Origin: Burkholderiaceae bacterium
Lineage (GTDB): Bacteria > Pseudomonadota > Gammaproteobacteria > Burkholderiales > Burkholderiaceae_E
Assembly: GCA_023954045.1 (NCBI GenBank)
Contig: JAMLIR010000001.1
Coordinates: forward strand, 310,001-374,000
DNA: 64,000 nucleotides
Direction of reading: 5' to 3'
Positions 1-64,000 of this stretch are shown piece after piece; within the stretch, counting starts at the first letter, position 1, and every line of letters begins with the position of its first letter. The notes under the pieces were generated by a model. The model did not search any database. It was not told the origin of the DNA and was given only the letters and a program-made list of their open reading frames with translations. The translations under genes were made by a program, and so were the position numbers.

Positions 1-550
1 TGACGATGACGCCCGTCGTCGCGTATTCCTTTCCAAGCGTCTTGGTGAGCGCGATCACTCCGGCCTTCGATGCGCTGTAGCCGGACGACATGGGGTTGCC
101 CTCTTTACCGGACATCGACGACAGGTTCACGACACGTCCATACCCGTTGCGAAGCATGTACGGGAGCACCGCGCGGCAGCAATAGAACACGCCGGTGAGA
201 TTGACGGCAAGCTGTCGATCCCAGGCATCCAGCGGGTATTCATCGCATCGCGCGAAAGGGCCGGAAATCCCCGCACTGTTCACGAGGATGTCGATGTGGC
301 CGAAAGCCGAGGACACACGCGCCGCGGCCTCCTCGACCTGCTCGTAGACACTGACGTCGACGACCTGGACATCGATCGTTCGCTCTGTCGCCCTGAGGCT
401 GCTCGCCGCCTCCCCGAGGCGCTCTGTCGAATGGTCCCAGAGCGAAACGCTCGCACCCGATTCGAGCAGACGTTTCGCCGCGTGGAAACCGATTCCGTTC
501 GCACCGCCGGTCACCACGGCCACGCGCCCTCTCAGGTCGTAGACATTCAT
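1..550 (-). CDS. SDR-family oxidoreductase, C-terminus cut by window edge
   Basis: About 183 N-terminal residues of a classical short-chain dehydrogenase/reductase, an NAD(P)-dependent alcohol/ketone oxidoreductase of the cytoplasm. The cofactor motif TGGANGIG lies near residue 15, the NAG motif is present as NSAG, and the catalytic Ser (NLSS) and Tyr-Lys pair (YSASK) are all visible before the edge. The ATG at 550 gives the usual short N-terminus before the first beta strand. It starts 17 bases after the stop of the upstream Bug-type binding protein, so the two are probably co-transcribed. Substrate unknown. The stop codon and substrate-binding tail lie outside the window. Confidence 0.9.
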   Translation of the reverse strand, partial: MNVYDLRGRVAVVTGGANGIGFHAAKRLLESGASVSLWDHSTERLGEAASSLRATERTIDVQVVDVSVYEQVEEAAARVSSAFGHIDILVNSAGISGPFARCDEYPLDAWDRQLAVNLTGVFYCCRAVLPYMLRNGYGRVVNLSSMSGKEGNPMSSGYSASKAGVIALTKTLGKEYATTGVIV

Positions 551-567
551 GATCGAGCGCGCACAGG

Positions 568-1542
568 CTAGTCGATATTGGGCATGTTCGCCCGACGCAC
601 CACATCCCGCCAGTACGCATATTGGCTGCGGTGGAATGCACCGAACTCCGTCGCCGAGCCCTCTCCGGGTACGGAGCCGACCGAGTCCAGGAGCGCTGCA
701 ATGTCCGGCTCGCGCGTTGCGCGGACGAACTCACGATTCAGGAGATCGAGCACTTCGGGCGGCGTGCCGGATCGGGCGTATACCCCGTTCCAGGACGCGA
801 ACTCGTACGACGGCAAGCCCGATTCGGCGACAGTCGGAACATCCGGCAGAACTGATGAACGCGTCTTCGAGGTCACTGCTATCGCCCGAAGGCGTCCGGA
901 TCGGACGTGATTGATCACCGTAGGAATGTCACCGAAGTACACGTGTGACTCTCCGGAGATCATCGCAACCATCGTCGGCGCCCCGCCGCGATACGACACG
1001 AAGGTCATGTCAACGTTGGCTTCGAGTCGGAACAGCTCGGCAGCCAGCCGCGTAGTGGCGCCTGCGGACGCCACGTTCGCACCTGAGTTTCCGCGCAGAT
1101 AGTCGATGAGTTCCCGCACGCTCTTCACCGGCACGTTCGGATTTACTACGATGACAAACGGAAAGGTGCTCACCCGTGCCACTGCATCGAGGCTGGCCAC
1201 CGGGTCGTACAAGGGTGTCTTCATGAGATGCGGGAAGACGACGATTGCCATCGAATCCATCACCAGTGTGTGACCATCTGGTGGCGCTGCAGCCAGTTCG
1301 CGCTGTGCGATCGCGCCCAGACCGCCGCTCTTGTTTTCGATGATCATTCGCTGCCCAAGCCGGCCTGAAATCTTCTCGGCGATAGCCCGGGCGACAAGAT
1401 CGGTTCCTCCCCCAGGGGGAAATGGCACCAGGAGACGAATGGTGCGGTTCGGGTATGTCGCTGCGGATGCCTGCCGCAGTGGCCCGGCGGCCATCCCGGT
1501 CAACAGGCTGGAGGCAACGATGATTGCTCTACGTCGATCCAT
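568..1542 (-). CDS. Bug/TctC-family tripartite tricarboxylate transporter substrate-binding protein
   Basis: Periplasmic binding protein of about 324 residues. It has an N-terminal export signal (MDRRRAIIV then a hydrophobic run ending ASAAT), followed by the family pattern YPNRTIRLLVPFPPGGGTD and the ligand-loop PPDG near residue 97. The ATG at 1542 was chosen because GGAGGAAG precedes it and the signal peptide follows; an open extension upstream lacks these features. Bug proteins bind organic acids or other small solutes and normally feed a TctAB permease, but no tctA or tctB lies nearby. It is followed 17 bases later by an SDR gene. The upstream 267-base gap to the rhodanese gene may hold its own promoter. 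Ligand unknown. Confidence 0.93.
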   Translation of the reverse strand: MDRRRAIIVASSLLTGMAAGPLRQASAATYPNRTIRLLVPFPPGGGTDLVARAIAEKISGRLGQRMIIENKSGGLGAIAQRELAAAPPDGHTLVMDSMAIVVFPHLMKTPLYDPVASLDAVARVSTFPFVIVVNPNVPVKSVRELIDYLRGNSGANVASAGATTRLAAELFRLEANVDMTFVSYRGGAPTMVAMISGESHVYFGDIPTVINHVRSGRLRAIAVTSKTRSSVLPDVPTVAESGLPSYEFASWNGVYARSGTPPEVLDLLNREFVRATREPDIAALLDSVGSVPGEGSATEFGAFHRSQYAYWRDVVRRANMPNID

Positions 1543-1809
1543 TTCCGGCTTCCTCCCCTCCCGACTGCATGTATGTTCGCCGCCGAGGTCGCGACGCATC
1601 CGCGCATGCGTTCGGCGAAAAGCGAACCCTGGACCTCGGTGCGCACCGCGAGACGCAGTGCGTCGCAGCGAAGTGCATCAAGTCTGAACCAAGTCTCGGC
1701 GTCAATAAACGATGCAAGAGGAAGTTCAGAACGTCCGATTTGTAGAGAATGCGCGACGGCCCGCAGCGGGGGAGCGGTCAGCCGGACGGTACCTGCGTCG
1801 AGAGCAAGT

Positions 1810-3384
1810 CTAGGGCTTGAACCTGGCGCGTTCTTCGGGTTCGAGGAGAGCGACGAGGCCCTGCTCCCACGCCAGGTACTGGCGGGCCGCTTCGAGGTTC
1901 CCTTCGTGGCGATCGTGCACGAAGAACAAATAGTCGATGGCGTCCCGGTCGGTCGGCACCTCGGGAGACGCCTCGGTGGGTCGGCCCTCTGCCACCCAAC
2001 GCCGATAGCCTCCGTCGAGGTAGCGCAGTGCCACGTCTTTCCGCTCCGCCAGCTCGCGCGCGACCAGTCGAAGCACAAGAAGATCGTCGGAGACCAACGC
2101 AATCCGTTTCGCGCCCGCCGGAACGTCCCTGGCGATGCGCGGCCGGATCGACCACGTCGATCCGGGAATGTGGCCGCGCCGGAACTCCATGCTGGGTCGG
2201 ACGTCGAGAACGAGGCAGTCTCCGCTTTGTCTCCACTCATCGAGAACATCGTGAGTAACTGGAACCGGCAACGGCAAGGTCGAAGCGACAGCGCTGCCAA
2301 CTGCGCGGTCCGCGATAACGGTACCGACCGGCACGCGAACCGTATGCGCGTCCCACCCCATCCGCCGCAACCATCGGGCAACGATCGGCGCCCTGATTCC
2401 ATCGTGGTCGAGCAGGAGCACCCGTGCGCCACGCACAGCAAGCCATTGATCCGTTGCCTGGACCAACTGTCCTCCTGGGGCATTGCGAGCTCCGGGCACT
2501 GCCTCTGTCTCGAACTCCTCAGGCGTCCGGACGTCGAGCAGGTACGTCGTACGCGCCGGATCTGCGAGCCACTGCCGCGCCTCCCCGGGATCGAGGCTAC
2601 GCACGCCCTGGCGTGCGGCAAGCTCCGCCGAGACCCTGGCGCGCTCGGTCAGATCCGTCTGCGGCGGCGCGGAAGGATAGCGGCGTGCGCTTCCTCGTTC
2701 CAGCTCGAACCCCGCCAGCGTCCAACCCTGGGTGCCGTTCTCGAGTGCGAACACCGGATTGCGGATGCCAAGCTCGAGGAGCGTCTGCGCGCCGATGATG
2801 CTGCGGGTGCGTCCAGCACAGTTCACGACGATGGGGATGGCTTCGTTCTCGACGATTGCCGAGATCCGTAGTGGCAATTCGCCATTTGGGCAGCAGAGGC
2901 TGCCCGGGATATTCATCTTTCGGTACTCGGCGAACGGCCGACCGTCAACGACCACGACACGCTCGCCACGCTCGAGCATGGCGTGCAGGTCAGACGCGCC
3001 AATGCGCGGGGTATGGTGCGTTTCCTCGACGAGTTCGCCGAACACCTTGCTCGGGACGTTGACCCCCGCAAAGAGCCGATATCCTGCCCGCTCCCAGCCT
3101 TCGGTCCCGCCCTCGAGCACGTACACCCGCTCGTATCCAAGCGCATTGGCGCGCCAGGCCGCGCGTTCGGCGACGCGCGATCTGCCGTCGTCGCAGAGAA
3201 CGAGGCGCGTCGCGCGAAGCGGAACCAGTTGATCGAGATCGAACTCGAATCTGCTGTACGGAGCAGGTACCGCGAACAAGAGATGGCCAAGGCCAAACTC
3301 GCCCGCCTCCCGCACATCGAGGACGGCAAGCTCGGCGGGTTGACCGAGCCAGTCATGCAGCATTTCTGGAGAAACCGTATTCAT
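1810..3384 (-). CDS. four-domain rhodanese-like sulfurtransferase
   Basis: A 524-residue cytoplasmic protein made of four consecutive rhodanese domains (about 1-105, 125-232, 262-350, 375-470) and a short C-terminal tail. Rhodaneses carry sulfane sulfur as a cysteine persulfide. The active-site loop CxxGxR is intact in domain 1 (CDDGRSR, Cys64) and the loop is also Cys-bearing in domain 2 (CAGRTR, Cys189). In domains 3 and 4 the cysteine is replaced: DHDGIR with Asp326, and a SDDL loop with Ser432. So two domains look catalytic and two look structural or regulatory. The start at 3384 lies 28 bases after the flavoprotein stop; an in-frame upstream start at 3444 would overlap that gene. It closes an operon with a thiol-dioxygenase-like cupin and a flavoprotein, which suggests organosulfur metabolism. 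Family assignment firm, role inferred. Confidence 0.92.
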   Translation of the reverse strand: MNTVSPEMLHDWLGQPAELAVLDVREAGEFGLGHLLFAVPAPYSRFEFDLDQLVPLRATRLVLCDDGRSRVAERAAWRANALGYERVYVLEGGTEGWERAGYRLFAGVNVPSKVFGELVEETHHTPRIGASDLHAMLERGERVVVVDGRPFAEYRKMNIPGSLCCPNGELPLRISAIVENEAIPIVVNCAGRTRSIIGAQTLLELGIRNPVFALENGTQGWTLAGFELERGSARRYPSAPPQTDLTERARVSAELAARQGVRSLDPGEARQWLADPARTTYLLDVRTPEEFETEAVPGARNAPGGQLVQATDQWLAVRGARVLLLDHDGIRAPIVARWLRRMGWDAHTVRVPVGTVIADRAVGSAVASTLPLPVPVTHDVLDEWRQSGDCLVLDVRPSMEFRRGHIPGSTWSIRPRIARDVPAGAKRIALVSDDLLVLRLVARELAERKDVALRYLDGGYRRWVAEGRPTEASPEVPTDRDAIDYLFFVHDRHEGNLEAARQYLAWEQGLVALLEPEERARFKP

Positions 3385-3412
3385 CGCACTTTCCGGAGGA
3401 AACCCGCCCCGG

Positions 3413-5116
3413 CTACGCAGCCGCGGCCAAGTGCCTCGCGGCACGATATGCGAAAACGACGGCCGGTCCGAGCGTGGCGCCTGGCCCGGGATAGAAACCT
3501 CGCATTACCGAGGTCACGTCGTTGCCGCACGCGTAGAGCCCCTGAAGCGGGACCCCGGCCTGGTCGAGGACCCGCGAATTCGCATCGGTCGCCAAGCCGA
3601 CCGTCGTGCCGATGGAACATGGCCAGACCTTGAGCGCGTAGTACGGCGGACACTCGATGGGACGCACGCAGGGATTCGGCTGCTGCTCCGGATCGCCGTT
3701 GAATCGATTGAGGATTCGACTACCACGCCCGAATTCGCTGTCGGTGCCATTGCGTGCATCGGCGTTGTACTTCTCGATCGATTGTCGCAGCGCCACCTGA
3801 TCGATGCCGACCCGTTGCGCGAGACCTTCGATCGAGTCGGCGCGGATCAGGTATCCGTCACGTACGAAAGGGGCGATCCTCGACACGAGCGGGCGCACCA
3901 GACCCACTCCGTACTTGCGGACGAAGCGATGGTCGCAGATCAGATATGCAGGGATCGCCGGCTTGCGCCCATCGGCGCCGAACATCGCGATGACGAAATC
4001 GTGATACGAGTCCGCCTCGTTCACGAAACGCTGCCCCGACGCATCCACTGCGATCAAGCCAGGCTTGCCTCGATCCATGTGACCGTGGATCCACAACGTC
4101 TGGCTACCGTCTGGCTTGGTGCGGATCGATGCCGGCGACCAGTATGCAGGGTTCGGGACCGCGCCATCGATTGCCGCGCCGACGCGGCGTGCCGCGCTCA
4201 CTCCGTCGCCCGTATCGGCTTCGTCAGCCATCGAATAGTCGTGCGGGTGCGATGCCATGAGCTCCGTACGCAGTGGCCCGCTGTGCGCTATCCCGCCTGT
4301 CGCAAGAATGACTCCGCGGCGGGCACGCACGAGCCGCTGCCGGCCGTCCGTCTCGACGATCGCGCCAGCGATACGGCCATTCTCCCGATGGAGATCGATC
4401 AGTCGCGTCTCGTACTCGACGGACACGCCTCGCCGGCGGAGGCTATACAGATATCGCGCCACCAGAGCATTGCCAATCAGCAATCGAGTGCCACGCGGAT
4501 ACTGCAGCCGGTCGAGCGCATGCCTTGCCAACAGGCCCACGGTCCGCCGCAAGGCATAGAGACTGGAGAAGGGTCGTACAAGAATCGGAATCTCGCGGCG
4601 CCCGACCATCATGCCGCCCAGCACCATGAAAACGTCCCGCGGCGGCTTCAATCGCGCGAAATCGGCCCCGAGGAGTCGGCCGTCAAAGGGCAGCGCCGTG
4701 ATCGCATGCCCGGTCGCCGAGCCGAACGGCTGGTCCGCGTGGTAGTCAGGGTTCGTCGCGTGGGCGAAGCGCACCTCACTATGTCGAGACAGGTAGTCGA
4801 TCGCCTCGGGTGAGGCGTCCAGAAACGCCTCGAGCAGGTCTTGGCGGACCCAAGGTCCGAGCTCCGTCAACAGGTACCGCCGCGCACGCTCCACGTCGAC
4901 GTCGGGGGTTGCCTGCAGGATCGGCGCAGCCCCGGGGACCCAGAGCGATCCCCCGGAGGTCGCGGTCGTCCCGCCTGCGAACGCCGACTTCTCGAACAGC
5001 GCAACATCGAGACCTTCGATCGCTGCCACCAGCGCAGCCGTCAGCCCGGCAGCACCGGTGCCGAAGACGAGCACGTCGGCGTGCCGTTCGAGGCCACCTT
5101 CCTGAGTCGGCCCCAT
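3413..5116 (-). CDS. FAD-dependent oxidoreductase, fumarate reductase/3-ketosteroid dehydrogenase type
   Basis: A 567-residue flavoprotein of the FAD_binding_2 superfamily. The dinucleotide motif GTGAAGLTAA begins near residue 19, followed by the Glu-containing FEKS strand and the GGTTATSGGSLW loop typical of succinate/fumarate and 3-ketosteroid dehydrogenases. The C-terminal FAD-contact segment reads LYACGNDV and PGPGATLGPA. No signal peptide is seen, so it is probably cytoplasmic. The ATG at 5116 follows the cupin stop by three bases, indicating tight translational coupling. Similar proteins desaturate or reduce carbon-carbon bonds next to a carbonyl; the substrate here is not known. A second protein of this superfamily lies at 13471-15147. 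Confidence 0.9.
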   Translation of the reverse strand: MGPTQEGGLERHADVLVFGTGAAGLTAALVAAIEGLDVALFEKSAFAGGTTATSGGSLWVPGAAPILQATPDVDVERARRYLLTELGPWVRQDLLEAFLDASPEAIDYLSRHSEVRFAHATNPDYHADQPFGSATGHAITALPFDGRLLGADFARLKPPRDVFMVLGGMMVGRREIPILVRPFSSLYALRRTVGLLARHALDRLQYPRGTRLLIGNALVARYLYSLRRRGVSVEYETRLIDLHRENGRIAGAIVETDGRQRLVRARRGVILATGGIAHSGPLRTELMASHPHDYSMADEADTGDGVSAARRVGAAIDGAVPNPAYWSPASIRTKPDGSQTLWIHGHMDRGKPGLIAVDASGQRFVNEADSYHDFVIAMFGADGRKPAIPAYLICDHRFVRKYGVGLVRPLVSRIAPFVRDGYLIRADSIEGLAQRVGIDQVALRQSIEKYNADARNGTDSEFGRGSRILNRFNGDPEQQPNPCVRPIECPPYYALKVWPCSIGTTVGLATDANSRVLDQAGVPLQGLYACGNDVTSVMRGFYPGPGATLGPAVVFAYRAARHLAAAA

Positions 5117-5119
5117 TGC

Positions 5120-5737
5120 TTATCGTCGAGTAGCGACGCCGATGCCCATCTTCGCACAGGTCTGCGTCGACGGATCAAAGACGATACGTTCAGTCAGCGT
5201 CTCCAACGCGCGGCCGTACAAGTGAAGGTGGCGGATGACCTGGTCGCCCTGGATCAATACCGAATGGATGTCGTCGGGCATCAGCGCGATGCCCATGCCC
5301 GGTTCGACGACGACCGACCGATCTTCCTCCAGAACAGCCACCCCCTCCTTCGACCCGTCGTCCACGCGGCGATACAACTGGTTCAGCTCCGCCCCGTCCA
5401 CTGCGGCGATACATGCCCACGTCGTGTGATTGTGCGGGGGAATGCGCTTGCCCGGTCGCATCACGTTGAGATACAGCGCGAAGCGTCGATCGGCGTCCTC
5501 GGAGACGAGGTAGCGCGCCTGCCGCTCCGGCTCCTGCGGCGCTGGATACCGTTCCTCCGACCACCACGCCCGATTCGCTGCAAGGCGCTTCAGTTCGGAG
5601 AGAATTGCTTCCAGAGTCTCCCGGTCCACGCCCGCGGCTGCCGCTTCGCGAACTCGCCCCAGTGCGTCGCGCACCAGGGTGTCCCGGTCGGATTCGGGCC
5701 CGTTCATTGCCTTGCCTGCTGCGGTCGACGTTGTCAT
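5120..5737 (-). CDS. cysteine dioxygenase-type cupin (thiol dioxygenase-like)
   Basis: A 205-residue cupin resembling cysteine dioxygenase and 3-mercaptopropionate dioxygenase, iron enzymes that oxidise a thiol to a sulfinate. The His-x-His iron motif is seen as PPHNHTTWA (His102, His104) and a third ligand candidate is His158 in PDDIHSV; HLHLYG follows near 170-175, also typical. The ATG at 5737 sits behind AGGTGAT and one base after the stop of the upstream Bug gene; a longer frame to 5893 overlaps that gene. It is directly followed by a flavoprotein and a four-domain rhodanese. Whether the substrate is cysteine, a mercapto-acid or something else cannot be read from the sequence. Confidence 0.83.
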
Positions 5738-5738
5738 A

Positions 5739-6716
5739 TCACCTCGGCTCGAGCTTGGCTTCCCTGGCCGTACGCTCGTATCCATCCAGTTCCTCGAGCG
5801 CGAACGTTCGGAAGTCTTCGGACGATCCCCCGATGACCTCGTGGGCCATCCCCGTGACACGCTTGATGACATCCGGCATGGCCAGGATGCCATTCACCTC
5901 CCGATTAAGCTTCTCGACCACGTCTCTTGGTATTCCCGCAGGACCAAGCAAGCCGAACCACAACGACGCGCCCTTGAAGCCGGGGACTCCGCTTTCGCCC
6001 ACCGTAGGAATCTCGGGTGCCAGTGCGAAACGCCGCGGACTCGTCACCGCGATCGCCCTCACCCCACGCCCCCGCAGGGATTCCACGCCTCGAATGGCGT
6101 TTAGTGCAACCTGGATCTCGTTGCCGGCAAGTGCGGTAAGCACCTGTGTGCCCCCGGGATACAGCAACAGCTCGCCGTCGATGCCTGCCCGCTGCATCAG
6201 CATGCGCACGTCCAGCTCACTCGATCCGCCGGTCGTGCCGAAGTTCAGCTTGCCGGGATTGGCCTTGGCGTAGGCAACCAGATCCGCAATGCTCTTGACT
6301 GGAAGCTCGCTGTGTACCGCGACGACCCAGGGCGTCCATGTCAGCGGAACGATATAGGTGAAATCCTTGCGAAGGTCGAGGTCGAACGCCTTGTACGCGT
6401 ACGGATTCGCCATGATCCCCGAGTGGATCACGAGAAGGGTGTATCCATCCGCGGCCGAGCGCTTGACGTAGTCCGCCCCGATCTTCGACGCCGCCCCCGG
6501 CTTGTTGGACACGATGACCGGCTGCGATACGCGCTCAGAGAGTTTCTCTGCAACCATGCGAGCGAGAAGGTCAGTCGCCGATCCGGGAGTGACCGGCACC
6601 ACGATCTCGATGCGGCGCTCGGGAAAGCCTGCGGCAAGGGCACAGCCAGTTGCAGCGAGCCCCAGGACAACGGACGCGATGGCCCGCGCAAACACCTTCG
6701 ACATCGTTCTATTCAC
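5739..6716 (-). CDS. Bug/TctC-family substrate-binding protein
   Basis: Periplasmic binding protein of about 325 residues. A basic N-terminus, hydrophobic run and ALAAG cleavage region are followed by [19 protein letters not shown] and the ligand loop AADGYTL. A GTG at 6716 is preferred because GGAG lies six bases before it; the ATG four codons later (6704) is also possible but has poorer spacing. The gene is followed one base later by the dioxygenase-like cupin, so the bound solute may be the substrate of that operon. No tctAB genes are close. The family is certain; the ligand is unknown. Confidence 0.92.
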
Positions 6717-6836
6717 AATCCTCTCCCTGTCGTTGGGCACGGCACCGGGTGGGTAGTTCCGACCGCGCCCTCTTTCAGCCAACGCGTTGCAGTGAACACC
6801 CGAGCCTTTGGCGGACCTGCGCCTCCGTCATCGCGC

Positions 6837-8156
6837 TCAGGAATTTCCGCAGGCGATCGGCGGCTCGATCCGTCCGCGACACTCGCCAAATCCGATTGTC
6901 ACGAATCCGTCCCGCGCGCATCGCGCGTGCATGATGACCTCGTCCCCATCCTCGAGGAACCGTCGCACCTCGCCGGTCGGCAACTCGATCGGCTCTGCGC
7001 CATTCCGGGTCTTCTCCAACAGGCAGCCTTCTTCGCCAGGCTCCCGGCCCGAAATTGTCCCGGTGCCCAAGAGATCCCCGGGGCGAAGATTGCAGCCGTT
7101 GCTTGCGTGGTGGGTGAGCATCTGGAAGATGCTCCAGTACTGCTGGGCGAACCCGGCTCTTGCGAGCACTAGTGGCCTCACCCCTTCCCGGCGCATTCCG
7201 GCGGTCTGCAATGCCACTTCGACCTCGATATCGAGAGCACTTCGTCGGGCAAGTTCGGCATCTGCAAGATATCCCGGGATCTGCACACGCGCCGGGCCGG
7301 CGACCATCGGCATGCGAAACGGGGCCAACGCTTCCATCGTCACCACCCACGGCGAAATCGAGGTCAGGAAGCTCTTGCCCAGGAACGGACCCAAGGGCTG
7401 ATATTCCCATGCCTGGATGTCGCGCGCCGACCAGTCGTTGAGCAGGCACATTCCAAAAACATGCTGATCCGATGCGCCGATCGGAATCGGTTCACCCAAG
7501 CGGTTGCCCGGGCCGACGAAGGCCGCGAGCTCGAGCTCGAAGTCGAGTTTCTCGGTGGGTGCGAAGACCGGAGCAGGTTCGCCGCCCCGTCGCAGCTGAC
7601 CCCAAGGGCGCCGGCAGGGATGACCACTGACTACGATCGAAGACGCCCGACCGTGATATCCCACCGGCAGATGCTCGAAGTTGGGATAGAGAGGGTTCTC
7701 GGGGCGGAAGATCCGCCCCGCGTTGGTAGCGTGATGGATCGAGGTGTAGAAATCGGTGTAGTCCCCGATGCTCGCCGGAACCACCATGTCGACCTCTGCG
7801 TGTCGCCGAAGGTGTGGCTCCGTGTTCGCGCGCCGGTCCGATCCGGTGCGGAGGAGCCGCGAGAGCTCGAGGCGGAGCGAATGCCAATGCAGCGGCCCAA
7901 GAGCCATCAATCCGTTGAGCGTCGAATCCTTGCAGGCGCTGGCCGCCACTTCAGAAGCACCCGTCAGGAGCCCATCCTCCGAGGCCGCTCGCAGATCGAG
8001 GATACGGTCCCCGATTGCGACGCCTAGCCGGGCGGGTCCGCCCGTCTTGGGGATGAACGCGCCAAGCGGCAGATTTTGAATCGGGAATTCGCCTCCGGCC
8101 GATTCTGCGCCCGGGACCCAGCTCGTCAACTCGCGGGCGTGCGTTTCGTTGATCAT
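6837..8156 (-). CDS. fahA: fumarylacetoacetase
   Basis: A 439-residue fumarylacetoacetate hydrolase, the last enzyme of tyrosine/homogentisate breakdown, which cleaves fumarylacetoacetate to fumarate and acetoacetate. The full-length two-domain architecture is present. Metal and catalytic residues known from the mammalian enzyme can be matched: GDYTDFYTSIHHA (Asp, Tyr, His), DFELELAAF (two Glu), LLNDWSARDIQAWEY (Asp, Arg, Gln) and GTISG...EEGCLLE (Glu). The ATG at 8156 is preceded by GGGGAG nine bases upstream; a GTG at 8183 overlapping the hyuB stop is the alternative. No homogentisate dioxygenase or maleylacetoacetate isomerase lies in the window, so it may act on another 3,5-diketo acid made by this hydantoinase-type operon. 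Confidence 0.93.
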   Translation of the reverse strand: MINETHARELTSWVPGAESAGGEFPIQNLPLGAFIPKTGGPARLGVAIGDRILDLRAASEDGLLTGASEVAASACKDSTLNGLMALGPLHWHSLRLELSRLLRTGSDRRANTEPHLRRHAEVDMVVPASIGDYTDFYTSIHHATNAGRIFRPENPLYPNFEHLPVGYHGRASSIVVSGHPCRRPWGQLRRGGEPAPVFAPTEKLDFELELAAFVGPGNRLGEPIPIGASDQHVFGMCLLNDWSARDIQAWEYQPLGPFLGKSFLTSISPWVVTMEALAPFRMPMVAGPARVQIPGYLADAELARRSALDIEVEVALQTAGMRREGVRPLVLARAGFAQQYWSIFQMLTHHASNGCNLRPGDLLGTGTISGREPGEEGCLLEKTRNGAEPIELPTGEVRRFLEDGDEVIMHARCARDGFVTIGFGECRGRIEPPIACGNS

Positions 8157-8179
8157 CTCGTCGATCTCCCCGGTCCGAG

Positions 8180-10027
8180 TCACGCCGCCGCCTCTCGTTC
8201 ACGGCCGATGTTCTGCCGCTGCGACATTTCGCGGCGGCGAATCGCCGTTGCCTCGATATCGACTGCGAGGTCGTCACCAAAGACGACCCCGTAGTCGAGA
8301 AGCGCCGACGAATGCGAGACGTAGCCAAGCCGGACGTCCCTTTCTACTCGTTCGACGTCCCGGTTCCAGGCGAGACCATAGCCCCCGCCTCCGCCGGTGC
8401 GGATCACAATGCGGTCGCCGTCGTCCAGATCATAGGTACCCTTGAATGAGCGGATGTGGCTCCCGTCACGCCGGAAAATGTCGACCTCCGACACCTTGCC
8501 TTCACCTCCCCCGGCGACGCCCCAGGGCGGGCACTTGGTTCGATCGATCTTCAGGGTGATCTTGCACGGTCCCGTGATGAGGTACGTCTTCTCGACGCCG
8601 AGCCCCCCGCGGAACTCGCCGGAACCACCGGAATCGCAGCGCAGTCGGTATGACGTGAACCTGAATGGATAGTAGGCCTCCTGCATTTCGATCGGGACGT
8701 CGGACGTATCTCCATGAACGTTCGAACGGGACGGACCATAGCCGTCCATGCCCGATGACGCCCCCCAGCCACCCACCGAAGTGTCGAGATGGAAGAACGG
8801 TTCTCCGGTGACCGCGCTCATGCCGTGGAACGCATGTACGCCGTAGGTGCCATGGTGTGCGGCGGCTACCCGGTCGGGGAACGGCTCTGCCATCGCCCGG
8901 AGTATCGTATCGACCGTGGTGGGGATCATGTGCCCCGAAAGTCCCAAGGGGGCATTGCGGTGCGCCGAGAGGAACTTCCCCTCGGGAATCTCGACGTCGA
9001 GGAGATCGAAATCGCCCTCGGTGAGCGGCTCCTCCGGCGAGAAGAGGTACTTGATCGCAATCCTTGCCGCAGCCACCGCGCCGCCATTGCGCCCGGCATT
9101 CATCGGGCCGGACAATTGGTCGGCCACGTCCGCATAGTCGACCGTGATGCGTTTCCCATCGAGTCGCACACGGACACCGACCGGTACGGTCCGATCCATA
9201 TGGACGCCGTCGTTATCCAGAAACGCGTATCCGGAGAACTCACCGCGCGGCGCCGCCTCCACTGCCATCTTGCTCAGCCGGCGAGCGTGATCCCACATCG
9301 CGACGACCGCGGCCCGGAAACGGTCGACCCCGTACTTGCCAACGACCTGGCCAACCATGTCCCGCCCCAGCAGGCATCCAGCGATCTGCGCCTCGACGTC
9401 GCCAGTCAGCATCTCGGGAAACCGCGTGTTGCACTGGATCATCCGGAACATGTCGTCAGATCGAACGCCCCGATGCATCAGCTTGACGCTCCGGAACTGG
9501 ATCCCCTCCTGGAAGATCTCCGTGGTCGACGTCGATGTGCACGACCCGACCATGATGCCGCCGACATCGATCCAGTGCATGAGCACGCAGAAGAACGCGA
9601 CGATCTCACCCCGGCCCTGATCGGCACGCACCGGGGTATACATGACCACGTTGTTCAGGTGCTGGCCCAGCGTCTCCGCGTGGTTCGAGATCAGCACGTC
9701 GCCGTGGGCGATGTTGTCCGCCCCATGAAGCGAAAGCCCGTCCCTGACCGCGGTTCCTAGCGCGTTCGCCGCGAAGATCAACAGACTGCCCCGCGATTGT
9801 GAAATCAGGTTCCCGTCCGGGTCGACGATCCCGACCGCGTAGTCCTTGTACTCGTTGATGAGTTGGGAAAAGGCGGTCCGGGTGATGTTCCGGTCGATTT
9901 GGTTCGGGATCGAGACCAGATCGTGCCGAATGATCTGAAGTGTGATCGGATCTTCGACAGCCGACCGGGTTTCCTTGTCCTTCACCGCATGGGCCACTTC
10001 GGCATGCATCACGTCGCTCCGCTTCAT
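8180..10027 (-). CDS. hyuB: hydantoinase B/oxoprolinase family subunit
   Basis: A 615-residue HyuB-type subunit. Members pair with HyuA to hydrolyse N-methylhydantoin or 5-oxoproline with ATP, or to carboxylate ketones in acetone/acetophenone carboxylases. Typical family features are DPITLQIIRHDL at the N-terminus, SISNHA-like motifs (here DVLISNHAETLGQHLNN), DNDGVHMDRTVP and the glycine-rich C-terminal RTGGGGGYG. The ATG at 10027 overlaps the hyuA stop by ATGA, so translation is coupled and a complex is likely. The next gene is fumarylacetoacetase. No gamma subunit of acetone carboxylase is nearby, which favours a hydantoinase/oxoprolinase-type reaction. Confidence 0.92.
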   Translation of the reverse strand: MKRSDVMHAEVAHAVKDKETRSAVEDPITLQIIRHDLVSIPNQIDRNITRTAFSQLINEYKDYAVGIVDPDGNLISQSRGSLLIFAANALGTAVRDGLSLHGADNIAHGDVLISNHAETLGQHLNNVVMYTPVRADQGRGEIVAFFCVLMHWIDVGGIMVGSCTSTSTTEIFQEGIQFRSVKLMHRGVRSDDMFRMIQCNTRFPEMLTGDVEAQIAGCLLGRDMVGQVVGKYGVDRFRAAVVAMWDHARRLSKMAVEAAPRGEFSGYAFLDNDGVHMDRTVPVGVRVRLDGKRITVDYADVADQLSGPMNAGRNGGAVAAARIAIKYLFSPEEPLTEGDFDLLDVEIPEGKFLSAHRNAPLGLSGHMIPTTVDTILRAMAEPFPDRVAAAHHGTYGVHAFHGMSAVTGEPFFHLDTSVGGWGASSGMDGYGPSRSNVHGDTSDVPIEMQEAYYPFRFTSYRLRCDSGGSGEFRGGLGVEKTYLITGPCKITLKIDRTKCPPWGVAGGGEGKVSEVDIFRRDGSHIRSFKGTYDLDDGDRIVIRTGGGGGYGLAWNRDVERVERDVRLGYVSHSSALLDYGVVFGDDLAVDIEATAIRRREMSQRQNIGREREAAA

Positions 10028-12090
10028 GACAGGTCGCAAGAGATCGAGATCTCACCCAATCGCCCGATCTGGGCGCAATCGCCTGGCAGGATCACTGTCG
10101 TTGCGCTGTACTCCTCGATGATCGCGGGACCCGATATCCTGAATCCCACCGGAAGCGACGCGCGATCCCAGACGTCGGTCTCGATTCGGTTGAAGGGCTG
10201 CGGAAAATACACGGAACGCCTGGACGACGGTTTCGGTGTCGTGGAATTGCTTGCCGACCCAAGGACTTCCAGCGTCGGACGCGCCACATCGCCCTCCATG
10301 AATAGCCGGGCGCCGACGATCTCGACCGCACAACTGCCATTGACATGGCCATAGCGTGCGCCGTACGTCGCCTCGAACTTCTGCAAGATCGAGTCGACTG
10401 TCGATCCCCGATCCACCCGAACCCGTACGCTGTGCTTCTGCCCGCGGTAGCGCATCTCGAACGATCGCTCGCTGCGAATCGCCCCCGAACCGCATTCGCG
10501 CTCCAGCGTGGAACGCGCGGCGCGCTCGAGATCCGCGAAGACCGCTTCCGTCTCGCGCAGCATGGCCGGCGATACATCGCCAACGACCGTCCGGGCGAGG
10601 TCGACACGAATTGGAGCCAGAAGCATTCCCAGGCAACTGAAGTTCCCGGGATGCGGCGGAACGAGCACGCGCGGGATCCTCAATGCACGCGCGAGCTGGG
10701 AGCCGAACAGCGGACCGCTACCACCGAAGACAAACAACGTGAACTCGCGGACGTCGTGCCCGCGCTCGATCGATATTTCCTTGATCGCATTCGTCATGGC
10801 AATGTTCGCAAGGTCGAGAATCCCCTGGGCGGCGAGGTCCACGCTGTCGGCACCGCCATATCCCAGGGGATCAGCGACCCGCGTCTCGATCGCCTGCCTG
10901 GCTTTCTCGAGATCGAGGCGCAGACGTCCGCCCATGAACGCGCCTGTTCCGATGCGCCCGAGCGCAAGGTTCGCATCGGTGACCGTCGGTTCGACACCGC
11001 CCCTTCCAAACGCCACCGGCCCGGGTTCGGAGCCCGCGCTGCGGGGCCCCACCATGAGGTCTCCGCCCGAATCGACTTGGGCGATGGATCCGCCGCCCGC
11101 GCCGACTTCGACGATGTCGATGACCGGCGTGCGCAGCGGAAATCCGTGGTCGTAGCCGCCGACGTAGTAGAGCGGCTGCACGTCGAACTGGGCGTCCATC
11201 ACGAGCGCGCATTTGGCGGTCGTTCCACCCATATCGAACGCAATCAACTTCTCGCAACCAAGCTCGGCCGCGTACCGGGCCGCGCCGATGCACCCACCGA
11301 CAGGTCCTGACTCGACGAGTGCAACCGGCTCCGAGACGGATCTGTCAGTCGACAGGACCCCGCCGCCCGAGCCCATCATGTAGAACGTCCCCTCGAAGTC
11401 CCGCTGCCTCAGACGCGCATCGAATGCGTCCACGTAATGGCGCATCTTCGGTCCGACGTAGGCATTCGCAGCCGCGGTCGAAGTTCGCTCGTACTCGTAC
11501 CATTCCCTGCTCAATGCGGTGCCGGCGGTGATGTAGGCCGACGGGAGACGTTTCCGAAGCACCTCGACTGCGCGCTCCTCGTGGGCAGAATTGATGTAGG
11601 CGTTCAGAAATGCCACGGCAACGGCTTCGACTCCCATTGCGCGCAGCCGTTCCGCGACCTCCTCGAGTTCGCTTTCATTCAAAGCGACGACGACCTGCCC
11701 TCTCGCATCGATGCGCTCGTCCACATCGAAGCGCAGATCGCGCGGGACCAGTACCGGATCCCGGCGATACCGCTGTGAGAACGGGACCGGTCGGTTGCCG
11801 CGGCCGATCTCGAGCAGATCGGAGAAGCCTCGCGTCGTCACCAGTGCGGTCTTCGCGCCGCTCCGCTGAATGAACGCATTGATGACGTGCGTCGTGCCGT
11901 GCTTGAATAGAAGCCCTTGCGCCAGATCGACGTCGGCGCCTTCCAGTCCCTCGAGCGCACCATCAGCGAGGTTGGTGTAGTTCGTGAGCGCCTTGCCGTA
12001 CCAGACCTTTCCGCTCGATGAATCGAACGCGGCGACGTCCGTGAACGTTCCGCCCGTGTCTGCGGCGATCAGGTAGCTGCGCTCCGTCAT
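10024..12090 (-). CDS. hyuA: hydantoinase A/oxoprolinase family subunit
   Basis: A 688-residue HyuA-type ATP-binding subunit of the actin/hexokinase fold. The first phosphate loop is ADTGGTFTDVAA near residues 9-20, a second nucleotide motif is FDMGGTTAKCAL, and FGGSGPLFG lies towards the C-terminus. Together with HyuB it should form an ATP-dependent amidohydrolase or carboxylase. The ATG at 12090 is preceded by AAGGATC. It is the first gene of a leftward train and diverges from a LysR regulator across a 320-base region, so it is probably the regulated promoter-proximal gene. Exact substrate not determinable. Confidence 0.92.
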   Translation of the reverse strand: MTERSYLIAADTGGTFTDVAAFDSSSGKVWYGKALTNYTNLADGALEGLEGADVDLAQGLLFKHGTTHVINAFIQRSGAKTALVTTRGFSDLLEIGRGNRPVPFSQRYRRDPVLVPRDLRFDVDERIDARGQVVVALNESELEEVAERLRAMGVEAVAVAFLNAYINSAHEERAVEVLRKRLPSAYITAGTALSREWYEYERTSTAAANAYVGPKMRHYVDAFDARLRQRDFEGTFYMMGSGGGVLSTDRSVSEPVALVESGPVGGCIGAARYAAELGCEKLIAFDMGGTTAKCALVMDAQFDVQPLYYVGGYDHGFPLRTPVIDIVEVGAGGGSIAQVDSGGDLMVGPRSAGSEPGPVAFGRGGVEPTVTDANLALGRIGTGAFMGGRLRLDLEKARQAIETRVADPLGYGGADSVDLAAQGILDLANIAMTNAIKEISIERGHDVREFTLFVFGGSGPLFGSQLARALRIPRVLVPPHPGNFSCLGMLLAPIRVDLARTVVGDVSPAMLRETEAVFADLERAARSTLERECGSGAIRSERSFEMRYRGQKHSVRVRVDRGSTVDSILQKFEATYGARYGHVNGSCAVEIVGARLFMEGDVARPTLEVLGSASNSTTPKPSSRRSVYFPQPFNRIETDVWDRASLPVGFRISGPAIIEEYSATTVILPGDCAQIGRLGEISISCDLS

Positions 12091-12254
12091 CGTTGATCCT
12101 TGGTTGATGTTGGCGGAGATTATGGCGTCGTGGAACGCCCAACAGAACCGTCAAAGAAGTACTTGAACAATCGCATCGGAGGTCACAATCGACCGCCGCA
12201 CAAGTCGGGCGAGTTGCTGCCGGATTCGCACCTGGTTTCTGGATTCCGGAGTCC

Positions 12255-12271
12255 TTGCGTAAGATTCGCAA
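12255..12271. promoter_or_regulatory. candidate LysR-binding inverted repeat
   Basis: TTGCG-N7-CGCAA, perfect five-base arms, in the divergent region between hyuA and the LysR gene. The geometry resembles LysR-type activator boxes though it is not an exact T-N11-A. No binding evidence. Confidence 0.4.
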
Positions 12272-12297
12272 CGAAGGGGATGGGCCCCGGCCGGCCC

Positions 12298-12339
12298 CGT
12301 CATGCCGAGGACACCCCGGCTGCCTCCTTGGGGATGACG
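12298..12339. repeat. REP-like imperfect palindrome
   Basis: A 42-base imperfect inverted repeat beginning CGTCATGCCGAGGA and ending TCCTTGGGGATGACG. Elements with CGTCAT...ATGACG ends are common dispersed intergenic repeats in GC-rich proteobacteria. Only one copy is seen in this window, so repeat status is inferred from form. Confidence 0.4.
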
Positions 12340-12410
12340 TGTTGCCTGTAGATCACGCATCCAGGGTGGATCCCCTTGCGCCAGGCTCGGGTATCAATCG
12401 AGGTCAGACG

Positions 12411-13433
12411 ATGAGGCACAGTGAAGGACGCAAGGCGACGATTTCGACGCACCAGGCCCGGCCGGCTCCGCGGGGGCGATCGCGGGTGACGCTGATGCAG
12501 CTCGAACTGATGCAGCATGTCGCCACAATGCAGAACATTACCGCTGCGGGCCGGGAACTCGGGATGTCCGGCTCGCTGGCTGCGCGCCAGATTGCTTCGC
12601 TGGAGCGCGCGCTTGGCGTACGGCTGTTCCAGCGTACGACGCGCAGCATCCGTCTTACCGAGGCCGGCGAGCGCGTACTCGACTGGGCACGTCAGACACT
12701 GGAAGGCTTTACCGAGCTGGACGACTCCGTGACGACGATGACGCAGGCCCCGCGCGGTGTCGTGCGGATCGCCGTCAATCACTACGCCGCGGGAAGCTAT
12801 CTTCCACTGGTGCTCTCCGAATTCAGCGCCAGGTATCCCGATGTCAAACTCTCGGTGGTCACGACCGACGAGTTGGTCGATCTCGTCGCCGATGGCATCG
12901 ACGTAGCGGTCCATTCCGGTCGCATCCCGGACAGCAGCATGGTCGGTGTCCGAGTGCGCGATGTTCATAGGGTTCTGTGTGCCTCACCGGAGTATCTCGA
13001 GCGCGCAGGCACGCCGAAATCCCTCGACGAACTGGAGATGCACGAATGTCTCGTGCACCCCTCCAACGAACCCGTAAACTGGTTCTTCCGCCACGGGGAC
13101 AAGACCGTCGGCATACCGGTGCGTTCCCGGATCGAGGCGGACAGTCACAACGTGCTGCTCGAGTTCGCACGGCACGGTCTGGGCATCGCGAGGCTCGGCC
13201 GGAATATTGTCAGGACCGACCTCGAGGCCGGCCGACTTGTGCAGATCCTGCCCGACTACGCTTGCGTCTACCCCTCCGGTGAACTCCCCAGCGTATGGAT
13301 CCTCTATCCGAACCGGCGGCTCCTCTATCGGACCCGGGTGCTGGTAGATTTCCTGAGCGAGAAACTCACCGCGCTGACTGAGTACGGCGCACCCGCGCCG
13401 CAGGAGCGCGCGGGTACGCGCACGCGCAAGTGA
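12411..13433 (+). CDS. LysR-family transcriptional regulator
   Basis: A 340-residue LysR regulator. The N-terminal winged helix-turn-helix covers about residues 27-85 (MQLELMQHVATMQNITAAGR through LFQRTTRSIRLTEAGE), followed by the periplasmic-binding-protein-like effector domain to about residue 320. The ATG at 12411 is preceded by GAGGTC; a longer open frame upstream has no family similarity. A basic extension precedes the HTH. It diverges from hyuA and probably controls that operon, and it is convergent with the flavoprotein gene at 13471. Members of the DsdA/Aminoacid-type LysR group regulate neighbouring catabolic genes in response to a pathway intermediate; the effector here is unknown. 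Confidence 0.93.
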   Translation: MRHSEGRKATISTHQARPAPRGRSRVTLMQLELMQHVATMQNITAAGRELGMSGSLAARQIASLERALGVRLFQRTTRSIRLTEAGERVLDWARQTLEGFTELDDSVTTMTQAPRGVVRIAVNHYAAGSYLPLVLSEFSARYPDVKLSVVTTDELVDLVADGIDVAVHSGRIPDSSMVGVRVRDVHRVLCASPEYLERAGTPKSLDELEMHECLVHPSNEPVNWFFRHGDKTVGIPVRSRIEADSHNVLLEFARHGLGIARLGRNIVRTDLEAGRLVQILPDYACVYPSGELPSVWILYPNRRLLYRTRVLVDFLSEKLTALTEYGAPAPQERAGTRTRK

Positions 13434-13470
13434 TACCCGACGTTGGAGAAGCCCGGTCGTTCGGCCTCAT

Positions 13471-15147
13471 TCAACGATCGCAGACCTGCACGTTCTCTTC
13501 GCCGGCGAGGAAAGTCGCACCCGACGCCGATCGCCCCGCCCTTCGCCCCGAGAAGACACAGTCAGCCAGCGACAAGCCGCTCACGAGAAAGTTCGATGGC
13601 ATGCCGATCGCGACGCGCCCCGCCGCGTAGAGCCCGTCGATCAGAGGTCGTCCGACGCCACGGACCTGCCCGGTACGCTCGTCGATCATCAGACCTCCAA
13701 GGGTCAGCGAAAGCGGCGGAAAGCCCTTGCTGTGGGGCGAGCAGTTGATCGCGTAGTACGGCCCCGTGCCCAAGGGCAAGGTATTCGGCGCAAGCTTTCC
13801 GAGCCAGTCCTCCCGCTTGCGAAGCACGCACTCGTTATACCGATCGACGGTGTTCCGCAGCCCGTCCGGGCGGATTCCACACTTGCTCGCCAGTTTCTCG
13901 AGCGTCCGTGACCGCCGCCAGGCAAACATCAGCGGCATCAGGGCGCGGGCCCGATAGCGCAGGATCATCGGGCGCCATGGCATCACCTGGCGCCATGCTG
14001 CCCTGAATTGCGCCGAGTCGAGGATCAGCCACGCAACGTGATCGGGCTGCTTGAACACTTCGTGACCAATCGTCGCCCCGTAGGCATCTTCGGCGATGAA
14101 GCGCTCGCCGTCGGCGTTGACGAGAACCCCAAACTTGAACGGCTTTGGCACCAACAGCGAGCGCCCGGACTCGCCACAATCCATCCGCGTGAGCGCTCCC
14201 ACGGATTGCCCCAACCGGATGCCATCGCCCCGGCATCCGGCCGATCCCATGGGAATTGCGTTCAGATGTTGTGGAAGATACTCGGCCATCATCTCGCGAT
14301 TGTTGATGAAGCCACCGGTCGCAAGGATCACGCCGCGCTTGGCGCGGATTCGACGAGCCACGCCGCGCCGTTCGGCCCACGCAATGCCACGATGCAATAA
14401 CCTGGCGGGCGGCCCGTAGAGGTTGCCCTTGCCCTTGTGATACAGACGCTCGCAGAGACGATGCAACGACCAGGCGAGACTGCCCGGCACGATTGCCGCC
14501 ACTTCGATGCCGACCACGCGTTCGCTCGCGTCCACGATCAACCTCGTCGCCGGGGACCGGAGCTGCAGCCTGGCGCCGACGCGACCCACGGCCTTGCGAA
14601 GTGCCGCGAACAGGTGTACTCCCTTCGAGCCAAACCCGGGCCCCACCGTGATATGTCCCCGAGGTGCGGGCTTTGCAACCGCCGCGTAGCGCTGCACGCA
14701 CTCGTTTCCACTGAAGTAGAGCGACGCGCCAGCCGACAAGGCCGCGTCGTACGCCTCGTCCGGCTTTGCGAGGCGGCCCGCGTATGTCGCCCCATGTCCA
14801 ATCAGCCAGTCCAGGTTTGCCGCGCTCTGCTCGCAGAAGCGCCGCAGCGTATCGCTTCCAACGATGTCTCCGACTTCCATGCTGAGGTACTTGAACATCT
14901 CGTCGGTGGTGTCGTCGAAGCCGGCCTCGCGCTGGAATCGGGTGCCTCCCGCGTACAACACTCCCCCGCTCAGGGCGCTCGTGCCACCGCCCTCGAACTT
15001 GTCGATGATGATCACACTGGCACCAGACGCCTGAGCCTCGAGCGCGGCGCACGCCCCGGCCGCACCGAACCCCACGACCACCACATCGGCCGTGTCGTCC
15101 CAAGCGACCCTGTCCGGGTCGTCGACTTTCAAAGGGGGCAGAACCAT
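13471..15147 (-). CDS. FAD-dependent oxidoreductase, 3-ketosteroid dehydrogenase/fumarate reductase type
   Basis: A 558-residue flavoprotein. The FAD motif GFGAAGACAALEA is near residue 30, with KFEGGGTSALSGG loop, and the C-terminal flavin segment LYAAGRVAIGMPSN. The domain order matches FAD_binding_2 proteins such as 3-ketosteroid delta-1-dehydrogenase. The ATG at 15147 has GGAG six bases upstream, so this start is favoured over an open extension to 15201. It is the last gene of the TRAP transporter/SDR operon and may desaturate the imported compound or a CoA-free derivative of it. It is a distant relative of the flavoprotein at 3413-5116. No signal peptide is seen. Confidence 0.9.
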   Translation of the reverse strand: MVLPPLKVDDPDRVAWDDTADVVVVGFGAAGACAALEAQASGASVIIIDKFEGGGTSALSGGVLYAGGTRFQREAGFDDTTDEMFKYLSMEVGDIVGSDTLRRFCEQSAANLDWLIGHGATYAGRLAKPDEAYDAALSAGASLYFSGNECVQRYAAVAKPAPRGHITVGPGFGSKGVHLFAALRKAVGRVGARLQLRSPATRLIVDASERVVGIEVAAIVPGSLAWSLHRLCERLYHKGKGNLYGPPARLLHRGIAWAERRGVARRIRAKRGVILATGGFINNREMMAEYLPQHLNAIPMGSAGCRGDGIRLGQSVGALTRMDCGESGRSLLVPKPFKFGVLVNADGERFIAEDAYGATIGHEVFKQPDHVAWLILDSAQFRAAWRQVMPWRPMILRYRARALMPLMFAWRRSRTLEKLASKCGIRPDGLRNTVDRYNECVLRKREDWLGKLAPNTLPLGTGPYYAINCSPHSKGFPPLSLTLGGLMIDERTGQVRGVGRPLIDGLYAAGRVAIGMPSNFLVSGLSLADCVFSGRRAGRSASGATFLAGEENVQVCDR

Positions 15148-15277
15148 CAGAATCTCCGAAATCGTCTGTTGCTGGAACCGTCGCCGCTCAGTCGCTCCCA
15201 CTTCCAGCCGGGCCGTGACGTGCGTCGCTGCCGGGACGCCGGTCCGATGCCGGCCGCCCCATGACCACCGTGCGAGA

Positions 15278-16591
15278 CTAGAACTCCATCCTGCTCGGCA
15301 GCCAGGTCACGATCTCCGGGAAGAATATGAGCAGCAGCAGGAGTACCCAGATCACGCCGATGAAGGGTGCCGCGCCCCGCGCGACCGTCATCAGCGAAGT
15401 TCCTCGGGGGGCGATTCCCTGGATCACGAAGAGATTGACACCGACTGGCGGCGTGCAGAGCGCCATCTCGGAGGCGATCACCATGATGACGCCGAACCAG
15501 ACAGCGTCGTAACCCGACTGAATCGCGACCGGGAGAAAGATCGGCACCGAGATCATGATCAGCGCAATGACGTCCAGGAAGGTGCCGAGCACGGTCAGGA
15601 TGGCCAGGATCACGATCATCGTGCCCCAGCCCGGCAGGTTCAGGCCGAGCAAGAGGTTGCTGACCGTATCCCGGAATCCGGTGATGAAGAACACGTGGCC
15701 GAGAATCGTCGCCCCGACGATGATCATGTAGATCATCCCGGATACGCGAATGGTCGTCCGCGCCGCCTGGAGGACACCGGCTGTGTTGAGTCTGCGATAG
15801 GCGATCAACAGAACCAGCGTGACGAACACGCTCACGGCGCTTGCCTCGATTGCCGTGAAGATCCCGGCGTACATACCCCCGACGATCGAGACGAACAGGA
15901 CGCCCGCCGGCGCCAGCTCCTTGAGCCCTAGGATCTTCTCACTCATCGGCGCCCGCTCCCCTTTCGGAGCCCGGGTCGGGAAGACACGCGCATAGCTGTA
16001 GATGTACGCGCTCATCAGTGCGGTCAGAAGGATGCCGGGCAGAATTCCCCCAATGAACACCCGGCCGATCGAAACCTCCGTTGCGGCACCACCATAGATG
16101 ATCATGATGGTGCTGGGAGGGATAAGCGCCGCGAGCGTCCCAGCGACCGCCAGCGTTCCGAGGCTCAGCGGCCTGTAGTACTTCTTCTGCTCCATCGCCG
16201 GGATCGCGACCGATCCGATCGTCGCGGCCGCCGCGGTGTTCGACCCGCTCATGAATCCGAAGATCGCGCACACCACGGTGCTGGCGATCGCGAGCCCGCC
16301 GGGCAACGCTCCGAACCACTTGTACAGGCCGCTGAACAGATCATCCCCGATGCGGTGGGTCGTGAGCAGATTCCCCATCAATATGAACATCGGGATTGCG
16401 AGAAGCGGGTAGCCGAGGAGTTGGTTGAAGGCGATCTTTCCCGCGACGTTGGCCAACGCATCGAAACCCTCCAGGTACTGCATCGCCGCCAGCCCGGCCA
16501 GGAGCAGTCCCATGAAGATCGGCATGCCGATGATCAGGAACGTCGCCAGTAGTCCGAGGCAGATCACCAGCCCCATCGCTTCGTGTGTCAT
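15278..16591 (-). CDS. dctM: TRAP transporter large permease subunit
   Basis: A 437-residue DctM-type integral membrane protein, the sodium-coupled transport subunit of a TRAP system in the inner membrane. About a dozen hydrophobic segments are visible, with hallmark stretches GSNTAAAATIGSVAIPAM, IPPSTIMIIYG and CTPPVGVNLFVIQG. The ATG at 16591 follows GGAG by five bases. Its partner genes dctQ and dctP lie upstream in the same direction, but two SDR genes separate dctQ from dctM, which is unusual. It works with the periplasmic protein at 18869-19930 to import a carboxylate. Confidence 0.94.
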   Translation of the reverse strand: MTHEAMGLVICLGLLATFLIIGMPIFMGLLLAGLAAMQYLEGFDALANVAGKIAFNQLLGYPLLAIPMFILMGNLLTTHRIGDDLFSGLYKWFGALPGGLAIASTVVCAIFGFMSGSNTAAAATIGSVAIPAMEQKKYYRPLSLGTLAVAGTLAALIPPSTIMIIYGGAATEVSIGRVFIGGILPGILLTALMSAYIYSYARVFPTRAPKGERAPMSEKILGLKELAPAGVLFVSIVGGMYAGIFTAIEASAVSVFVTLVLLIAYRRLNTAGVLQAARTTIRVSGMIYMIIVGATILGHVFFITGFRDTVSNLLLGLNLPGWGTMIVILAILTVLGTFLDVIALIMISVPIFLPVAIQSGYDAVWFGVIMVIASEMALCTPPVGVNLFVIQGIAPRGTSLMTVARGAAPFIGVIWVLLLLLIFFPEIVTWLPSRMEF

Positions 16592-16632
16592 CCCGACTCC
16601 TCAGACGGCCATTGCAGCTCCGTTCTTATCGA

Positions 16633-17394
16633 TCAGAACTGACAGACATACTTGCCGCCATCGATCGTGACCGGGCCACCGTTGATGTACTCGGCAATAG
16701 GCGATGCAAGGAAGCAGATGACCGTCGCAAGCTCCTCGGTCGTCCCGAATCTACGCAGCGCAATCACCGAGCGCATCTTTTCCCCGATCTCCCCGGCATG
16801 ACCCGCCTTCGTGAACTCCGTTTCGACGACGCCAGGCCTCACGTATACGGCGGTCACCCCGAACGCTCCGAGTTCGCCGGCGACGGTTTTAGAGAGTGCC
16901 TCGAGCCCTGCCTTGCTCGCGCTATAGGCAGCGAAACCGGCCGCCGGCAGCTCGGCGGCGAAGGACGAAATGTTGATCATTCGTCCAGCGCCCTGCTCCT
17001 TCATCATCCGGCCGACGACCTGGGAGCAGTTGAACGCGCCGCGCAGGTTGACAGCGATGACCTGATCCCACTCGGCGGCCTCCATCTCGAGGAATGGAAT
17101 CCTGCGGATCGCGGCGCACGCATTGTTGACCAGAACGTCGATGCGCCCGAATCGCTGTCTGACCGCGCCCGCCATGGCCTCGACGTCCGCCATTCGCGTG
17201 ATGTCCGCCTGGTGCGCCGCGCCGACGCCACCGCGGCGCAGGATCTCTGCCTCGACGTTGCGCGCGTTCTCGCCGTTGATGTCGACGACGACGACGGTCG
17301 CGCCCTCGCTCGCTAGTGCAAGCGCCATCGCCTCGCCGTGCCCCCGGCCGCCGCCAGTTACGATGATGACTTTCCCGGACAGTTGAAGATCCAT
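16633..17394 (-). CDS. SDR-family dehydrogenase/reductase
   Basis: A 253-residue classical SDR with cofactor motif TGGGRGHGEA near residue 12, acidic VVDING at the end of beta strand 2 (suggesting NAD preference), NNAC in place of NNAG, catalytic Ser in INISS and the YSASK active site. The start at 17394 places the first beta strand normally; an open extension of 13 codons exists upstream. It lies between dctQ and dctM of a TRAP operon, next to a second SDR gene, so it probably oxidises or reduces the imported substrate. Note the unusual His in GRGHG instead of the common Ile or Leu. Confidence 0.9.
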   Translation of the reverse strand: MDLQLSGKVIIVTGGGRGHGEAMALALASEGATVVVVDINGENARNVEAEILRRGGVGAAHQADITRMADVEAMAGAVRQRFGRIDVLVNNACAAIRRIPFLEMEAAEWDQVIAVNLRGAFNCSQVVGRMMKEQGAGRMINISSFAAELPAAGFAAYSASKAGLEALSKTVAGELGAFGVTAVYVRPGVVETEFTKAGHAGEIGEKMRSVIALRRFGTTEELATVICFLASPIAEYINGGPVTIDGGKYVCQF

Positions 17395-17494
17395 TCGTGT
17401 ACCGTTCACAAGAGTGCGAGGGGATCGCGCCAACGAGCACCCTCGAATTGAACCGAAACGCCGCCGATGTCAGCGCCGTGTTGGCGCAGCGTAT

Positions 17495-18259
17495 TCAGCC
17501 GACTACGTAGCCGCCACTTACGTTCAGCGTGACTCCGGTTATGTAGCTCGCCTGCTCGGACAGCAGATACGCCACCGAGTCTGCGATTTCGTCCGGCTCT
17601 GCGAATCGCCCGAGCGGAATGCGCCCGAGCGCCGCCCGGTTTCGCTCATCCGACGACAGCTTGGCCATCGCCGTTGCGACCCTTCCCGGCGCCACTGCGT
17701 TGACCCGGATTCCATGCGGTGCGACCTCCTTCGCCAGCGTCCGGGTCATGGCTGAAACGGCGCCCTTCGATGCCGAGTAGTGCGTCGCGGCGAGCATGCC
17801 ACCGTCAAGCGCGGCGGATGATGAAATGCTGACGATCGCGCCCTGCCCATGGCGCACCATGTGCGGAATGCTGGCCTTGCACATCAGGAATGCCGACGTC
17901 AGGTTGACCCTCATGACCTGCTCCCATTCGCAGAGGGAGATCTCGGTCAGGGTCGCCTTAGTCCCATCCACCTTCTTCGGGGATATCCCGGCATTGTTGA
18001 CCAGTAGATCAATCCGACCGTATTCGGCGATGCTCCGTTCGAGGCAGATGCCGACGTCCGATTCATTGCCGACGTCCGCACGGCAGGCGAGGGCCTTGCC
18101 CCCCGACCGTTCGATCTCCCGGGCTAGCGTCTCGATATCGTCCGCCGCGATGTCCACGAGCACCAGTCGCGCGCCTTCCCGAGCCAGCTTCATGGCGATC
18201 GCGCGTCCAATGCCTCCACCCGCACCGGTCACGACGCCGACTCTTTCATCGAAAATCAT
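17495..18259 (-). CDS. SDR-family dehydrogenase/reductase (FabG-like)
   Basis: A 254-residue classical SDR with TGAGGGIGRA near residue 12, LVDIAADD after beta 2 (NAD-type acidic residue), NNAG intact, catalytic Ser in SISSSAA and YSASK. The C-terminal GVTLNVSGGYVVG is typical. The ATG at 18259 is preceded by an AAGG-containing leader. It sits directly after dctQ and before another SDR gene in the TRAP operon. The two SDRs are clearly different proteins and so may act on successive hydroxyl groups or on different stereoisomers. Substrate unknown. Confidence 0.91.
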   Translation of the reverse strand: MIFDERVGVVTGAGGGIGRAIAMKLAREGARLVLVDIAADDIETLAREIERSGGKALACRADVGNESDVGICLERSIAEYGRIDLLVNNAGISPKKVDGTKATLTEISLCEWEQVMRVNLTSAFLMCKASIPHMVRHGQGAIVSISSSAALDGGMLAATHYSASKGAVSAMTRTLAKEVAPHGIRVNAVAPGRVATAMAKLSSDERNRAALGRIPLGRFAEPDEIADSVAYLLSEQASYITGVTLNVSGGYVVG

Positions 18260-18316
18260 CGTGCCTTGACTCCCTTTGTCTCGCATCTTCGATAGACGCA
18301 AATCAGGACCCGGCCG

Positions 18317-18829
18317 CTACGGCCGCTCGGAATGCCGGAGATGCTCGAGGAACGACGCAAAGAACTCCAACGCCAGCACGAAGAAGCACAGGGGCAACAG
18401 GAACTTCCACGGGTACAGCGGAAGCGCAATTCCATAGGCCGCCTCTGTGATCTGGTAGCTGCGGCTGAACGTCTTCCAGGACAGGATGGTCATCCAGAGA
18501 CTGCCCACCGAACAGATGCCATTCGAGAGGATTGCGAGCCGCCTCTGGTACCGCGGCCCGACAAGAGTCGGAAGCAGTTCCATGTTGATGTGCCCGCCCG
18601 CCTTCAGCACCGGCGCGGCCGCCGTGAAGGCCAGCGTGACCTGCACCAACTGAACCACATCGAGCACCCAATCCGCTGGGCGTCCGACGACATAGCGCAT
18701 CACCACGTCGTAGACCAGCAAGACTGCCATGACGCCGAGCGCCAGCAGCGCGACGAAGCCGAAGACGGTGGTGATGCGATCGCTCGTCAGACGGAAGACA
18801 CTGCGCGATGGGCTCACGGAACCGGTCAT
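18317..18829 (-). CDS. dctQ: TRAP transporter small permease subunit
   Basis: A 170-residue inner-membrane protein with four predicted hydrophobic segments (about residues 22-42, 55-75, 95-118 and 138-158). The second contains the family pattern DVVMRYVVGRPADWVLDVVQLVQVTLAFTAA in part. DctQ proteins assemble with DctM. The gene follows dctP after 39 bases and precedes two SDR genes, with dctM further downstream. The ATG at 18829 is the only sensible start. Confidence 0.93.
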   Translation of the reverse strand: MTGSVSPSRSVFRLTSDRITTVFGFVALLALGVMAVLLVYDVVMRYVVGRPADWVLDVVQLVQVTLAFTAAAPVLKAGGHINMELLPTLVGPRYQRRLAILSNGICSVGSLWMTILSWKTFSRSYQITEAAYGIALPLYPWKFLLPLCFFVLALEFFASFLEHLRHSERP

Positions 18830-18868
18830 CGAACAATCTCCAGTGCGTCGACAGCTTCGAAGCGACGC

Positions 18869-19930
18869 TCAGTCCCTCGGATTGAACTGATAGACGTAGC
18901 CCAGACCCTTCTTGATCAGCGGATCGTTGGCCGCGCGCGCTTCGAAGGTCTTCCTGGACGCCTGCGCAGCCTCGACCCATTGCTTGCGCTCGGCTTCCGT
19001 CGGCTGATAGATGCGCGTTCCGAACTTGCTTCCGGAACTGGTAATCGTCTCCGCGTTACGCCTGTCCAGGCCCGCGCGGACATGCTCGGCGACCTCTTTC
19101 ATGCCCTTCTCGACCGTCGGCCGATCGCGTGGATCGAGTTTGGCCAGCGTGGCCGAGTTGTAGATCACATGCATCAGCACCGAGGTCAGGTTCATGTTCG
19201 TGACGTGCTTCAGCGGTTCGAGATGGCTCCGCTCGTAGAGCATCATGAAACCATTTGTAATCCCGTCGACGATACCGCGCGACAACGCCTCGTAGGCTTG
19301 GTCCATCGTCATGTTGACCGGACTCGCCCCGATGAACTTGAACATCTCGGCCTCGGCGCCCACACTCCTGACCTTCAGGCCCTTCGCGTCGGCTGGAACC
19401 CGCACCTCCTTCCTGGCGGCCAGCACCCTGGGCAGGCATTCGCTCACGCCCGCCACTTTCACGTTCACCAAACCCTGCCGCTTCAGCGCCTCGGTATAGA
19501 CATCGTTCAGGCCGGCGTCATATGCGTCGATGATCGCCTTGCAGGTGCCGGCGGTCCAGACGGGTATCGTCTCGATGTCGAACAACGGTATCGTCTTCGA
19601 CATGTATGGCATGTACCAGATCGCCATGAATGCCGTTCCGTCGTCCACTCCACTTGCCATTTCGGCGGTCGGCACGAGCGTCGAGCTGGGGTAGATCGCG
19701 AACTTCACCCGCCCGTCGGTGGCCTTTTCGATCTTCGCCAACGACTCCTTGGCCAGTTCGACGATCGGATGCCCGGCCGGCTGGTAAAAGGCCGCCTTCA
19801 GCACCGTCTGCCCCTGCGCCTCGGCGCTCGGCGCGAGGATTCCCAAGAGCGCCGTCATCAATGGGAGACCGACGGTGATCGCCATCCGCCTCATTCCGCT
19901 GCGAACACCCTGGTCATATCGATTCACCAT
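18869..19930 (-). CDS. dctP: TRAP transporter substrate-binding protein
   Basis: A 353-residue periplasmic DctP-type protein. The N-terminus has a basic region, a hydrophobic core (MAITVGLPLMTALLGILAPS) and a cleavage site near AEAQG. Family features include the substrate-carboxylate region LKVRSVGAEAEMFKFIGASP and QAYEALSRGIVDGITNGF. The ATG at 19930 has GGAG six bases upstream. It is the first gene of the leftward operon dctP-dctQ-SDR-SDR-dctM-flavoprotein; its promoter must lie in the long gene-free region to the right. Ligand probably an organic acid; not identifiable further. Confidence 0.94.
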   Translation of the reverse strand: MVNRYDQGVRSGMRRMAITVGLPLMTALLGILAPSAEAQGQTVLKAAFYQPAGHPIVELAKESLAKIEKATDGRVKFAIYPSSTLVPTAEMASGVDDGTAFMAIWYMPYMSKTIPLFDIETIPVWTAGTCKAIIDAYDAGLNDVYTEALKRQGLVNVKVAGVSECLPRVLAARKEVRVPADAKGLKVRSVGAEAEMFKFIGASPVNMTMDQAYEALSRGIVDGITNGFMMLYERSHLEPLKHVTNMNLTSVLMHVIYNSATLAKLDPRDRPTVEKGMKEVAEHVRAGLDRRNAETITSSGSKFGTRIYQPTEAERKQWVEAAQASRKTFEARAANDPLIKKGLGYVYQFNPRD

Positions 19931-21101
19931 CACTGTCTCCTCCGTCTCGGTCACTGGACATCACGTTGTATCTCGACGCTCGATGGAAGCCTCTCGCTTG
20001 CGCCGGCGCGCTTTCGCGTGCGCCCAACGTCGGCGGTCCCGGTTCGCTCGATCGCAGAATCTCGATCGCTACAGTCCGCCTGAATGCGCCACCACCTCGT
20101 CACTCGTGACGAAGCATCTCCGAACCGTTCAGACCGGTAAACCCGAAAGACTGAACAAGTGAAGGTCGAAAGTCGTCAGAATGGGCCGCTGCCGGCCTCG
20201 TCGATTCCCTGCGCGACCTTGCCATTCGCGCCGTCCACGAATGCTCTATCGCTTGCCAGACACGGGTACTCCGACCAGTTCAAACCACCCGGGAACCCCC
20301 CTCGTACCAAGAGGCCGTGTCCAGCGGATTCTTCACGCGTAGCGCCGCTCCCGTGATTGCGCTCGCCAGCGCAGTTGTCCTGGCAGGCGCAGACGGGACG
20401 ACATCCGCTGGCGCCGACATTGCATGGCTCCCGGAGTCTATTCGCCGCGGCGACACGCTTGCCTGGCACGGCGTCATTCCGTCCGGCAAGATCATGGAGA
20501 TGCAGATGCCTGGTGTTCAGCCTGGCCAACGGATCGCCGGCGATTCAGCCTTGGTGCGCGATGCTTGGCCCCCGGTCGCTGCACGAAGGCAGACTCCTTC
20601 GAGGGGCCCTGCTTCGTCGGTCGACGAGTTCTTGTGCGGCGGGCCTGCCATCCATTCGGAAGTGCAGGTGGGTGCTCGCGCCGGCTCGCTCAGGTTCGTC
20701 ATCGCTCCCTCACGACCCGTCGACTTGCAGCCCCGTTCTGCTAACGTCCTGAACCACAAGCACTTTTCGCTCGGGTTCCAGTGGCTCGAGCGATTCACAC
20801 GGCAGGCGTCACAGGTTCGAACCCAGTGCCGCCCACCAGCCTCCAGCGACATCGTCAGCGCGGATCCGCGCCCCCGGTCGATCGCCTGCGAGCGAAGTGG
20901 CATCCCCATGCCGCCCCGGCGCGATTCGTCGCCGCACGGCTCCTGGCCGATCCGAAGAACGGCACCTTCGCCACAGGCGGCCTCGATGCGGCCGATCACC
21001 TGGCGCCCGCCTGCTGCGCCCGCTGCATGCTGCGCCGGCTCGCGGGCGTTGCTACACTATTTGCGCATTCCCGATTCACCCCCTTCGATCGAGGGAACCT
21101 C
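19931..21101. other. 1.2-kb gene-free region with tRNA remnant
   Basis: No convincing gene is found between dctP and gltI. Several frames stay open, but none shows a ribosome site, family motif or coherent codon use. One plus frame reads GSNPVPPT across 20,811-20,840, the familiar artefact of translating a tRNA 3' end, and exposes the tRNA fragment annotated separately. The region must also hold the promoters of the leftward dctP operon and of the rightward gltIJKL operon. It may contain decayed coding DNA from a mobile element, but no integrase or transposase remnant was recognised. Confidence 0.65.
20794..20838 (+). other. 3' tRNA fragment, tRNA-Val(CAC)-like, candidate attachment site
   Basis: Forty-five bases match the 3' half of a tRNA: anticodon loop TTCACAC (would be anticodon CAC, Val), 3' anticodon strand GGCAG, variable loop, T-arm ACAGG-TTCGAAC-CCAGT with one mismatched pair, acceptor strand GCCGCCC and terminal ACCA. 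The matching 5' acceptor strand and the 5' anticodon strand are absent upstream, so this is not a functional tRNA. Such 3' halves are left at one end of islands that integrate into tRNA genes. The intact tRNA-Val or the other repeat copy would be outside the window. Confidence 0.6.
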
Positions 21102-21998
21102 ATGACCGCCTTCAAGCAAGCCGCCCTCCTCGCGTGCCTCACCCTCGTCTCCGCTGCCGCGCACGCCCAGGCACTGACCGGCACGCTGCAAAAGGCGAAG
21201 GAGACCGGCGCCATCACCGTGGGATATCGCGAATCCTCGATCCCGTTCTCGTACCTGGACAACGCCGGCAAGCCGATCGGCTACGCGATCGACCTGTGCG
21301 GGAAGATCGTCGAGGCGGTGAAGGCCGAGTTGAAGATGCCCAACCTGAAGGTGACCTACGCGCCGGTCACTTCGAGCAACCGGATCCCGCTGCTCGAAAA
21401 CGGCACCATCGACCTCGAGTGCGGCTCCACCACCAACTCGGTCGCGCGGCAGAAGCAGGTGGCGTTCGGACCCACCTACTTCGTCATCAACGTCTCGGCG
21501 GCGGTGAAGAAGGACTCGGGCATCGAGCGTTTCGAGCAGCTCAAGGGCAAGACGATCGTCACCACGTCGGGCACGACGTCGGTGCCGCTGCTGAAGAAGT
21601 ACGCCAAGGCCGAAGACGCGGACTTCAAGGAGATCTACGGCAAGGACCACGCCGAGAGTTTTTTGCTCATGGCCGACGGTCGGGCGGTGGCGTTCGTGAT
21701 GGACGACATCCTGCTGGCAGGCCAGATCGCGAACTCCAAGGATCCGTCGGGCTACCGGATCCTGGCCGGTTCGCTGCGCAGCGAGCCCTACAGCATGATG
21801 CTGCGCAAGAACGACCCGCAGTTCAAGGCGCTGGTCGACAAGACCATCGGCGCGGTGATGAAGTCCGGAGAAATCCACCAGATCTACAAGAAGTGGTTCA
21901 TCAGCGCGATTCCGCCCAAGGGCATCAACCTGAACTTCCCCGAAAACGCGGCGAACAAGGAAGCCTTCGCCAATCCGAACGACAAGGGCGTCGAGTAA
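21102..21998 (+). CDS. gltI: glutamate/aspartate-type ABC transporter substrate-binding protein
   Basis: A 298-residue periplasmic binding protein of the polar amino acid family (SBP_bac_3). The signal peptide MTAFKQAALLACLTLVSAA ends at AHAQA. The ligand-domain start reads ITVGYRESSIPFSYLDN with the conserved DLCGKIVEAV helix, as in E. coli GltI. The ATG at 21102 has GAGGGAACCTC directly before it. It heads gltI-gltJ-gltK-gltL in the order found in enterics and betaproteobacteria. It is the first gene to the right of the tRNA fragment and its codons end almost always in G or C, unlike the genes to the left. Glutamate/aspartate specificity is by similarity. Confidence 0.93.
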   Translation: MTAFKQAALLACLTLVSAAAHAQALTGTLQKAKETGAITVGYRESSIPFSYLDNAGKPIGYAIDLCGKIVEAVKAELKMPNLKVTYAPVTSSNRIPLLENGTIDLECGSTTNSVARQKQVAFGPTYFVINVSAAVKKDSGIERFEQLKGKTIVTTSGTTSVPLLKKYAKAEDADFKEIYGKDHAESFLLMADGRAVAFVMDDILLAGQIANSKDPSGYRILAGSLRSEPYSMMLRKNDPQFKALVDKTIGAVMKSGEIHQIYKKWFISAIPPKGINLNFPENAANKEAFANPNDKGVE

Positions 21999-22024
21999 GC
22001 GCCACCCAGGCCTGAAGGACGGCC

Positions 22025-22753
22025 ATGCTCGGCCTCGGCATCTTCGGCGAGGAGACCCCGGACGGCGACACGACCTGGGCGATGTCGCTGCTCTCGGGGC
22101 TGGAGTACACGCTGGCGCTGGTGGCGCTGTCCTGGATCGTCGCCATGGTGCTCGGCTCGCTGCTGGGCGTGCTGCGCACGACCAACCGGCGCTGGGTGGT
22201 CGCGCTGGGCGACGCCTGGGTCGAGCTGTTCCGCAACATTCCGTTGCTGGTGCAGTTCTTCCTCTGGTACTTCGTCATTCCCGAATTCGTCCCGCCCCTC
22301 AAGCGCATGGCGGTCGAGATGGATCCGACCCGCTTCCAGCTGCTGCTCGCAGTGGTCTGCCTCGGACTGTTCACCTCCGCGCGCATCGCCGAGCAGGTCA
22401 AGTCCGGCATCCTGTCGCTGCCGCGCGGCCAGCGCATGGCCGGTTACGCCATGGGCCTGACCGAGGCGCAGACGTATCGCTACGTGCTGCTGCCGATGGC
22501 GTTTCGCATCGTCATTCCGCCGCTCACGTCCGAGTCGATGAACCTGGTGAAGAACTCGGCGGTGGCCTACTCGATCGGACTGGCCGAGCTCTTCTTCCGC
22601 ACGCGCGAGATGGGCGAGATGACCTTCCGCTATTTCGCCGCCTTCGGCGCCGCCACCGTGCTGTACGTGCTGGTCGCGTTCGCGATCAACCGGGTCTTCG
22701 CCTGGGTCGAGCGCGCCACGGCCGTGCCCGGTTATCTCGGAGGCAGGCGCTAG
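22025..22753 (+). CDS. gltJ: glutamate/aspartate-type ABC transporter permease
   Basis: A 242-residue HisM-type inner-membrane permease with about five transmembrane segments. WVELFRNIPLLVQFF is the conserved amphipathic motif of this family, and the EAA-loop that contacts the ATPase reads GYAMGLTEAQTYRYVLLP. It follows gltI after 26 bases and precedes gltK after 3 bases, so the four genes form one operon. It would pair with GltK to form a heterodimeric channel. Confidence 0.94.
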   Translation: MLGLGIFGEETPDGDTTWAMSLLSGLEYTLALVALSWIVAMVLGSLLGVLRTTNRRWVVALGDAWVELFRNIPLLVQFFLWYFVIPEFVPPLKRMAVEMDPTRFQLLLAVVCLGLFTSARIAEQVKSGILSLPRGQRMAGYAMGLTEAQTYRYVLLPMAFRIVIPPLTSESMNLVKNSAVAYSIGLAELFFRTREMGEMTFRYFAAFGAATVLYVLVAFAINRVFAWVERATAVPGYLGGRR

Positions 22754-22756
22754 GCC

Positions 22757-23443
22757 ATGGGCGGATTCGACTGGTCTTCCATCGCGAACTCGCTGCCGTT
22801 TCTCATGAACGGCCTGTCGTACACCGTCCAGCTCACGGTGGTCGCCGCCATCGGCGGCACACTGTGGGGCATCCTGCTGGCGCTGGCGCGGCTGTCCGGC
22901 ATCGCGCCGCTGGCGTGGGCAGCCGCCGCCTACGTGAACCTGATGCGCTCGGTGCCGCTGCTGCTGGTCATCTTCTGGTTCTACTTCCTCGTGCCGGTGA
23001 TGCTGCAGTCGATCACCGGCGCGGCCTATCCGCCCAAGATCGGCCCCGACCGCTCGGCCTACGTCACGTTCATTCTGTTCGAAGGCGCGTACTTCTGCGA
23101 GATCGTCCGCGCGGGCATCCAGAGCATCCCCAAGGGCCAGCTCGGCGCCGCGTACGCCATCGGCCTGAACTACTCGCAGGCGATGCGCCTGATCATCCTG
23201 CCGCAGGCGCTGCGCAACATGCTTCCCGTGCTGCTCACGCAGACGATCGTGCTGTTCCAGGACGTCTCGCTGGTGGCGCTGCTCAACGTCACCGACCTCG
23301 TGGGCGCCGCCGTCAAGATCGCACAGCGCGACAGCCGTCTCATCGAGATGTACACGCTGGTGGCCGTGGTCTATTTCGTGCTCAGCTACGCGCTGTCCCT
23401 CGGCGTGAAGGCGCTGAACCGGCGCATCGCCATCATCCGTTGA
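22757..23443 (+). CDS. gltK: glutamate/aspartate-type ABC transporter permease
   Basis: A 228-residue HisM-type permease, the partner of GltJ. It has [19 protein letters not shown] and the EAA loop [20 protein letters not shown]. Length and topology (about five membrane spans) are normal. It begins three bases after the gltJ stop and is followed by the ATPase gene after 19 bases. Confidence 0.94.
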
Positions 23444-23462
23444 GCCTGCGAGGCGAATCGAC

Positions 23463-24203
23463 ATGCCGATGATCGACATCCGCGGCGTCAGCAAGTGGTA
23501 CAACGAGTTCCAGGTGCTCACCGACTGTTCGACGCACGTCGAGAAGGGCGAAGTGGTCGTGGTCTGCGGGCCTTCGGGCTCGGGCAAGTCGACACTGATC
23601 AAGTGCGTCAACGCACTCGAGCCGTTCCAGAAAGGCGACATCGTCGTCGACGGGATCTCGGTGTCGGCGCGCGGCACCGACCTTCCCAAGCTGCGCTCGC
23701 GGGTCGGCATGGTGTTCCAGCACTTCGAGCTGTTCCCGCACCTGTCGGTGCTCGAAAACCTTCGCCTGGCCCAGGTGAAGGTGCTCGGGCGCAGCAAGTC
23801 CGAGGCGACCGACAAGGGCATGCACTACCTGGAACGGGTCGGGCTCGCCTCGCAGCGCGACAAGTTCCCCGGCCAGCTCTCCGGCGGCCAGCAGCAGCGC
23901 GTGGCGATCGCCCGGGCACTGTGCATGGACCCCATCGCCATGCTGTTCGACGAGCCCACCTCCGCGCTCGACCCCGAAATGGTCGGCGAGGTGCTCGAGG
24001 TCATGGTCGGCCTGGCCAAGGAGGGCATGACCATGATGGTCGTCACCCACGAGATGGGCTTTGCGCGCAGCGTGTCCGACCGTGTGGTGTTCATGGACGC
24101 AGGACGCATCGTCGAGGACTGCCCCACGAAGGAGTTCTTCGGCAACATCGAAGCCCGCAGCGAGCGGGCGCGCCAATTCCTCGGGAAGATCCTGGCGCAC
24201 TGA
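23463..24203 (+). CDS. gltL: glutamate/aspartate-type ABC transporter ATP-binding protein
   Basis: A 246-residue cytoplasmic ATPase of the polar amino acid uptake family. Walker A is GPSGSGKST (36-44), the Q-loop is FQHFELFPH, the ABC signature [15 protein letters not shown], Walker [14 protein letters not shown] and the switch His is in VVTHEMGFA. It powers uptake through GltJ-GltK. It is the last gene of the gltIJKL operon; a methyltransferase gene follows after 94 bases. Confidence 0.95.
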
Positions 24204-24297
24204 GGCTGCGCCGCGTCGCAAGCGCTCGAGAGCCCGGACGCCGAAGTCCCCGTCATTTCAGGTCGAAGTGCATTCGGCCGTCGACCAGGAGCCAAGC

Positions 24298-24966
24298 GTG
24301 ACAGAGCCGCATGCCACGAACCGCGCCCACGTGGCGCACTTCGACGCCGTTGCCGACACCTGGGAGGAAGATCCCAGGCGCACGGCCATCGCGCGAGCCG
24401 TCGCGAGCGCGATCCTCGACGCCGTTCCCCTCGCGGGCACCGAGCGGGCAATGGAGTTCGGCTGCGGAACCGGGCTCGTCACCGCATTGGTCGCGCCCAG
24501 CGTCGGGCGCGTGCTCGCGCTGGACAGCTCGGCGGGCATGCTCGACGTGCTGCGCCGAAAGCTTCGGGAACTCGGGATCGAGAACGTCGAGCCGATGGAG
24601 GCCGATCTAGCGCAACGGATGCCGGCGGGGCCCTTCGACCTCGTCTTCAGCAGCATGACCCTTCACCACATCGAGGACGTCGCGGGCCTGATCGCACGCG
24701 TGCACGACGTGCTCGCGCCGGGCGGCCGGATCGCGTTCGCGGACCTCGACAGGGAGGACGGCAGCTTCCACGGTGCCGACGTCCCCGGTGTCATGCATCA
24801 CGGGTTCGAGGCTGCGCAGCTCACGCGCTGGATCGAAGCTGCAGGGTTCGCGGATGTCCAGGTACGCATCGCGCACCGGATCCGAAAGTCCCGAGAGGAT
24901 GGCTCGACGCGCGAGTATCCGGTGCTGCTCGTGACTGCGCGACGGCCGGCAGGGACCAGTGGCTGA
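24298..24966 (+). CDS. class I SAM-dependent methyltransferase
   Basis: A 222-residue cytoplasmic methyltransferase of the Methyltransf_11 type. SAM-binding motif I is EFGCGTGLV, motif II LALDSSAGML, and motif IV region FDLVFSSMTLHHIED, followed by LAPGGRIAFADL. The GTG at 24298 is preceded by AGGAG with six-base spacing; no ATG with a site precedes the domain. Substrate unknown; the LHHI motif resembles small-molecule methyltransferases. It reads in the same direction as gltIJKL and is convergent with the tetR gene. Confidence 0.88.
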   Translation: MTEPHATNRAHVAHFDAVADTWEEDPRRTAIARAVASAILDAVPLAGTERAMEFGCGTGLVTALVAPSVGRVLALDSSAGMLDVLRRKLRELGIENVEPMEADLAQRMPAGPFDLVFSSMTLHHIEDVAGLIARVHDVLAPGGRIAFADLDREDGSFHGADVPGVMHHGFEAAQLTRWIEAAGFADVQVRIAHRIRKSREDGSTREYPVLLVTARRPAGTSG

Positions 24967-25017
24967 GTCGTCGACGTCCCTGACATGAGGCGCGGCTGGC
25001 CCGGCGATGCCGGAGCG

Positions 25018-25761
25018 TCAGCGCGCTGATCGCACCGGCTTCGCCGCACGCTCGCGAGTTGTCCGCTTGCCGGTCGATCTTGCCGGCTTCCGCGCGGCCG
25101 TGGCCGCGACCTCGGTTGCGACAAGCGATTTCCAGTGCTTCCACCCCGATGGTGTCAACAAGTCGTTGAGGAACGAGGTCAGACCTTCTTCGATGTATCC
25201 GGCAAGCGAGATGGTTCCGGCGAAGTGCCAATGCTTCAACGCCCACCCATGCGCGAGGAACACGAGCCTGAACGTGAGCAGATCGACGTTCACCGAGCGG
25301 AAGTAGCCGGCCCTGACGCACTCCTCGATCGGACCGGAAATCAGCTTGTTGGTCTCGAGCTCCATCTTCTGGATCGCCTTGCGCAGCTCGGGACGCAGCG
25401 AGGCGCTCTCCCGGTAGCCGACCACCGTGGCGCCGACGTTCTTGTCGACCGCCTCGCAATACGCACGCACCGCGGTGCAAAATCTCTGCAGCGGATCGAT
25501 CACGCCTTCGAGCCGGCGCGGGATCTCGCGCTGGTAGGTACGGAACAGCGACATGAAAACCAGGAACAGCACGTCCTCCTTGTCCTTCACGTACGAGTAG
25601 ATCAAACCCGAACTGAACCCTGCTGCGTCCGCGATGTCCTTGATCGTGGTCCGGTAATAGCCATTGACCGCGAAACGACGGACCGCGGCGTCGATGATCT
25701 GCTCGCGGCGCCGCTCGATTCGCTCGGGATCCTCGATGCTGCTTTCGATGATGATGTCCAC
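25018..25761 (-). CDS. TetR-family transcriptional regulator of the acyl-CoA/liv regulon
   Basis: A 247-residue TetR-type repressor. The helix-turn-helix lies at about residues 33-62 (FAVNGYYRTTIKDIADAAG then SSGLIYSYVKDKEDVLF). The C-terminal ligand domain resembles FadR/KstR2-like acyl-CoA responsive regulators, and the tail is basic (ARKPARSTGKRTT). The start is a GTG at 25761 with AAGGAAA before it. It diverges from an acyl-CoA ligase over 220 bases that contain two copies of a 16-bp palindrome; further copies precede the oxidoreductase operon and livK. It therefore probably represses itself and these operons until an acyl-CoA or acid inducer binds. Inducer unknown. Confidence 0.92.
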   Translation of the reverse strand: MDIIIESSIEDPERIERRREQIIDAAVRRFAVNGYYRTTIKDIADAAGFSSGLIYSYVKDKEDVLFLVFMSLFRTYQREIPRRLEGVIDPLQRFCTAVRAYCEAVDKNVGATVVGYRESASLRPELRKAIQKMELETNKLISGPIEECVRAGYFRSVNVDLLTFRLVFLAHGWALKHWHFAGTISLAGYIEEGLTSFLNDLLTPSGWKHWKSLVATEVAATAARKPARSTGKRTTRERAAKPVRSAR

Positions 25762-25827
25762 GGGTTTCCTTGTTCAGGCGGCGCTGGCACTGCGCGGGTG
25801 CGTCAACGTCATGGTCGCCGCCCTTCT

Positions 25828-25843
25828 GAATGACCAGTCATTC
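25828..25843. promoter_or_regulatory. TetR operator candidate 1
   Basis: GAATGACCAGTCATTC, an inverted repeat GAATGA-N4-TCATTC with perfect arms. It lies between the tetR start and its inferred -35 element, so it fits autorepression. Same 16-bp form at 31144 and 39523. Confidence 0.75.
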
Positions 25844-25868
25844 GAATCTTCTGCTGCCCGGCGGGAGG

Positions 25869-25933
25869 TGTCAATTCCGCGGGGCGGCCCGCGTCAGGTG
25901 ACATTGACACGCTTGCAGAAAATGAACGATCAT
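25869..25933. promoter_or_regulatory. divergent promoter pair for tetR and acyl-CoA ligase
   Basis: Two TTGACA boxes face outward: one on the minus strand (complement of 25869-25874) towards tetR and one on the plus strand at 25904-25909 towards the ligase. The plus-strand box has GATCAT (4 of 6 to TATAAT) 18 bases downstream at 25928-25933. The minus-strand -10 is weak. Each promoter is accompanied by one operator copy. Confidence 0.45.
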
Positions 25934-25935
25934 TC
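25920..25935. promoter_or_regulatory. TetR operator candidate 2
   Basis: AAATGAACGATCATTC, one arm base off the consensus GAATGA-N4-TCATTC. It overlaps the predicted -10 box of the rightward acyl-CoA ligase promoter, a position expected for repression. Confidence 0.65.
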
Positions 25936-25981
25936 AATCGACGGGGAGCCGCGCAGCCATGAAACCACGCCCGAGAATCCG

Positions 25982-27631
25982 ATGAATGCCCTACCGACCG
26001 CGGGTAACTGGACACCCGCCGAATGGGCACGAACGTACTGGCCCGGCCGCCTGCTCACCGACTACCTCGACGAAGCAACTGCGCGCCATCCCGACAAGGT
26101 CGCCCTGACCGGTCGCAACAGCGTGAGCGACGTCACGGTGACGCTGTCCTGGCGCCAGCTGCGGCGACTCGTCGATCGCATAGCGGCAGGCCTGGTCGGG
26201 CTGGGCGTCGGGAAGGCAGACGTGGTCGCCTGCCAGCTACCGAACTGGTGGGAGTTCGTCGCGCTGCACCTTGCATGCGTGCGCATCGGTGCATTGACGA
26301 ATCCGCTGATGCCGATCTTCCGGCAGCGCGAACTTCGCTACATGCTCGGCTTCGCCCGGGCGCGCGTGCTGGTCGTTCCACGGAACTTCCGCAACTTCGA
26401 CTATCCGTCGATGGTCGCCACGCTGCGCGCCGACCTGCCCGAGCTGCGCCACGTTCTCACCATCGGTGGAACCGGTCCGGACTCCTTCGAGGAGGTGCTG
26501 ATCGCCCGCCGCTGGGAAGACGAGTGCGACACGTCCACGCTGTTCGCGCAACGCCGCCCACACCCGGACGACGCGGTGCAACTGCTGTACACGTCGGGCA
26601 CCACAGGCGAACCCAAGGGCGTACTGCACAGCTCGAACACGCTGCTGAGCATTCTCCAGCAATATGCGAAGCGGCTGCACATCACTGGCGACGATGTCAT
26701 CCTCATGGCCTCGCCGATGGGCCACCAGGCCGGCTTCATGTACGGGCTGATGATGTCGCCCATGCTCGGGGCCAAGCTGGTGTTGCAGGATATCTGGGTG
26801 CCCGAAGAGGCGGCAAGGCTGATTCGGGACGAAGGGGTCACCTATACGAAGGGCTCGACCCCCTTCCTGGCCGATCTGACGAACACGCCTGCGATCGATC
26901 GGTACGACATCGGCACGCTGCGCACTTTCGTGTCGTCGGGCGCGCCGATCCCGCGCGTATTGGTCGAGCGGGCCAGCCAACGCCTGGGCGCCGCGATCAT
27001 CTCGGCCTGGGGCATGAGCGAGACCGGATCGGTCACCACCACGATTCCGGGCGATCCGGACGAACGGATCTTCGGCACCGATGGCGTCGCGCTACCGGGC
27101 ATGGAGGTACGGGTGGTCGACGCTGCCGACGCAGTGCTGCCGAGCGGCAGCGAGGGCAGACTTCAGTGCCGGGGAATCGGCAACTTCCTTGGCTACTTCC
27201 TGCGACCGGAGCTGTCACAGGCGACCGCCGACGGCTGGTTCGACACGGGCGACCTGGCGGTGATGCGCGACGACGGCTATATCCGGATCACGGGCCGCGC
27301 AAAGGACATCCTGATCCGCGGCGGCGAGAACGTGCCGGTGGTCGAGGTCGAGAACGCGCTCTACCGCCATCCCGCCATCCGCGAGGTGGCCGTGGTCGGC
27401 ATGCCCGATGCGCGACTCGGCGAACGTGCCTGCGCGTTCGTCAGCCTGCACCCCGGCCACGCGCTGGATCTGCCGGGGATGACCCGCTTCCTCGAAACAC
27501 AGCAGATGGCGCGACAGTATTTTCCGGAGAGACTCGAGGTGCTCCCCGAACTGCCTCGCACGGCCAGCGGCAAGATCCAGAAGTACCTGCTGCGCGATCT
27601 CGCCCGCACGCTCGCACCGACATCGACCTGA
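25982..27631 (+). CDS. AMP-dependent acyl-CoA synthetase/ligase, paralogue 1
   Basis: A 549-residue ANL-superfamily ligase that activates a carboxylic acid to its CoA thioester through an acyl-adenylate. The AMP loop is [11 protein letters not shown], motif A5 SAWGMSETG, the hinge DGWFDTGD, then GRAKDILIRGGENV, and the catalytic C-terminal Lys lies in TASGKIQK. Overall it resembles cyclohexanecarboxylate-CoA and medium-chain acyl-CoA ligases. The ATG at 25982 is used; an ATG at 25922 in the same frame lies inside the operator. It diverges from tetR and is closely similar to the ligase at 31393, sharing QLPNWWEF and NPLM segments. Substrate unknown, possibly alicyclic or aromatic acid. Confidence 0.92.
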   Translation: MNALPTAGNWTPAEWARTYWPGRLLTDYLDEATARHPDKVALTGRNSVSDVTVTLSWRQLRRLVDRIAAGLVGLGVGKADVVACQLPNWWEFVALHLACVRIGALTNPLMPIFRQRELRYMLGFARARVLVVPRNFRNFDYPSMVATLRADLPELRHVLTIGGTGPDSFEEVLIARRWEDECDTSTLFAQRRPHPDDAVQLLYTSGTTGEPKGVLHSSNTLLSILQQYAKRLHITGDDVILMASPMGHQAGFMYGLMMSPMLGAKLVLQDIWVPEEAARLIRDEGVTYTKGSTPFLADLTNTPAIDRYDIGTLRTFVSSGAPIPRVLVERASQRLGAAIISAWGMSETGSVTTTIPGDPDERIFGTDGVALPGMEVRVVDAADAVLPSGSEGRLQCRGIGNFLGYFLRPELSQATADGWFDTGDLAVMRDDGYIRITGRAKDILIRGGENVPVVEVENALYRHPAIREVAVVGMPDARLGERACAFVSLHPGHALDLPGMTRFLETQQMARQYFPERLEVLPELPRTASGKIQKYLLRDLARTLAPTST

Positions 27632-27649
27632 ACGCGTGCGGTGCCCTGC

Positions 27650-28366
27650 TTACGAGGGCATGTAGGCCCCCCCGTTGACCGGCACGATCGCGCCGTTCAT
27701 GTAGGTGTTCGACGGACCGGCCAGAAAGCGGATCACGCGCGCGATCTCGTCCATGCGCGCAAGCCGGCGCATCGGGTTCGCCTGGGCCATCCGTTCGCGC
27801 TGGCGGGCCTCGAACTCTCCCGACATGCTGCCTTCGATCAGTCCGGGAGCGACCGCATTGCACAGCACCCCGCGTCGCGCGCCCTCGAGCGCATAGGTCT
27901 TGGTCAGCGCGTGCACGCCTGCCTTGGACGCGCCGTAGGCCGGGTGTACGGCACTGCCGCCGATCTGACCGGAGACCGAGCCGACATTGACGATTCGGCC
28001 ACCGCCGGCGCGTGCGAGTGCGGGCAGCGCCGCCGCGCAACCGTGCCAGGTGCCCGTCAGGTTCACCGCGAGAATCCGTTGCCATCCGGATTCATCCGCA
28101 TCGAGCACGGGGCAGGCGACGAAGATACCGGCCGCGTTGACCCAGGCCTCGAGCCGCGTCTCGACCGACGCCTGCTCCGCCAGATCGACGACCGCACGGC
28201 GGTCGGTGACGTCGACGCGCACCGGGACGACCCGTGCCGTAGCGTCGATCTGTGCGACGTCGGCGGCGAACACCGTGAAGCCATCGTCGAGAAATCCGCT
28301 GCAAAGTGCCCGGCCGAGGTCTCCGGCAGCGCCGGTGACGACGACTCCCCTGGGGCGATCGTTCAT
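27650..28366 (-). CDS. SDR-family dehydrogenase
   Basis: A 238-residue classical SDR with TGAAGDLGRA near residue 11, FAADVAQ after beta 2 (acidic, NAD-type), NAAG, Ser in VGSVSG, and YGASK as the active site. The C-terminus reads GAIVPVNGGAYMPS. The ATG at 28366 has GGGAG seven bases upstream; the ATG at 28372 is too close to the same site. It is the last gene of the leftward operon oxidoreductase-thioesterase-acyl-CoA dehydrogenase-SDR, where it may act as a hydroxyacyl-CoA dehydrogenase. It converges with the ligase at 25982-27631. Confidence 0.9.
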   Translation of the reverse strand: MNDRPRGVVVTGAAGDLGRALCSGFLDDGFTVFAADVAQIDATARVVPVRVDVTDRRAVVDLAEQASVETRLEAWVNAAGIFVACPVLDADESGWQRILAVNLTGTWHGCAAALPALARAGGGRIVNVGSVSGQIGGSAVHPAYGASKAGVHALTKTYALEGARRGVLCNAVAPGLIEGSMSGEFEARQRERMAQANPMRRLARMDEIARVIRFLAGPSNTYMNGAIVPVNGGAYMPS

Positions 28367-28406
28367 TGGCATTCTCCCTGTCGCGACAAGCGCCGCGCCG
28401 AAGAGC

Positions 28407-29558
28407 TCATGCGTTGCGCCCCATTCGGTCTTCGAGCTCGCGCAGGATTACCAGGTGCTGAATGTCGTTGGTGCCCTCGTAGATGCGGCACACGCGCGCA
28501 TCGCGATAAAGGCGCTCGACAGGGTAGTCGCGCAGGTAGCCGTAGCCACCGAGTACCTGGATCGCTTCGGTGCACACCCATTCGGCCGCTTCCGAGGCAA
28601 CCAGTTTCGCCATACAGGCCTCCATCAGGCATGGTCGCCCCTGATCGCGAAGCTGCGCAGCGTGCAGCACCAGTTGGCGTGCCGCCTCGATCCGGGTGGC
28701 CATGTCGGCGATCCGGAAGCCCACGGCCTGATGCTCGACGATCGGCTTGCCGAAGGTCACCCGCTCGCGCGCGTAGGCGTGCGCCGCGTCGAGCGCCGCC
28801 TGGGCGATTCCCACCGCCTGTGCCGCGATGCCGATGCGACCGCCTTCGAGATTCGACAATGCAATCCGGTATCCCGCACCCTCGTCGCCCAGACGCAGGT
28901 CTTTCGGTATGCGCAGATCCTCGAAGTGAATCTGGCAAGTGTCCGACGCGCGCTGCCCCATCTTCGATTCGACGCGTCCGACGACGTAGCCGGGCGTTGC
29001 GGTGGGCACGATGAACGCGCTGATCCCCTTGCGCCCCCGCTCTGGCGCGGTCACCGCGAACACCAGCGCGACGTCGGCGTTCTTGCCGGTGGTGATGAAT
29101 TGCTTCGTGCCCGACAGCACGTAGTCGTCGCCCACCCGGCGCGCCCGGGTCGTCAGCGCCCCCGCGTCGGAGCCGCCCTGCGGCTCGGTCAGGCAGAATG
29201 CCGAGAGCATCTCGCCCTTCGCCATCGGCACGAGGAATCGTTCCTTTTGCGCGTCGGTGCCGAAGCTGCTGATCGGCATGCACCCCACTGAATTGTGCCC
29301 GCTCATGATCGTAGCGCAGGCCGCATCGCCTGCGGCGATCTCCTCGAGCGCCAGCGCGAGCGATACCGCATCCGCGCCGACGCCGCCCCAGCGCTCTGGC
29401 ACCGTCATGCCGAGAAGACCGAGCTCACCCATGCGACGCAGCGCTTCGCGCGGGAACACGCCCCCTTCGTCCCATTCCGCCGAATGCGGCGCAAGCTGCT
29501 CGCGCGCGAAGGCGCGAGCCGTGCCCTGGATCATCGCCTGCGATTCCGTCAGGATCAT
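28407..29558 (-). CDS. acyl-CoA dehydrogenase
   Basis: A 383-residue flavoenzyme that introduces a double bond next to the CoA thioester carbonyl. N-terminal helical, central beta ([13 protein letters not shown] contacts FAD and substrate) and C-terminal helical domains are complete. The catalytic base is Glu361 in [10 protein letters not shown], and [19 protein letters not shown] is the expected preceding helix. The ATG at 29558 overlaps the thioesterase stop by four bases. It would oxidise the acyl-CoA made by one of the ligases and pass electrons to ETF, whose genes are not in the window. Confidence 0.95.
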
Positions 29559-30019
29559 GCTCTCTCATCCCTGATGCGCGCGCCGTCGGCGTGGGGGCGG
29601 CGCAGTTTCTTCCACACTCCCGCAGCAGACAGCACCACGGCACCGTGGTGGCTCAGGCTGCCGCGGACGAAAACCAGCGTACGCGTGATCTGGGTCACCG
29701 TCGCCTCCCCCTCGATCCAGTCGCCGGGCTTCGCCGCCGACACGAAGTCGCAGTGCAGGCTCACGGTGACCACGGGGGTTTCCAGCCCGACCGCCTGCAT
29801 CACGGTCAGGCCCAGCACCTGGTCAGCCAGCGTCATCAGCATGCCGCCATGCACCGTCTCGCGAACGTTCCCGTGGCGCGACTCGGCGAGGAAACCGAAT
29901 CGCACGAGGTCCCCTTCCCGAACATACAGCGGGCCGACGGCTTCCGCGAAGCGCCCGTCCGCGATGCGGCACGGGACGAAGCCGGCGGGCACGGTGGGCA
30001 CGTGCGAGTGCGTGATCAT
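29555..30019 (-). CDS. PaaI-like hotdog thioesterase
   Basis: A 154-residue hotdog-fold protein of the PaaI/acyl-CoA thioesterase type. The motif [20 protein letters not shown] holds the HGG and the catalytic acidic residue of the family, and [20 protein letters not shown] is the typical second strand region. The start at 30019 overlaps the oxidoreductase stop (ATGA), and its own stop overlaps the acyl-CoA dehydrogenase start in the same way. It probably releases CoA from unwanted or stalled intermediates of the pathway. An open extension upstream is out of register with the oxidoreductase gene. Confidence 0.9.
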
Positions 30020-31041
30020 GTCGAGGACGCCTCCGACTCGCGCTGCCGCCAGAGGTCGGTGGTCAGCACGACCTTCCCTTTGACGCGCCGGTCGCGAAGC
30101 TCCGCCATGGCTCGGGCCGCCTCGTCCAGCGGATATGCCCCAGCCAGCTCGGTACGCAACAGGCCTTTCTCGTAGAGGGCGAACAACTCGGCTTGCGCCC
30201 GTCGCATCCACTCCGGATGCCATTCGCGGTAGTCGCTCCAGTGCAGACCGATTACTGCAACGTTCCGGAGCAGGATGCGGTTCGCAGGGATATTCGGAAT
30301 TCGGCCACCGGCGAATCCGAGCACCACAAGCCGCCCCCGCCACGCAAGCGAGCGAAACGCGCCGTCGAAGACGTCGCCGCCGACGACCTCGAGGACGACA
30401 TCGGCACCCTTTCCGCCAGTCAACGCGTGTACGTCGTCGCGGATCGAGTTCCGCAGGTCGGCTCCGGACAGGTCGACAATCGCATCGGCGCCCGCAGCTC
30501 GCGCAACGGCACCCTTCTCGGCAGTGCTCACGCCTGCGAGCACGCGCGCGCCCAGCGCCTTGGCGAGTTGCACGCAGCCCAGGCCGACGCCGCCAGCTGC
30601 CCCGGTCACGAAGACGACTTCGCCGGGCTGCAGGTTCGCGCGCTCGACCAGCGCGAAATACGCCGTCTGGAAAACGAGTGCGAAGCCTGCGGCCACGAGG
30701 AAATCCATGCCCCGAGGCAGGACGAAGCAATTCGCCTGCGGTGCCAGCAGTCGTTCGCAATACGCCCCGCTCTCCACGAGAACGAGGACACGATCGCCCA
30801 CCGCACAGGTGTGAACACCTTCCCCCACGGCCGACACGATGCCGGACGCTTCCTTGCCGGGGATGAATGGCGGCGTCGGCAGGATCTGATACCGCCCACC
30901 TGTCACGAGGAGGTCCGGAAAGTTCACCCCGGCAGCCACGACGTCGACGACCACCTCGCCCGGCCCCGGCACGGGGTCCGGCCAGTCCTGCAGGCGCAGC
31001 GCCTCGATGGCACCGAACGCATGCGCGACTACCGCTTTCAT
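30016..31041 (-). CDS. NADPH:quinone oxidoreductase/zinc-independent MDR alcohol dehydrogenase
   Basis: A 341-residue medium-chain reductase of the quinone oxidoreductase/enoyl reductase branch, without structural or catalytic zinc cysteines in the usual places. N-terminal GroES-like domain (MKAVVAHAFGAIEALRL) and a Rossmann domain with VTGAAGGVGLGCVQLAKALG. Related enzymes reduce quinones or the double bond of enoyl-CoA or enones. The ATG at 31041 has GGAGG seven bases upstream. It heads the four-gene leftward operon, and a TetR-type operator lies about 100 bases upstream at 31144. Confidence 0.91.
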   Translation of the reverse strand: MKAVVAHAFGAIEALRLQDWPDPVPGPGEVVVDVVAAGVNFPDLLVTGGRYQILPTPPFIPGKEASGIVSAVGEGVHTCAVGDRVLVLVESGAYCERLLAPQANCFVLPRGMDFLVAAGFALVFQTAYFALVERANLQPGEVVFVTGAAGGVGLGCVQLAKALGARVLAGVSTAEKGAVARAAGADAIVDLSGADLRNSIRDDVHALTGGKGADVVLEVVGGDVFDGAFRSLAWRGRLVVLGFAGGRIPNIPANRILLRNVAVIGLHWSDYREWHPEWMRRAQAELFALYEKGLLRTELAGAYPLDEAARAMAELRDRRVKGKVVLTTDLWRQRESEASST

Positions 31042-31143
31042 CGTGAGGCCTCCAGCCGTCGGGTTAGTGAAGGCATGCGACCCACCACCGTCGCGTCGGC
31101 GGCACGAGGATGGGGGAGCCTGTTGCTGAATGACTGTGTCGTT

Positions 31144-31159
31144 GAATGACTGTTCATTC
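31144..31159. promoter_or_regulatory. TetR operator candidate 3
   Basis: GAATGACTGTTCATTC with perfect arms, extended by one more matching base on each side. The same half GAATGACTGT recurs 16 bases upstream at 31128-31137. It lies about 100 bases before the leftward oxidoreductase-thioesterase-dehydrogenase-SDR operon and 234 bases before the rightward ligase. Confidence 0.75.
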
Positions 31160-31238
31160 ATTTTATTTGGTACCCTGCCTGCATGTCAAGGAAACGCGAC
31201 ATGCCGGAACAACGGCGCAGCCCTATACTCGCCACATC

Positions 31239-31254
31239 GAATGAGCGGCCGTTC
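31239..31254. promoter_or_regulatory. degenerate TetR operator candidate 4
   Basis: GAATGAGCGGCCGTTC: left arm exact, right arm matches TCATTC at four of six positions, spacing kept at four bases. It lies on the side of the second acyl-CoA ligase and may control it; weak on its own. Confidence 0.35.
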
Positions 31255-31392
31255 AATATGTACGTCTCCTTCCTAACAGTGCGCATCGCCAAAATGGGCA
31301 TGTGCGCGCTCGAGCTATCCTACGACACCGAGGAACCGCGCGAACACGTGCAGGCAATTCGTGGGTAGCCGACTGAACCGAGGACCCAGCAG

Positions 31393-33036
31393 ATGGATTT
31401 CGACGCGATTCTGATTCCGCCACGCCGGGCCGCCATGGTCGCGCAGCGACACTGGCGCGACCGCACCATCAACGACGCCCTCGACGCCTGCCTGGCGAAC
31501 TGCCCCGACAAGCCCGCGCTGAAAGCACTCTCGGTGGAACGAGGCACGACGCGCAGTTTCACCTACCGGGAACTCGCGACACTGGCTGACCGGATCGCGG
31601 TCGGTTTCTCTCGCCTCGGCATCGAACGCAACGACGTCGTGTCTTGCCAGCTGCCCAACTGGTGGGAGTTCACGCTCGTCTACCTTGCATGCTCGCGCAT
31701 CGGCGCCGTGATCAATCCGCTGATGCACATCTTTCGCGAACGCGAACTGTCGTTCATGCTGGCCCATGGCCACAGCAAGGTCGTCATCGTTCCAAAGCAG
31801 TTCCGCGGCTTCGACTACGAGCAGATGCTGCGTGGCCTGCAACCCACACTGCACGACCTGCGTCACGTGCTGGCTGTGGGCGGCGAGGGCCCGGACAGTT
31901 TCGAGGCGCGCCTGACCACGCCGGCCTGGGAGTGCGAAACCGACGCGCCCCAAATCCTGAGGCGCGGCCGCCCGCACCCCGACGATGTGATGCAGCTGAT
32001 CTACACGTCCGGCACTACCGGCGAGCCGAAAGGCGTCATGCACTCCGCCAACACAGCGATGTCGAACATCGTTCCGTACGCGGAGCGCATGCGATTGTCC
32101 AGCGAGGACGTCGTGCTGATGGCCTCTCCGATGGCCCACCAGACCGGATTCCTCTATGGCCTGATGATGCCGATCATGCTGCAGGCCCGCGCCGTGCTGC
32201 AGGACATCTGGGAACCGGCGCGCGCCGTCGACCTGATTCGCGACGAAGGCGTCACGTTCACCATGGCTTCCACGCCCTTCCTGGCGGATCTTGCGCGGAC
32301 CGTGTCGCAGTCCGGCAAGCCGATTCCCAGCCTGAGAACCTTCCTTTGCGCGGGCGCGCCGATCCCCGGGCCACTGGTCGAACAGGCCAGGGAGGCGCTG
32401 GGCGCGAAGATCGTCTCCGCATGGGGCATGACCGAGAATGGCGCGGTGACGACGACGCTGCTCGACGACGACGACGAGCGCTCGGTCAATACGGACGGCT
32501 GCCCGCTCCCGGGCATGGAGGTACGCATCGCGGACCTGGATGGGAAACCTCTTGCCGCAGGAACGATCGGCAGGCTGCTGGTTCGTGGCTGCTCGAACTT
32601 CGGTGGCTACCTGAAGCGCCCTCACCTGAACAGCACCGACGCGGACGGCTGGTTCGACACGGGCGACCTCGCCGTGGCGGACGCACGCGGGTACATCCGG
32701 ATCAGCGGTCGTACCAAGGACGTCATCATCCGGGGCGGAGAGAACATTCCGGTGGTCGAGGTCGAGGCCCTGCTGTACCGACATCCATCGGTCGCTCAAG
32801 CGGCCATCGTCGGCTACCCCGACGAGCGACTCGGTGAGCGAGCCTGCGTATTCGTGGTCACCAAACCCGGCCAGACACTCGACTTCGCGTCGATGATCGG
32901 GTTCCTGAAAAGCCAGAAGCTCGCCACGCATTATCTTCCCGAGCGGCTCGAAATCCGCGATGCGATGCCTGCGACTCCCTCCGGCAAGATCCAGAAGTTC
33001 AAGCTCCGCGAAATGCTGAAGGTGGAGCCCAAGTGA
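31393..33036 (+). CDS. AMP-dependent acyl-CoA synthetase/ligase, paralogue 2
   Basis: A 547-residue ANL-superfamily ligase, clearly paralogous to that at 25982-27631. The P-loop is [12 protein letters not shown]5 SAWGMTENG, hinge DGWFDTGD, and the catalytic Lys is in TPSGKIQK. Similar to cyclohexanecarboxylate-CoA ligases. GAGGACC lies before the ATG at 31393. Conserved differences from paralogue 1 in the acyl-pocket region ([11 protein letters not shown] against [21 protein letters not shown] against AWGMSETGSV) suggest related but different acids. It is convergent with the CaiB-SDR gene, with 27 bases between the stops. Confidence 0.92.
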
Positions 33037-33063
33037 CGCAAACCTCCGATCCGGCGGCCGACC

Positions 33064-34941
33064 TCAAGGGATGCAGGCCCTGCCGCTGACGTCGAGCACG
33101 GCGCCACAGACGAAGCTCGCACCCGGCGAGCACAAGAAGGCGACGGGCCAGGCGATCTCTTCCGGGCGCGCGAGCCGAGGCACCGGCATGGTTCCCGGAG
33201 CCGACTCGTCAATGTCGGCGAGCATCGACACGGCGGTCCGGCCCAACGCCAGGCCGTTGACCAGCACCTGTGGTGCGGCGCTGCGAGCCAGCGATCGAAC
33301 CATCGTGTCCAGCGCAGACTTCGAGCCGGCATCCTGAAGCGGGGAACTCGTGCGGCTCCCGCCAATGTGTGTCGTATCCGAACCGATCAGCACCAGTCGT
33401 CCCCGACCGCGCGCCTTCATCCGGGGAATCAGCGCGAGCGCCAGGCGAGCCGGCGCGCGAACGTTCACGTCCATCGCGAACTCGAAGTCGTCGTCCCAAG
33501 CCTCGTCATTCCGGTCGCTGCCCGGCGAGACTTCCGCGTTTAGCACGGCTGCGTCGATGTCCCCGACAGCGTCGCACAGCCGATCGATCTCACGGCGCGA
33601 GCCAATGTCGCACGCGAGGAAGACGTGCTCGCCGCCGTCGACGCGTAGAGCCTCCAGGAGGCCAGCCACCGGCAGACTATCGGCCAGGACGAGATCTGCG
33701 CCCAATCCCGCGCAAAGCCGGGCGGTCGCCTGTCCGATTCGGCCCGAAGCACCGGTCAGGAGGATTCGCATGCCACTCAGGTCGTAGGGTCGCGGCGCGC
33801 AACTGCGCGCGCCTACCCATTGTTTGCGCCGATTCAACGGGTCGAGAGCCGGAAACGGGCGCTCCCTGCTTGCGTCACGCAGGCCGTCGGCGACCGGAAC
33901 CGGCAGGGCCGGCATCGCAAAACCTCGCGCTGCAACGACCCGATCGAACAGGCCGCGCCCCACGAACGCGGAATCGGCGAAAGCCTGTTCGAGAGACTCG
34001 ACTACGGAGACACACGCGTCGGTGCCGGCAAAGCGCTGACGCCAATCGGCAGCAGTGCGCGCTGCGATCCGCTCGGCGACCTTGCGAATCGTGCTTGCGG
34101 GATCGACTCCATCGTCGCGGTCTGCTTCGGCAAGCCCGATCCCGTCGCAGAACGTCTGCCAGAATCGTTCCTCGATCGGGGCGGCGGCCAGGTACTCGCC
34201 GTCGGCCGTCCTGTAGATCCGGTAGCGCGGCGAGCCACCTGTCGTCAGTTCGGCTCCTGGGCGCGGCCAGCGCCCGCCAGCCAGGCCCGCCGAGATCCCC
34301 CAGTACGCGAAAGTGAACAGGTTGTCGCACATCGCCACATCGACGTGGCAGCCTCGGCCAGTGCGCGCCCGCTGCTGTAGTGCGAGCAGGATGTTGATGA
34401 CGGCCGGATAAGCGCCGGCCCCGATGTCGGCTGCGAGAACCGGCGGCAAGACGGGCGCACCATCGCCTGCCCGGCTCAGCCCGAGGATGCCTGTCTCGGC
34501 CATGTAGGTCAGGTCGTGCCCCGCCTTCAGGGCGCGTTCGCCGGTCTGGCCGTAGCCGGTGATCGAACAGTAGATCAGGCCTGGATTGTCGGCGCGAAGC
34601 GCCTCGTAGCCGAACCCGAGGCGCGCCATCACGCCAGGCCGGAACTGCTCGATGACCACATCGGCGGCCCGCGCGAGCTCGCGAACATGCGCGCGATCAC
34701 CGTCGTTCTTCAAGTCGGCGCACAGGCTCGTCTTGCCCCGGTTGAGTAGCGCAAAATTGCCGCTCGCGCCGGCCCACGCGGGTTCATAGCTGCGCATCTC
34801 GTCGCCGACGCCCGGCCGCTCGACCTTGACCACCTCGGCGCCTGCCTCGGCGAGCAGCAGACTGGCCAGCGGCCCTGGAAGCAGGTTCGAGAAGTCGAGG
34901 ACCCTGATCCCCGCGAGCGGCAGCGCGGCGGTCGACTCCAT
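33064..34941 (-). CDS. fusion of CaiB/BaiF CoA-transferase and a degenerate SDR domain
   Basis: A 625-residue protein. Residues 8-365 are a family III CoA-transferase that moves CoA between acids; the catalytic Asp is Asp143 in KAGHDLTY, with ERPGVGD and LNRGKTSLCADLK upstream. From about residue 390 a Rossmann domain of SDR type continues in frame: TGASGRIGQA (396-405) is a good cofactor loop, but NNAG is LNAE (467-470) and the catalytic Tyr of YxxxK is replaced by Asp537, with Lys541 and Ser521 still present. So the second half may bind NAD(P) without classical SDR catalysis. The ATG at 34941 lies 11 bases after the livF stop. It is the last gene of the livKHMGF operon. Confidence 0.88.
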   Translation of the reverse strand: MESTAALPLAGIRVLDFSNLLPGPLASLLLAEAGAEVVKVERPGVGDEMRSYEPAWAGASGNFALLNRGKTSLCADLKNDGDRAHVRELARAADVVIEQFRPGVMARLGFGYEALRADNPGLIYCSITGYGQTGERALKAGHDLTYMAETGILGLSRAGDGAPVLPPVLAADIGAGAYPAVINILLALQQRARTGRGCHVDVAMCDNLFTFAYWGISAGLAGGRWPRPGAELTTGGSPRYRIYRTADGEYLAAAPIEERFWQTFCDGIGLAEADRDDGVDPASTIRKVAERIAARTAADWRQRFAGTDACVSVVESLEQAFADSAFVGRGLFDRVVAARGFAMPALPVPVADGLRDASRERPFPALDPLNRRKQWVGARSCAPRPYDLSGMRILLTGASGRIGQATARLCAGLGADLVLADSLPVAGLLEALRVDGGEHVFLACDIGSRREIDRLCDAVGDIDAAVLNAEVSPGSDRNDEAWDDDFEFAMDVNVRAPARLALALIPRMKARGRGRLVLIGSDTTHIGGSRTSSPLQDAGSKSALDTMVRSLARSAAPQVLVNGLALGRTAVSMLADIDESAPGTMPVPRLARPEEIAWPVAFLCSPGASFVCGAVLDVSGRACIP

Positions 34942-34952
34942 GGCAAGCTGGC

Positions 34953-35648
34953 TCACACCGCGACGTGCTTCTTGAGGTCGGCCATCGACATGCCCTCCAC
35001 GGTGCCCTGATCGACAACCGCACCCTTGGAGAGCACGTAGTAGCGTTGTGCGACCCGATGGACCAGGCTGAAGTTCTGCTCGATCAGCAGGATGCTGGTG
35101 TCTTCCCCGGCAAGCCGGACCAGCGTCGCCGCGAGCTCGTCGACGATCACGGGCGCCAATCCCTCGCTCGGCTCGTCCAGGATCAGCAGCGCGGGATTGG
35201 CCATCAGCGCGCGGCCGATCGCCAGCATCTGCTGTTGTCCCCCGCTCATCGCCGTACCCGGCGTGTCGGCACGCTCCCTGAGGATCGGGAACAAATCGCA
35301 GACCGACTCGAAGTTCCACTTCCCCGGTCGCCCGACCGCGGCACCCAGCGCCAGGTTCTCCCGAACCGTGAGTCCGGGAACGATGCGGCGCCCCTGCGGC
35401 ACGACCGCGATCCCGGCCCGCGCCGCGGTGAAGTGCCTGATCGATGCCTGCGCCTGGCCCTGGAATGCGATCTGCCCGGCACGCACCCTCGCGATGCCAA
35501 GGCATGCGTTGACCACTGTCGTCTTTCCGACGCCATTTCGCCCGAGGATCGCAACCCGTTCTCCAGCGCCGACCTCGAGCGAGACTCCATGGAGGATCCT
35601 GGCCCCGCCGTAGTAACCGTCGACCGACTGCAGCCTCAGCAGCGTCAT
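34953..35648 (-). CDS. livF: branched-chain amino acid-type ABC transporter ATPase
   Basis: A 231-residue ABC ATPase of the LivF type. Walker A GRNGVGKTT (about 36-44), Q-loop VPQGRRIVPGLTV, signature AMSGGQQQMLAIGRAL, Walker B LLILDEPSEGLAP. The start overlaps the livG stop by ATGA. In this catabolic context the transporter more likely imports an aromatic or alicyclic acid than branched-chain amino acids. Confidence 0.94.
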   Translation of the reverse strand: MTLLRLQSVDGYYGGARILHGVSLEVGAGERVAILGRNGVGKTTVVNACLGIARVRAGQIAFQGQAQASIRHFTAARAGIAVVPQGRRIVPGLTVRENLALGAAVGRPGKWNFESVCDLFPILRERADTPGTAMSGGQQQMLAIGRALMANPALLILDEPSEGLAPVIVDELAATLVRLAGEDTSILLIEQNFSLVHRVAQRYYVLSKGAVVDQGTVEGMSMADLKKHVAV

Positions 35649-36355
35649 TCGATGCTCGATCCGAGATAGGCGCGAACGACCTCAGGATTGCCACGGATTT
35701 CCTCGCGCGTGCCTTCCGCGAGAACACGGCCGAGGTTCAGCACCGTGATCCGGTCCGACACGGCGAAGATCACCTCCATGTCGTGCTCGACCAACAGCAC
35801 GGTCACGCTCCAGCTGCTGGCGAGGTCCTTGAGCAGTCGCGCCAGAACGATCGACTCGTTGATCGACAGCCCTGCGGCGGGCTCGTCGAGCAACAGCACC
35901 GACGGGCGCCCGACCAGCGCCAGCGCGAGGTCCAGCCGACGCTGGTCACCGTACGAGATGTCTGCAGCCCGGCGGTCGGCAAGGTCGAGAAGCCCCAATG
36001 CAACGAGCACTTCGTCCGTATTGTCGGTTTCCGCCATCCGCGCTGCCAGCGCCACCTGCTCCCTGACCATCAGGGCCGGGAAGATATTGGTCTTCTGGAA
36101 CGACCGCGCCAGTCCCGCACGGCGGCGCGCCTGCGCCGAGAGGCCGCTGATGTCGCGTCCATTGAAAACCACGGTCCCGCCCGTTGGCCCTCCCCGGCCG
36201 CAAAGCGCGTCCATCAGTGTCGACTTCCCGGCACCGTTCGGCCCGATGAGCCCGCGAATTTCGCCCGGTTCGAGTCGCAGCGAAACCTTGTCCAGCGCGG
36301 CGAACCCGCCATAGCGCCGGGTCAGGTCGATCCCCTCGAGTGCCAGGGTCGTCAT
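35645..36355 (-). CDS. livG: branched-chain amino acid-type ABC transporter ATPase
   Basis: A 236-residue LivG-type ATPase. Walker A GPNGAGKST, Q-loop FQKTNIFPALMV, the signature is ISYGDQRRLDLALAL (a Y-G-D variant usual in LivG), Walker B VLLLDEPAAGL. The ATG at 36355 overlaps the livM stop by four bases; an open extension to 36823 reads through livM in another frame. It works as a heterodimer with LivF. Confidence 0.94.
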   Translation of the reverse strand: MTTLALEGIDLTRRYGGFAALDKVSLRLEPGEIRGLIGPNGAGKSTLMDALCGRGGPTGGTVVFNGRDISGLSAQARRRAGLARSFQKTNIFPALMVREQVALAARMAETDNTDEVLVALGLLDLADRRAADISYGDQRRLDLALALVGRPSVLLLDEPAAGLSINESIVLARLLKDLASSWSVTVLLVEHDMEVIFAVSDRITVLNLGRVLAEGTREEIRGNPEVVRAYLGSSIE

Positions 36356-37383
36356 GCCTTCCTCGCTTCGCGCGAGCGCCGGTTCAGCCGGTTCAGCCGG
36401 TTCAGCAGGCCACTGATGCCCTGAGGCAGCAGCACCGTAACCACGATCAGCATCGCACCGATGATCGCGGGCCAGTGTTCGGTCAGATCGCCCATCGCAT
36501 TCTTGACGACAAAGAAGATCACGGCTCCGAGGGCCGGGCCCCAGATCGCCTGCGGCCCTCCGATCACGGCCATGATCAATGCTTCGCCCGACAGGCTCCA
36601 GTGCAGCGCCCCGGGGGTCACGAAAGCGTTGTAGAGCGCAAAGAGAACGCCCGCCAGTCCACCGACCGCTGCCGACAGCGCGAACACCAGCGCCCGTGGA
36701 ACGAGGGTGTGATAACCGACATAACGGGCCCGCTCCTCGTTCTCGCGGATCGCCACGGTGAGCACGCCGAAATGGCTCCTCGCGACCAGTGTGAGTATTG
36801 CGATGACCGCCACCAGCGCACACCAGGAGACGACGAACATCGACGAAGGTGCCTGGAACAACTCGATGTCGATGCCGAACAGTCGGGCGGGCAAGCGCAC
36901 CGCCATGCCGTCATCCCCGCCGGCGAGGCCTCGCCACCGCAACATGAGTTCGTAAAGCGATTGGGCGACCGCGAGCGTAAGCATCGAAAAGGACAGAGCA
37001 GGCAAGCGAACGATGATGAGCCCGGCGAAGAACGCGAACGCCGCAGGCACTGCGATCGCAGCCAGCACCGCCAACTCGGCCGGCATCGCGTCCAACTTGC
37101 CATTCAGCGCCATCAGGTATGCCGCCATGCCGAAGAAGGCCGCATGGCCGAAACTCGTGAGCCCGTTCTGGCGAATCATGAAGCCGATCGAGGTCGCGAG
37201 GATGGCGTGGATGACCGCCTGGGTCATCAGCGTCAACGCAAGCTGGGAGCCAACCACCCAGGGAACCGCGAAACCCGCGGCAGCAAGCAGTCCGGCCGCG
37301 AGCACGACCGTCGGGGTGCGCCGTTCCGCCGCGATGGAGGCTGCCGCGACTTTGGCCTTGTCTCGCGGAACCGCACTGCTCAT
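36352..37383 (-). CDS. livM: branched-chain amino acid-type ABC transporter permease
   Basis: A 343-residue LivM-type inner-membrane permease with about ten hydrophobic segments. Hallmarks are NGLTSFGHAAFFGMAAY, the ATPase-contact loop VAIRENEERARYVGY and VIGGPQAIWGPALGA. The C-terminus contains a triple Leu-Asn-Arg repeat encoded by three perfect copies of CCGGTTCAG. The ATG at 37383 overlaps the livH stop (ATGA). Confidence 0.94.
   Translation of the reverse strand: MSSAVPRDKAKVAAASIAAERRTPTVVLAAGLLAAAGFAVPWVVGSQLALTLMTQAVIHAILATSIGFMIRQNGLTSFGHAAFFGMAAYLMALNGKLDAMPAELAVLAAIAVPAAFAFFAGLIIVRLPALSFSMLTLAVAQSLYELMLRWRGLAGGDDGMAVRLPARLFGIDIELFQAPSSMFVVSWCALVAVIAILTLVARSHFGVLTVAIRENEERARYVGYHTLVPRALVFALSAAVGGLAGVLFALYNAFVTPGALHWSLSGEALIMAVIGGPQAIWGPALGAVIFFVVKNAMGDLTEHWPAIIGAMLIVVTVLLPQGISGLLNRLNRLNRRSREARKA
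36379..36405. repeat. nine-base microrepeat, three copies
   Basis: CCGGTTCAG three times in tandem inside the end of livM; on the coding strand it gives Leu-Asn-Arg three times just before the basic C-terminus. Confidence 0.9.
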
Positions 37384-38225
37384 TTCCGCGGCCCCGCGAG
37401 TCCTTGAGGGCGCAATCCCAGCACCGCTGCCATGATCAGCAGCGGAATCACCGACGCGACCTCCGGAACGTACACCAGCCCCAGGTTGTGGAACTGCCCG
37501 ATCACGAGCGCGGCGACGAAGGCACCGGTAAAGCTGGTCAACCCGCCTGTAACGACGACGATGAAACAGTCGATGATGATGTAGCCACCCATGGAGGGTG
37601 ACAACGCCATCAGCGGCCCGGCGATGGTGCCCGAGAGCCCCGCGAGCCCAGTCCCGATCGCCACGACGAGCGCGCTGAGGCGATCGGTGTCGACGCCCTG
37701 CATCGCCGTCGTCACCGGGTCCACGCTCGACGCACGGACATACAGCCCCACCTTCGTCGATCTGAGCCAGACCGCGAGCCCCAGCGCGACCGCGATTGCC
37801 ACGGCGATGACGAACAGCCGATAGGTAGGGAACTGCGACCCGAAGAGCGTCACCGACCCGGACAGAGCCTCCGGTGCGGACACCGAGATATAGTCCTTTC
37901 CCCAGATCGTCCGGACGGCGTCCTCGAGCACGAACAACAAGCCAAACGTGACGAGCAGCGTCACGATCGGCTCCTCCCTGGACAGCGGCCTGAAGACGAA
38001 ACGGTCGAGCAGCGCCCCGAAGACCGCAAGCGCCGCGACCGACACGATCATTCCCGTCCAGAAACCGAGATGAGCCGCTGCCGCGTAGGAGACGTAGGCC
38101 CCCAGCATGAAGAAGCTGCCGTGCGCGAAATTCGTCACGCGCCGCAGACCGAAGATCAGGACGAGTCCGACGGCCAGCACGTAGAGAAAGCTGCCGTAGA
38201 CCAGGCCGTTGATTACCTGAATCAT
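37380..38225 (-). CDS. livH: branched-chain amino acid-type ABC transporter permease
   Basis: A 281-residue LivH-type permease with about eight membrane segments. Hallmarks are INGLVYGSFLYVLAVGL, RRVTNFAHGSFFMLGAY and the ATPase-contact region RASSVDPVTTAMQGVD. The ATG at 38225 starts directly at the first membrane segment; an open extension of nine codons lies upstream. It follows livK after 88 bases that contain a hairpin. Confidence 0.94.
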   Translation of the reverse strand: MIQVINGLVYGSFLYVLAVGLVLIFGLRRVTNFAHGSFFMLGAYVSYAAAAHLGFWTGMIVSVAALAVFGALLDRFVFRPLSREEPIVTLLVTFGLLFVLEDAVRTIWGKDYISVSAPEALSGSVTLFGSQFPTYRLFVIAVAIAVALGLAVWLRSTKVGLYVRASSVDPVTTAMQGVDTDRLSALVVAIGTGLAGLSGTIAGPLMALSPSMGGYIIIDCFIVVVTGGLTSFTGAFVAALVIGQFHNLGLVYVPEVASVIPLLIMAAVLGLRPQGLAGPRK

Positions 38226-38251
38226 CCTGCCGGACTCTTCGTCGTGTCCCA

Positions 38252-38267
38252 CCCGCGGCGGCGCGGG
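38252..38267. other. intercistronic hairpin between livK and livH
   Basis: CCCGCG-GCGG-CGCGGG: perfect six-base GC arms and four-base loop in the 88-base gap after livK. No T-run follows. Such hairpins after a binding-protein gene often protect its mRNA or lower expression of the downstream permeases. Confidence 0.45.
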
Positions 38268-38313
38268 GGCGGTACCCGGCCACTCCGCCGCGCGCGGGAA
38301 CCAAGCGCCGGGA

Positions 38314-39510
38314 TCAGAGCTTGCAGTTGGCGTCGGGGCCAGGTGTGGCAGTTTGCGCCGGGACTGTCATCTTGATGGCCGGCCTGAGGGTGCCGTTCAC
38401 GGCCTCCACGATGCCGAAGTAGTTGGGGCCCACCAGTTGGTGATCCTCCTTGCGCATCAGTTGGGTGCCGAGAATCGTCTCGAAAGTGCCTCCCGCCATC
38501 GCCTTGGCAACGTCCGCCGGCTTGACGCTGCCAGCCTTCTTCACCGCCTGGAAGATCACCTGCATGCCGATATAGGTCTCGCCTCCGAAGTTGGTCGGCG
38601 AATCACCCGGATAGGCCTTCGCCCAGTCGGAGACGAACTTCCTGTTCGCGGGAGTGTCGAGCGTCGCGCTGTAGTTGATGATGGTGTTGATACCCTTGAC
38701 GACATCGCCGAGAACCTTGACGGTCCCGTCGGTCGTGAAGCTGATACCGGCAGTGGTGACCTTGTCGAACAATCCGAACTGTTTCGCCTGGCGCGCAAAG
38801 GTGATTGCGTCGCGCCCTGCCAGCGCAACCCACATCCCCTGAGCGCCGGAATCCAGGACCTTCTGGATGAACGCCGCATAGTCGTTGCTGCCGAGGGGAG
38901 GATAATTCTCGGAGACGACGGTCTTCCCGGTTGCAGCGGCGGCGTTGCGGAAGCCCTCTCCGGAGCCCCTGCCCCAGGCGTAGTCGGCCGCCACGATGGC
39001 CCACTTCGCTTCCGACCGCGTGGCCAGCCACGGCTGGATGACCGCAGCATCGGAGTAGTCGGGTCGGTTCACGCGAAACAACCGCGGCTGGCACTGCTTG
39101 CCGGTGATGTCGTTGGCTTTCGTGACCGTTGCGACGTACAGGGCATTCCAGCGACCGAGCATCGGACCGATCGCGAGCACCTCGCTCGAGGCGATCGTTG
39201 CCGTCATGATGTTGTAGCCCTCGAGGGCGAGCTTTTCGGCCTGCTGGCGGGCGAGGTCTGGCTTGGCCTCGGTGTCGAGAAAACGTACCTCGACCTTTCT
39301 ACCGTCGACCCCGCCCGCGGCATTCGCCTCGTTGACCGCGAACTCGACGGCGCGCTTCACTTCGTCGCCGAGCTGGGAGTACGGCCCGGTAAGCGAAGTC
39401 GGCACACCGATCTTCAGCGGCTCCTTCGCGGCCCATGCGCTCGTGGCCAGGACTGCCGAAACTGCGACGGCCGACAGGCCGAGAAACGTCGCCCTCTTCG
39501 AATCGATCAT
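38314..39510 (-). CDS. livK: branched-chain amino acid-type ABC transporter substrate-binding protein
   Basis: A 398-residue periplasmic binding protein of the Peripla_BP_6 family. The signal peptide (MIDSKRATFLGLSAVAVSAV) ends near AWAAK. Next comes LKIGVPTSLTGPYSQLGDE and NEANAAGGVDGRKVE, typical of this family. The ATG at 39510 has GGAGG five bases upstream, and a TetR-type operator lies directly before that ribosome site. First gene of livKHMGF-caiB/SDR. It probably binds the acid later activated by the two ligases; identity unknown. Confidence 0.93.
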   Translation of the reverse strand: MIDSKRATFLGLSAVAVSAVLATSAWAAKEPLKIGVPTSLTGPYSQLGDEVKRAVEFAVNEANAAGGVDGRKVEVRFLDTEAKPDLARQQAEKLALEGYNIMTATIASSEVLAIGPMLGRWNALYVATVTKANDITGKQCQPRLFRVNRPDYSDAAVIQPWLATRSEAKWAIVAADYAWGRGSGEGFRNAAAATGKTVVSENYPPLGSNDYAAFIQKVLDSGAQGMWVALAGRDAITFARQAKQFGLFDKVTTAGISFTTDGTVKVLGDVVKGINTIINYSATLDTPANRKFVSDWAKAYPGDSPTNFGGETYIGMQVIFQAVKKAGSVKPADVAKAMAGGTFETILGTQLMRKEDHQLVGPNYFGIVEAVNGTLRPAIKMTVPAQTATPGPDANCKL

Positions 39511-39522
39511 CGCACCCTCCTT

Positions 39523-39538
39523 GAATGAATGTTCATTC
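39523..39538. promoter_or_regulatory. TetR operator candidate 5
   Basis: GAATGAATGTTCATTC, perfect arms that extend two more bases each side to a 20-base palindrome. It ends three bases from the livK ribosome site, so a bound repressor would block the start of the liv operon. Confidence 0.78.
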
Positions 39539-39701
39539 AATCATGGGGTCCGGGACGTGTCAAGCACTGCGGACGGGCGGGCGGGCGAGTATTGACCGGC
39601 CATTCATTTGCGGTCGACGATGTCGCCTCTTGCACACCAATGAGCCGAGCGCGGCGCCGGTCGTTTGTCCGCGCAAGCTGGCCGGACACCGACGGCGCCG
39701 A

Positions 39702-40655
39702 GTGAACACCTTGCGAGCACTCCTCAGGTTTCTCGATCGAAGGGCGCACTGGGCACTGCCGGTGGGCGTGTTCACCGGCGTGGTGCTTCCGGATCTGGCG
39801 GCATTTCTTCGCCCGGTCGTGTTGCCGGCAGTCGTCGGCACGCTGACGATTGCGCTGCTCCGCCTGGACTGGAAGCACTTGCAGACCGCCGCTCGGCATC
39901 CGCTTCTCCCGTCGCTGCTGGCAATCTGGCAGTTGATCGTCTCGCCCCTGCTTGCCTGGGCCGCGGCCGCAGTCGTGGGCCTGCCGCCGGACTTCCGGCT
40001 GGTCCTCGTGCTACAGGCCGCTGCGCCCCCTATCGGCTCCGCACCTGTCTTCGCGATGATCCTCGGCCTGGACGGGGTGCTGGCCGTGATCGGGACAGTG
40101 ACGACCACGCTGCTGCTGCCACTCACGCTGACCCCGCTGGTCGGCCCGTTGCTGTCGGCGGCCGGTGTCGAGATCGATCTCGGCGCCTTTCTCGTGCGCG
40201 TCTCACTGGTGGTCGTCGCCCCGTTCGCCGTCGCCAGCCTGATTCGCCGGTTTGCGGGCATCCATAGACTGACTCGCAATCGGGACCTGCTCGGCGGAGC
40301 GAACGTCTTGCTGCTGGTGCTCTTTTCGAGCGCCCTGATGGACGGCGTGACGGCCCGATTCCTGAGGGATCCGGCGTATGTTCTTGCGTTGCTGCTTCTC
40401 GCGTGCGTCGCGACGATGGCCCTGCATCTGGCCGGGCTCGCGCTCTTTCGTCGCGCCGGCGTGACTGCTGCCTACAGCGCCTCGCTACTCAGCGGAAACC
40501 GCAACGTCGGAATCATGCTGGTGATCACCGCCGGCACCGCTACGGAGGCGTTCTCGCTATACGCGGGTATCGCACAGATTCCGATGTATTTCGCACCGCT
40601 GCTGCTGATGCCAATGCTTCGTCGAAGCCGTCGTGCGGCCGACGAGTCGCCGTGA
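39702..40655 (+). CDS. bile acid:sodium symporter (SBF)-like membrane protein
   Basis: A 317-residue integral membrane protein with about nine to ten hydrophobic segments. AAPPIGSAPVFAMILGLD and the late motif SLLSGNRNVGIML are characteristic of the BASS/SBF transporter family, which moves organic acids with sodium. A GTG at 39702 begins directly before the first basic residues and membrane segment; the ribosome site is weak, and the family's usual length of 290-330 is matched. It diverges from livK over 191 bases; a poor operator-like sequence (TATTGA-N4-CCATTC) lies at 39590. It may offer a second uptake or export route for a pathway acid. Confidence 0.8.
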   Translation: MNTLRALLRFLDRRAHWALPVGVFTGVVLPDLAAFLRPVVLPAVVGTLTIALLRLDWKHLQTAARHPLLPSLLAIWQLIVSPLLAWAAAAVVGLPPDFRLVLVLQAAAPPIGSAPVFAMILGLDGVLAVIGTVTTTLLLPLTLTPLVGPLLSAAGVEIDLGAFLVRVSLVVVAPFAVASLIRRFAGIHRLTRNRDLLGGANVLLLVLFSSALMDGVTARFLRDPAYVLALLLLACVATMALHLAGLALFRRAGVTAAYSASLLSGNRNVGIMLVITAGTATEAFSLYAGIAQIPMYFAPLLLMPMLRRSRRAADESP

Positions 40656-40733
40656 TCGGGTTGACAGCGATCCGATGGTGCGGTGCCCTGGGCCACGCAC
40701 CCGTCCCGGACCTTTCCGCGATCCACGGATATT

Positions 40734-40762
40734 TTGACAGGTCCAATGTTTTCCCTGATGCT
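40734..40762 (+). promoter_or_regulatory. candidate promoter of the second TRAP operon
   Basis: A perfect -35 box TTGACA at 40734-40739, followed after 17 bases by a poor -10 (GATGCT). It lies 60 bases before dctP. The -35 is good but the -10 is weak. Confidence 0.3.
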
Positions 40763-40798
40763 TCCAGCCCTCGATATTCTTCCTCCAGGAGCCTCAAA

Positions 40799-41770
40799 AT
40801 GCGCCCACCGTTCGCGGTCGCCGTCGCTGCCCTGTGCCTGGCCGCAGCCAGCGCGGCCAGCGCCCAGACGAAGATCAACATCGGCATCGTCACCAATCCG
40901 ACCTTCGTGCACACGCGCGCGGCCACCTGGTTCAAGGAGTGCCTGGACAAGCAGGTGCCCGGCAAGTTCGACGTCGTGATTCACCACTCGGCGGTGCTCG
41001 GCAGCGAGACGCAGGTGCTGCAGCAGATCCAGCTCGGCACGACGCAGATGTCGGTGAGCACCACCGGGCCGGTCGAGGCCTTCGTGCCCGAAATCAAGGC
41101 GCTCGAAATGCCGTTCCTGTTCCCGTCGTACGAGGCCGCCGACAAGGTGCTCGACGGCCCGATCGGCCAGGACCTGCGCCGCCGCTTCGAGAAAGCCGGC
41201 TTCGTCGCCCTCGCCTTCCTCGACAACGGCTTTCGCAACGTCACCAACTCCAAGCGCGACGTGAAGGAGCCGTCCGACCTGAAGGGGATGAAGATCCGCA
41301 CGATGGAGGCGCCGACCCACCTGGCGATCTGGCGCGCGCTCGGCGCCAACCCGACGCCGATGGCATGGCCGATCTTCACCCAGCTGCAGCAGGGCGTCAT
41401 CGACGGCCAGGAAAACCCGATCGCGGTCATCCACGCCGCCAAGCTGCCCGAGGCCGGCCAGAAGTACCTCTCGCTCACGCGCCACGTCTACTCGGCGCTG
41501 GTGTTCGTGGCCAACAAGCGCTTCGTCGACAACCTGCCCGCTGCCGAGCGCAAGGCGGTCGGCGAGTGCGCGCAGACCGCGGCGCTCGCGGGCCGGCGCT
41601 ACATCCGCGACAACGAGCGCCAACAGCTGGCCGAACTCAAGGCGGCCGGCATGCAGGTCGACGAGAACCCCGACCTGGCGGCCTTCCGCAAGGCCACGCA
41701 GCCGGTGATCGACTCGCTGTCGGGCGACACGAAGAAGCTGGTCGAGCGGATCCGCGCAGAGGTGAAATAG
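40799..41770 (+). CDS. dctP: TRAP transporter substrate-binding protein
   Basis: A 323-residue periplasmic DctP-type protein. Signal peptide MRPPFAVAVAALCLAAASA ends at SAQT. Family regions are KALEMPFLFPSYEAADKVL, LKGMKIRTMEAPTHLAIW and QGVIDGQENP. The ATG at 40799 has AGGAG seven bases upstream. Operon dctP-dctQ-dctM. Codon use is strongly G/C-ending, like gltIJKL, so it looks like long-resident DNA. C4-dicarboxylate or related acid uptake is typical; ligand unknown. Confidence 0.94.
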   Translation: MRPPFAVAVAALCLAAASAASAQTKINIGIVTNPTFVHTRAATWFKECLDKQVPGKFDVVIHHSAVLGSETQVLQQIQLGTTQMSVSTTGPVEAFVPEIKALEMPFLFPSYEAADKVLDGPIGQDLRRRFEKAGFVALAFLDNGFRNVTNSKRDVKEPSDLKGMKIRTMEAPTHLAIWRALGANPTPMAWPIFTQLQQGVIDGQENPIAVIHAAKLPEAGQKYLSLTRHVYSALVFVANKRFVDNLPAAERKAVGECAQTAALAGRRYIRDNERQQLAELKAAGMQVDENPDLAAFRKATQPVIDSLSGDTKKLVERIRAEVK

Positions 41771-41794
41771 CGCCCGCACGCCAGGTACGCGCCG

Positions 41795-42271
41795 ATGGGG
41801 TCCCTGCTGCGGCTCAGCCGCGCCCTGAACGTCGCGGTTGAAAAACTGCTGATGGTGATCGGCGCGGCCATCTGCGTGATCCTGTTCGCGCAGGTGGTGT
41901 TCCGCTATGCAGGCGACTCGCTCGGCTGGTCGGAAGAGGTGAGCCGCCACCTGCTGGTGGCGATCACTTTCCTCGGCGGGACGGTCGCCTACAAGCGCGC
42001 AAGCTTCATCGGCCTGCAGGGCATCGGCCACAGCCTCGGGCCCGCCTTCCAGCGCTCGGTCGTGCTCGTGCTGCAGGTGCTCACGCTGGCGTGCTTCGCG
42101 CTGATCGCCTGGTTCGGCGCGGCCTACACGATCAAGGCAGCCGAGCACACCTCGGCCTCGCTGCAGATCCCGATGTCGATCCCCTACTCGGTGATCCCGA
42201 TCTCGGCGCTCGTCTTCATCGTGCACGTGCTGGCCGACATGGTCGCCGCACGCGAGAAGCATCCCCGATGA
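41795..42271 (+). CDS. dctQ: TRAP transporter small permease subunit
   Basis: A 158-residue inner-membrane protein with four hydrophobic segments. VFRYAGDSLGWSEEVSRHLLVAITFLGG in part is the DctQ hallmark (Arg, Trp, Glu-Glu). It starts 25 bases after dctP; its stop overlaps the dctM start (ATGA). Confidence 0.94.
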   Translation: MGSLLRLSRALNVAVEKLLMVIGAAICVILFAQVVFRYAGDSLGWSEEVSRHLLVAITFLGGTVAYKRASFIGLQGIGHSLGPAFQRSVVLVLQVLTLACFALIAWFGAAYTIKAAEHTSASLQIPMSIPYSVIPISALVFIVHVLADMVAAREKHPR

Positions 42272-43572
42272 TCGTCGCGCTCCTGTTCGGGGGGCTGTTC
42301 CTGCTGATCGCGCTGGGGCTGCCGATCGCCCTGTCGATCGGCCTGCCGGCGATCGGCGCGATTCTCGCGCCGGGGGTCTTCCCGCCCGAGGTCGACACGG
42401 CGGGGCTGGGCCAGACGATCATCCAGCTGCTCTTCGCGGGCGTCGACTCGTTCGACCTTCTCGCGGTGCCGCTGTTCATGCTGGCCGGCTCGATCATGGA
42501 GCGCGGCGGCATCTCGCAGCAGCTGATCGACTTCTCCGACTCGCTGGTGGGCTGGGCGCCAGGCGGACTCGCCTGCGCAGTGATCGTGGCCTCGATGTTC
42601 TTCGCGGGCATCTCGGGCTCGGCGGCGGCCGACACCGCGGCGCTGGGCGCGGTGGCTATTCCGGCCATGGTCCGGCAGGGCTACCCGCCGGCCTTCGCCG
42701 CGGCGCTGGTGGCCGCAGGCGGCGCGATCGGCGTGATCATTCCGCCATCGATCCCGATGGTGATCTTCGGCTTTCTCACCAACGTCTCGATCGCCGAACT
42801 GTTCGCCGGCGGCCTGTTCGTCGGCCTGCTGTTCGGGCTGTCGTTCATGGGCGTGGCGATCTGGAAGTCGCTGCGCCACGGCTACGGCACGCGCCGCCCG
42901 TTCTCGCTGCGGTTCGTCTACGCCTCGTTCAGGAAGGCCCTGTGGTCGCTCGGCGCCCCGGTGATCGTGCTGGGCGGCATCCTGAGCGGCATCGTCACGG
43001 TGACCGAAGCGGCGGCGCTGGCCGTCTTCTATGCGCTGCTGGTGGCGATGTGGGTCAACCGGCGACTCACCTGGCGCGAGATGCCCGCATTGCTGGTGGA
43101 ATCGCAGGTGATCGCGGCAACCATCCTGTTCATCATCGCGATGGCCAAGGTGTTCACCTGGCTGGTGGCGATGCAGCAGACCCCCGCGATGCTGCAAAGC
43201 GCGATCGCCACGATGGCGCTACCGCCCTGGGGCCTGCTGCTGCTGGTGATGGCGGGACTGCTGGTCGTGGGCTGCGTGATGGAGACCACTGCCGCGCTCA
43301 TTCTGATGGTGCCGGTGCTCGCGCCGCTCACCGTGCACATGGGCGTCGACCCGATGCACTTCGGCGTGCTGATGGTGGTGAACCTCGCCATCGGCATGCT
43401 CACCCCGCCGGTGGGCATCTGCCTGTTCGTGAGCTGCGGCATCGCCGGGCTGTCGCTGGGACAGGTGGGCCGCGCGATCATGCCGTTCGTGGTGGCAGCG
43501 GTGGCCGCGCTGATGGTGGCGAGCTACTGGCCGCCGCTCACGACCTGGCTGCCTTCGCTGATTTACCGGTAG
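42268..43572 (+). CDS. dctM: TRAP transporter large permease subunit
   Basis: A 434-residue DctM protein with about twelve membrane segments. Hallmarks are FFAGISGSAAADTAALGAVA, VIIPPSIPMVIFGF and LTPPVGICLFVSCGIAG. The ATG at 42268 overlaps dctQ; an open frame extends upstream within dctQ but lacks membrane character. It completes a standard TRAP operon, unlike the split operon at 15-20 kb. Confidence 0.95.
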   Translation: MIVALLFGGLFLLIALGLPIALSIGLPAIGAILAPGVFPPEVDTAGLGQTIIQLLFAGVDSFDLLAVPLFMLAGSIMERGGISQQLIDFSDSLVGWAPGGLACAVIVASMFFAGISGSAAADTAALGAVAIPAMVRQGYPPAFAAALVAAGGAIGVIIPPSIPMVIFGFLTNVSIAELFAGGLFVGLLFGLSFMGVAIWKSLRHGYGTRRPFSLRFVYASFRKALWSLGAPVIVLGGILSGIVTVTEAAALAVFYALLVAMWVNRRLTWREMPALLVESQVIAATILFIIAMAKVFTWLVAMQQTPAMLQSAIATMALPPWGLLLLVMAGLLVVGCVMETTAALILMVPVLAPLTVHMGVDPMHFGVLMVVNLAIGMLTPPVGICLFVSCGIAGLSLGQVGRAIMPFVVAAVAALMVASYWPPLTTWLPSLIYR

Positions 43573-43635
43573 GCGGCCGCGAAGCGTTCGCTATCCGGGA
43601 GCGCTCGAAATGGCGCCGTAACTGGAGGCCTCCTC

Positions 43636-44142
43636 ATGACGATCTCGATGTACCAGGCCAGCGTTCCCCGGCTGGCGAACGTCCTCGAAAACCTGTCGAA
43701 GATTCTCGACAAGGCGCAGGCGCATGTCGACGCGGGCAAGACCGACCTGGCCACGCTGATGAACTACCGGCTCATCGCGGACATGTATCCGTTCTCCAAG
43801 CAGGTGCAGATCGCCTGCGACAAGGCGCGAAGCGTCGTGGCGCGCCTGGCGGGGATGGAGGTGCCGTACTACGAAGACAACGAGGAGACGCTGGCCGAAC
43901 TGCAGGTGCGCATCGCCCGCAGCGTCGAGTTCATCCGCAGCGTGCCGCCGGAGCTGATCGACGGGACCGAGGACAAGGAAATCGTGCTTCCGGTCACCGG
44001 CAAGGAAACGCGCTACAAGGGGATGCAACTACTGCTGGGCCACTCGATGCCGAACGTGTACTTCCACGCGACGACGGCCTACAACATCCTGCGCCAGAAC
44101 GGCGTGCCCGTCGGCAAGCGCGATTTTCTCGGGAATCCCTGA
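43636..44142 (+). CDS. DUF1993 family protein
   Basis: A 168-residue protein of the DUF1993 family, which is distantly related to DinB-type four-helix bundles. The sequence begins MTISMYQASVPRLANVLENLSK in part and keeps the family segments LMNYRLIADMYPFSKQVQ and GHSMPNVYFHATTAYNILR. GGAGGCCTCCTC precedes the ATG at 43636. It follows dctM by 63 bases but is probably independent. Cellular role unknown; no signal peptide, so cytoplasmic. Confidence 0.87.
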   Translation: MTISMYQASVPRLANVLENLSKILDKAQAHVDAGKTDLATLMNYRLIADMYPFSKQVQIACDKARSVVARLAGMEVPYYEDNEETLAELQVRIARSVEFIRSVPPELIDGTEDKEIVLPVTGKETRYKGMQLLLGHSMPNVYFHATTAYNILRQNGVPVGKRDFLGNP

Positions 44143-44361
44143 CGGCCGTCCCGCCGCATCGGCCCGAGCGTCCATCCCGCCGTGGGCCTCCTGCACCTGC
44201 TGCCGGTCGCCGAGCAGCGCGGCGACCGGCTAGCGACGACGCCGGCAATGGGGAACTCCTGCGAGCTTCGACTTCGCTTCGTTGATCTTCCCGGGTCTTC
44301 CGGTTCAGAATGTGCCGGACTGTCCGGCTCCCCACAATCACCGAACCCCCGGAGGTACGTC

Positions 44362-44811
44362 ATGACATCCCGGCGAATGGCTCGAATCGGTGTCGTCGCG
44401 GCCTGCGTTCTCGTCGCATCGACGACGCGTGTAGCGATCGCCAAGCCGGCGGACGCGTGCAAGCTGCTCACGCCCGCGCAGGTGGGCGCCGCGCTGGGCG
44501 CCCGCACCGGCGCCGGACAGGCGATCGGCAGCACCGGCTGCCAATGGTCCGCGCAGTCGGCCCGAGTCACGCTCGTGCTTTACGACGCGTCCGGGTGGCA
44601 GACGATGAATCAACCTCTACCCGGTGTTTCGCGCACGACGCTCGGCGGAGTCGGTGACGATGCGGTCTATTCGACGGTCGGATCGCTGACCACGCTGTCG
44701 GTGAAGAAGGGCGACAGCGTGTTCGTGGTCCGTGTTTACGGCGTGCATCCGCAGGCGAACCAGATGGCGGTGGAAAGGTCGCTCGCCCAGGACGCGCTCG
44801 CCAACCCGTGA
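44362..44811 (+). CDS. secreted protein, DUF3558-like
   Basis: A 149-residue exported protein. Signal peptide: basic MTSRRMARIG, hydrophobic VVAACVLVAS, cleavage near AIAKP. The mature part starts DACKLLTPAQVGAALG, has a second Cys in STGCQWS and resembles the DUF3558 pattern (two conserved Cys that may form a disulfide). GGAGG lies six bases before the ATG at 44362. No partner gene is obvious. Function unknown; probably periplasmic. Confidence 0.8.
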   Translation: MTSRRMARIGVVAACVLVASTTRVAIAKPADACKLLTPAQVGAALGARTGAGQAIGSTGCQWSAQSARVTLVLYDASGWQTMNQPLPGVSRTTLGGVGDDAVYSTVGSLTTLSVKKGDSVFVVRVYGVHPQANQMAVERSLAQDALANP

Positions 44812-44881
44812 GGCCGCGTTGGCCGTGCAAGCGCCGCGGCGGTCGAGCGACGAATGTCCGTGGCACCCGGTCGCCGGGCCG

Positions 44882-45301
44882 TCAGTCGGGGTGAGCGAGC
44901 TTCCCCGGATATCCGGGAGCACCCAATGAACGCACCGCGTCGCGCACGCGCTCGCCGGCCCTGACACCGGCCTGCCGGGCTCCGGCGTTCACGTGCGTCA
45001 CGACGCCGTTCTCGTAGCCGTCACCGGCATCGCCGATCCGTGCCGAATCGTGCGAATAGGTCGCGCAGGCCACACCGAGCGCTTCGAGCCTCTCGAGCGC
45101 GACGATGCCGGCGCGATCCTTGCCGACTCCGGCGTCGTTGAACAATACCGCACGAGGACGCGCCGCCGCGCGCTCGACGAAGCCGCTGGAGGAGACCCCG
45201 CCGTGAGACCCGGAAACGATCACGGCACCGGCGCACGAGCCGTCGATGGCGGTGATCGTGTCGAGCAGCAGGAGTTCGCGCGATGGTATGGACTTGGTCA
45301 T
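44882..45301 (-). CDS. conserved-looking protein of unknown function
   Basis: A 139-residue protein I do not recognise. It starts at ATG 45301 (MTKSIPSREL). It is rich in Gly and Ala with possible nucleotide-type segments VIVSGSHGG, LFNDAGVGKDRAG and YSHDSARIGDAGDGYENG; the alternating hydrophobic stretches suggest an alpha/beta fold. No signal peptide or membrane span. An open frame continues upstream to 45568 but has poor protein character there. It is convergent with the DUF3558-like gene. The repeated SHGG, NDAG and HDSARIGD patterns look like a small-ligand or metal site, but this is inference. Confidence 0.6.
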   Translation of the reverse strand: MTKSIPSRELLLLDTITAIDGSCAGAVIVSGSHGGVSSSGFVERAAARPRAVLFNDAGVGKDRAGIVALERLEALGVACATYSHDSARIGDAGDGYENGVVTHVNAGARQAGVRAGERVRDAVRSLGAPGYPGKLAHPD

Positions 45302-45536
45302 GCCACGACATTTTAGTCGGCCGAGTGCCCGGGCTTCGCAGCCCCCTACTTCAGCCGGTCCCCCGCAGGGCAGCGGCGATGCCGGCGATGACCACCGCGG
45401 CGAGCGCAGTCTGCCGGGCGAATCGGGAATGCAGGCACCGCCATGGCCGGCGCCACCAACGCGCCCCGGACTTGGCACGACCCGCGCTGCGGAGGATACT
45501 CTTCCCCTCATCGGCTCGTTTCCGCAGGTGGTCACC

Positions 45537-45902
45537 ATGACGAGCATCCAGCAGGCATTCCAGCCCATCCAGAGGGAACCCGCTGCGCCGGGGTTCCCGT
45601 ACGCGCCGCCCGACTGGACGCGCGAGACGGCGCTGAAGATCGCGCAGCAGGAACACCTGACCCTGAGCGACGACCACTGGGCCGTCGTGCGCGGGCTTCA
45701 GGAGTTCTTCGCGCGCCACGAGGACGGCGTGATCAGCCTGCGCGAGCTGCACGACGCCCTCGAGGAGAAGTTCCACTACAAGGGCGGCGTCAGGTACCTC
45801 TACACCCTGCTTCCGGGCGGGCCGATCGCGCAGGGCTGCCGGCTCGCAGGGCTCGAGCCGCCGGCGGGCGCGGTCGACCTGGGATTCGGCAGCGTCGCGT
45901 AG
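45537..45902 (+). CDS. TusE/DsrC-family protein lacking the penultimate cysteine
   Basis: A 121-residue protein of the DsrC/TusE/DsvC family, sulfur carriers that use a cysteine in a flexible C-terminal arm. Family features: APPDWTRETALKIAQQEH, SDDHWAVVRGLQEFF, and the C-terminal RYLYTLLPGGPIAQGCRLAG in part. Normally the arm ends PTGCV, where the penultimate Cys (CysA) carries sulfur. Here the position is Ala112 (PAGAV) and eight more residues follow. Cys101, exactly eleven residues earlier, matches the second DsrC cysteine (CysB). So it cannot work as a normal TusE relay. The ATG at 45537 is supported by homology rather than a strong ribosome site. Possibly a regulatory member of the family. 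Confidence 0.82.
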   Translation: MTSIQQAFQPIQREPAAPGFPYAPPDWTRETALKIAQQEHLTLSDDHWAVVRGLQEFFARHEDGVISLRELHDALEEKFHYKGGVRYLYTLLPGGPIAQGCRLAGLEPPAGAVDLGFGSVA

Positions 45903-46022
45903 CGTCGACGAACGCGGGATGCATCCGGCTATTGAGCACGTGGCTACGGCCTGATCTGCTGTTCGTCCGGGCTGCTCCTCACGGACTCGATCCGTGCCGG
46001 CTCGGCGGCGAGATTGCGACTC

Positions 46023-47357
46023 TCATAGCGCGGGCGTCAGGATCGCCCCCTGCCGCTCGAGATCGCGCTGCAATTCGCCGATCGGTACGTCCCTGCTGCG
46101 AACATTGCCCCGGGCGGCCATCGCCGCCGCAATGCCGGCCGCCTCGCCCATCGCGAAGCACGGCCCCGCCACTCGTGCCGACGCTTGCGCAGCGTGCGTC
46201 GCAGACAGATTCCTGCCTGCAACGAAGACGTTCTCCAGGCCTCTCACGACCAGGCAACCGTACGGAATGCCGTAGTAGTCCCCGTCGGGAAGAAACTCCC
46301 AGGTCGTCCCTCTGCCTCCCTGGTGCGTCTCCAGCGGCCAGGACGTGCAGGCGATCCGGCTCTTCGGTTTGACGCAGTTCCTCACTGCTTCTTCCGTCAA
46401 GACCTCTTCGCCCTTGACCAGCCGCGTTTCGCGGATGCCTACCATCGCGCCGATGTCGACGATGCGCGCTCTCTCGAAGCCCGGGACGTAGCGTCGGAAC
46501 ACCTCTTCGTAGACAAACGCCTGCGCCCGTCCGACGCGCTCGGCCTCGGTGAGGTCCTGCGGATTCGTGAGGTCATAGGTGCTGCCGTCGGGGCGCCCGA
46601 GTCGCGTGACATTCAGGTGCACGACCCCTTCGATCGGGTTGACGTGCACGCCCGTGGCCGTCCTCGGAAGCGGATAGCCCTCGCTCACGGCACGCTCGAG
46701 CAGCTCGCGGATCTGCGGGCGTGTCAGACTTCCGGCAATTTTCGTGTCGACGCCGGCGAGGCGAAACATCGTGGAACCCGCCTGCGTTCGTCCATCATCG
46801 CCGAGCGCGTATTCGGCGCCCGCGAACGCCGCAACGTCGCCGTCGCCCGAGCAATCGACGACGACGCGCGGGCAGATCGCTGCCCTTCCGCCCTTGTTCT
46901 CGACGATGACTGCGTCGACCCGGTCGCCTTCGCGACGCACGCCGACGACATGCGTATGCAGGAGCGCCGTCACCCCTTGCGCGGCAACCATCTCGTCAGC
47001 GACCAGCTTCAGGCAGACCGAGTCGTAAGGCACCCCCAGGATCCGACCGTGGCGGACCGGATCGGATACCGCGTTTCGCTTGCGAAGGCGATCCTCGAGA
47101 TCCAGGTACAACCCGCCGACGACGCGCGCCAGTCGCGAGTCGTCGACGATCGCATGCGTGCCGCAGAAACCGCCCAGCGTGACGGCGGTCAGGGTACCGC
47201 CAAGGAATCCAAAGCGCTCGATCAGAAGGGTCTCGACCCCGCTGCGGGCCGCCGCGCACGCGGCAGCGATTCCGGCCGCACCGCCACCCACGACCAGGAC
47301 TTCCGGTTCACCGAGGACTGGCGTGCGTCGTTCGGGCTCGAAGATCGTTCGCGTCAT
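46023..47357 (-). CDS. FAD-dependent oxidoreductase (FAD_oxidored family)
   Basis: A 444-residue flavoprotein of the PF12831 type. FAD motif VVGGGAAGIAAACAAARSG near residue 24, LIERFGFLGGTLT loop, DCSGDGDVAAFAGAE in the middle and VAGRNLSATHAAQASAR near the C-terminus. Relatives often keep a substrate-oxidising or heterodisulfide-like role that is not well defined. No signal peptide. The ATG at 47357 is the start that fits the first beta strand; an upstream frame overlaps the Bug gene. Last gene of the IclR-linked operon. Confidence 0.87.
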   Translation of the reverse strand: MTRTIFEPERRTPVLGEPEVLVVGGGAAGIAAACAAARSGVETLLIERFGFLGGTLTAVTLGGFCGTHAIVDDSRLARVVGGLYLDLEDRLRKRNAVSDPVRHGRILGVPYDSVCLKLVADEMVAAQGVTALLHTHVVGVRREGDRVDAVIVENKGGRAAICPRVVVDCSGDGDVAAFAGAEYALGDDGRTQAGSTMFRLAGVDTKIAGSLTRPQIRELLERAVSEGYPLPRTATGVHVNPIEGVVHLNVTRLGRPDGSTYDLTNPQDLTEAERVGRAQAFVYEEVFRRYVPGFERARIVDIGAMVGIRETRLVKGEEVLTEEAVRNCVKPKSRIACTSWPLETHQGGRGTTWEFLPDGDYYGIPYGCLVVRGLENVFVAGRNLSATHAAQASARVAGPCFAMGEAAGIAAAMAARGNVRSRDVPIGELQRDLERQGAILTPAL

Positions 47358-47401
47358 GGCAAGGCAACGGCGGCTCGGCACATTCGTCGCAGCGGCAACC
47401 G

Positions 47402-48388
47402 CTAGTAGTCCAACTTGACCCCCGCGGCGGCGACGGCTGCGCCCCACTGCGCCACTTCGTCGCGGATCCTCTTCGCTTCCTGCTCTGGCGTGTTGCCGAC
47501 GACGTTCGCGCCCATGTCCGTGAGTCGCTTGCGCATCGCGTCGGTATTGATGAACTTGACAATTTCATTGTTGAGCCGCTGCACGATCGCAGGAGGTGTA
47601 CCCGCGGGCACTGCAACGTTTTGCCACGCCACGACGTGGAAACCCGGCAGGCCGGACTCGGCGACGGTCGGTACGTCGGGCAACGCCGGCGACCGACTGC
47701 GGCTGCTGATCGCGATTGCCTTCACCTTGCCCGCCTTGATCATCGCCTGGGAAGCAGGGATATTGTCGAAGAGCATCTGGACTTCCCCTCCGACGAGCCC
47801 GGTGAACGCCGGCGCGCTTCCCTTGTAGGGCACGTGCACCATGTCGAGGCCGGCCTTCGCCTTGAAGATCTCGGACGTCAGGTGCTGGGCAGTACCGGCA
47901 CCGACCGATCCGAAATTGAGCTTGCCCGGATTCCTTTTCGCGTAGTCGATCAGCTCGCGCACCGAGTTCACCGGCAGCGACGCATTGACGATCAGCAGCA
48001 GCGGCAACTCGGTGATCTGGGTCACGCCCGTCAAATCCTTGGCCGGGTCGTAGCGCAGGTTTCGGTAGAGGCTCCCGGCGATCGAGTTGGGGCCTGTGCT
48101 CCCGAGTACGAGCGTGTAGCCGTCCGGGGCGGAGCGTGCAACCGCTTCGGTGCCGATCAGGCCGCCGGCACCCGGCTTGTTCTCCACGACGACACTCTGC
48201 CCGAGCTCCTTGGCGATGCCTTCGCCGATCAGGCGCGCCATCATGTCTGCTGCGCCCCCCGGCGGCCAGGGCACGACGAAGTGGATGGTCTTGTCGGGAT
48301 AGTTCTGAGCCTGAACCGGCCCCACCCCGGCGGCCAGCGCGACAGCGGTAGTCAGCAGGATCCCAAAGTACCTGTGCAACGCTTTCAT
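47402..48388 (-). CDS. Bug/TctC-family substrate-binding protein
   Basis: A 328-residue periplasmic protein. Signal peptide with MKALHRYFGILLTTAVALAA and cleavage near VQAQN, then YPDKTIHFVVPWPPGGAAD and the ligand loop SAPDGYTLVLG. GGAGGAGC precedes the ATG at 48388. It lies between the aldehyde dehydrogenase and the flavoprotein in a catabolic operon without tctAB genes. Ligand probably the substrate of this operon. Confidence 0.93.
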   Translation of the reverse strand: MKALHRYFGILLTTAVALAAGVGPVQAQNYPDKTIHFVVPWPPGGAADMMARLIGEGIAKELGQSVVVENKPGAGGLIGTEAVARSAPDGYTLVLGSTGPNSIAGSLYRNLRYDPAKDLTGVTQITELPLLLIVNASLPVNSVRELIDYAKRNPGKLNFGSVGAGTAQHLTSEIFKAKAGLDMVHVPYKGSAPAFTGLVGGEVQMLFDNIPASQAMIKAGKVKAIAISSRSRSPALPDVPTVAESGLPGFHVVAWQNVAVPAGTPPAIVQRLNNEIVKFINTDAMRKRLTDMGANVVGNTPEQEAKRIRDEVAQWGAAVAAAGVKLDY

Positions 48389-48427
48389 GTGCTCCTCCTT
48401 CGACGGTATGAAGCGGTATCGACGACC

Positions 48428-49897
48428 TCAAGCCAATCCGTAACGAACGTTCTTGATCTGCGTGTCGTCCAGCAGGGCCTCCTTGCCTCGCTCCTTGCCG
48501 AGGCCGCTTTCGCGGAACCCGCCGAACGGCGCGTCGACCGACGAACGAACTCCCGTGTTCACGCAGACTGTTCCCGCGCTGAGCGAACGGGTCATGCGCA
48601 TCGCCCTGGACGCATCGCTGGTGAAGACGCACGCGGCCAGGCCGTAGCTCGAGTCGTTCGCGATCCGGACGGCCTCTTCCTCCGAGCCGAACCGGATCAC
48701 CGTGAGAACCGGCCCGAAGATCTCCTCCCTCGCCACCCTCATCGCATTCGTAGCCCCCCGGATCAGGGTCGGCGCGATGTAGCACCCGCCTGCCAGCTCA
48801 GGGCGGGAACGCGGATCGGAGTACGACTCGATGTTCGCCCCCTCGTTGCGACCGATCTCGAGGTAGTCGGTCACCCGGGCGAGTTGGACAGGACTGACGA
48901 GCGGCCCCATCTCCGTTGCCGGATCGTCCGGGAGGCCGATTCGCAACGGCCGCAGCTTGGCGGCCAATGCCTCGATGAAGGCGTCGGCAATCGACTCGTG
49001 CAGCAGCAAGCGAGTGCAGGCGCCGCAGACCTGCCCCGAGTTGCGAACCATGTCGTTGTAGGCAACTCCCACCGCCTTTCCCAGGTCGGCATCGGCGAAG
49101 ACCAGCGACGCCGACTTGCCCCCGAGTTCCAGGGTCAGTCGCTTCACCGTCGAGGCGGCCTCGCGGAAAATCTTCTTGCCGGTCACGGTGCCGCCGGTGA
49201 AGGAGATCTTGGCGACCCTCGGATCGCGGACCAGCGCCATGCCGACTGGATCCCCGGGACCGTTGACGATGTTCACGACGCCTGGCGGGAATCCGGCCTC
49301 CGCGACCAGCGTACCGAGTTCCACCGTCGAAAGCGGCGTGACTTCGGACGGCTTGACGACGACGCAATTGCCCGCCGCCAGCGCCGGCGCCATCTTCAGC
49401 AGCGCGATGCTGAGCGGAAAATTCCATGGAACGATCAGGCCGCAGACACCGAGCGGTTCGCGCACTGTGTAGTCGAAGAGCGTCCGATCCGAAACGTCGA
49501 GCGTCTCGCCCGCCAACCCGAGCAGAATGCCGGCGTAGTACTCGAGGGTGCCCGGGGCCCCGTTGAGCCAGGCCCTGGAGGCCGCGATGGGCTTTCCGGC
49601 GTCGTAGCACTCCAGCCACGACATCGCCTCGACTTTCGACTCCAGCAGCCTGGCCAGCTTCATCAGCATCCGCGACCGGTCCTTCGGAAGCACGTCGCGC
49701 CAGGGGCCATGAAAGGCGTCATACGCGGCGGCGACCGCCCGGTCGACGTCCTCGGGACCCGCTTCGCAGACGTCGGCCAGCTTCCTGCCGTTCGATGGAT
49801 CGTAAGTGGCGAACGTCTTGCCGGATACGCTCGCCACCTCCCTGCCGCCTATGAGCATCGGATAGGGGGTTGAACGAAGGACATCCTCTCGCTTCAT
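48428..49897 (-). CDS. aldehyde dehydrogenase family protein
   Basis: A 489-residue NAD(P)-dependent aldehyde dehydrogenase. VVKPSEVTP (180-188) and the SFTGGTVTGKKI cofactor loop are present, as are catalytic Glu257 in TLELGGKSA and nucleophile Cys291 in NSGQVCGAC. Full length for the family. The ATG at 49897 is preceded by GGAG; an ATG five codons upstream is possible. It follows the iron alcohol dehydrogenase after 25 bases, so an alcohol may be oxidised to an acid in two steps. Confidence 0.94.
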   Translation of the reverse strand: MKREDVLRSTPYPMLIGGREVASVSGKTFATYDPSNGRKLADVCEAGPEDVDRAVAAAYDAFHGPWRDVLPKDRSRMLMKLARLLESKVEAMSWLECYDAGKPIAASRAWLNGAPGTLEYYAGILLGLAGETLDVSDRTLFDYTVREPLGVCGLIVPWNFPLSIALLKMAPALAAGNCVVVKPSEVTPLSTVELGTLVAEAGFPPGVVNIVNGPGDPVGMALVRDPRVAKISFTGGTVTGKKIFREAASTVKRLTLELGGKSASLVFADADLGKAVGVAYNDMVRNSGQVCGACTRLLLHESIADAFIEALAAKLRPLRIGLPDDPATEMGPLVSPVQLARVTDYLEIGRNEGANIESYSDPRSRPELAGGCYIAPTLIRGATNAMRVAREEIFGPVLTVIRFGSEEEAVRIANDSSYGLAACVFTSDASRAMRMTRSLSAGTVCVNTGVRSSVDAPFGGFRESGLGKERGKEALLDDTQIKNVRYGLA

Positions 49898-49922
49898 CGC
49901 TCGTTGCTCCACGAGAGTTCCC

Positions 49923-51101
49923 TCAGATCGCCGCTTGGTAGAGCGTGACGATCTCGCCGCGATCGGGCTTTCGGCAGTTGATCAGCGTTGAACGCCCCTT
50001 CGCGGCCAGGTCCGCGAGGCGCTCGGTCATCTCCGGCTTCACGCCGATCTCGCGCAGGGCCCGGCATGTGCCCGCCGCGTCCCGAAGCTCGATCATTGCC
50101 TCGATCCCGACGGCAGCCGCCTCGATGATTGTCATTCCGGCGACGTCGCGCCCCATCAGCCGGGCAATCTGCGCATAGCGCGGCGCAGCAGCCTCGTGAT
50201 TGAAGCGAAGGACGTGCGGCATCAATGCGCTCAGGCTCTCGCCGTGCGTGCAGTCGACCATCGACTCGACTGCCGTACTCAGTCCGTGGATCGCGTCGTT
50301 GCCTTTCTGCGAGATTGCGATTCCGGCGAGATGACTCGCCAGCATCATCGCGCTGCGTGCCGACAGGTCGTTGCCATCCTCGATGGCTTTCAGGAGGTTG
50401 CCGCTCACGAGCCGAATCGCCTCCTGGGCACAGACGTCGCCGATCGGGTTCACCTGCACATTGGTGTAGGAGCCCACCGCATGAATGAACGCATCCATTC
50501 CGGTCGACGCCGTCATCCGCGCGGGGACGCTGCGGGTGAGCTCCGGATCGAGGATCGACTGGGCCGGCCTGCAACGAACGCTGCGTACCAGGTACTTCTT
50601 TCCGCTCGCGTCCTTCACCAGGGCGCCGGTCGTCGCCTCGCTGCCGGTGCCGGCAGTGGTCGGAACCGCAATGAAGCCCAGCGGCACACCGGGCGCATCG
50701 TCGACACCCTTGGCCTCGATCTCCTGGATGGTGCGCCCTGACAGCAACTGCATCGAGATGACCTTTGCTGCATCGATCGAACTGCCACCACCCAGCGCGA
50801 CAATAAAGTCGTGTCCACCGCTGCTGACGCGCGCGACACCTTCGGTGACCTCGGCCATGGTTGGATTCGGCTTGACCTTTCCGAAGACGTCGGCCTCGAT
50901 GCCCGCGGCCCGCAGCGACCCGGCAACCTTGTCGGCGAGGCCGATCGCCACGAGTCCCGGATCGGTGACGAGCAACGCCTTTCTTCCCCCCATCGCGCGC
51001 GCACGGTCGCCGAGGCCCGCCACGGCCCCCGCCCCGAACGTGACGTTCGGAGGCCAGGTCACCGCAAAGGCAAGGCCATCGAACTCCGCGTACTCCTTCA
51101 T
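49923..51101 (-). CDS. iron-containing alcohol dehydrogenase/maleylacetate reductase-like
   Basis: A 392-residue group III alcohol dehydrogenase. The NAD loop GGGSSIDAAK is intact, and the metal-binding residues are in MDAFIHAVGSY (Asp, His), AIHGLSTAVE (His) and CTHGESLS (His). Family members oxidise alcohols or reduce aldehydes and keto acids such as maleylacetate. GGGAG lies six bases before the ATG at 51101. It follows the MmgE/PrpD gene after 14 bases. Direction of reaction unknown. Confidence 0.93.
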   Translation of the reverse strand: MKEYAEFDGLAFAVTWPPNVTFGAGAVAGLGDRARAMGGRKALLVTDPGLVAIGLADKVAGSLRAAGIEADVFGKVKPNPTMAEVTEGVARVSSGGHDFIVALGGGSSIDAAKVISMQLLSGRTIQEIEAKGVDDAPGVPLGFIAVPTTAGTGSEATTGALVKDASGKKYLVRSVRCRPAQSILDPELTRSVPARMTASTGMDAFIHAVGSYTNVQVNPIGDVCAQEAIRLVSGNLLKAIEDGNDLSARSAMMLASHLAGIAISQKGNDAIHGLSTAVESMVDCTHGESLSALMPHVLRFNHEAAAPRYAQIARLMGRDVAGMTIIEAAAVGIEAMIELRDAAGTCRALREIGVKPEMTERLADLAAKGRSTLINCRKPDRGEIVTLYQAAI

Positions 51102-51115
51102 TCCCATCTCCCTGA

Positions 51116-52549
51116 TCACGTTTCCAGAATGCGAGTCACGTGGCGGACGTCCTCGCAACGCTCCAGACTGCGCAGTGCCCCGATCGCCTCTTCGATCTTC
51201 TGCGGATCGAGCAGTCCCGAGGCGCCCTCCCGAAACTTGATTGCGTGATCGAACGGCCTGTCCCTCGCGCCGAGAAGCTGCCTGCGCTCCTCGACGTACT
51301 GGCGACTGTCGTCCATGGTCACGCGCACGCGCGCACCGTACTGATAGTCGGCGTAGTAGGCGGCGTGCATCACCGGGTCGGCGCGGAACTCGATGCGCGA
51401 ACGCAGATGCCGCACCTCGTCGGAGAAAATCCGGTCATTCAGGTACTGGCGGTATCCGAGCTCGCCGTCGACCAGCGAAGCCATGATTCCGTAGCCGGCA
51501 TCGAAGCAGAGCGCGACATGGGTAATCGCCTCCTGCCGGACCTGCTCGTAGACGTCGGGTTCGAGCGCCTGGAAGCGCGAAGCGACGTAGAGCATGACGC
51601 CCGGCCCCTCGATCTCAAGCTTGCTTACGCGAAACGGATCGAAATCCGGAATGCGCGCCCTGAGGGCGATCGCGCATTCGATCGCAGCGAGGTTGTAGGC
51701 GCACGACGGATGGCGCTTCGTGTTCAACGTCCGCGTGTACCACTCCCGCCCCAGGTCCTTCAGGAGCTCCGTCTGATCGACGACCTCCGAAACGGTGCTC
51801 AGCAGGCCGGCAGGATGTTCGATCATGTCGAGATTGCCGACGAGCCCCTCCTTCGCAAGGGAAGCCGCGACAATCCCCCACATCGCCGGCAGGCCGTTGC
51901 AGAGCACCTTGCTGTCGCTCATCCAGCCGATCGGACAACTCTCCATCGCCAGAAAGCCGGAGTGGCTCACGGCGCGTCGTGCCTGGATCACGTCCAGTCC
52001 GAGAAGACGGCTCGCCAGCAGCGGCGTCTCGATCTGGTGATTCGGCATCGAATTCCCGACGTAGGCGCCCCTCTGGATCGCCCGCGACGTACGGCCGTTG
52101 ATCTCGTTGCCGATCACAATCGCCGTGACGATCTCGCGCCCCGGCGCTCCGACCATCTCGCCCACCGCGAGCGCTGTCGGGACGACCGCAGCGCCCGTGT
52201 GACTGATGATGACCCAGTCGTCCCACTCGATGATCTGCGCTACAGCCGAGTTGTACAGCGCAGCCGACGGGGCTGGCATCCGTCCCGGGGCACCCAGAAG
52301 GGTCGCCGTCTCGCCGGCCCCGAGGATTCTCAGGCCCGCGGCAATCCTGGCGGCGCCCGGCATCTTGCTGCCTGCATAGCAGGATCCGATCGTCGCCAGA
52401 ATCTGCTCGCGCGCGATCTCGACGACATCCGCAGGAATGTCCTCGAACTTCAGCTCGAGTGCGAAGCGTGCGTAAGCCTCGGTGACGGCCGGGCTCTGCT
52501 GCGCCCCGGCATCGCCAGACCCCGCCGGTTGCAGCGCCGCACTACTCAT
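51116..52549 (-). CDS. MmgE/PrpD family protein
   Basis: A 477-residue member of the MmgE/PrpD superfamily, which includes 2-methylcitrate dehydratase, cis-aconitate decarboxylase and iminodisuccinate epimerase. Family segments: ATIGSCYAGSKMPGA, YNSAVAQIIEWDDW (usual HxxDFDD region here with Glu-Trp-Asp-Asp), HSGFLAMESCPIGW and KRHPSCAYNLAAIECA. The ATG at 52549 overlaps the preceding gene by eight bases. It probably dehydrates, decarboxylates or epimerises a polycarboxylate that the operon breaks down. The exact reaction cannot be decided from motifs. Confidence 0.9.
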   Translation of the reverse strand: MSSAALQPAGSGDAGAQQSPAVTEAYARFALELKFEDIPADVVEIAREQILATIGSCYAGSKMPGAARIAAGLRILGAGETATLLGAPGRMPAPSAALYNSAVAQIIEWDDWVIISHTGAAVVPTALAVGEMVGAPGREIVTAIVIGNEINGRTSRAIQRGAYVGNSMPNHQIETPLLASRLLGLDVIQARRAVSHSGFLAMESCPIGWMSDSKVLCNGLPAMWGIVAASLAKEGLVGNLDMIEHPAGLLSTVSEVVDQTELLKDLGREWYTRTLNTKRHPSCAYNLAAIECAIALRARIPDFDPFRVSKLEIEGPGVMLYVASRFQALEPDVYEQVRQEAITHVALCFDAGYGIMASLVDGELGYRQYLNDRIFSDEVRHLRSRIEFRADPVMHAAYYADYQYGARVRVTMDDSRQYVEERRQLLGARDRPFDHAIKFREGASGLLDPQKIEEAIGALRSLERCEDVRHVTRILET

Positions 52550-52946
52550 TGCCAGCCGCCCCGGACAGCATGGTCGTCTGCAGAAGCATCGAAAACTGCA
52601 TCAACAGGCGTCTCTGGTCTTTCGGAAACGGGGCTCGTCCGGCGAGAATGATCGCCATTACGTGAAGCTCTCCGGTGAAGACTCGCGACCAGTCCTTCGG
52701 ATTCATCCGGATCGTCGCGTGCGGTGTTCGCCAGGAGCCTTCGGGCTCGAAATCGAGTTGCGCCCGGCGCAGACAGAATTCGACGATCTCACCCGTCGTA
52801 GACTCGCAGCGAATCGCCCGGCCCAGCGCCCCCTCCAGCCGCGCAGACACAAGTCGACCTTTCTGCACGCTCCACAGGCGCGCGAACCGGGACAGACCGA
52901 TGTAGAGCGGGCGAGCGTTCGGATCCGGCGTTGCTGGCGATTGCAT
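52542..52946 (-). CDS. small protein, possibly SCP2-like
   Basis: A 134-residue protein, first gene of the IclR-linked operon. N-terminal strand-rich part, then an alpha/beta stretch with MNPKDWSRVFTGELHV and a C-terminal helix RRLLMQFSMLLQ, an order reminiscent of SCP2 sterol-carrier domains. I am not certain of the family. Its start at 52946 lies 26 bases from nested palindromes that are likely the IclR operator. Its stop overlaps the MmgE/PrpD start. It may be an accessory or substrate-holding protein for the next enzyme. Confidence 0.65.
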   Translation of the reverse strand: MQSPATPDPNARPLYIGLSRFARLWSVQKGRLVSARLEGALGRAIRCESTTGEIVEFCLRRAQLDFEPEGSWRTPHATIRMNPKDWSRVFTGELHVMAIILAGRAPFPKDQRRLLMQFSMLLQTTMLSGAAGNE

Positions 52947-52971
52947 TGCTGGAACAACCTGTCGGAGGTAG

Positions 52972-52997
52972 GGTTCACTTAGTGAACCGTCGGTTCA
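52972..52997. promoter_or_regulatory. nested palindromes, likely IclR operator
   Basis: GGTTCAC-TTA-GTGAACC (52972-52988, perfect seven-base arms) overlaps TGAACC-GTC-GGTTCA (52983-52997, perfect six-base arms). Three half-sites therefore alternate at a constant ten-base spacing. They lie between the divergent operon (starts 52946, leftward) and the IclR gene (53127, rightward). Confidence 0.7.
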
Positions 52998-53126
52998 TTT
53001 TGAAGTCATGATAGGCGCCTTGAAAGATCCGCGCAAGCGCATATCCTTGCTGCGATGCGGCGTCGCCGTGCCGGAAATGAGTGACCCGGGGTGCGCTGCC
53101 ACAGGAGACGCTAGAGGACATCCATC

Positions 53127-53891
53127 TTGCTCAAGACCAACAGATCCCTTTCCAGAGGCCTGAGGATCCTCCGGGCGTTCAACGACCTCCCCCAGCCGAC
53201 CCTGACCGAACTCGCCAAGCGTGTGGACCTGACGAAGGCCACCTGCCTTCGCTTTCTGCAGACGCTTCAGGACGAGGGCTATCTGGATTGCGACGAGTCG
53301 CTCAAGCGATATCAACTGCGACCGCTGGTGCTGGAACTGGGCTATGCGGCGCTGACCAGCATGTCGCTTCCGGTCGTCGCCGGCCCGGAAATGCAGGCGC
53401 TCGCCGATCGAACGGGGGGTGCCGTGAATCTCGCGGTGCTCGACGGACACGAGGTCGTGATCGTCGGCCGCCACGTCGCGCACGCCGAGAAGAGCCGGCT
53501 TGTCACGATGAACCTGCACGTGGGGATGCGGCTGCCCGCGCATTGCACGGCCATGGGCCGAGTGCTGATCGGGGCGACCCATCCAGACGTACGTGCCTTC
53601 GTCGCGACGATGCCTCTCGAAAAGCTCACCCCGAAGACGCTGGTCAACCGCCCGCGCCTCGTCAAGGCGATCATCGATGCGGCCGAGCGCGGCTACGAGG
53701 TCGTCGAAGACCAGCTCAGCCTCGGCTACGGCGCGGTCGGAATCCCACTCGTGACTCCGCGCGGGCAGAAGTTCGCGCTGACGGTCTCGTTCACGACCTC
53801 CGCATACACGTACCCGAAAATCGTGAAGGAGCTGCTGCCCGCGCTGAACGAGGCAGCGGGGCAGCTTGCCCGGCTTCTGGCGGCGAAGTAG
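53127..53891 (+). CDS. IclR-family transcriptional regulator
   Basis: A 254-residue IclR regulator. N-terminal winged HTH at about residues 8-70 (LSRGLRILRAFNDLPQPTLTE in part, ATCLRFLQTLQDEGYL), and C-terminal effector domain with AHCTAMGRVLIG and GYEVVEDQLSLGYGAVGIP. The start is a TTG at 53127, with AGAGGA eight bases upstream; no ATG or GTG fits the first helix. It diverges from the MmgE/PrpD operon across nested palindromes and probably controls both. Effector unknown, usually a pathway substrate. Confidence 0.92.
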   Translation: MLKTNRSLSRGLRILRAFNDLPQPTLTELAKRVDLTKATCLRFLQTLQDEGYLDCDESLKRYQLRPLVLELGYAALTSMSLPVVAGPEMQALADRTGGAVNLAVLDGHEVVIVGRHVAHAEKSRLVTMNLHVGMRLPAHCTAMGRVLIGATHPDVRAFVATMPLEKLTPKTLVNRPRLVKAIIDAAERGYEVVEDQLSLGYGAVGIPLVTPRGQKFALTVSFTTSAYTYPKIVKELLPALNEAAGQLARLLAAK

Positions 53892-54023
53892 CCGTGGCGG
53901 CCCCCGACGACACGCGGTGCGGCGCCTTCGAGCCCTGACGGCCGCCTCTCGCCAGCGGCAAGGGACCGGCGGACAATTCCCCCTGCAATCGTCGGCAAGC
54001 GGCCGCATGCAGGAGGTGCGCAC

Positions 54024-54491
54024 GTGATCCGCTTCACCTTGAACGGTCAACCTGTCGCGCTCGACGTCCCCGCAAGCCGAAACCTTCTCTGGACGCTGCG
54101 CACGAAGCTCGGGCTCACCGGCGCCAAGTATGGCTGCGGCGAAGGTCTGTGCGGCGCCTGCACGGTGCTCGTCGACGCCCGCCCGGTGCCGGCATGCCGG
54201 ATCGATCTCGCCCGGGTCGAGGGACGCGACGTGCTGACGATCGAAGGCATCGCGGCCAACGGGCGACTGCACCCGTTGCAGCAGGCGTTCATCGAGCACG
54301 GCGCCTTCCAGTGCGGCTTCTGCACGCCGGGGATGCTGCTCGCGTCGCTCGCGCTGCTGCGTCGCAATCCGCATCCGTCGGTCGAAGACGTGCTGCAGGC
54401 ACTCGACGGCCACCTGTGTCGATGCGGCGCCCATCAGCGGATCGTCGCCGCCGTCCAGGCGGTCGGTCGCCAGGCCGGAGCGGGTCAATGA
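54024..54491 (+). CDS. (2Fe-2S) small subunit of molybdenum hydroxylase, isoquinoline oxidoreductase type
   Basis: A 155-residue iron-sulfur subunit. The plant-type 2Fe-2S cluster is bound by Cys38, Cys43, Cys46 (GCGEGLCGAC) and Cys58; the second, xanthine-oxidase-type cluster by Cys97, Cys100 (CGFC), Cys132 and Cys134 (CRC). GTG at 54024 preceded by AGGAGG. Its stop overlaps the large-subunit start (ATGA). Two-subunit form without an FAD subunit, as in isoquinoline 1-oxidoreductase and nicotinate dehydrogenase NdhSL-like enzymes. It passes electrons from the molybdenum centre to an outside acceptor. Confidence 0.93.
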   Translation: MIRFTLNGQPVALDVPASRNLLWTLRTKLGLTGAKYGCGEGLCGACTVLVDARPVPACRIDLARVEGRDVLTIEGIAANGRLHPLQQAFIEHGAFQCGFCTPGMLLASLALLRRNPHPSVEDVLQALDGHLCRCGAHQRIVAAVQAVGRQAGAGQ

Positions 54492-56599
54492 AACCACCTC
54501 CGTCACCCGGTCGCCGCGACTTCTTTCGCCGCATCGGCGGCGGCATCGTCGTGCTGGTCGCGCTCGACGCGCCCGAGAGCTTCTCGCAGCCCGCGTTTCG
54601 CGGCTACCCCGAAGACTTCAACGCGTACCTGGTGATCGGGCGCGACTCGCGCGTCACCGTCTTCTCCGGGAAGATCGAGATGGGCCAAGGCGTGCTCACC
54701 TCGCAGGCGCAGCTGGTCGCCGAGGAACTCGGCGTCGATCTCGGCGCGATCGACATGGTGCTCGGCGATACGGCGCGCTGCCCCTGGGACATGGGCACCT
54801 TCGGGTCGCTGACCATTCGGATGTTCGGGCCGGCGCTGCGGGCCGCTGCGGCGCAGGCGCGCCTCACGCTGATCACGCTGGCCTCGAAGCGGCTGGGCGT
54901 TCCGGCCGGGCGGCTCGTTGCGCGCGGCGGGGTCGTCTCGGTCGACGGCGAGCCGGCCCGCGCGGCGAGCTACGGCGAGTTGTCGCAGGGTGCCGCCATC
55001 GCCGAGGTCGTGGGCCGCAAGGCCGTGCTGCGCGCGGCATCGGAATTCAGCGTGATGGGCCGATCGCCGCTGCGCCTGGACGGCGTCGAGAAGGTGACGG
55101 GCGCCGCGAAGTTCGCGGCCGACATCCGGCTGCCCGGCATGCTGCACGCGCGGATCGTGCGGCCGCCCAGTCACGATGCGCGGCTCGAGCGAATCGACAC
55201 GAGCGGGGCCGAGGCGATTGCCGGCGTGTCGGTCGTGCGCATCGAGGGCCTCGTCGCGGTGCTGCACGAAGACCCCGAGACCGCCGACCAGGCGCTCGAA
55301 CGGGCGAAGTGTGACTGGAAGACGACCCCGTCGGCGCTGACCCCGGAGACCATCTTCGAGCACCTGATGGCCACGCCGACAGGCCGAAGGATCACGCTCG
55401 ATCGCGGCGACCTGGCCGGCGCGCGCGCGAGCGCCTCGGCGCGCTTCGAGAGCGTCTACCGCAAGGGGTACGTCGCCCACGCGCCGATGGAGACCCACAC
55501 CGCGCTCGCCGACGTTCGCGACGGCAAGGCGACGATCTGGGCGTCGACGCAGACGCCCTTTCCGACGCGCGACCTGGTCGCGCAGCGCCTGAAGATGAAG
55601 CAGGACGACGTCCGCGTGATCACCCCTTACGTCGGCGGCGGGTTCGGCGGCAAGAGTGCCGGACCGCAGGCGATCGAGGCGGCGCTACTGTCGGCCGCGA
55701 CGCGCCGGCCGGTGCAGGTCGCTTTCTCGCGCGCCGAAGAGTTCTTCTACGACACCTTCGATCCGGCCTGCGTCGTGAGAATCGCTTCTTCGCTCGGCCG
55801 CGACGGCAGGATCGCGACGTGGGACTACGAGGTGTTCGCCGCGGGCGAGCGCGGCTCGGAGTTGTTCTACGACGTCCCGAACGCCCGCATCGAGATTCGC
55901 GGCCGGATCTCCTACGAGGCGTCGCCTGCGGAGTCGCGCCTGCACCCGTTCGCAGTGGGCCCATGGCGGGCGCCGGGCGCGAACATGAACGTGTTCGCGA
56001 TCGAGTCGCAGATCGACCTGATGGCGTCGGCGGCCAGAGAGGACCCGGTGGCCTTCCGCCTGAAGCATCTCTCGAACCGCAGGGTGAGTCGGGTTCTCGA
56101 GGCCGCCGCCGACGAGTTCGGGTGGACGCCCGCAGCGGCGCCGAGCGGCCGCGGTGTCGGGGTCGCGTGCAGCATCGACGCGGGCACCTGCGTCGCCGCG
56201 ATCGCGAAGGTCGAGGTCGACCGCCGAACCGGCAAGGTGCGGGTGGCGCGCATCGTCTGCGCGCAGGACATGGGAATCGTCGTGAATCCGACCGGAGCGA
56301 CGATGCAGATCGAAGGCGCGCTCACGATGGGGCTAGGCTACACGCTGACCGAGGAGCTGCGGTTCAGGAGCGGCGAGGTTCTCGATCGGAATTTCGACAC
56401 GTACGCGTTGCCGCGCTTTCGCGATGTGCCGGCGATCGAGACCGTTCTCGTCAGGAACGACGAACTGGCGCCGCAGGGCGGCGGAGAGCCGGCGATTACG
56501 GTGGCCGGGGCGGTGATCGCGAACGCGGTGTTCGACGCCACGGGGGTGCGGCACTTCAGGCTGCCGATCACGACTGCGCGGGTGCTCGCCCCCGGTTGA
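54488..56599 (+). CDS. molybdopterin-binding large subunit, isoquinoline 1-oxidoreductase beta-like
   Basis: A 703-residue catalytic subunit of the xanthine oxidase family that hydroxylates N-heterocycles or aldehydes with water. The N-terminus RRDFFRRIGGGIVV looks like a Tat signal, so the enzyme may be exported with its cofactor. Molybdenum-site regions are GKIEMGQGVLTSQAQ, PYVGGGFGGKS, AVGPWRAPGANMNVF and the catalytic Glu667 in GGGEPAITVAG. The start at 54488 overlaps the small subunit. No cytochrome c gene, as often found with IorAB, follows; electron acceptor unknown. Confidence 0.92.
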   Translation: MKPPPSPGRRDFFRRIGGGIVVLVALDAPESFSQPAFRGYPEDFNAYLVIGRDSRVTVFSGKIEMGQGVLTSQAQLVAEELGVDLGAIDMVLGDTARCPWDMGTFGSLTIRMFGPALRAAAAQARLTLITLASKRLGVPAGRLVARGGVVSVDGEPARAASYGELSQGAAIAEVVGRKAVLRAASEFSVMGRSPLRLDGVEKVTGAAKFAADIRLPGMLHARIVRPPSHDARLERIDTSGAEAIAGVSVVRIEGLVAVLHEDPETADQALERAKCDWKTTPSALTPETIFEHLMATPTGRRITLDRGDLAGARASASARFESVYRKGYVAHAPMETHTALADVRDGKATIWASTQTPFPTRDLVAQRLKMKQDDVRVITPYVGGGFGGKSAGPQAIEAALLSAATRRPVQVAFSRAEEFFYDTFDPACVVRIASSLGRDGRIATWDYEVFAAGERGSELFYDVPNARIEIRGRISYEASPAESRLHPFAVGPWRAPGANMNVFAIESQIDLMASAAREDPVAFRLKHLSNRRVSRVLEAAADEFGWTPAAAPSGRGVGVACSIDAGTCVAAIAKVEVDRRTGKVRVARIVCAQDMGIVVNPTGATMQIEGALTMGLGYTLTEELRFRSGEVLDRNFDTYALPRFRDVPAIETVLVRNDELAPQGGGEPAITVAGAVIANAVFDATGVRHFRLPITTARVLAPG

Positions 56600-56641
56600 T
56601 GGCTCGCGCCGCGCCGTCGGCGCGGGGTCCCGCTTCGGCGA

Positions 56642-57865
56642 CTATTGCGCCTGTCCGTCTTCCCGGGTCGCCGCCGCCTCGTCGTCGACCGCCTTCTGCA
56701 CCGCCCGATAGAACGCTTCGCGCGCCTCGCTCGCGACGGGGTCGCGCGCGCCCCCGCCCCAGTTGGCACTGGAGGCGATCACGATCCTGCGCTTCGGATC
56801 GATGAAGATGCCCTGGCCGAAGATGCCCCGCGCGGAGAAGCTGCCGTCGGCGTAGGTCCACCACTGATAGCCGTAGCCGCGGCCGGGCACGCCGATGTCG
56901 GCGCGCCCGGTCGTGGCCTCTGCCAGCCAGCCGTCTGGCACGATGCTCTGGCCATCGACCCGGGCGCCGTCGAGGATGAAGAGCCCGAACCGGGCGAAGT
57001 CGCGCGTCGCGGCCTGGATGCAGCAGCCGCTGATCTCCTTGCCGGTGCGGCTGAGAATCCAGGTGGCCTGCTGCTCCATGCCGGCCGGCTTCCAGATCTT
57101 CTCGGACAGGTACTCCGACAGCGGCTTCTTCGTCGCCGCGCCGACGAGGATGCCGACGAGATTGGTCTCGCCGGTGCTGTAGAGCCAGCGCGTGCCAGCC
57201 GGCGCTTCGCGCGGCAGGCGACGCAGGTAACTCACCAGCGCGTCGACGCCGTCTTCGGGCTGGTGGTTGTTGAACCGCGCCACGTCCGAGTTCGGGTCGG
57301 CGTAGTCCTCGTTCCACCGCACGCCCGATGTCATCGTCAGCAGCTGGCGGATGCTGACGTCGTCATAGGCCGAACCTTTCATGTCGGGGATGTAGTCGCT
57401 GACCTTGTCGTCCATGCTGCGGATGTACCCGTCGCGGAGGGCGGCGCCCACCAGCGTCGAGGTGATCGACTTGGCGACCGAGAAACTCGTCCAGCGCCCG
57501 CTGGCGTCGAAGTCCAGCCCGTAGCGCTCCAGGCGCACCTTGCCGTCGTGCACGACGAGCAGCGCCGCACTGCGCTGCCCGGCCATGTACGCGTCGACGT
57601 CGAGCGCCAGCTTCAGCGGCGGACCCGGCGGCAGCGGCAGCGGCGCGCCCCCGGCCGGCACGACCCGTGCCTTCGCGAGCACCGGCAGGCGGTCGAGCGC
57701 GCGAAACGCCGCATCGCGCTGAGGCTGGCTCCAGAACAGGATGTCGCGGTTGGTGGGAAACGTCGCCAGCAGGCCGCGCGTTTCCTTGTCGAGACCGAGC
57801 CAGCCGGCGGTGCCGACTACCACGAGGCCGGTCAGCAATCCGGCAGCGATCTTCCTGAGCTTCAT
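56642..57865 (-). CDS. serine hydrolase of the class C beta-lactamase family
   Basis: A 407-residue protein with an N-terminal signal or anchor (MKLRKIAAGLLTGLVVVGTA), then a beta-lactamase/DD-peptidase-like domain. The catalytic SxxK is Ser129-Val-Ala-Lys132 and the second motif is Tyr229-Ser-Thr. The third box (HxG or KTG) seems to be GIFGQG. Such proteins are usually esterases or amidases rather than true beta-lactamases. It is convergent with the molybdenum hydroxylase and stands alone. A Pro-rich linker (APLPLPPGPP) lies near residue 75. Confidence 0.9.
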   Translation of the reverse strand: MKLRKIAAGLLTGLVVVGTAGWLGLDKETRGLLATFPTNRDILFWSQPQRDAAFRALDRLPVLAKARVVPAGGAPLPLPPGPPLKLALDVDAYMAGQRSAALLVVHDGKVRLERYGLDFDASGRWTSFSVAKSITSTLVGAALRDGYIRSMDDKVSDYIPDMKGSAYDDVSIRQLLTMTSGVRWNEDYADPNSDVARFNNHQPEDGVDALVSYLRRLPREAPAGTRWLYSTGETNLVGILVGAATKKPLSEYLSEKIWKPAGMEQQATWILSRTGKEISGCCIQAATRDFARFGLFILDGARVDGQSIVPDGWLAEATTGRADIGVPGRGYGYQWWTYADGSFSARGIFGQGIFIDPKRRIVIASSANWGGGARDPVASEAREAFYRAVQKAVDDEAAATREDGQAQ

Positions 57866-57942
57866 TGGGGAACTCCGGGGAGGCGTGAGCGATGGATGGT
57901 ACTAGACACGATGCGAGCCTCGCCCCCGGCGCCCGGGCCGCC

Positions 57943-59166
57943 TCACGGCTTGCGCATCACGACCAAGCCCTTCAGGTACTCGCCTTCCGGGAACTCCAGC
58001 GTCACCGGATGGTCGGGGGCAGCCCCCATCGTCTCGACGAGGTAGCCGTCCACCCCTGCATCGGCCCCGGCGGAGGCCACGATCTTGTGGAACAGGTCGG
58101 CATTGATCCCGCCCGAGCACGAGAACGTGAACAGTATGCCGCCGGGCTCGAGCAGCTGCAGCGCGAGCCGGTTGATGTCCTTGTAGGCCCGCGCGGCGCG
58201 CTCGGCGTGGCTCGCCGTCGGCGCGAACTTGGGCGGATCGAGCACGATCGCATCGAAGCGCGCCCCCTCGCGCAGGAACTGCCGCAGCGAAGCGTTGACG
58301 TCGGCATCGAGGAATCGGGTGCGCGCGGCGCCGAAGCCGTTGGACGCCAGGTTCGCGCGAGCCCGCGCGAGCGCCGGCGCGGACGAGTCGATCGACACGA
58401 CTTCGCCGTCGTCGACGCCCGCCGCGCGCATGCCGGCGAGCGCGGCCACCGTGAAGCCGCCGGTGTAGCAGAAGCAGTTCAGCACCCGGCGCAGCCGCAA
58501 TCGCTGCACCCAGTCGGCGAAGCGCTTGCGGTTGTCGCGCTGGTCCAGGTAGAAGCCGGTCTTGTGCCCTTCGGCGATGTCGACGCACAGGCGCCAGTCG
58601 TGCTCGCGGATCTCCAATCCGGTCGGCGCCGCCGCCGCGCCGCTCGTCGCCGCGCCGCGCAGCCAGCCGGTGGCCGGCGCCAACCCCTCGAGCGCGCGCA
58701 CGCTCGCGTCCGAGCGTTCGTAGAGCCGCGCAAGACCGGTCTCGCGCAGCAATGCGTCGACGATGACGCTCTTCCAGCGCTCCGCGCCCGCGCTGGTGAA
58801 CTGCGCGACCAGCGTTTCGGCATAGCGATCGACGATCAACCCCGGCAGCCCGTCGGACTCGCCGTGCACGAGGCGCATACCGTCGCTGCGGATGTCGAAG
58901 CGGCTGCGTACGCCGATCGCGCGGGCGCAGGCGGCCGCGAAGAACGCGGCGTCGATGCGCTGCGCCTCGTCGAAACTCCAGACGCGTGCGCGGATCCGCG
59001 ACTGCGGACTGAACGCGGCCCAGGCCAGGAACCTGCCGTCGTGCGACTCCACGCGCACGGTCTCGCCGGGATCACCCCCGCCCTTCGCGATGGCAGAGTC
59101 GAATATCCACGGATGGCGGCGCAGCAGCGAACGCTCCCTGCCGGGATGCAGGCGAATCGTCTTCAT
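57943..59166 (-). CDS. rlmI: 23S rRNA (cytosine-5)-methyltransferase RlmI
   Basis: A 407-residue SAM-dependent methyltransferase that methylates C1962 of 23S rRNA. N-terminal PUA domain (RLHPGRERSLLRRHPWIFDSA in part), EEHE-like middle part, and a Rossmann domain with NCFCYTGGFTVAA (motif I), DSSAPALARA and LDPPKFA (motif IV) and catalytic Cys in FSCSGG. Full length. It is a housekeeping gene, single, in minus direction. Confidence 0.95.
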   Translation of the reverse strand: MKTIRLHPGRERSLLRRHPWIFDSAIAKGGGDPGETVRVESHDGRFLAWAAFSPQSRIRARVWSFDEAQRIDAAFFAAACARAIGVRSRFDIRSDGMRLVHGESDGLPGLIVDRYAETLVAQFTSAGAERWKSVIVDALLRETGLARLYERSDASVRALEGLAPATGWLRGAATSGAAAAPTGLEIREHDWRLCVDIAEGHKTGFYLDQRDNRKRFADWVQRLRLRRVLNCFCYTGGFTVAALAGMRAAGVDDGEVVSIDSSAPALARARANLASNGFGAARTRFLDADVNASLRQFLREGARFDAIVLDPPKFAPTASHAERAARAYKDINRLALQLLEPGGILFTFSCSGGINADLFHKIVASAGADAGVDGYLVETMGAAPDHPVTLEFPEGEYLKGLVVMRKP

Positions 59167-59257
59167 GGGCGCATTGTGCGCCCCGCGCTGTCGCGCGTCG
59201 CAGCGAGGGGATCGGCCAGCGCCTCAGCCGGGCGTCGTCGGCAGGACCGGCAGGCGG

Positions 59258-60250
59258 TCAATCCACCTTTGCGCCCGACGCCCTGATCACCTCGCCCCAG
59301 CGTGCTGCCTCGCTACGGATGTAGGCGGCGAACTGATCGGGACTCGCACTGCTGCGCGGCTCGACGCTCAACTCCTGGAGTCGCGCGCGCACCGCGGGCT
59401 GCGACAGGATCTTCGCCAACTGCCGGTTCAAGCTACCTACGACCTCGGCAGGGGTGCCGGCGGGTGCGACGAGGCCTTGCCAGGCGGCAGCGTCGAAATC
59501 CACCGTGCCGGGTACGCCGGATTCGGAAATCGCCGGCACGTCGGGCACCGCCGGCTGACGCTTCGACGTGGCCACCGCGAGCGCGACGAGCCTCCCGGTG
59601 CGCACGTGTGGCAGCGCAGGTGCGAAGTCGCTGAACATCACGTTGATCTGGCCGCCGACGAGGTCGGTGATCGCCGGGGCCGAGCCTTTGTACGGAACAT
59701 GCCGCATCTGGATGCCGGTGGCCGCGCGAAACATCTCGGCGATCAGGTGCTGCGGGCTGCCGTTGCCGGCCGAGCCGTAGATGAGCGCATTCGGGTCGCG
59801 CTTGGCCAGCGCCACCAGGTCGGCCAGCGTCGTCACTTTCAGGGACGGACTCACGACCGCGATGAACGGCACGGCGGCGACCAGTCCGACCGGCGCGAAG
59901 TCGCGGGCGGGGTCGTAGGTCAGCTTCGGATACAGCGCGGGATTGATCGCGAGGGTCGTGCTGGTGGCCAGCAGCAGTGTGCCGCCGTCGGCAGGGGCAC
60001 GTGCGACGAAGCTCGCCCCGACGCCGGTCCCGGCGCCGGGCCGGTTCTCGACGACGACCGTACGTCCGAGCGCCGCGCCGAGATACTGGGCGATGAGCCT
60101 CCCCAGAAGGTCGCTCGTCCCGCCGGGCGCGTACGGAACCACCAGGACCATCGGCTTGTCCTGTTGCGCCAATGCGCGGGTCGGCGCTGTCGCGACGGCG
60201 GCCAGGCCGAGTGCTCCGCCGAGTCCTTGCAGCAGCTTGCGTCGTTCCAT
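59258..60250 (-). CDS. Bug/TctC-family substrate-binding protein
   Basis: A 330-residue periplasmic protein. Signal begins MERRKLLQGLGGALGLAAVA, with cleavage near ALAQQ; the RRK plus GG may allow Tat export. MVLVVPYAPGGTSD follows, and the ligand loop is PADGGTL. The ATG at 60250 has GAGGAG and AAGG before it. It lies 32 bases after the amidohydrolase gene and is probably in one operon with it. No tctAB nearby. Confidence 0.93.
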   Translation of the reverse strand: MERRKLLQGLGGALGLAAVATAPTRALAQQDKPMVLVVPYAPGGTSDLLGRLIAQYLGAALGRTVVVENRPGAGTGVGASFVARAPADGGTLLLATSTTLAINPALYPKLTYDPARDFAPVGLVAAVPFIAVVSPSLKVTTLADLVALAKRDPNALIYGSAGNGSPQHLIAEMFRAATGIQMRHVPYKGSAPAITDLVGGQINVMFSDFAPALPHVRTGRLVALAVATSKRQPAVPDVPAISESGVPGTVDFDAAAWQGLVAPAGTPAEVVGSLNRQLAKILSQPAVRARLQELSVEPRSSASPDQFAAYIRSEAARWGEVIRASGAKVD

Positions 60251-60282
60251 GTCCTTGTCTCCTCGTTCGTTCGGGCGTCGGT

Positions 60283-61272
60283 TCAACCGAATTCGAAGAT
60301 TCGCGACGCGTTGCCGCCGCGAACCTGGTGGCGGATGGCGCCCGGAAGATTGTCCACGCGAGCGAGGCATCCGGTCATGTCGCCGATGTTGTGCGGATAG
60401 TCGGATCCGTACAGGACATTGTCCGGTCCGCATACCTTCACGCACATGTCGAGCGCTTCCTGCGTGAACACGACGGTATCGACGTACACGCGGCGCATGT
60501 AGTTGCTCGGGCGCTCCTGTGTGCGAGCGCGGCAGCGCGGGATGCGCTCGTGGCAGATGTCGAGCCGCCCGACAAGGTACGGCAGCGCGCCGCCGCCGTG
60601 CGAAGCGATGAGTTTCAGGTTCGGATAGCGATCGAGGAACCCGTCGTAGATACAGCGCGCGATCGCCAGCGACGTGTCGAACGTGAACCCGATCGGCGGA
60701 ATCAGGTTGTGGTCGGCCATGTCCATTTCGCCGGCGCCCGGCGGATCGGTCGGATGGACCAGGACCGGGAGACGGCGATCGTCGATGGCCTTCCAGATGT
60801 CGGCGAACGCCGGGTCGGTGAGCGATCGCCCGCCAATGTTCGCCAGCACCATGACGCCGACCGCCCCCGCGTCGCAGGCGCGGCCGAGTTCCTGCAGCGC
60901 TAGGTCCCGGTGCTGCCACGGCAGCGACGCGAACCAGCGGATGCGCTCCGGGTATCGACGCTGCGCCGCGGCCATGTCGTCGTTGACGATCCGTGCGGCC
61001 TTCAGGCTGATCTCCGGCCCGCCCCAGTACGCGTTCGGGCAGGTCAGCGAGACGACGGCGAGGTCGACCCGGGCGCGGTCCATGTTCCTGATGCGCAGGT
61101 CGTAGTCGAACATCCCCGGGGTGAGCGTCATGAACGGCGCCCCGTCCTTGTGAACGGCCTCGACGCCCGCGTCCACCTGCGCGACCGAGTAGCGCGGGGC
61201 GCCATGCCGCTTGAGCAGGTCGAGCCACTCCCTGTTTAGCATGTGCGTGTGGATGTCGACCACGAGGCTCAT
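60283..61272 (-). CDS. amidohydrolase family protein (ACMSD/resorcylate decarboxylase-like)
   Basis: A 329-residue metal-dependent TIM-barrel protein of the amidohydrolase_2 family. Metal ligands: DIHTH (His8, His10), VLVHPTD, IASHGGGALPY and YGSDYPHN (Asp). Members include aminocarboxymuconate-semialdehyde decarboxylase, gamma-resorcylate decarboxylase and lactone hydrolases. The ATG at 61272 has GGAG six bases upstream; a TTG eight codons earlier is less likely. It diverges from a LysR gene and is followed by a Bug binding protein, which may import its substrate. Confidence 0.92.
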   Translation of the reverse strand: MSLVVDIHTHMLNREWLDLLKRHGAPRYSVAQVDAGVEAVHKDGAPFMTLTPGMFDYDLRIRNMDRARVDLAVVSLTCPNAYWGGPEISLKAARIVNDDMAAAQRRYPERIRWFASLPWQHRDLALQELGRACDAGAVGVMVLANIGGRSLTDPAFADIWKAIDDRRLPVLVHPTDPPGAGEMDMADHNLIPPIGFTFDTSLAIARCIYDGFLDRYPNLKLIASHGGGALPYLVGRLDICHERIPRCRARTQERPSNYMRRVYVDTVVFTQEALDMCVKVCGPDNVLYGSDYPHNIGDMTGCLARVDNLPGAIRHQVRGGNASRIFEFG

Positions 61273-61302
61273 CTTCGTCTCCGGCAGCTTCGGCAATCCG
61301 GG

Positions 61303-61317
61303 GATCGTTTCACGATC
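61303..61317. promoter_or_regulatory. candidate LysR operator
   Basis: GATCG-TTTCA-CGATC, perfect five-base arms, in the 94-base gap between the amidohydrolase gene and the divergent LysR gene. Geometry not an exact LysR box; inferred from position. Confidence 0.35.
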
Positions 61318-61366
61318 GGGTCACCACGTAAAATTGATTATTTGCCACGATTCATGTCTTCTCTTT

Positions 61367-62314
61367 ATGAATATCAACCTGAGACAGCTCCAGGCCTTCG
61401 TCGGCGTATACCGCCTCGGCAGCCTCACACGTGCTGCCGAGCAGATGTTCATCACTCAGCCGGCGGCGAGCGTGATGATCCGACAGCTCGAGGAATCGAT
61501 CGGCGTGAGGCTCTTCGACCGCACGACGCGCTCGTTGCGTCCGACCGCCGCAGCGCACGAGTCGATCGCACGCGCCGAGCGCATCCTCCGCGAATTCGAC
61601 CAGCTCGCCGGCGGCTTCGAGGACGTTGCGCGCCGACGGCGCGGATCGCTCGTGCTGGGCGCGACGCCGGCGGTGGCCGCCTCGCTCGTGCCGCCCGCGC
61701 TGCTCGAGTTCCGCAAGCGCTGGCCGGCGATCGACGTGACGATTCACGACCTGGCTCCCGAAGACCTCGTCGGCTCGGTGGTCGACGAGACGGTGGAACT
61801 CAGCTTCGGCACGCCGCACGGTCCGTCAGCTGAGATCGATCTGGCGCCCCTGCTCAATGACCGGATGTGCCTGATCTGCCCGCGGAACGCGCCGCTCGCC
61901 CGTCGCAGGCAGATCGCCTGGAGCGAGATCGCCGGGCATCCGAGCGTCACCGTGAAGAAAGGAAGCGGCATCCGGGCGATCATCGACGAGACGATGAGCC
62001 GCCTCGGCCTGCGTTTCGAACCTGCCTATGAAGTCTCCTATCTGGCCACAGCGCTGTCGTTGACGCAGCACGGGCTCGGCGTTTCGGTGCTTCCATCCTA
62101 TCTCACGCGGTACTTCCACAGCGGCCAGCTCTCGGCGATTCGCCTCGTCGACCCCGTGGTCACGCGCAATCTCTCGATCGTGACCCGAAAGGGTGCGTCG
62201 CTGTCGCCCGCTGCGGAGGGCTTCGTCGAGATCCTGCGATCGCAGATCGGCACGGATGCACGCGCGGCGGCAGCGCCCCGAGCGCCCGCGCGCAGTCGCC
62301 GCGCACGGGCCTGA
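61367..62314 (+). CDS. LysR-family transcriptional regulator
   Basis: A 315-residue LysR regulator with HTH at about residues 4-62 (LRQLQAFVGVYRLGSLTRAAEQ in part, RLFDRTTRSLRPTAA) and a typical effector domain. The C-terminus is rich in Ala, Pro and Arg. The ATG at 61367 follows an AT-rich leader. It diverges from the amidohydrolase-Bug operon and probably regulates it. It is convergent with the CoxG-like gene. Confidence 0.93.
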   Translation: MNINLRQLQAFVGVYRLGSLTRAAEQMFITQPAASVMIRQLEESIGVRLFDRTTRSLRPTAAAHESIARAERILREFDQLAGGFEDVARRRRGSLVLGATPAVAASLVPPALLEFRKRWPAIDVTIHDLAPEDLVGSVVDETVELSFGTPHGPSAEIDLAPLLNDRMCLICPRNAPLARRRQIAWSEIAGHPSVTVKKGSGIRAIIDETMSRLGLRFEPAYEVSYLATALSLTQHGLGVSVLPSYLTRYFHSGQLSAIRLVDPVVTRNLSIVTRKGASLSPAAEGFVEILRSQIGTDARAAAAPRAPARSRRARA

Positions 62315-62383
62315 GTTCGCCGCGCAGATCGCCGAGCTGTCAGCAGCGCTGCGCACCGGCGCACGCTGCAACTCGCTTCACGG

Positions 62384-62956
62384 TCAGTGGCTGCCCGGCC
62401 CCACGCGGCTGAAGAGTCGCCGCCATACTCCGCCTAGCCAGGCGCCCAATCGCGCCAGCCAATCCCGCCCCACGACCGGCGCCACCGCTCCCGGCGCCAC
62501 ACCCTCGGGCGCAGCGGCCGCAGGCGCCACCGCCCCGAAGCGCTGCTCCAGATGCTCGGCGAACTGCGCGGTGCGCTCGTCCGCACGCCGCTCGAACAGG
62601 CGATCGACGACCGGCTTGAGCGGCCCTTCGCCCTTCGCGCTGATCAGGCCGCGCATCTCGGTGCCCATGCCCCGTGCCTCGAGGGCGACGTCGATCTCCA
62701 TGCTCAGGTGCTCGGCCGTCGCGATCGCGTGGAGCCTGTTCGGCGGTTCTTCCGAATCGATGTGCGCAGTGAGGTCGACGATCAGCGGCACCACGCCGAC
62801 CTTCTCCTTCACCGTCAGTTGCGCGGTCCGGTCGTCCACCACCCTGACCTGCTCGACGCCGGGGATGCACGAGCACAGCGCGTGAACGTCGCGCACGAAG
62901 CCCCACACCTCCATCGGCGGCGCATTGACGGTGAACTTCGTCTCGCGCGTCGGCAT
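62384..62956 (-). CDS. CoxG-like SRPBCC-family protein
   Basis: A 190-residue protein of the CoxG/SRPBCC helix-grip fold. The start TKFTVNAPPMEVWGFVRDVH in part, CIPGVEQVRVVDD and a later GRG-like element are typical. The tail after about residue 140 is Ala/Pro-rich and ends in a short hydrophobic and basic stretch (WLARLGAWLGGVWRRLF) that may bind the membrane, as known for CoxG in carbon monoxide dehydrogenase. The ATG at 62956 overlaps the stop of the upstream flavoprotein. No cox structural genes are in view. Confidence 0.87.
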   Translation of the reverse strand: MPTRETKFTVNAPPMEVWGFVRDVHALCSCIPGVEQVRVVDDRTAQLTVKEKVGVVPLIVDLTAHIDSEEPPNRLHAIATAEHLSMEIDVALEARGMGTEMRGLISAKGEGPLKPVVDRLFERRADERTAQFAEHLEQRFGAVAPAAAAPEGVAPGAVAPVVGRDWLARLGAWLGGVWRRLFSRVGPGSH

Positions 62957-64000
62957 CAGTCCCACCACTTGTTCAGCTTCAGGTCCTCCGCGATCACGCC
63001 GGCGGCGTTGTGTCCGGCCCCCGCGTGCACGCCGCCGCCGGGGTGGCAGTAGCCGCCGCACATGTAGAGCCCCTCGAGCGGCGTGCGATAGTCGGACCAC
63101 CCGGCGAACGGCCTGAAGTAGCCCATCTGGTCGGGCGTCATGTCGCCGACGACGTCGACGCCGTTGACGAGGTTGTCGTTGTGCCGCTCGGTGTCGGTCG
63201 GGTCCTGGATCGCCATCGCCAGGATCTTGTCGCGCGTCATGTTCGGCGCGTACGATTGCCAGAGATCGAGCACGTGCTCGGCGTACTCGGCGCGCACCCT
63301 GCTCCAGCCTGCGGGGCCGTCGGGCTCGACCCGGTACGGTGCGTATTGCCAGACCACCGCCGTGTGCCGGCCCGCGGGCGCCTGCGACGGATCGAACAGC
63401 GTGGGCAGCGTCACCTGCAGCATCTCCATGCGCGGCGGCGTGCCCATCGCGATCTCCTGGTAGGCGCGCACCTGGTCCTGGACGCTGCCGCCGAACATCT
63501 CCTGGCTGAACGCCGTGTTCACCGCTGCATTGCCCACGGCCGCGCGATAGTCCGGCGGCTCCGAGAGGGCAAGGTGCAGCACGAAGAGCGAGCGCCCGTT
63601 CGAGTGATAGCTCTTCACCCGCGTGACGAACGGGGCAGGCAGGTGCTCCTCGCCGACCATCTCGAGGAAGCTCTTCTTCGGCTCGACGTTGGTGACGACG
63701 GCGCGCGTTGCCTCGATCCGCGTGCCGTCGGCAAGCTCGACGCCGGTTGCACGGTTGCCGCGCACCAGGATGCGCTTCACCGGGGCGTCGGTGCGGACCA
63801 CGCCACCGTGCGCCTCCACCGCGCGCCTCAACCCCGTGGCCAGTTGCCCCGAGCCGCCCACGCAGATCGGCGCCTCGGCCTTCAGGATGCGGAACAGGCA
63901 GATCCACCCCTGCCCGAACTGGTCGGGCGCGAACCCGAGCACGGTCATCCGGGCAAGGAAGTGCACCTTGACAGCCTCGTTCTCGAACAACTCGTCGAGC
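62956..64000 (-). CDS. phytoene dehydrogenase-like FAD oxidoreductase, N-terminus cut by window edge
   Basis: The C-terminal 347 residues of a COG1233-type flavoprotein (phytoene desaturase/all-trans-retinol isomerase-like). Visible parts: GGSGQLATGLRRAVEAHGG, a beta stretch with RIEATRAVVTNVEP, and the C-terminal flavin segment LYMCGGYCHPGGGVHAGAGHNAA. The N-terminal Rossmann motif lies beyond 64,000 and the reading frame is open to the edge. It is coupled by ATGA to the CoxG-like gene. Substrate unknown; in many bacteria such proteins are not tied to carotenoids. Confidence 0.88.
   Translation of the reverse strand, partial: LDELFENEAVKVHFLARMTVLGFAPDQFGQGWICLFRILKAEAPICVGGSGQLATGLRRAVEAHGGVVRTDAPVKRILVRGNRATGVELADGTRIEATRAVVTNVEPKKSFLEMVGEEHLPAPFVTRVKSYHSNGRSLFVLHLALSEPPDYRAAVGNAAVNTAFSQEMFGGSVQDQVRAYQEIAMGTPPRMEMLQVTLPTLFDPSQAPAGRHTAVVWQYAPYRVEPDGPAGWSRVRAEYAEHVLDLWQSYAPNMTRDKILAMAIQDPTDTERHNDNLVNGVDVVGDMTPDQMGYFRPFAGWSDYRTPLEGLYMCGGYCHPGGGVHAGAGHNAAGVIAEDLKLNKWWD

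Follow-up and report, generated by a model that had tools for sequence, protein, structure and literature searches.

A palindrome, GAATGA-N4-TCATTC, recurs in the promoter gaps of a locus encoding an importer, acyl-CoA ligases and enzymes of acyl-CoA breakdown, and very probably serves as the binding site of a TetR-type repressor. We consider it likely that the TetR encoded within the locus represses it through this palindrome, whose full form would be TGAnTGA-nYRn-TCAnTCA, and is released by a CoA thioester. The sequence-based part of this explanation comprises the operator, the promoters, conservation and co-occurrence with the regulator. The window TetR has the N-terminal HTH domain of the TetR family (PF00440 TetR_N, 46.7 bits against a cut-off of 24), followed by a PF17932 TetR_C_24 match (40.7 bits, above the Pfam cut-off). 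The window is the whole 64,000-nucleotide stretch analysed; its features are listed in Table 1.

Table 1. Genes, promoter elements and predicted operators of the locus (window coordinates)
Feature	Position	Strand	Remarks
tetR	25018..25761	-	presumed repressor; 247 aa; GTG start
Operator, tetR promoter	25828..25843	.	perfect; motif scan, promoter layout
-35 box of tetR	25869..25874	-	TTGACA
-35 box of ligase 1	25904..25909	+	TTGACA
Operator, over ligase 1 -10	25920..25935	.	one mismatch
Acyl-CoA ligase 1	25982..27631	+	549 aa
SDR1	27650..28372	-	short-chain dehydrogenase
Acyl-CoA dehydrogenase	28407..29558	-	
Thioesterase	29555..30019	-	4HBT type
Oxidoreductase	30016..31041	-	zinc/quinone type
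Operator, oxidoreductase operon	31144..31159	.	perfect; directly 3' of the -10
Oxidoreductase-operon promoter	31160..31189	-	TTGACA, 18 bp, TAAAAT
badI relic	31216..31356	+	tblastn-aligned stretch; 24/47 residues identical
-10-like box ahead of aliA	31224..31229	+	TATACT; layout common to G014 and G005
Operator, aliA promoter	31239..31254	.	two mismatches; counterpart of relatives' badI-aliA operator
Ligase 2 (cyclohexanecarboxylate-CoA ligase, AliA type)	31393..33036	+	TIGR03208, 958.6 bits, cut-off 792.3
CaiB-type CoA-transferase fused to SDR	33064..34941	-	625 aa
livF, livG, livM, livH	34953..38225	-	ABC importer, branched-chain amino acid type
livK-type binding protein	38314..39510	-	Peripla_BP_6
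Operator, over livK -10	39523..39538	.	perfect
-35 box of livK	39558..39563	-	TTGACA, 17 bp ahead of TTGAAT

A motif scan of the window confirmed the three perfect copies and the one-mismatch copy named in the original prediction, and its degenerate copy was also present. As predicted, the named sites lie in promoter gaps, all of them in front of genes, and TTGACA promoters are overlapped. Frequent occurrence of the motif had been set as a possible refutation; the whole genome (4,020,733 bases, or 4.02 Mb, in 50 contigs) held only 5 perfect palindromes, where 0.034 were expected from base composition, and a reversed control pattern gave 0 perfect matches in the same scan. The chance that three of five randomly placed sites would fall within 13.7 kb is 0.000345. 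The two perfect copies outside the window locus lie on contig C11, at an SDR-TRAP operon beside isocitrate lyase, and on contig C34, at acyl-CoA dehydrogenase / enoyl-CoA hydratase-tetR genes. The proposal of one regulon of about 14 kb thus holds for the shared operator and fails for the size limit.

Degenerate matches to the 16-mer were dropped as evidence, since at up to three mismatches the window gave 15 against 16.03 expected. At the same tolerance the 18-mer TGAATGA-N4-TCATTCA gave 7 matches in the window, two of which are the same sites in a shifted register, against 0.91 expected, and at least 7 were reached in 0/100 shuffles. Two further genomic matches with two mismatches (C18:48416 and C27:17882) were put down to chance, because the reversed control likewise yields 2. 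The letters of a predicted half-site at 31128 are indeed there; its role as part of an operator is unsupported, as it has no counterpart among the full sites listed for the relatives G005, G014 and L088.

The window operators at livK, at the oxidoreductase operon and in the tetR-ligase gap (two) each lie on the -10 element or at the start of a promoter whose -35 box is a perfect TTGACA. Over the window, G005, G014 and L088, a perfect TTGACA stands ahead of the operator at tetR in 4/4 cases, at oxidoreductase/thioesterase in 4/4, at livK in 3/3 and at ligase 1 in 2/3, the ligase-1 operator of G005 being without one. The same arrangement is found in G015 at a thioesterase-dehydrogenase operon. 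The assignment of the 31239 copy was corrected: we read it as an element of the aliA promoter and the counterpart of the badI-aliA operator in relatives, because the layout of TATACT box and operator is common to G014 and G005. An initial reading of this copy as a fragment of the badI relic was given up for the operator reading.

In G005 and G014 all four positions (livK, oxidoreductase/thioesterase and two in the tetR-ligase gap) likewise carry operators, with drift in their letters. Locus L088 keeps two, one of them at the tetR promoter, and L086 has both tetR-ligase sites. No site within three mismatches of the 18-mer was found in L089, a 69% relative with similar but reshuffled genes, where the highest-scoring gap matches reach 10 and 9 of 14.

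The claim that one TetR-type operator serves the tetR, ligase-1, oxidoreductase and liv promoters is borne out by its rarity, its like placement in relatives and its position over TTGACA promoters. The claim of a single regulator exceeds the evidence, since a further member of the window TetR's subfamily adjoins the perfect site on C34. This protein is 47% identical to the window TetR, and with a perfect site beside it the two paralogues probably share one operator. The window sites might even be served also or mainly by the C34 TetR, the window locus being a branch of a two-repressor regulon, a reading that we place a little short of an even chance. The operon of the C34 TetR has this operator next to it as well, and the operator consensus of window-type and C34-type groups agrees in the core. 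A liv-oxidoreductase-thioesterase stretch in G003 (LivF 87% and LivH 92.5% identical) carries the same operator together with a TetR of 42% identity. G015 is an equivocal case: it has a perfect operator at a window-type thioesterase-dehydrogenase operon, and only a TetR of 43% identity was found in that genome, but the operon's contig ends just beyond. Against this, the window encodes a TetR itself, and relatives retain the two operators at the promoter of its gene. Window-type sites also accept A at the outer G more often (0.26 versus 0.03, the two sets having been collected with unequal mismatch tolerances). The recognition helix reads GLIYSY in the window type and mostly GLIYQY otherwise; both differences would fit a partial separation.

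The gene set looks suited to the uptake and degradation of ring-shaped acids. Because ligase 2 exceeds the cut-off for cyclohexanecarboxylate-CoA ligase, the AliA of the bad-ali pathway, the pathway is probably alicyclic-acid catabolism. BadI scores above its cut-off next to aliA in G005 and G014, and an intact badI lies elsewhere in the genome (C20:8452; 540.1 bits against 467.6). The window badI itself appears now to be a relic; the 3' half is the convincing part of its alignment. With this ligase and these badI genes on the other side, it is rather unlikely that the same TetR and operator control ordinary fatty-acid or aryl-alkanoate beta-oxidation instead, although the window's enzymes are mostly of generic beta-oxidation type and those tested, ligase 2 excepted, fall below the bad-ali cut-offs. 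The nearest model to ligase 1 is TIGR03208 (729.8 against 792.3 bits), the window dehydrogenase scores 245.3 bits against 575.35 for AliB, and none of 38 genome matches to BadH exceeds 431.2 (best 349.5, at C12). Beta-oxidation would also suit the paralogue circuit, with its two enoyl-CoA hydratases, TRAP importer and operator beside isocitrate lyase, and the presence of Bacillus FadR among the relatives of known structure. About 20 kb at each of L182, with the intact badI, and L183, the BadH-like locus, contained no operator within three mismatches, and the BadR-type pattern CAAT-N2-ATTG was absent from both. A further correction is that caiB and the second SDR make up a single ORF.

Among 74 genomes of the family, the palindrome is present in 14/14 with this TetR subfamily and in 8/60 without it (p 7e-10, related genomes being non-independent). 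At 80 named TetR loci we found 43 perfect copies, spread over 31 loci, whereas each of 59 other arrangements of the six letters gave 0 or 1 copy; 11 of the 80 had no site within one mismatch. Loci of the two TetR circuits account for 25 of the 26 perfect copies in the genus, which makes it very improbable that the palindrome is another regulator's site or a chance cluster with TetR as a bystander, despite the eight genomes without the subfamily and a copy in G002 beside an IclR-like gene (named by eye from sequence).

Repression of one regulon by TetR, with putative binding, is thus well supported by the rarity of the palindrome, its placement in relatives, its promoter overlap and its co-occurrence with the protein. 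A TetR dimer on the operator would block RNA polymerase, since the sites all lie over the -10 or start of a promoter of sigma-70 type. The repressed set would consist of tetR itself, ligase 1, the oxidoreductase-thioesterase-dehydrogenase-SDR operon, aliA and the livKHMGF-caiB/SDR import operon. The importer and ligases would deliver the acid, probably alicyclic and of cyclohexanecarboxylate type, as its CoA thioester, and this or a later thioester would release TetR and turn the gene set on. Binding, repression, an acyl-CoA inducer, the substrate and circuit overlap are what we infer beyond the sequence. On the other contig, the paralogue would act through this operator as well, next to a beta-oxidation gene set of its own, which makes overlap of the two circuits probable. 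Tentatively, then, two diverged TetR paralogues may run a joint programme from one operator, combining a ring-acid module (AliA, formerly BadI, and the Liv importer) with a core beta-oxidation/TRAP module that has an operator facing isocitrate lyase as well. Operons would swap regulator between species and keep the operator, and TetR would replace the MarR-type BadR over aliA-badI in these Gram-negatives.

The TetR subfamily occurs in Burkholderiales, Rhodocyclales (Aromatoleum, Thauera) and Rhodospirillales (Magnetospirillum). The palindrome offers a concrete, testable operator for it, so that its regulons become readable from genomes, as well as a naturally occurring example of paralogous repressors with a possibly common operator. 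A literature search with the operator letters found no relevant paper, as judged from the entries listed.

The box of Bacillus FadR, TGAATGA-MTAN-TCATTCA, has nearly the same letters as the operator here. FadR (PDB 1vi0, 3whb, 5gp9, 5gpc) is likewise a TetR repressor of acyl-CoA catabolism and, with KstR2, is among the sequence relatives of known structure (E about 1e-10 for FadR); however, it controls other genes in another phylum. The C34 paralogue scores 62.8 of 200 bits with the Bacillus FadR model NF053878, below the cut-off, and the window TetR matched no NCBIfam model, NF053878 included, at E 1e-20. According to extracts of the respective papers, Thermus thermophilus FadR is also of TetR type with a palindromic operator in acyl-CoA catabolism, but that operator is TTRNACYNRGTNYAA (PMC5597230), and FadP of Burkholderia, Ralstonia and Comamonadaceae, from the same order, is a TetR-type protein with a predicted fatty-acid-degradation regulon, considered here by names and regulon counts (PMC5343134). 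MbdR of Azoarcus sp. CIB, in the excerpted account, is likewise a TetR repressor; its targets are an ABC importer, a CoA ligase and a degradation operon, its operator lies over the promoter and a CoA ester releases it. It differs in its operator, ATAC-N10-GTAT, and its aromatic substrate, 3-methylbenzoate (PMC4424350). BadR of the bad-ali clusters controls aliA and badI and responds to cyclohexanecarboxyl-CoA, but is of MarR type with the operator CAA-N4-TTG; it is described as general to the bad-ali clusters of Gram-negative bacteria, those of Gram-positives having TetR-like genes (PMC9795900). Our analysis suggests a second Gram-negative route, besides BadR, for controlling the breakdown of alicyclic (naphthenic-type) acids.

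We scanned the whole genome (a 4.02-Mb draft of 50 contigs, 97.16% complete, in which the window is C1:310001-374000) for the palindrome GAATGA-N4-TCATTC. The original prediction placed perfect copies at window positions 25828, 31144 and 39523, a copy with one mismatch at 25920 and a degenerate copy at 31239; all are present, the last with two mismatches. The genome holds five perfect copies, against 0.034 predicted from base composition and none for the reversed control, and the probability of three of five random sites falling inside 13.7 kb is 0.000345. At up to three mismatches the 16-mer was uninformative in the window (15 found, 16.03 expected). The 18-mer TGAATGA-N4-TCATTCA at the same limit gave seven window matches (two of which repeat sites already counted, in another register) versus 0.91 expected, and none of 100 shuffles reached seven. 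A refined form, TGAnTGA-nYRn-TCAnTCA, at up to two mismatches marked eight distinct places in the genome, four in the window and one on each of contigs C11, C34, C18 and C27, and its reversed control two; the C18 and C27 matches are probably due to chance. The 31239 site falls below the threshold of the refined form at this limit. We noted that TGAATGACTGT is present twice in tandem (starts 31127 and 31143, spanning 31127-31160), as if the left half of the operator had been duplicated.

Genes around the operators in the window
Gene(s)	Position	Strand	Remarks
tetR	25018-25761	-	TetR_N and TetR_C_24 domains
ligase 1	25982-27631	+	729.8 bits, under the cyclohexanecarboxylate-CoA ligase cut-off of 792.3
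SDR1, acyl-CoA dehydrogenase, thioesterase, oxidoreductase	27650-31041	-	
ligase 2 (AliA type)	31393-33036	+	958.6 bits, over the cyclohexanecarboxylate-CoA ligase cut-off of 792.3
fused CaiB-SDR	33064-34941	-	CaiB-type CoA-transferase and SDR in one 625-aa ORF
livF, G, M, H, K	34953-39510	-	

The acyl-CoA dehydrogenase of the window scores under the AliB cut-off (245.3 vs 575.35 bits).

Each promoter was read on the coding strand of its gene. In the window, a perfect TTGACA, whose chance in a stretch of such size is ~0.005, lies upstream of the operator at all four of tetR, ligase 1, oxidoreductase and livK. The operators are on the -10 element or directly 3' of it, which, to judge from the sequence, is as it should be for a repressor site. 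When two other genomes of the genus (G005 and G014) and the locus L088 were included, the perfect TTGACA was found upstream of the operator at tetR (4/4), oxidoreductase or thioesterase (4/4), livK (3/3) and ligase 1 (2/3, G005 being without it). At the aliA or badI-aliA promoters of the window, G014 and G005, TATACT stands just upstream of the degenerate operator, and none of the three has a clear -35.

The window TetR is 84% identical to that of G005, 74% to that of G014 and 77% to that of L088. In G005 and G014, the tetR-ligase gap holds two operators, and livK and the start of the oxidoreductase or thioesterase have one each, all differing from the 18-mer by one to three mismatches. Both genomes keep the gene order of the window, save that badI is present in both; the oxidoreductase was not found in the G005 locus, unlike in the window. 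L088 retains two sites, at the oxidoreductase and at tetR, and the 5-kb contig L086 (TetR 99% identical) retains both sites of the tetR-ligase gap. By contrast, no site lies within three mismatches of the 18-mer in L089, whose TetR is 69% identical over the whole protein and whose similar genes are arranged differently; the best matches in its tetR gap score 10 and 9 of 14. The L086 contig (JAKOVA010000065.1) is titled an Actinomycetes MAG, carries a ligase 100% identical to that of the window (385 aa) and is probably misbinned. The CaiB-SDR match in L088 spans 628 residues (69%); those in G005 and G014 cover the CaiB part only.

The badI gene (2-ketocyclohexanecarboxyl-CoA hydrolase; 542.5 bits in G005 and 533.9 in G014, cut-off 467.6) lies between the degenerate operator and aliA in both genomes. 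At 31216-31356 of the window, flanked by the 31239 operator region and aliA, is a badI relic (24/47 residues identical, E 5e-8 for a search set of 40 kb; profile match 21 bits). An intact badI is found elsewhere in the window genome (C20:8452, 540.1 bits), with no operator within three mismatches in the 20 kb examined. There (L182, 7633-9228) it follows a moaC-like gene, with no recognised bad-ali cluster.

The two perfect copies outside the window suggest a second circuit. One, on C34, has an acyl-CoA dehydrogenase gene on one side and, on the other, enoyl-CoA hydratase, tetR, a second hydratase and ligase in a row; the TetR encoded there, a paralogue, shares 47% identity with the window TetR. 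The other, on C11 (L016:10515), separates isocitrate lyase from an SDR-TRAP run. The -35 matches at these two sites are imperfect, at best 5/6. A single operator in each of G006, G011 and G014, next to isocitrate lyase, heads one stretch of hydratases, SDR, dehydrogenase, TRAP importer and a TetR. The operator beside isocitrate lyase may tie the glyoxylate shunt to the same regulation. The C11-like layout also occurs in L068, L069, L074, L076, L079 and L080, the SDR match being absent from that of L074. Across 18 genomes of the genus, 25 of the 26 perfect copies lie in loci of the two circuits; the sole exception, in G002, a genome without this TetR, adjoins an IclR-like gene. This copy, at L072:9591, has the spacer AATT and stands between a CoA ligase and the IclR-like gene. 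L078 (G003:C264) has at 632-5779 a livFGMH-oxidoreductase-thioesterase stretch closely resembling that of the window (LivF 87%, LivH 92.5%); its TetR is only 42% identical to the window TetR, the operator nevertheless being the same.

Among 74 genomes of the family, the palindrome was found in all 14 that encode a member of the TetR subfamily (E no higher than 1e-40) versus 8/60 without it (p 7e-10, a statistic that ignores shared ancestry), and the reversed control had one match. In the best 80 loci of at least 377 TetR relatives in the named collection, 43 perfect copies fall in 31 loci, while the six letters rearranged in the 59 alternative orders give 0 or 1 each; 69 of these 80 loci have a site within one mismatch, the arrangement control covering perfect copies only. 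The operator core is common to 21 window-type sites (up to three mismatches) and 115 others (up to two). At the outer G, A has a frequency of 0.26 in the window-type sites versus 0.03 in the other group. Among 26 recognition helices compared, those of the window clade have GLIYSY or GL(I/V)YTY and the rest mostly GLIYQY; because different mismatch limits were used to collect the two groups of sites, this difference in sites and helix is a lead only.

Around the observed sites, promoters, conservation and co-occurrence we propose a most likely mechanism, whose TetR binding, repression, inducer and substrate we infer. A TetR dimer would sit on the -10 element or start of four or five promoters, its own included, and block them; a low leak would let the Liv system import some acid, which the ligases would activate to a CoA ester, and the ester would release TetR.

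Repressors of the TetR type are already known for CoA-ester catabolism, and the Bacillus FadR box reportedly has nearly the letters of the window operator. In the open-access papers searched we found no such operator for the proteobacterial TetR subfamily, on aliA-badI promoters (said to be the territory of MarR-type BadR) or common to two TetR paralogues, absences that are weak because most subscription papers, those on Bacillus FadR among them, lay outside the scope. BadR is said to rule the aliA-badI promoters (PMC9795900). The closest worked-out cases, MbdR and BadR, each answer to a pathway CoA ester, and the operators of both differ from the window palindrome (PMC4424350, PMC9795900).
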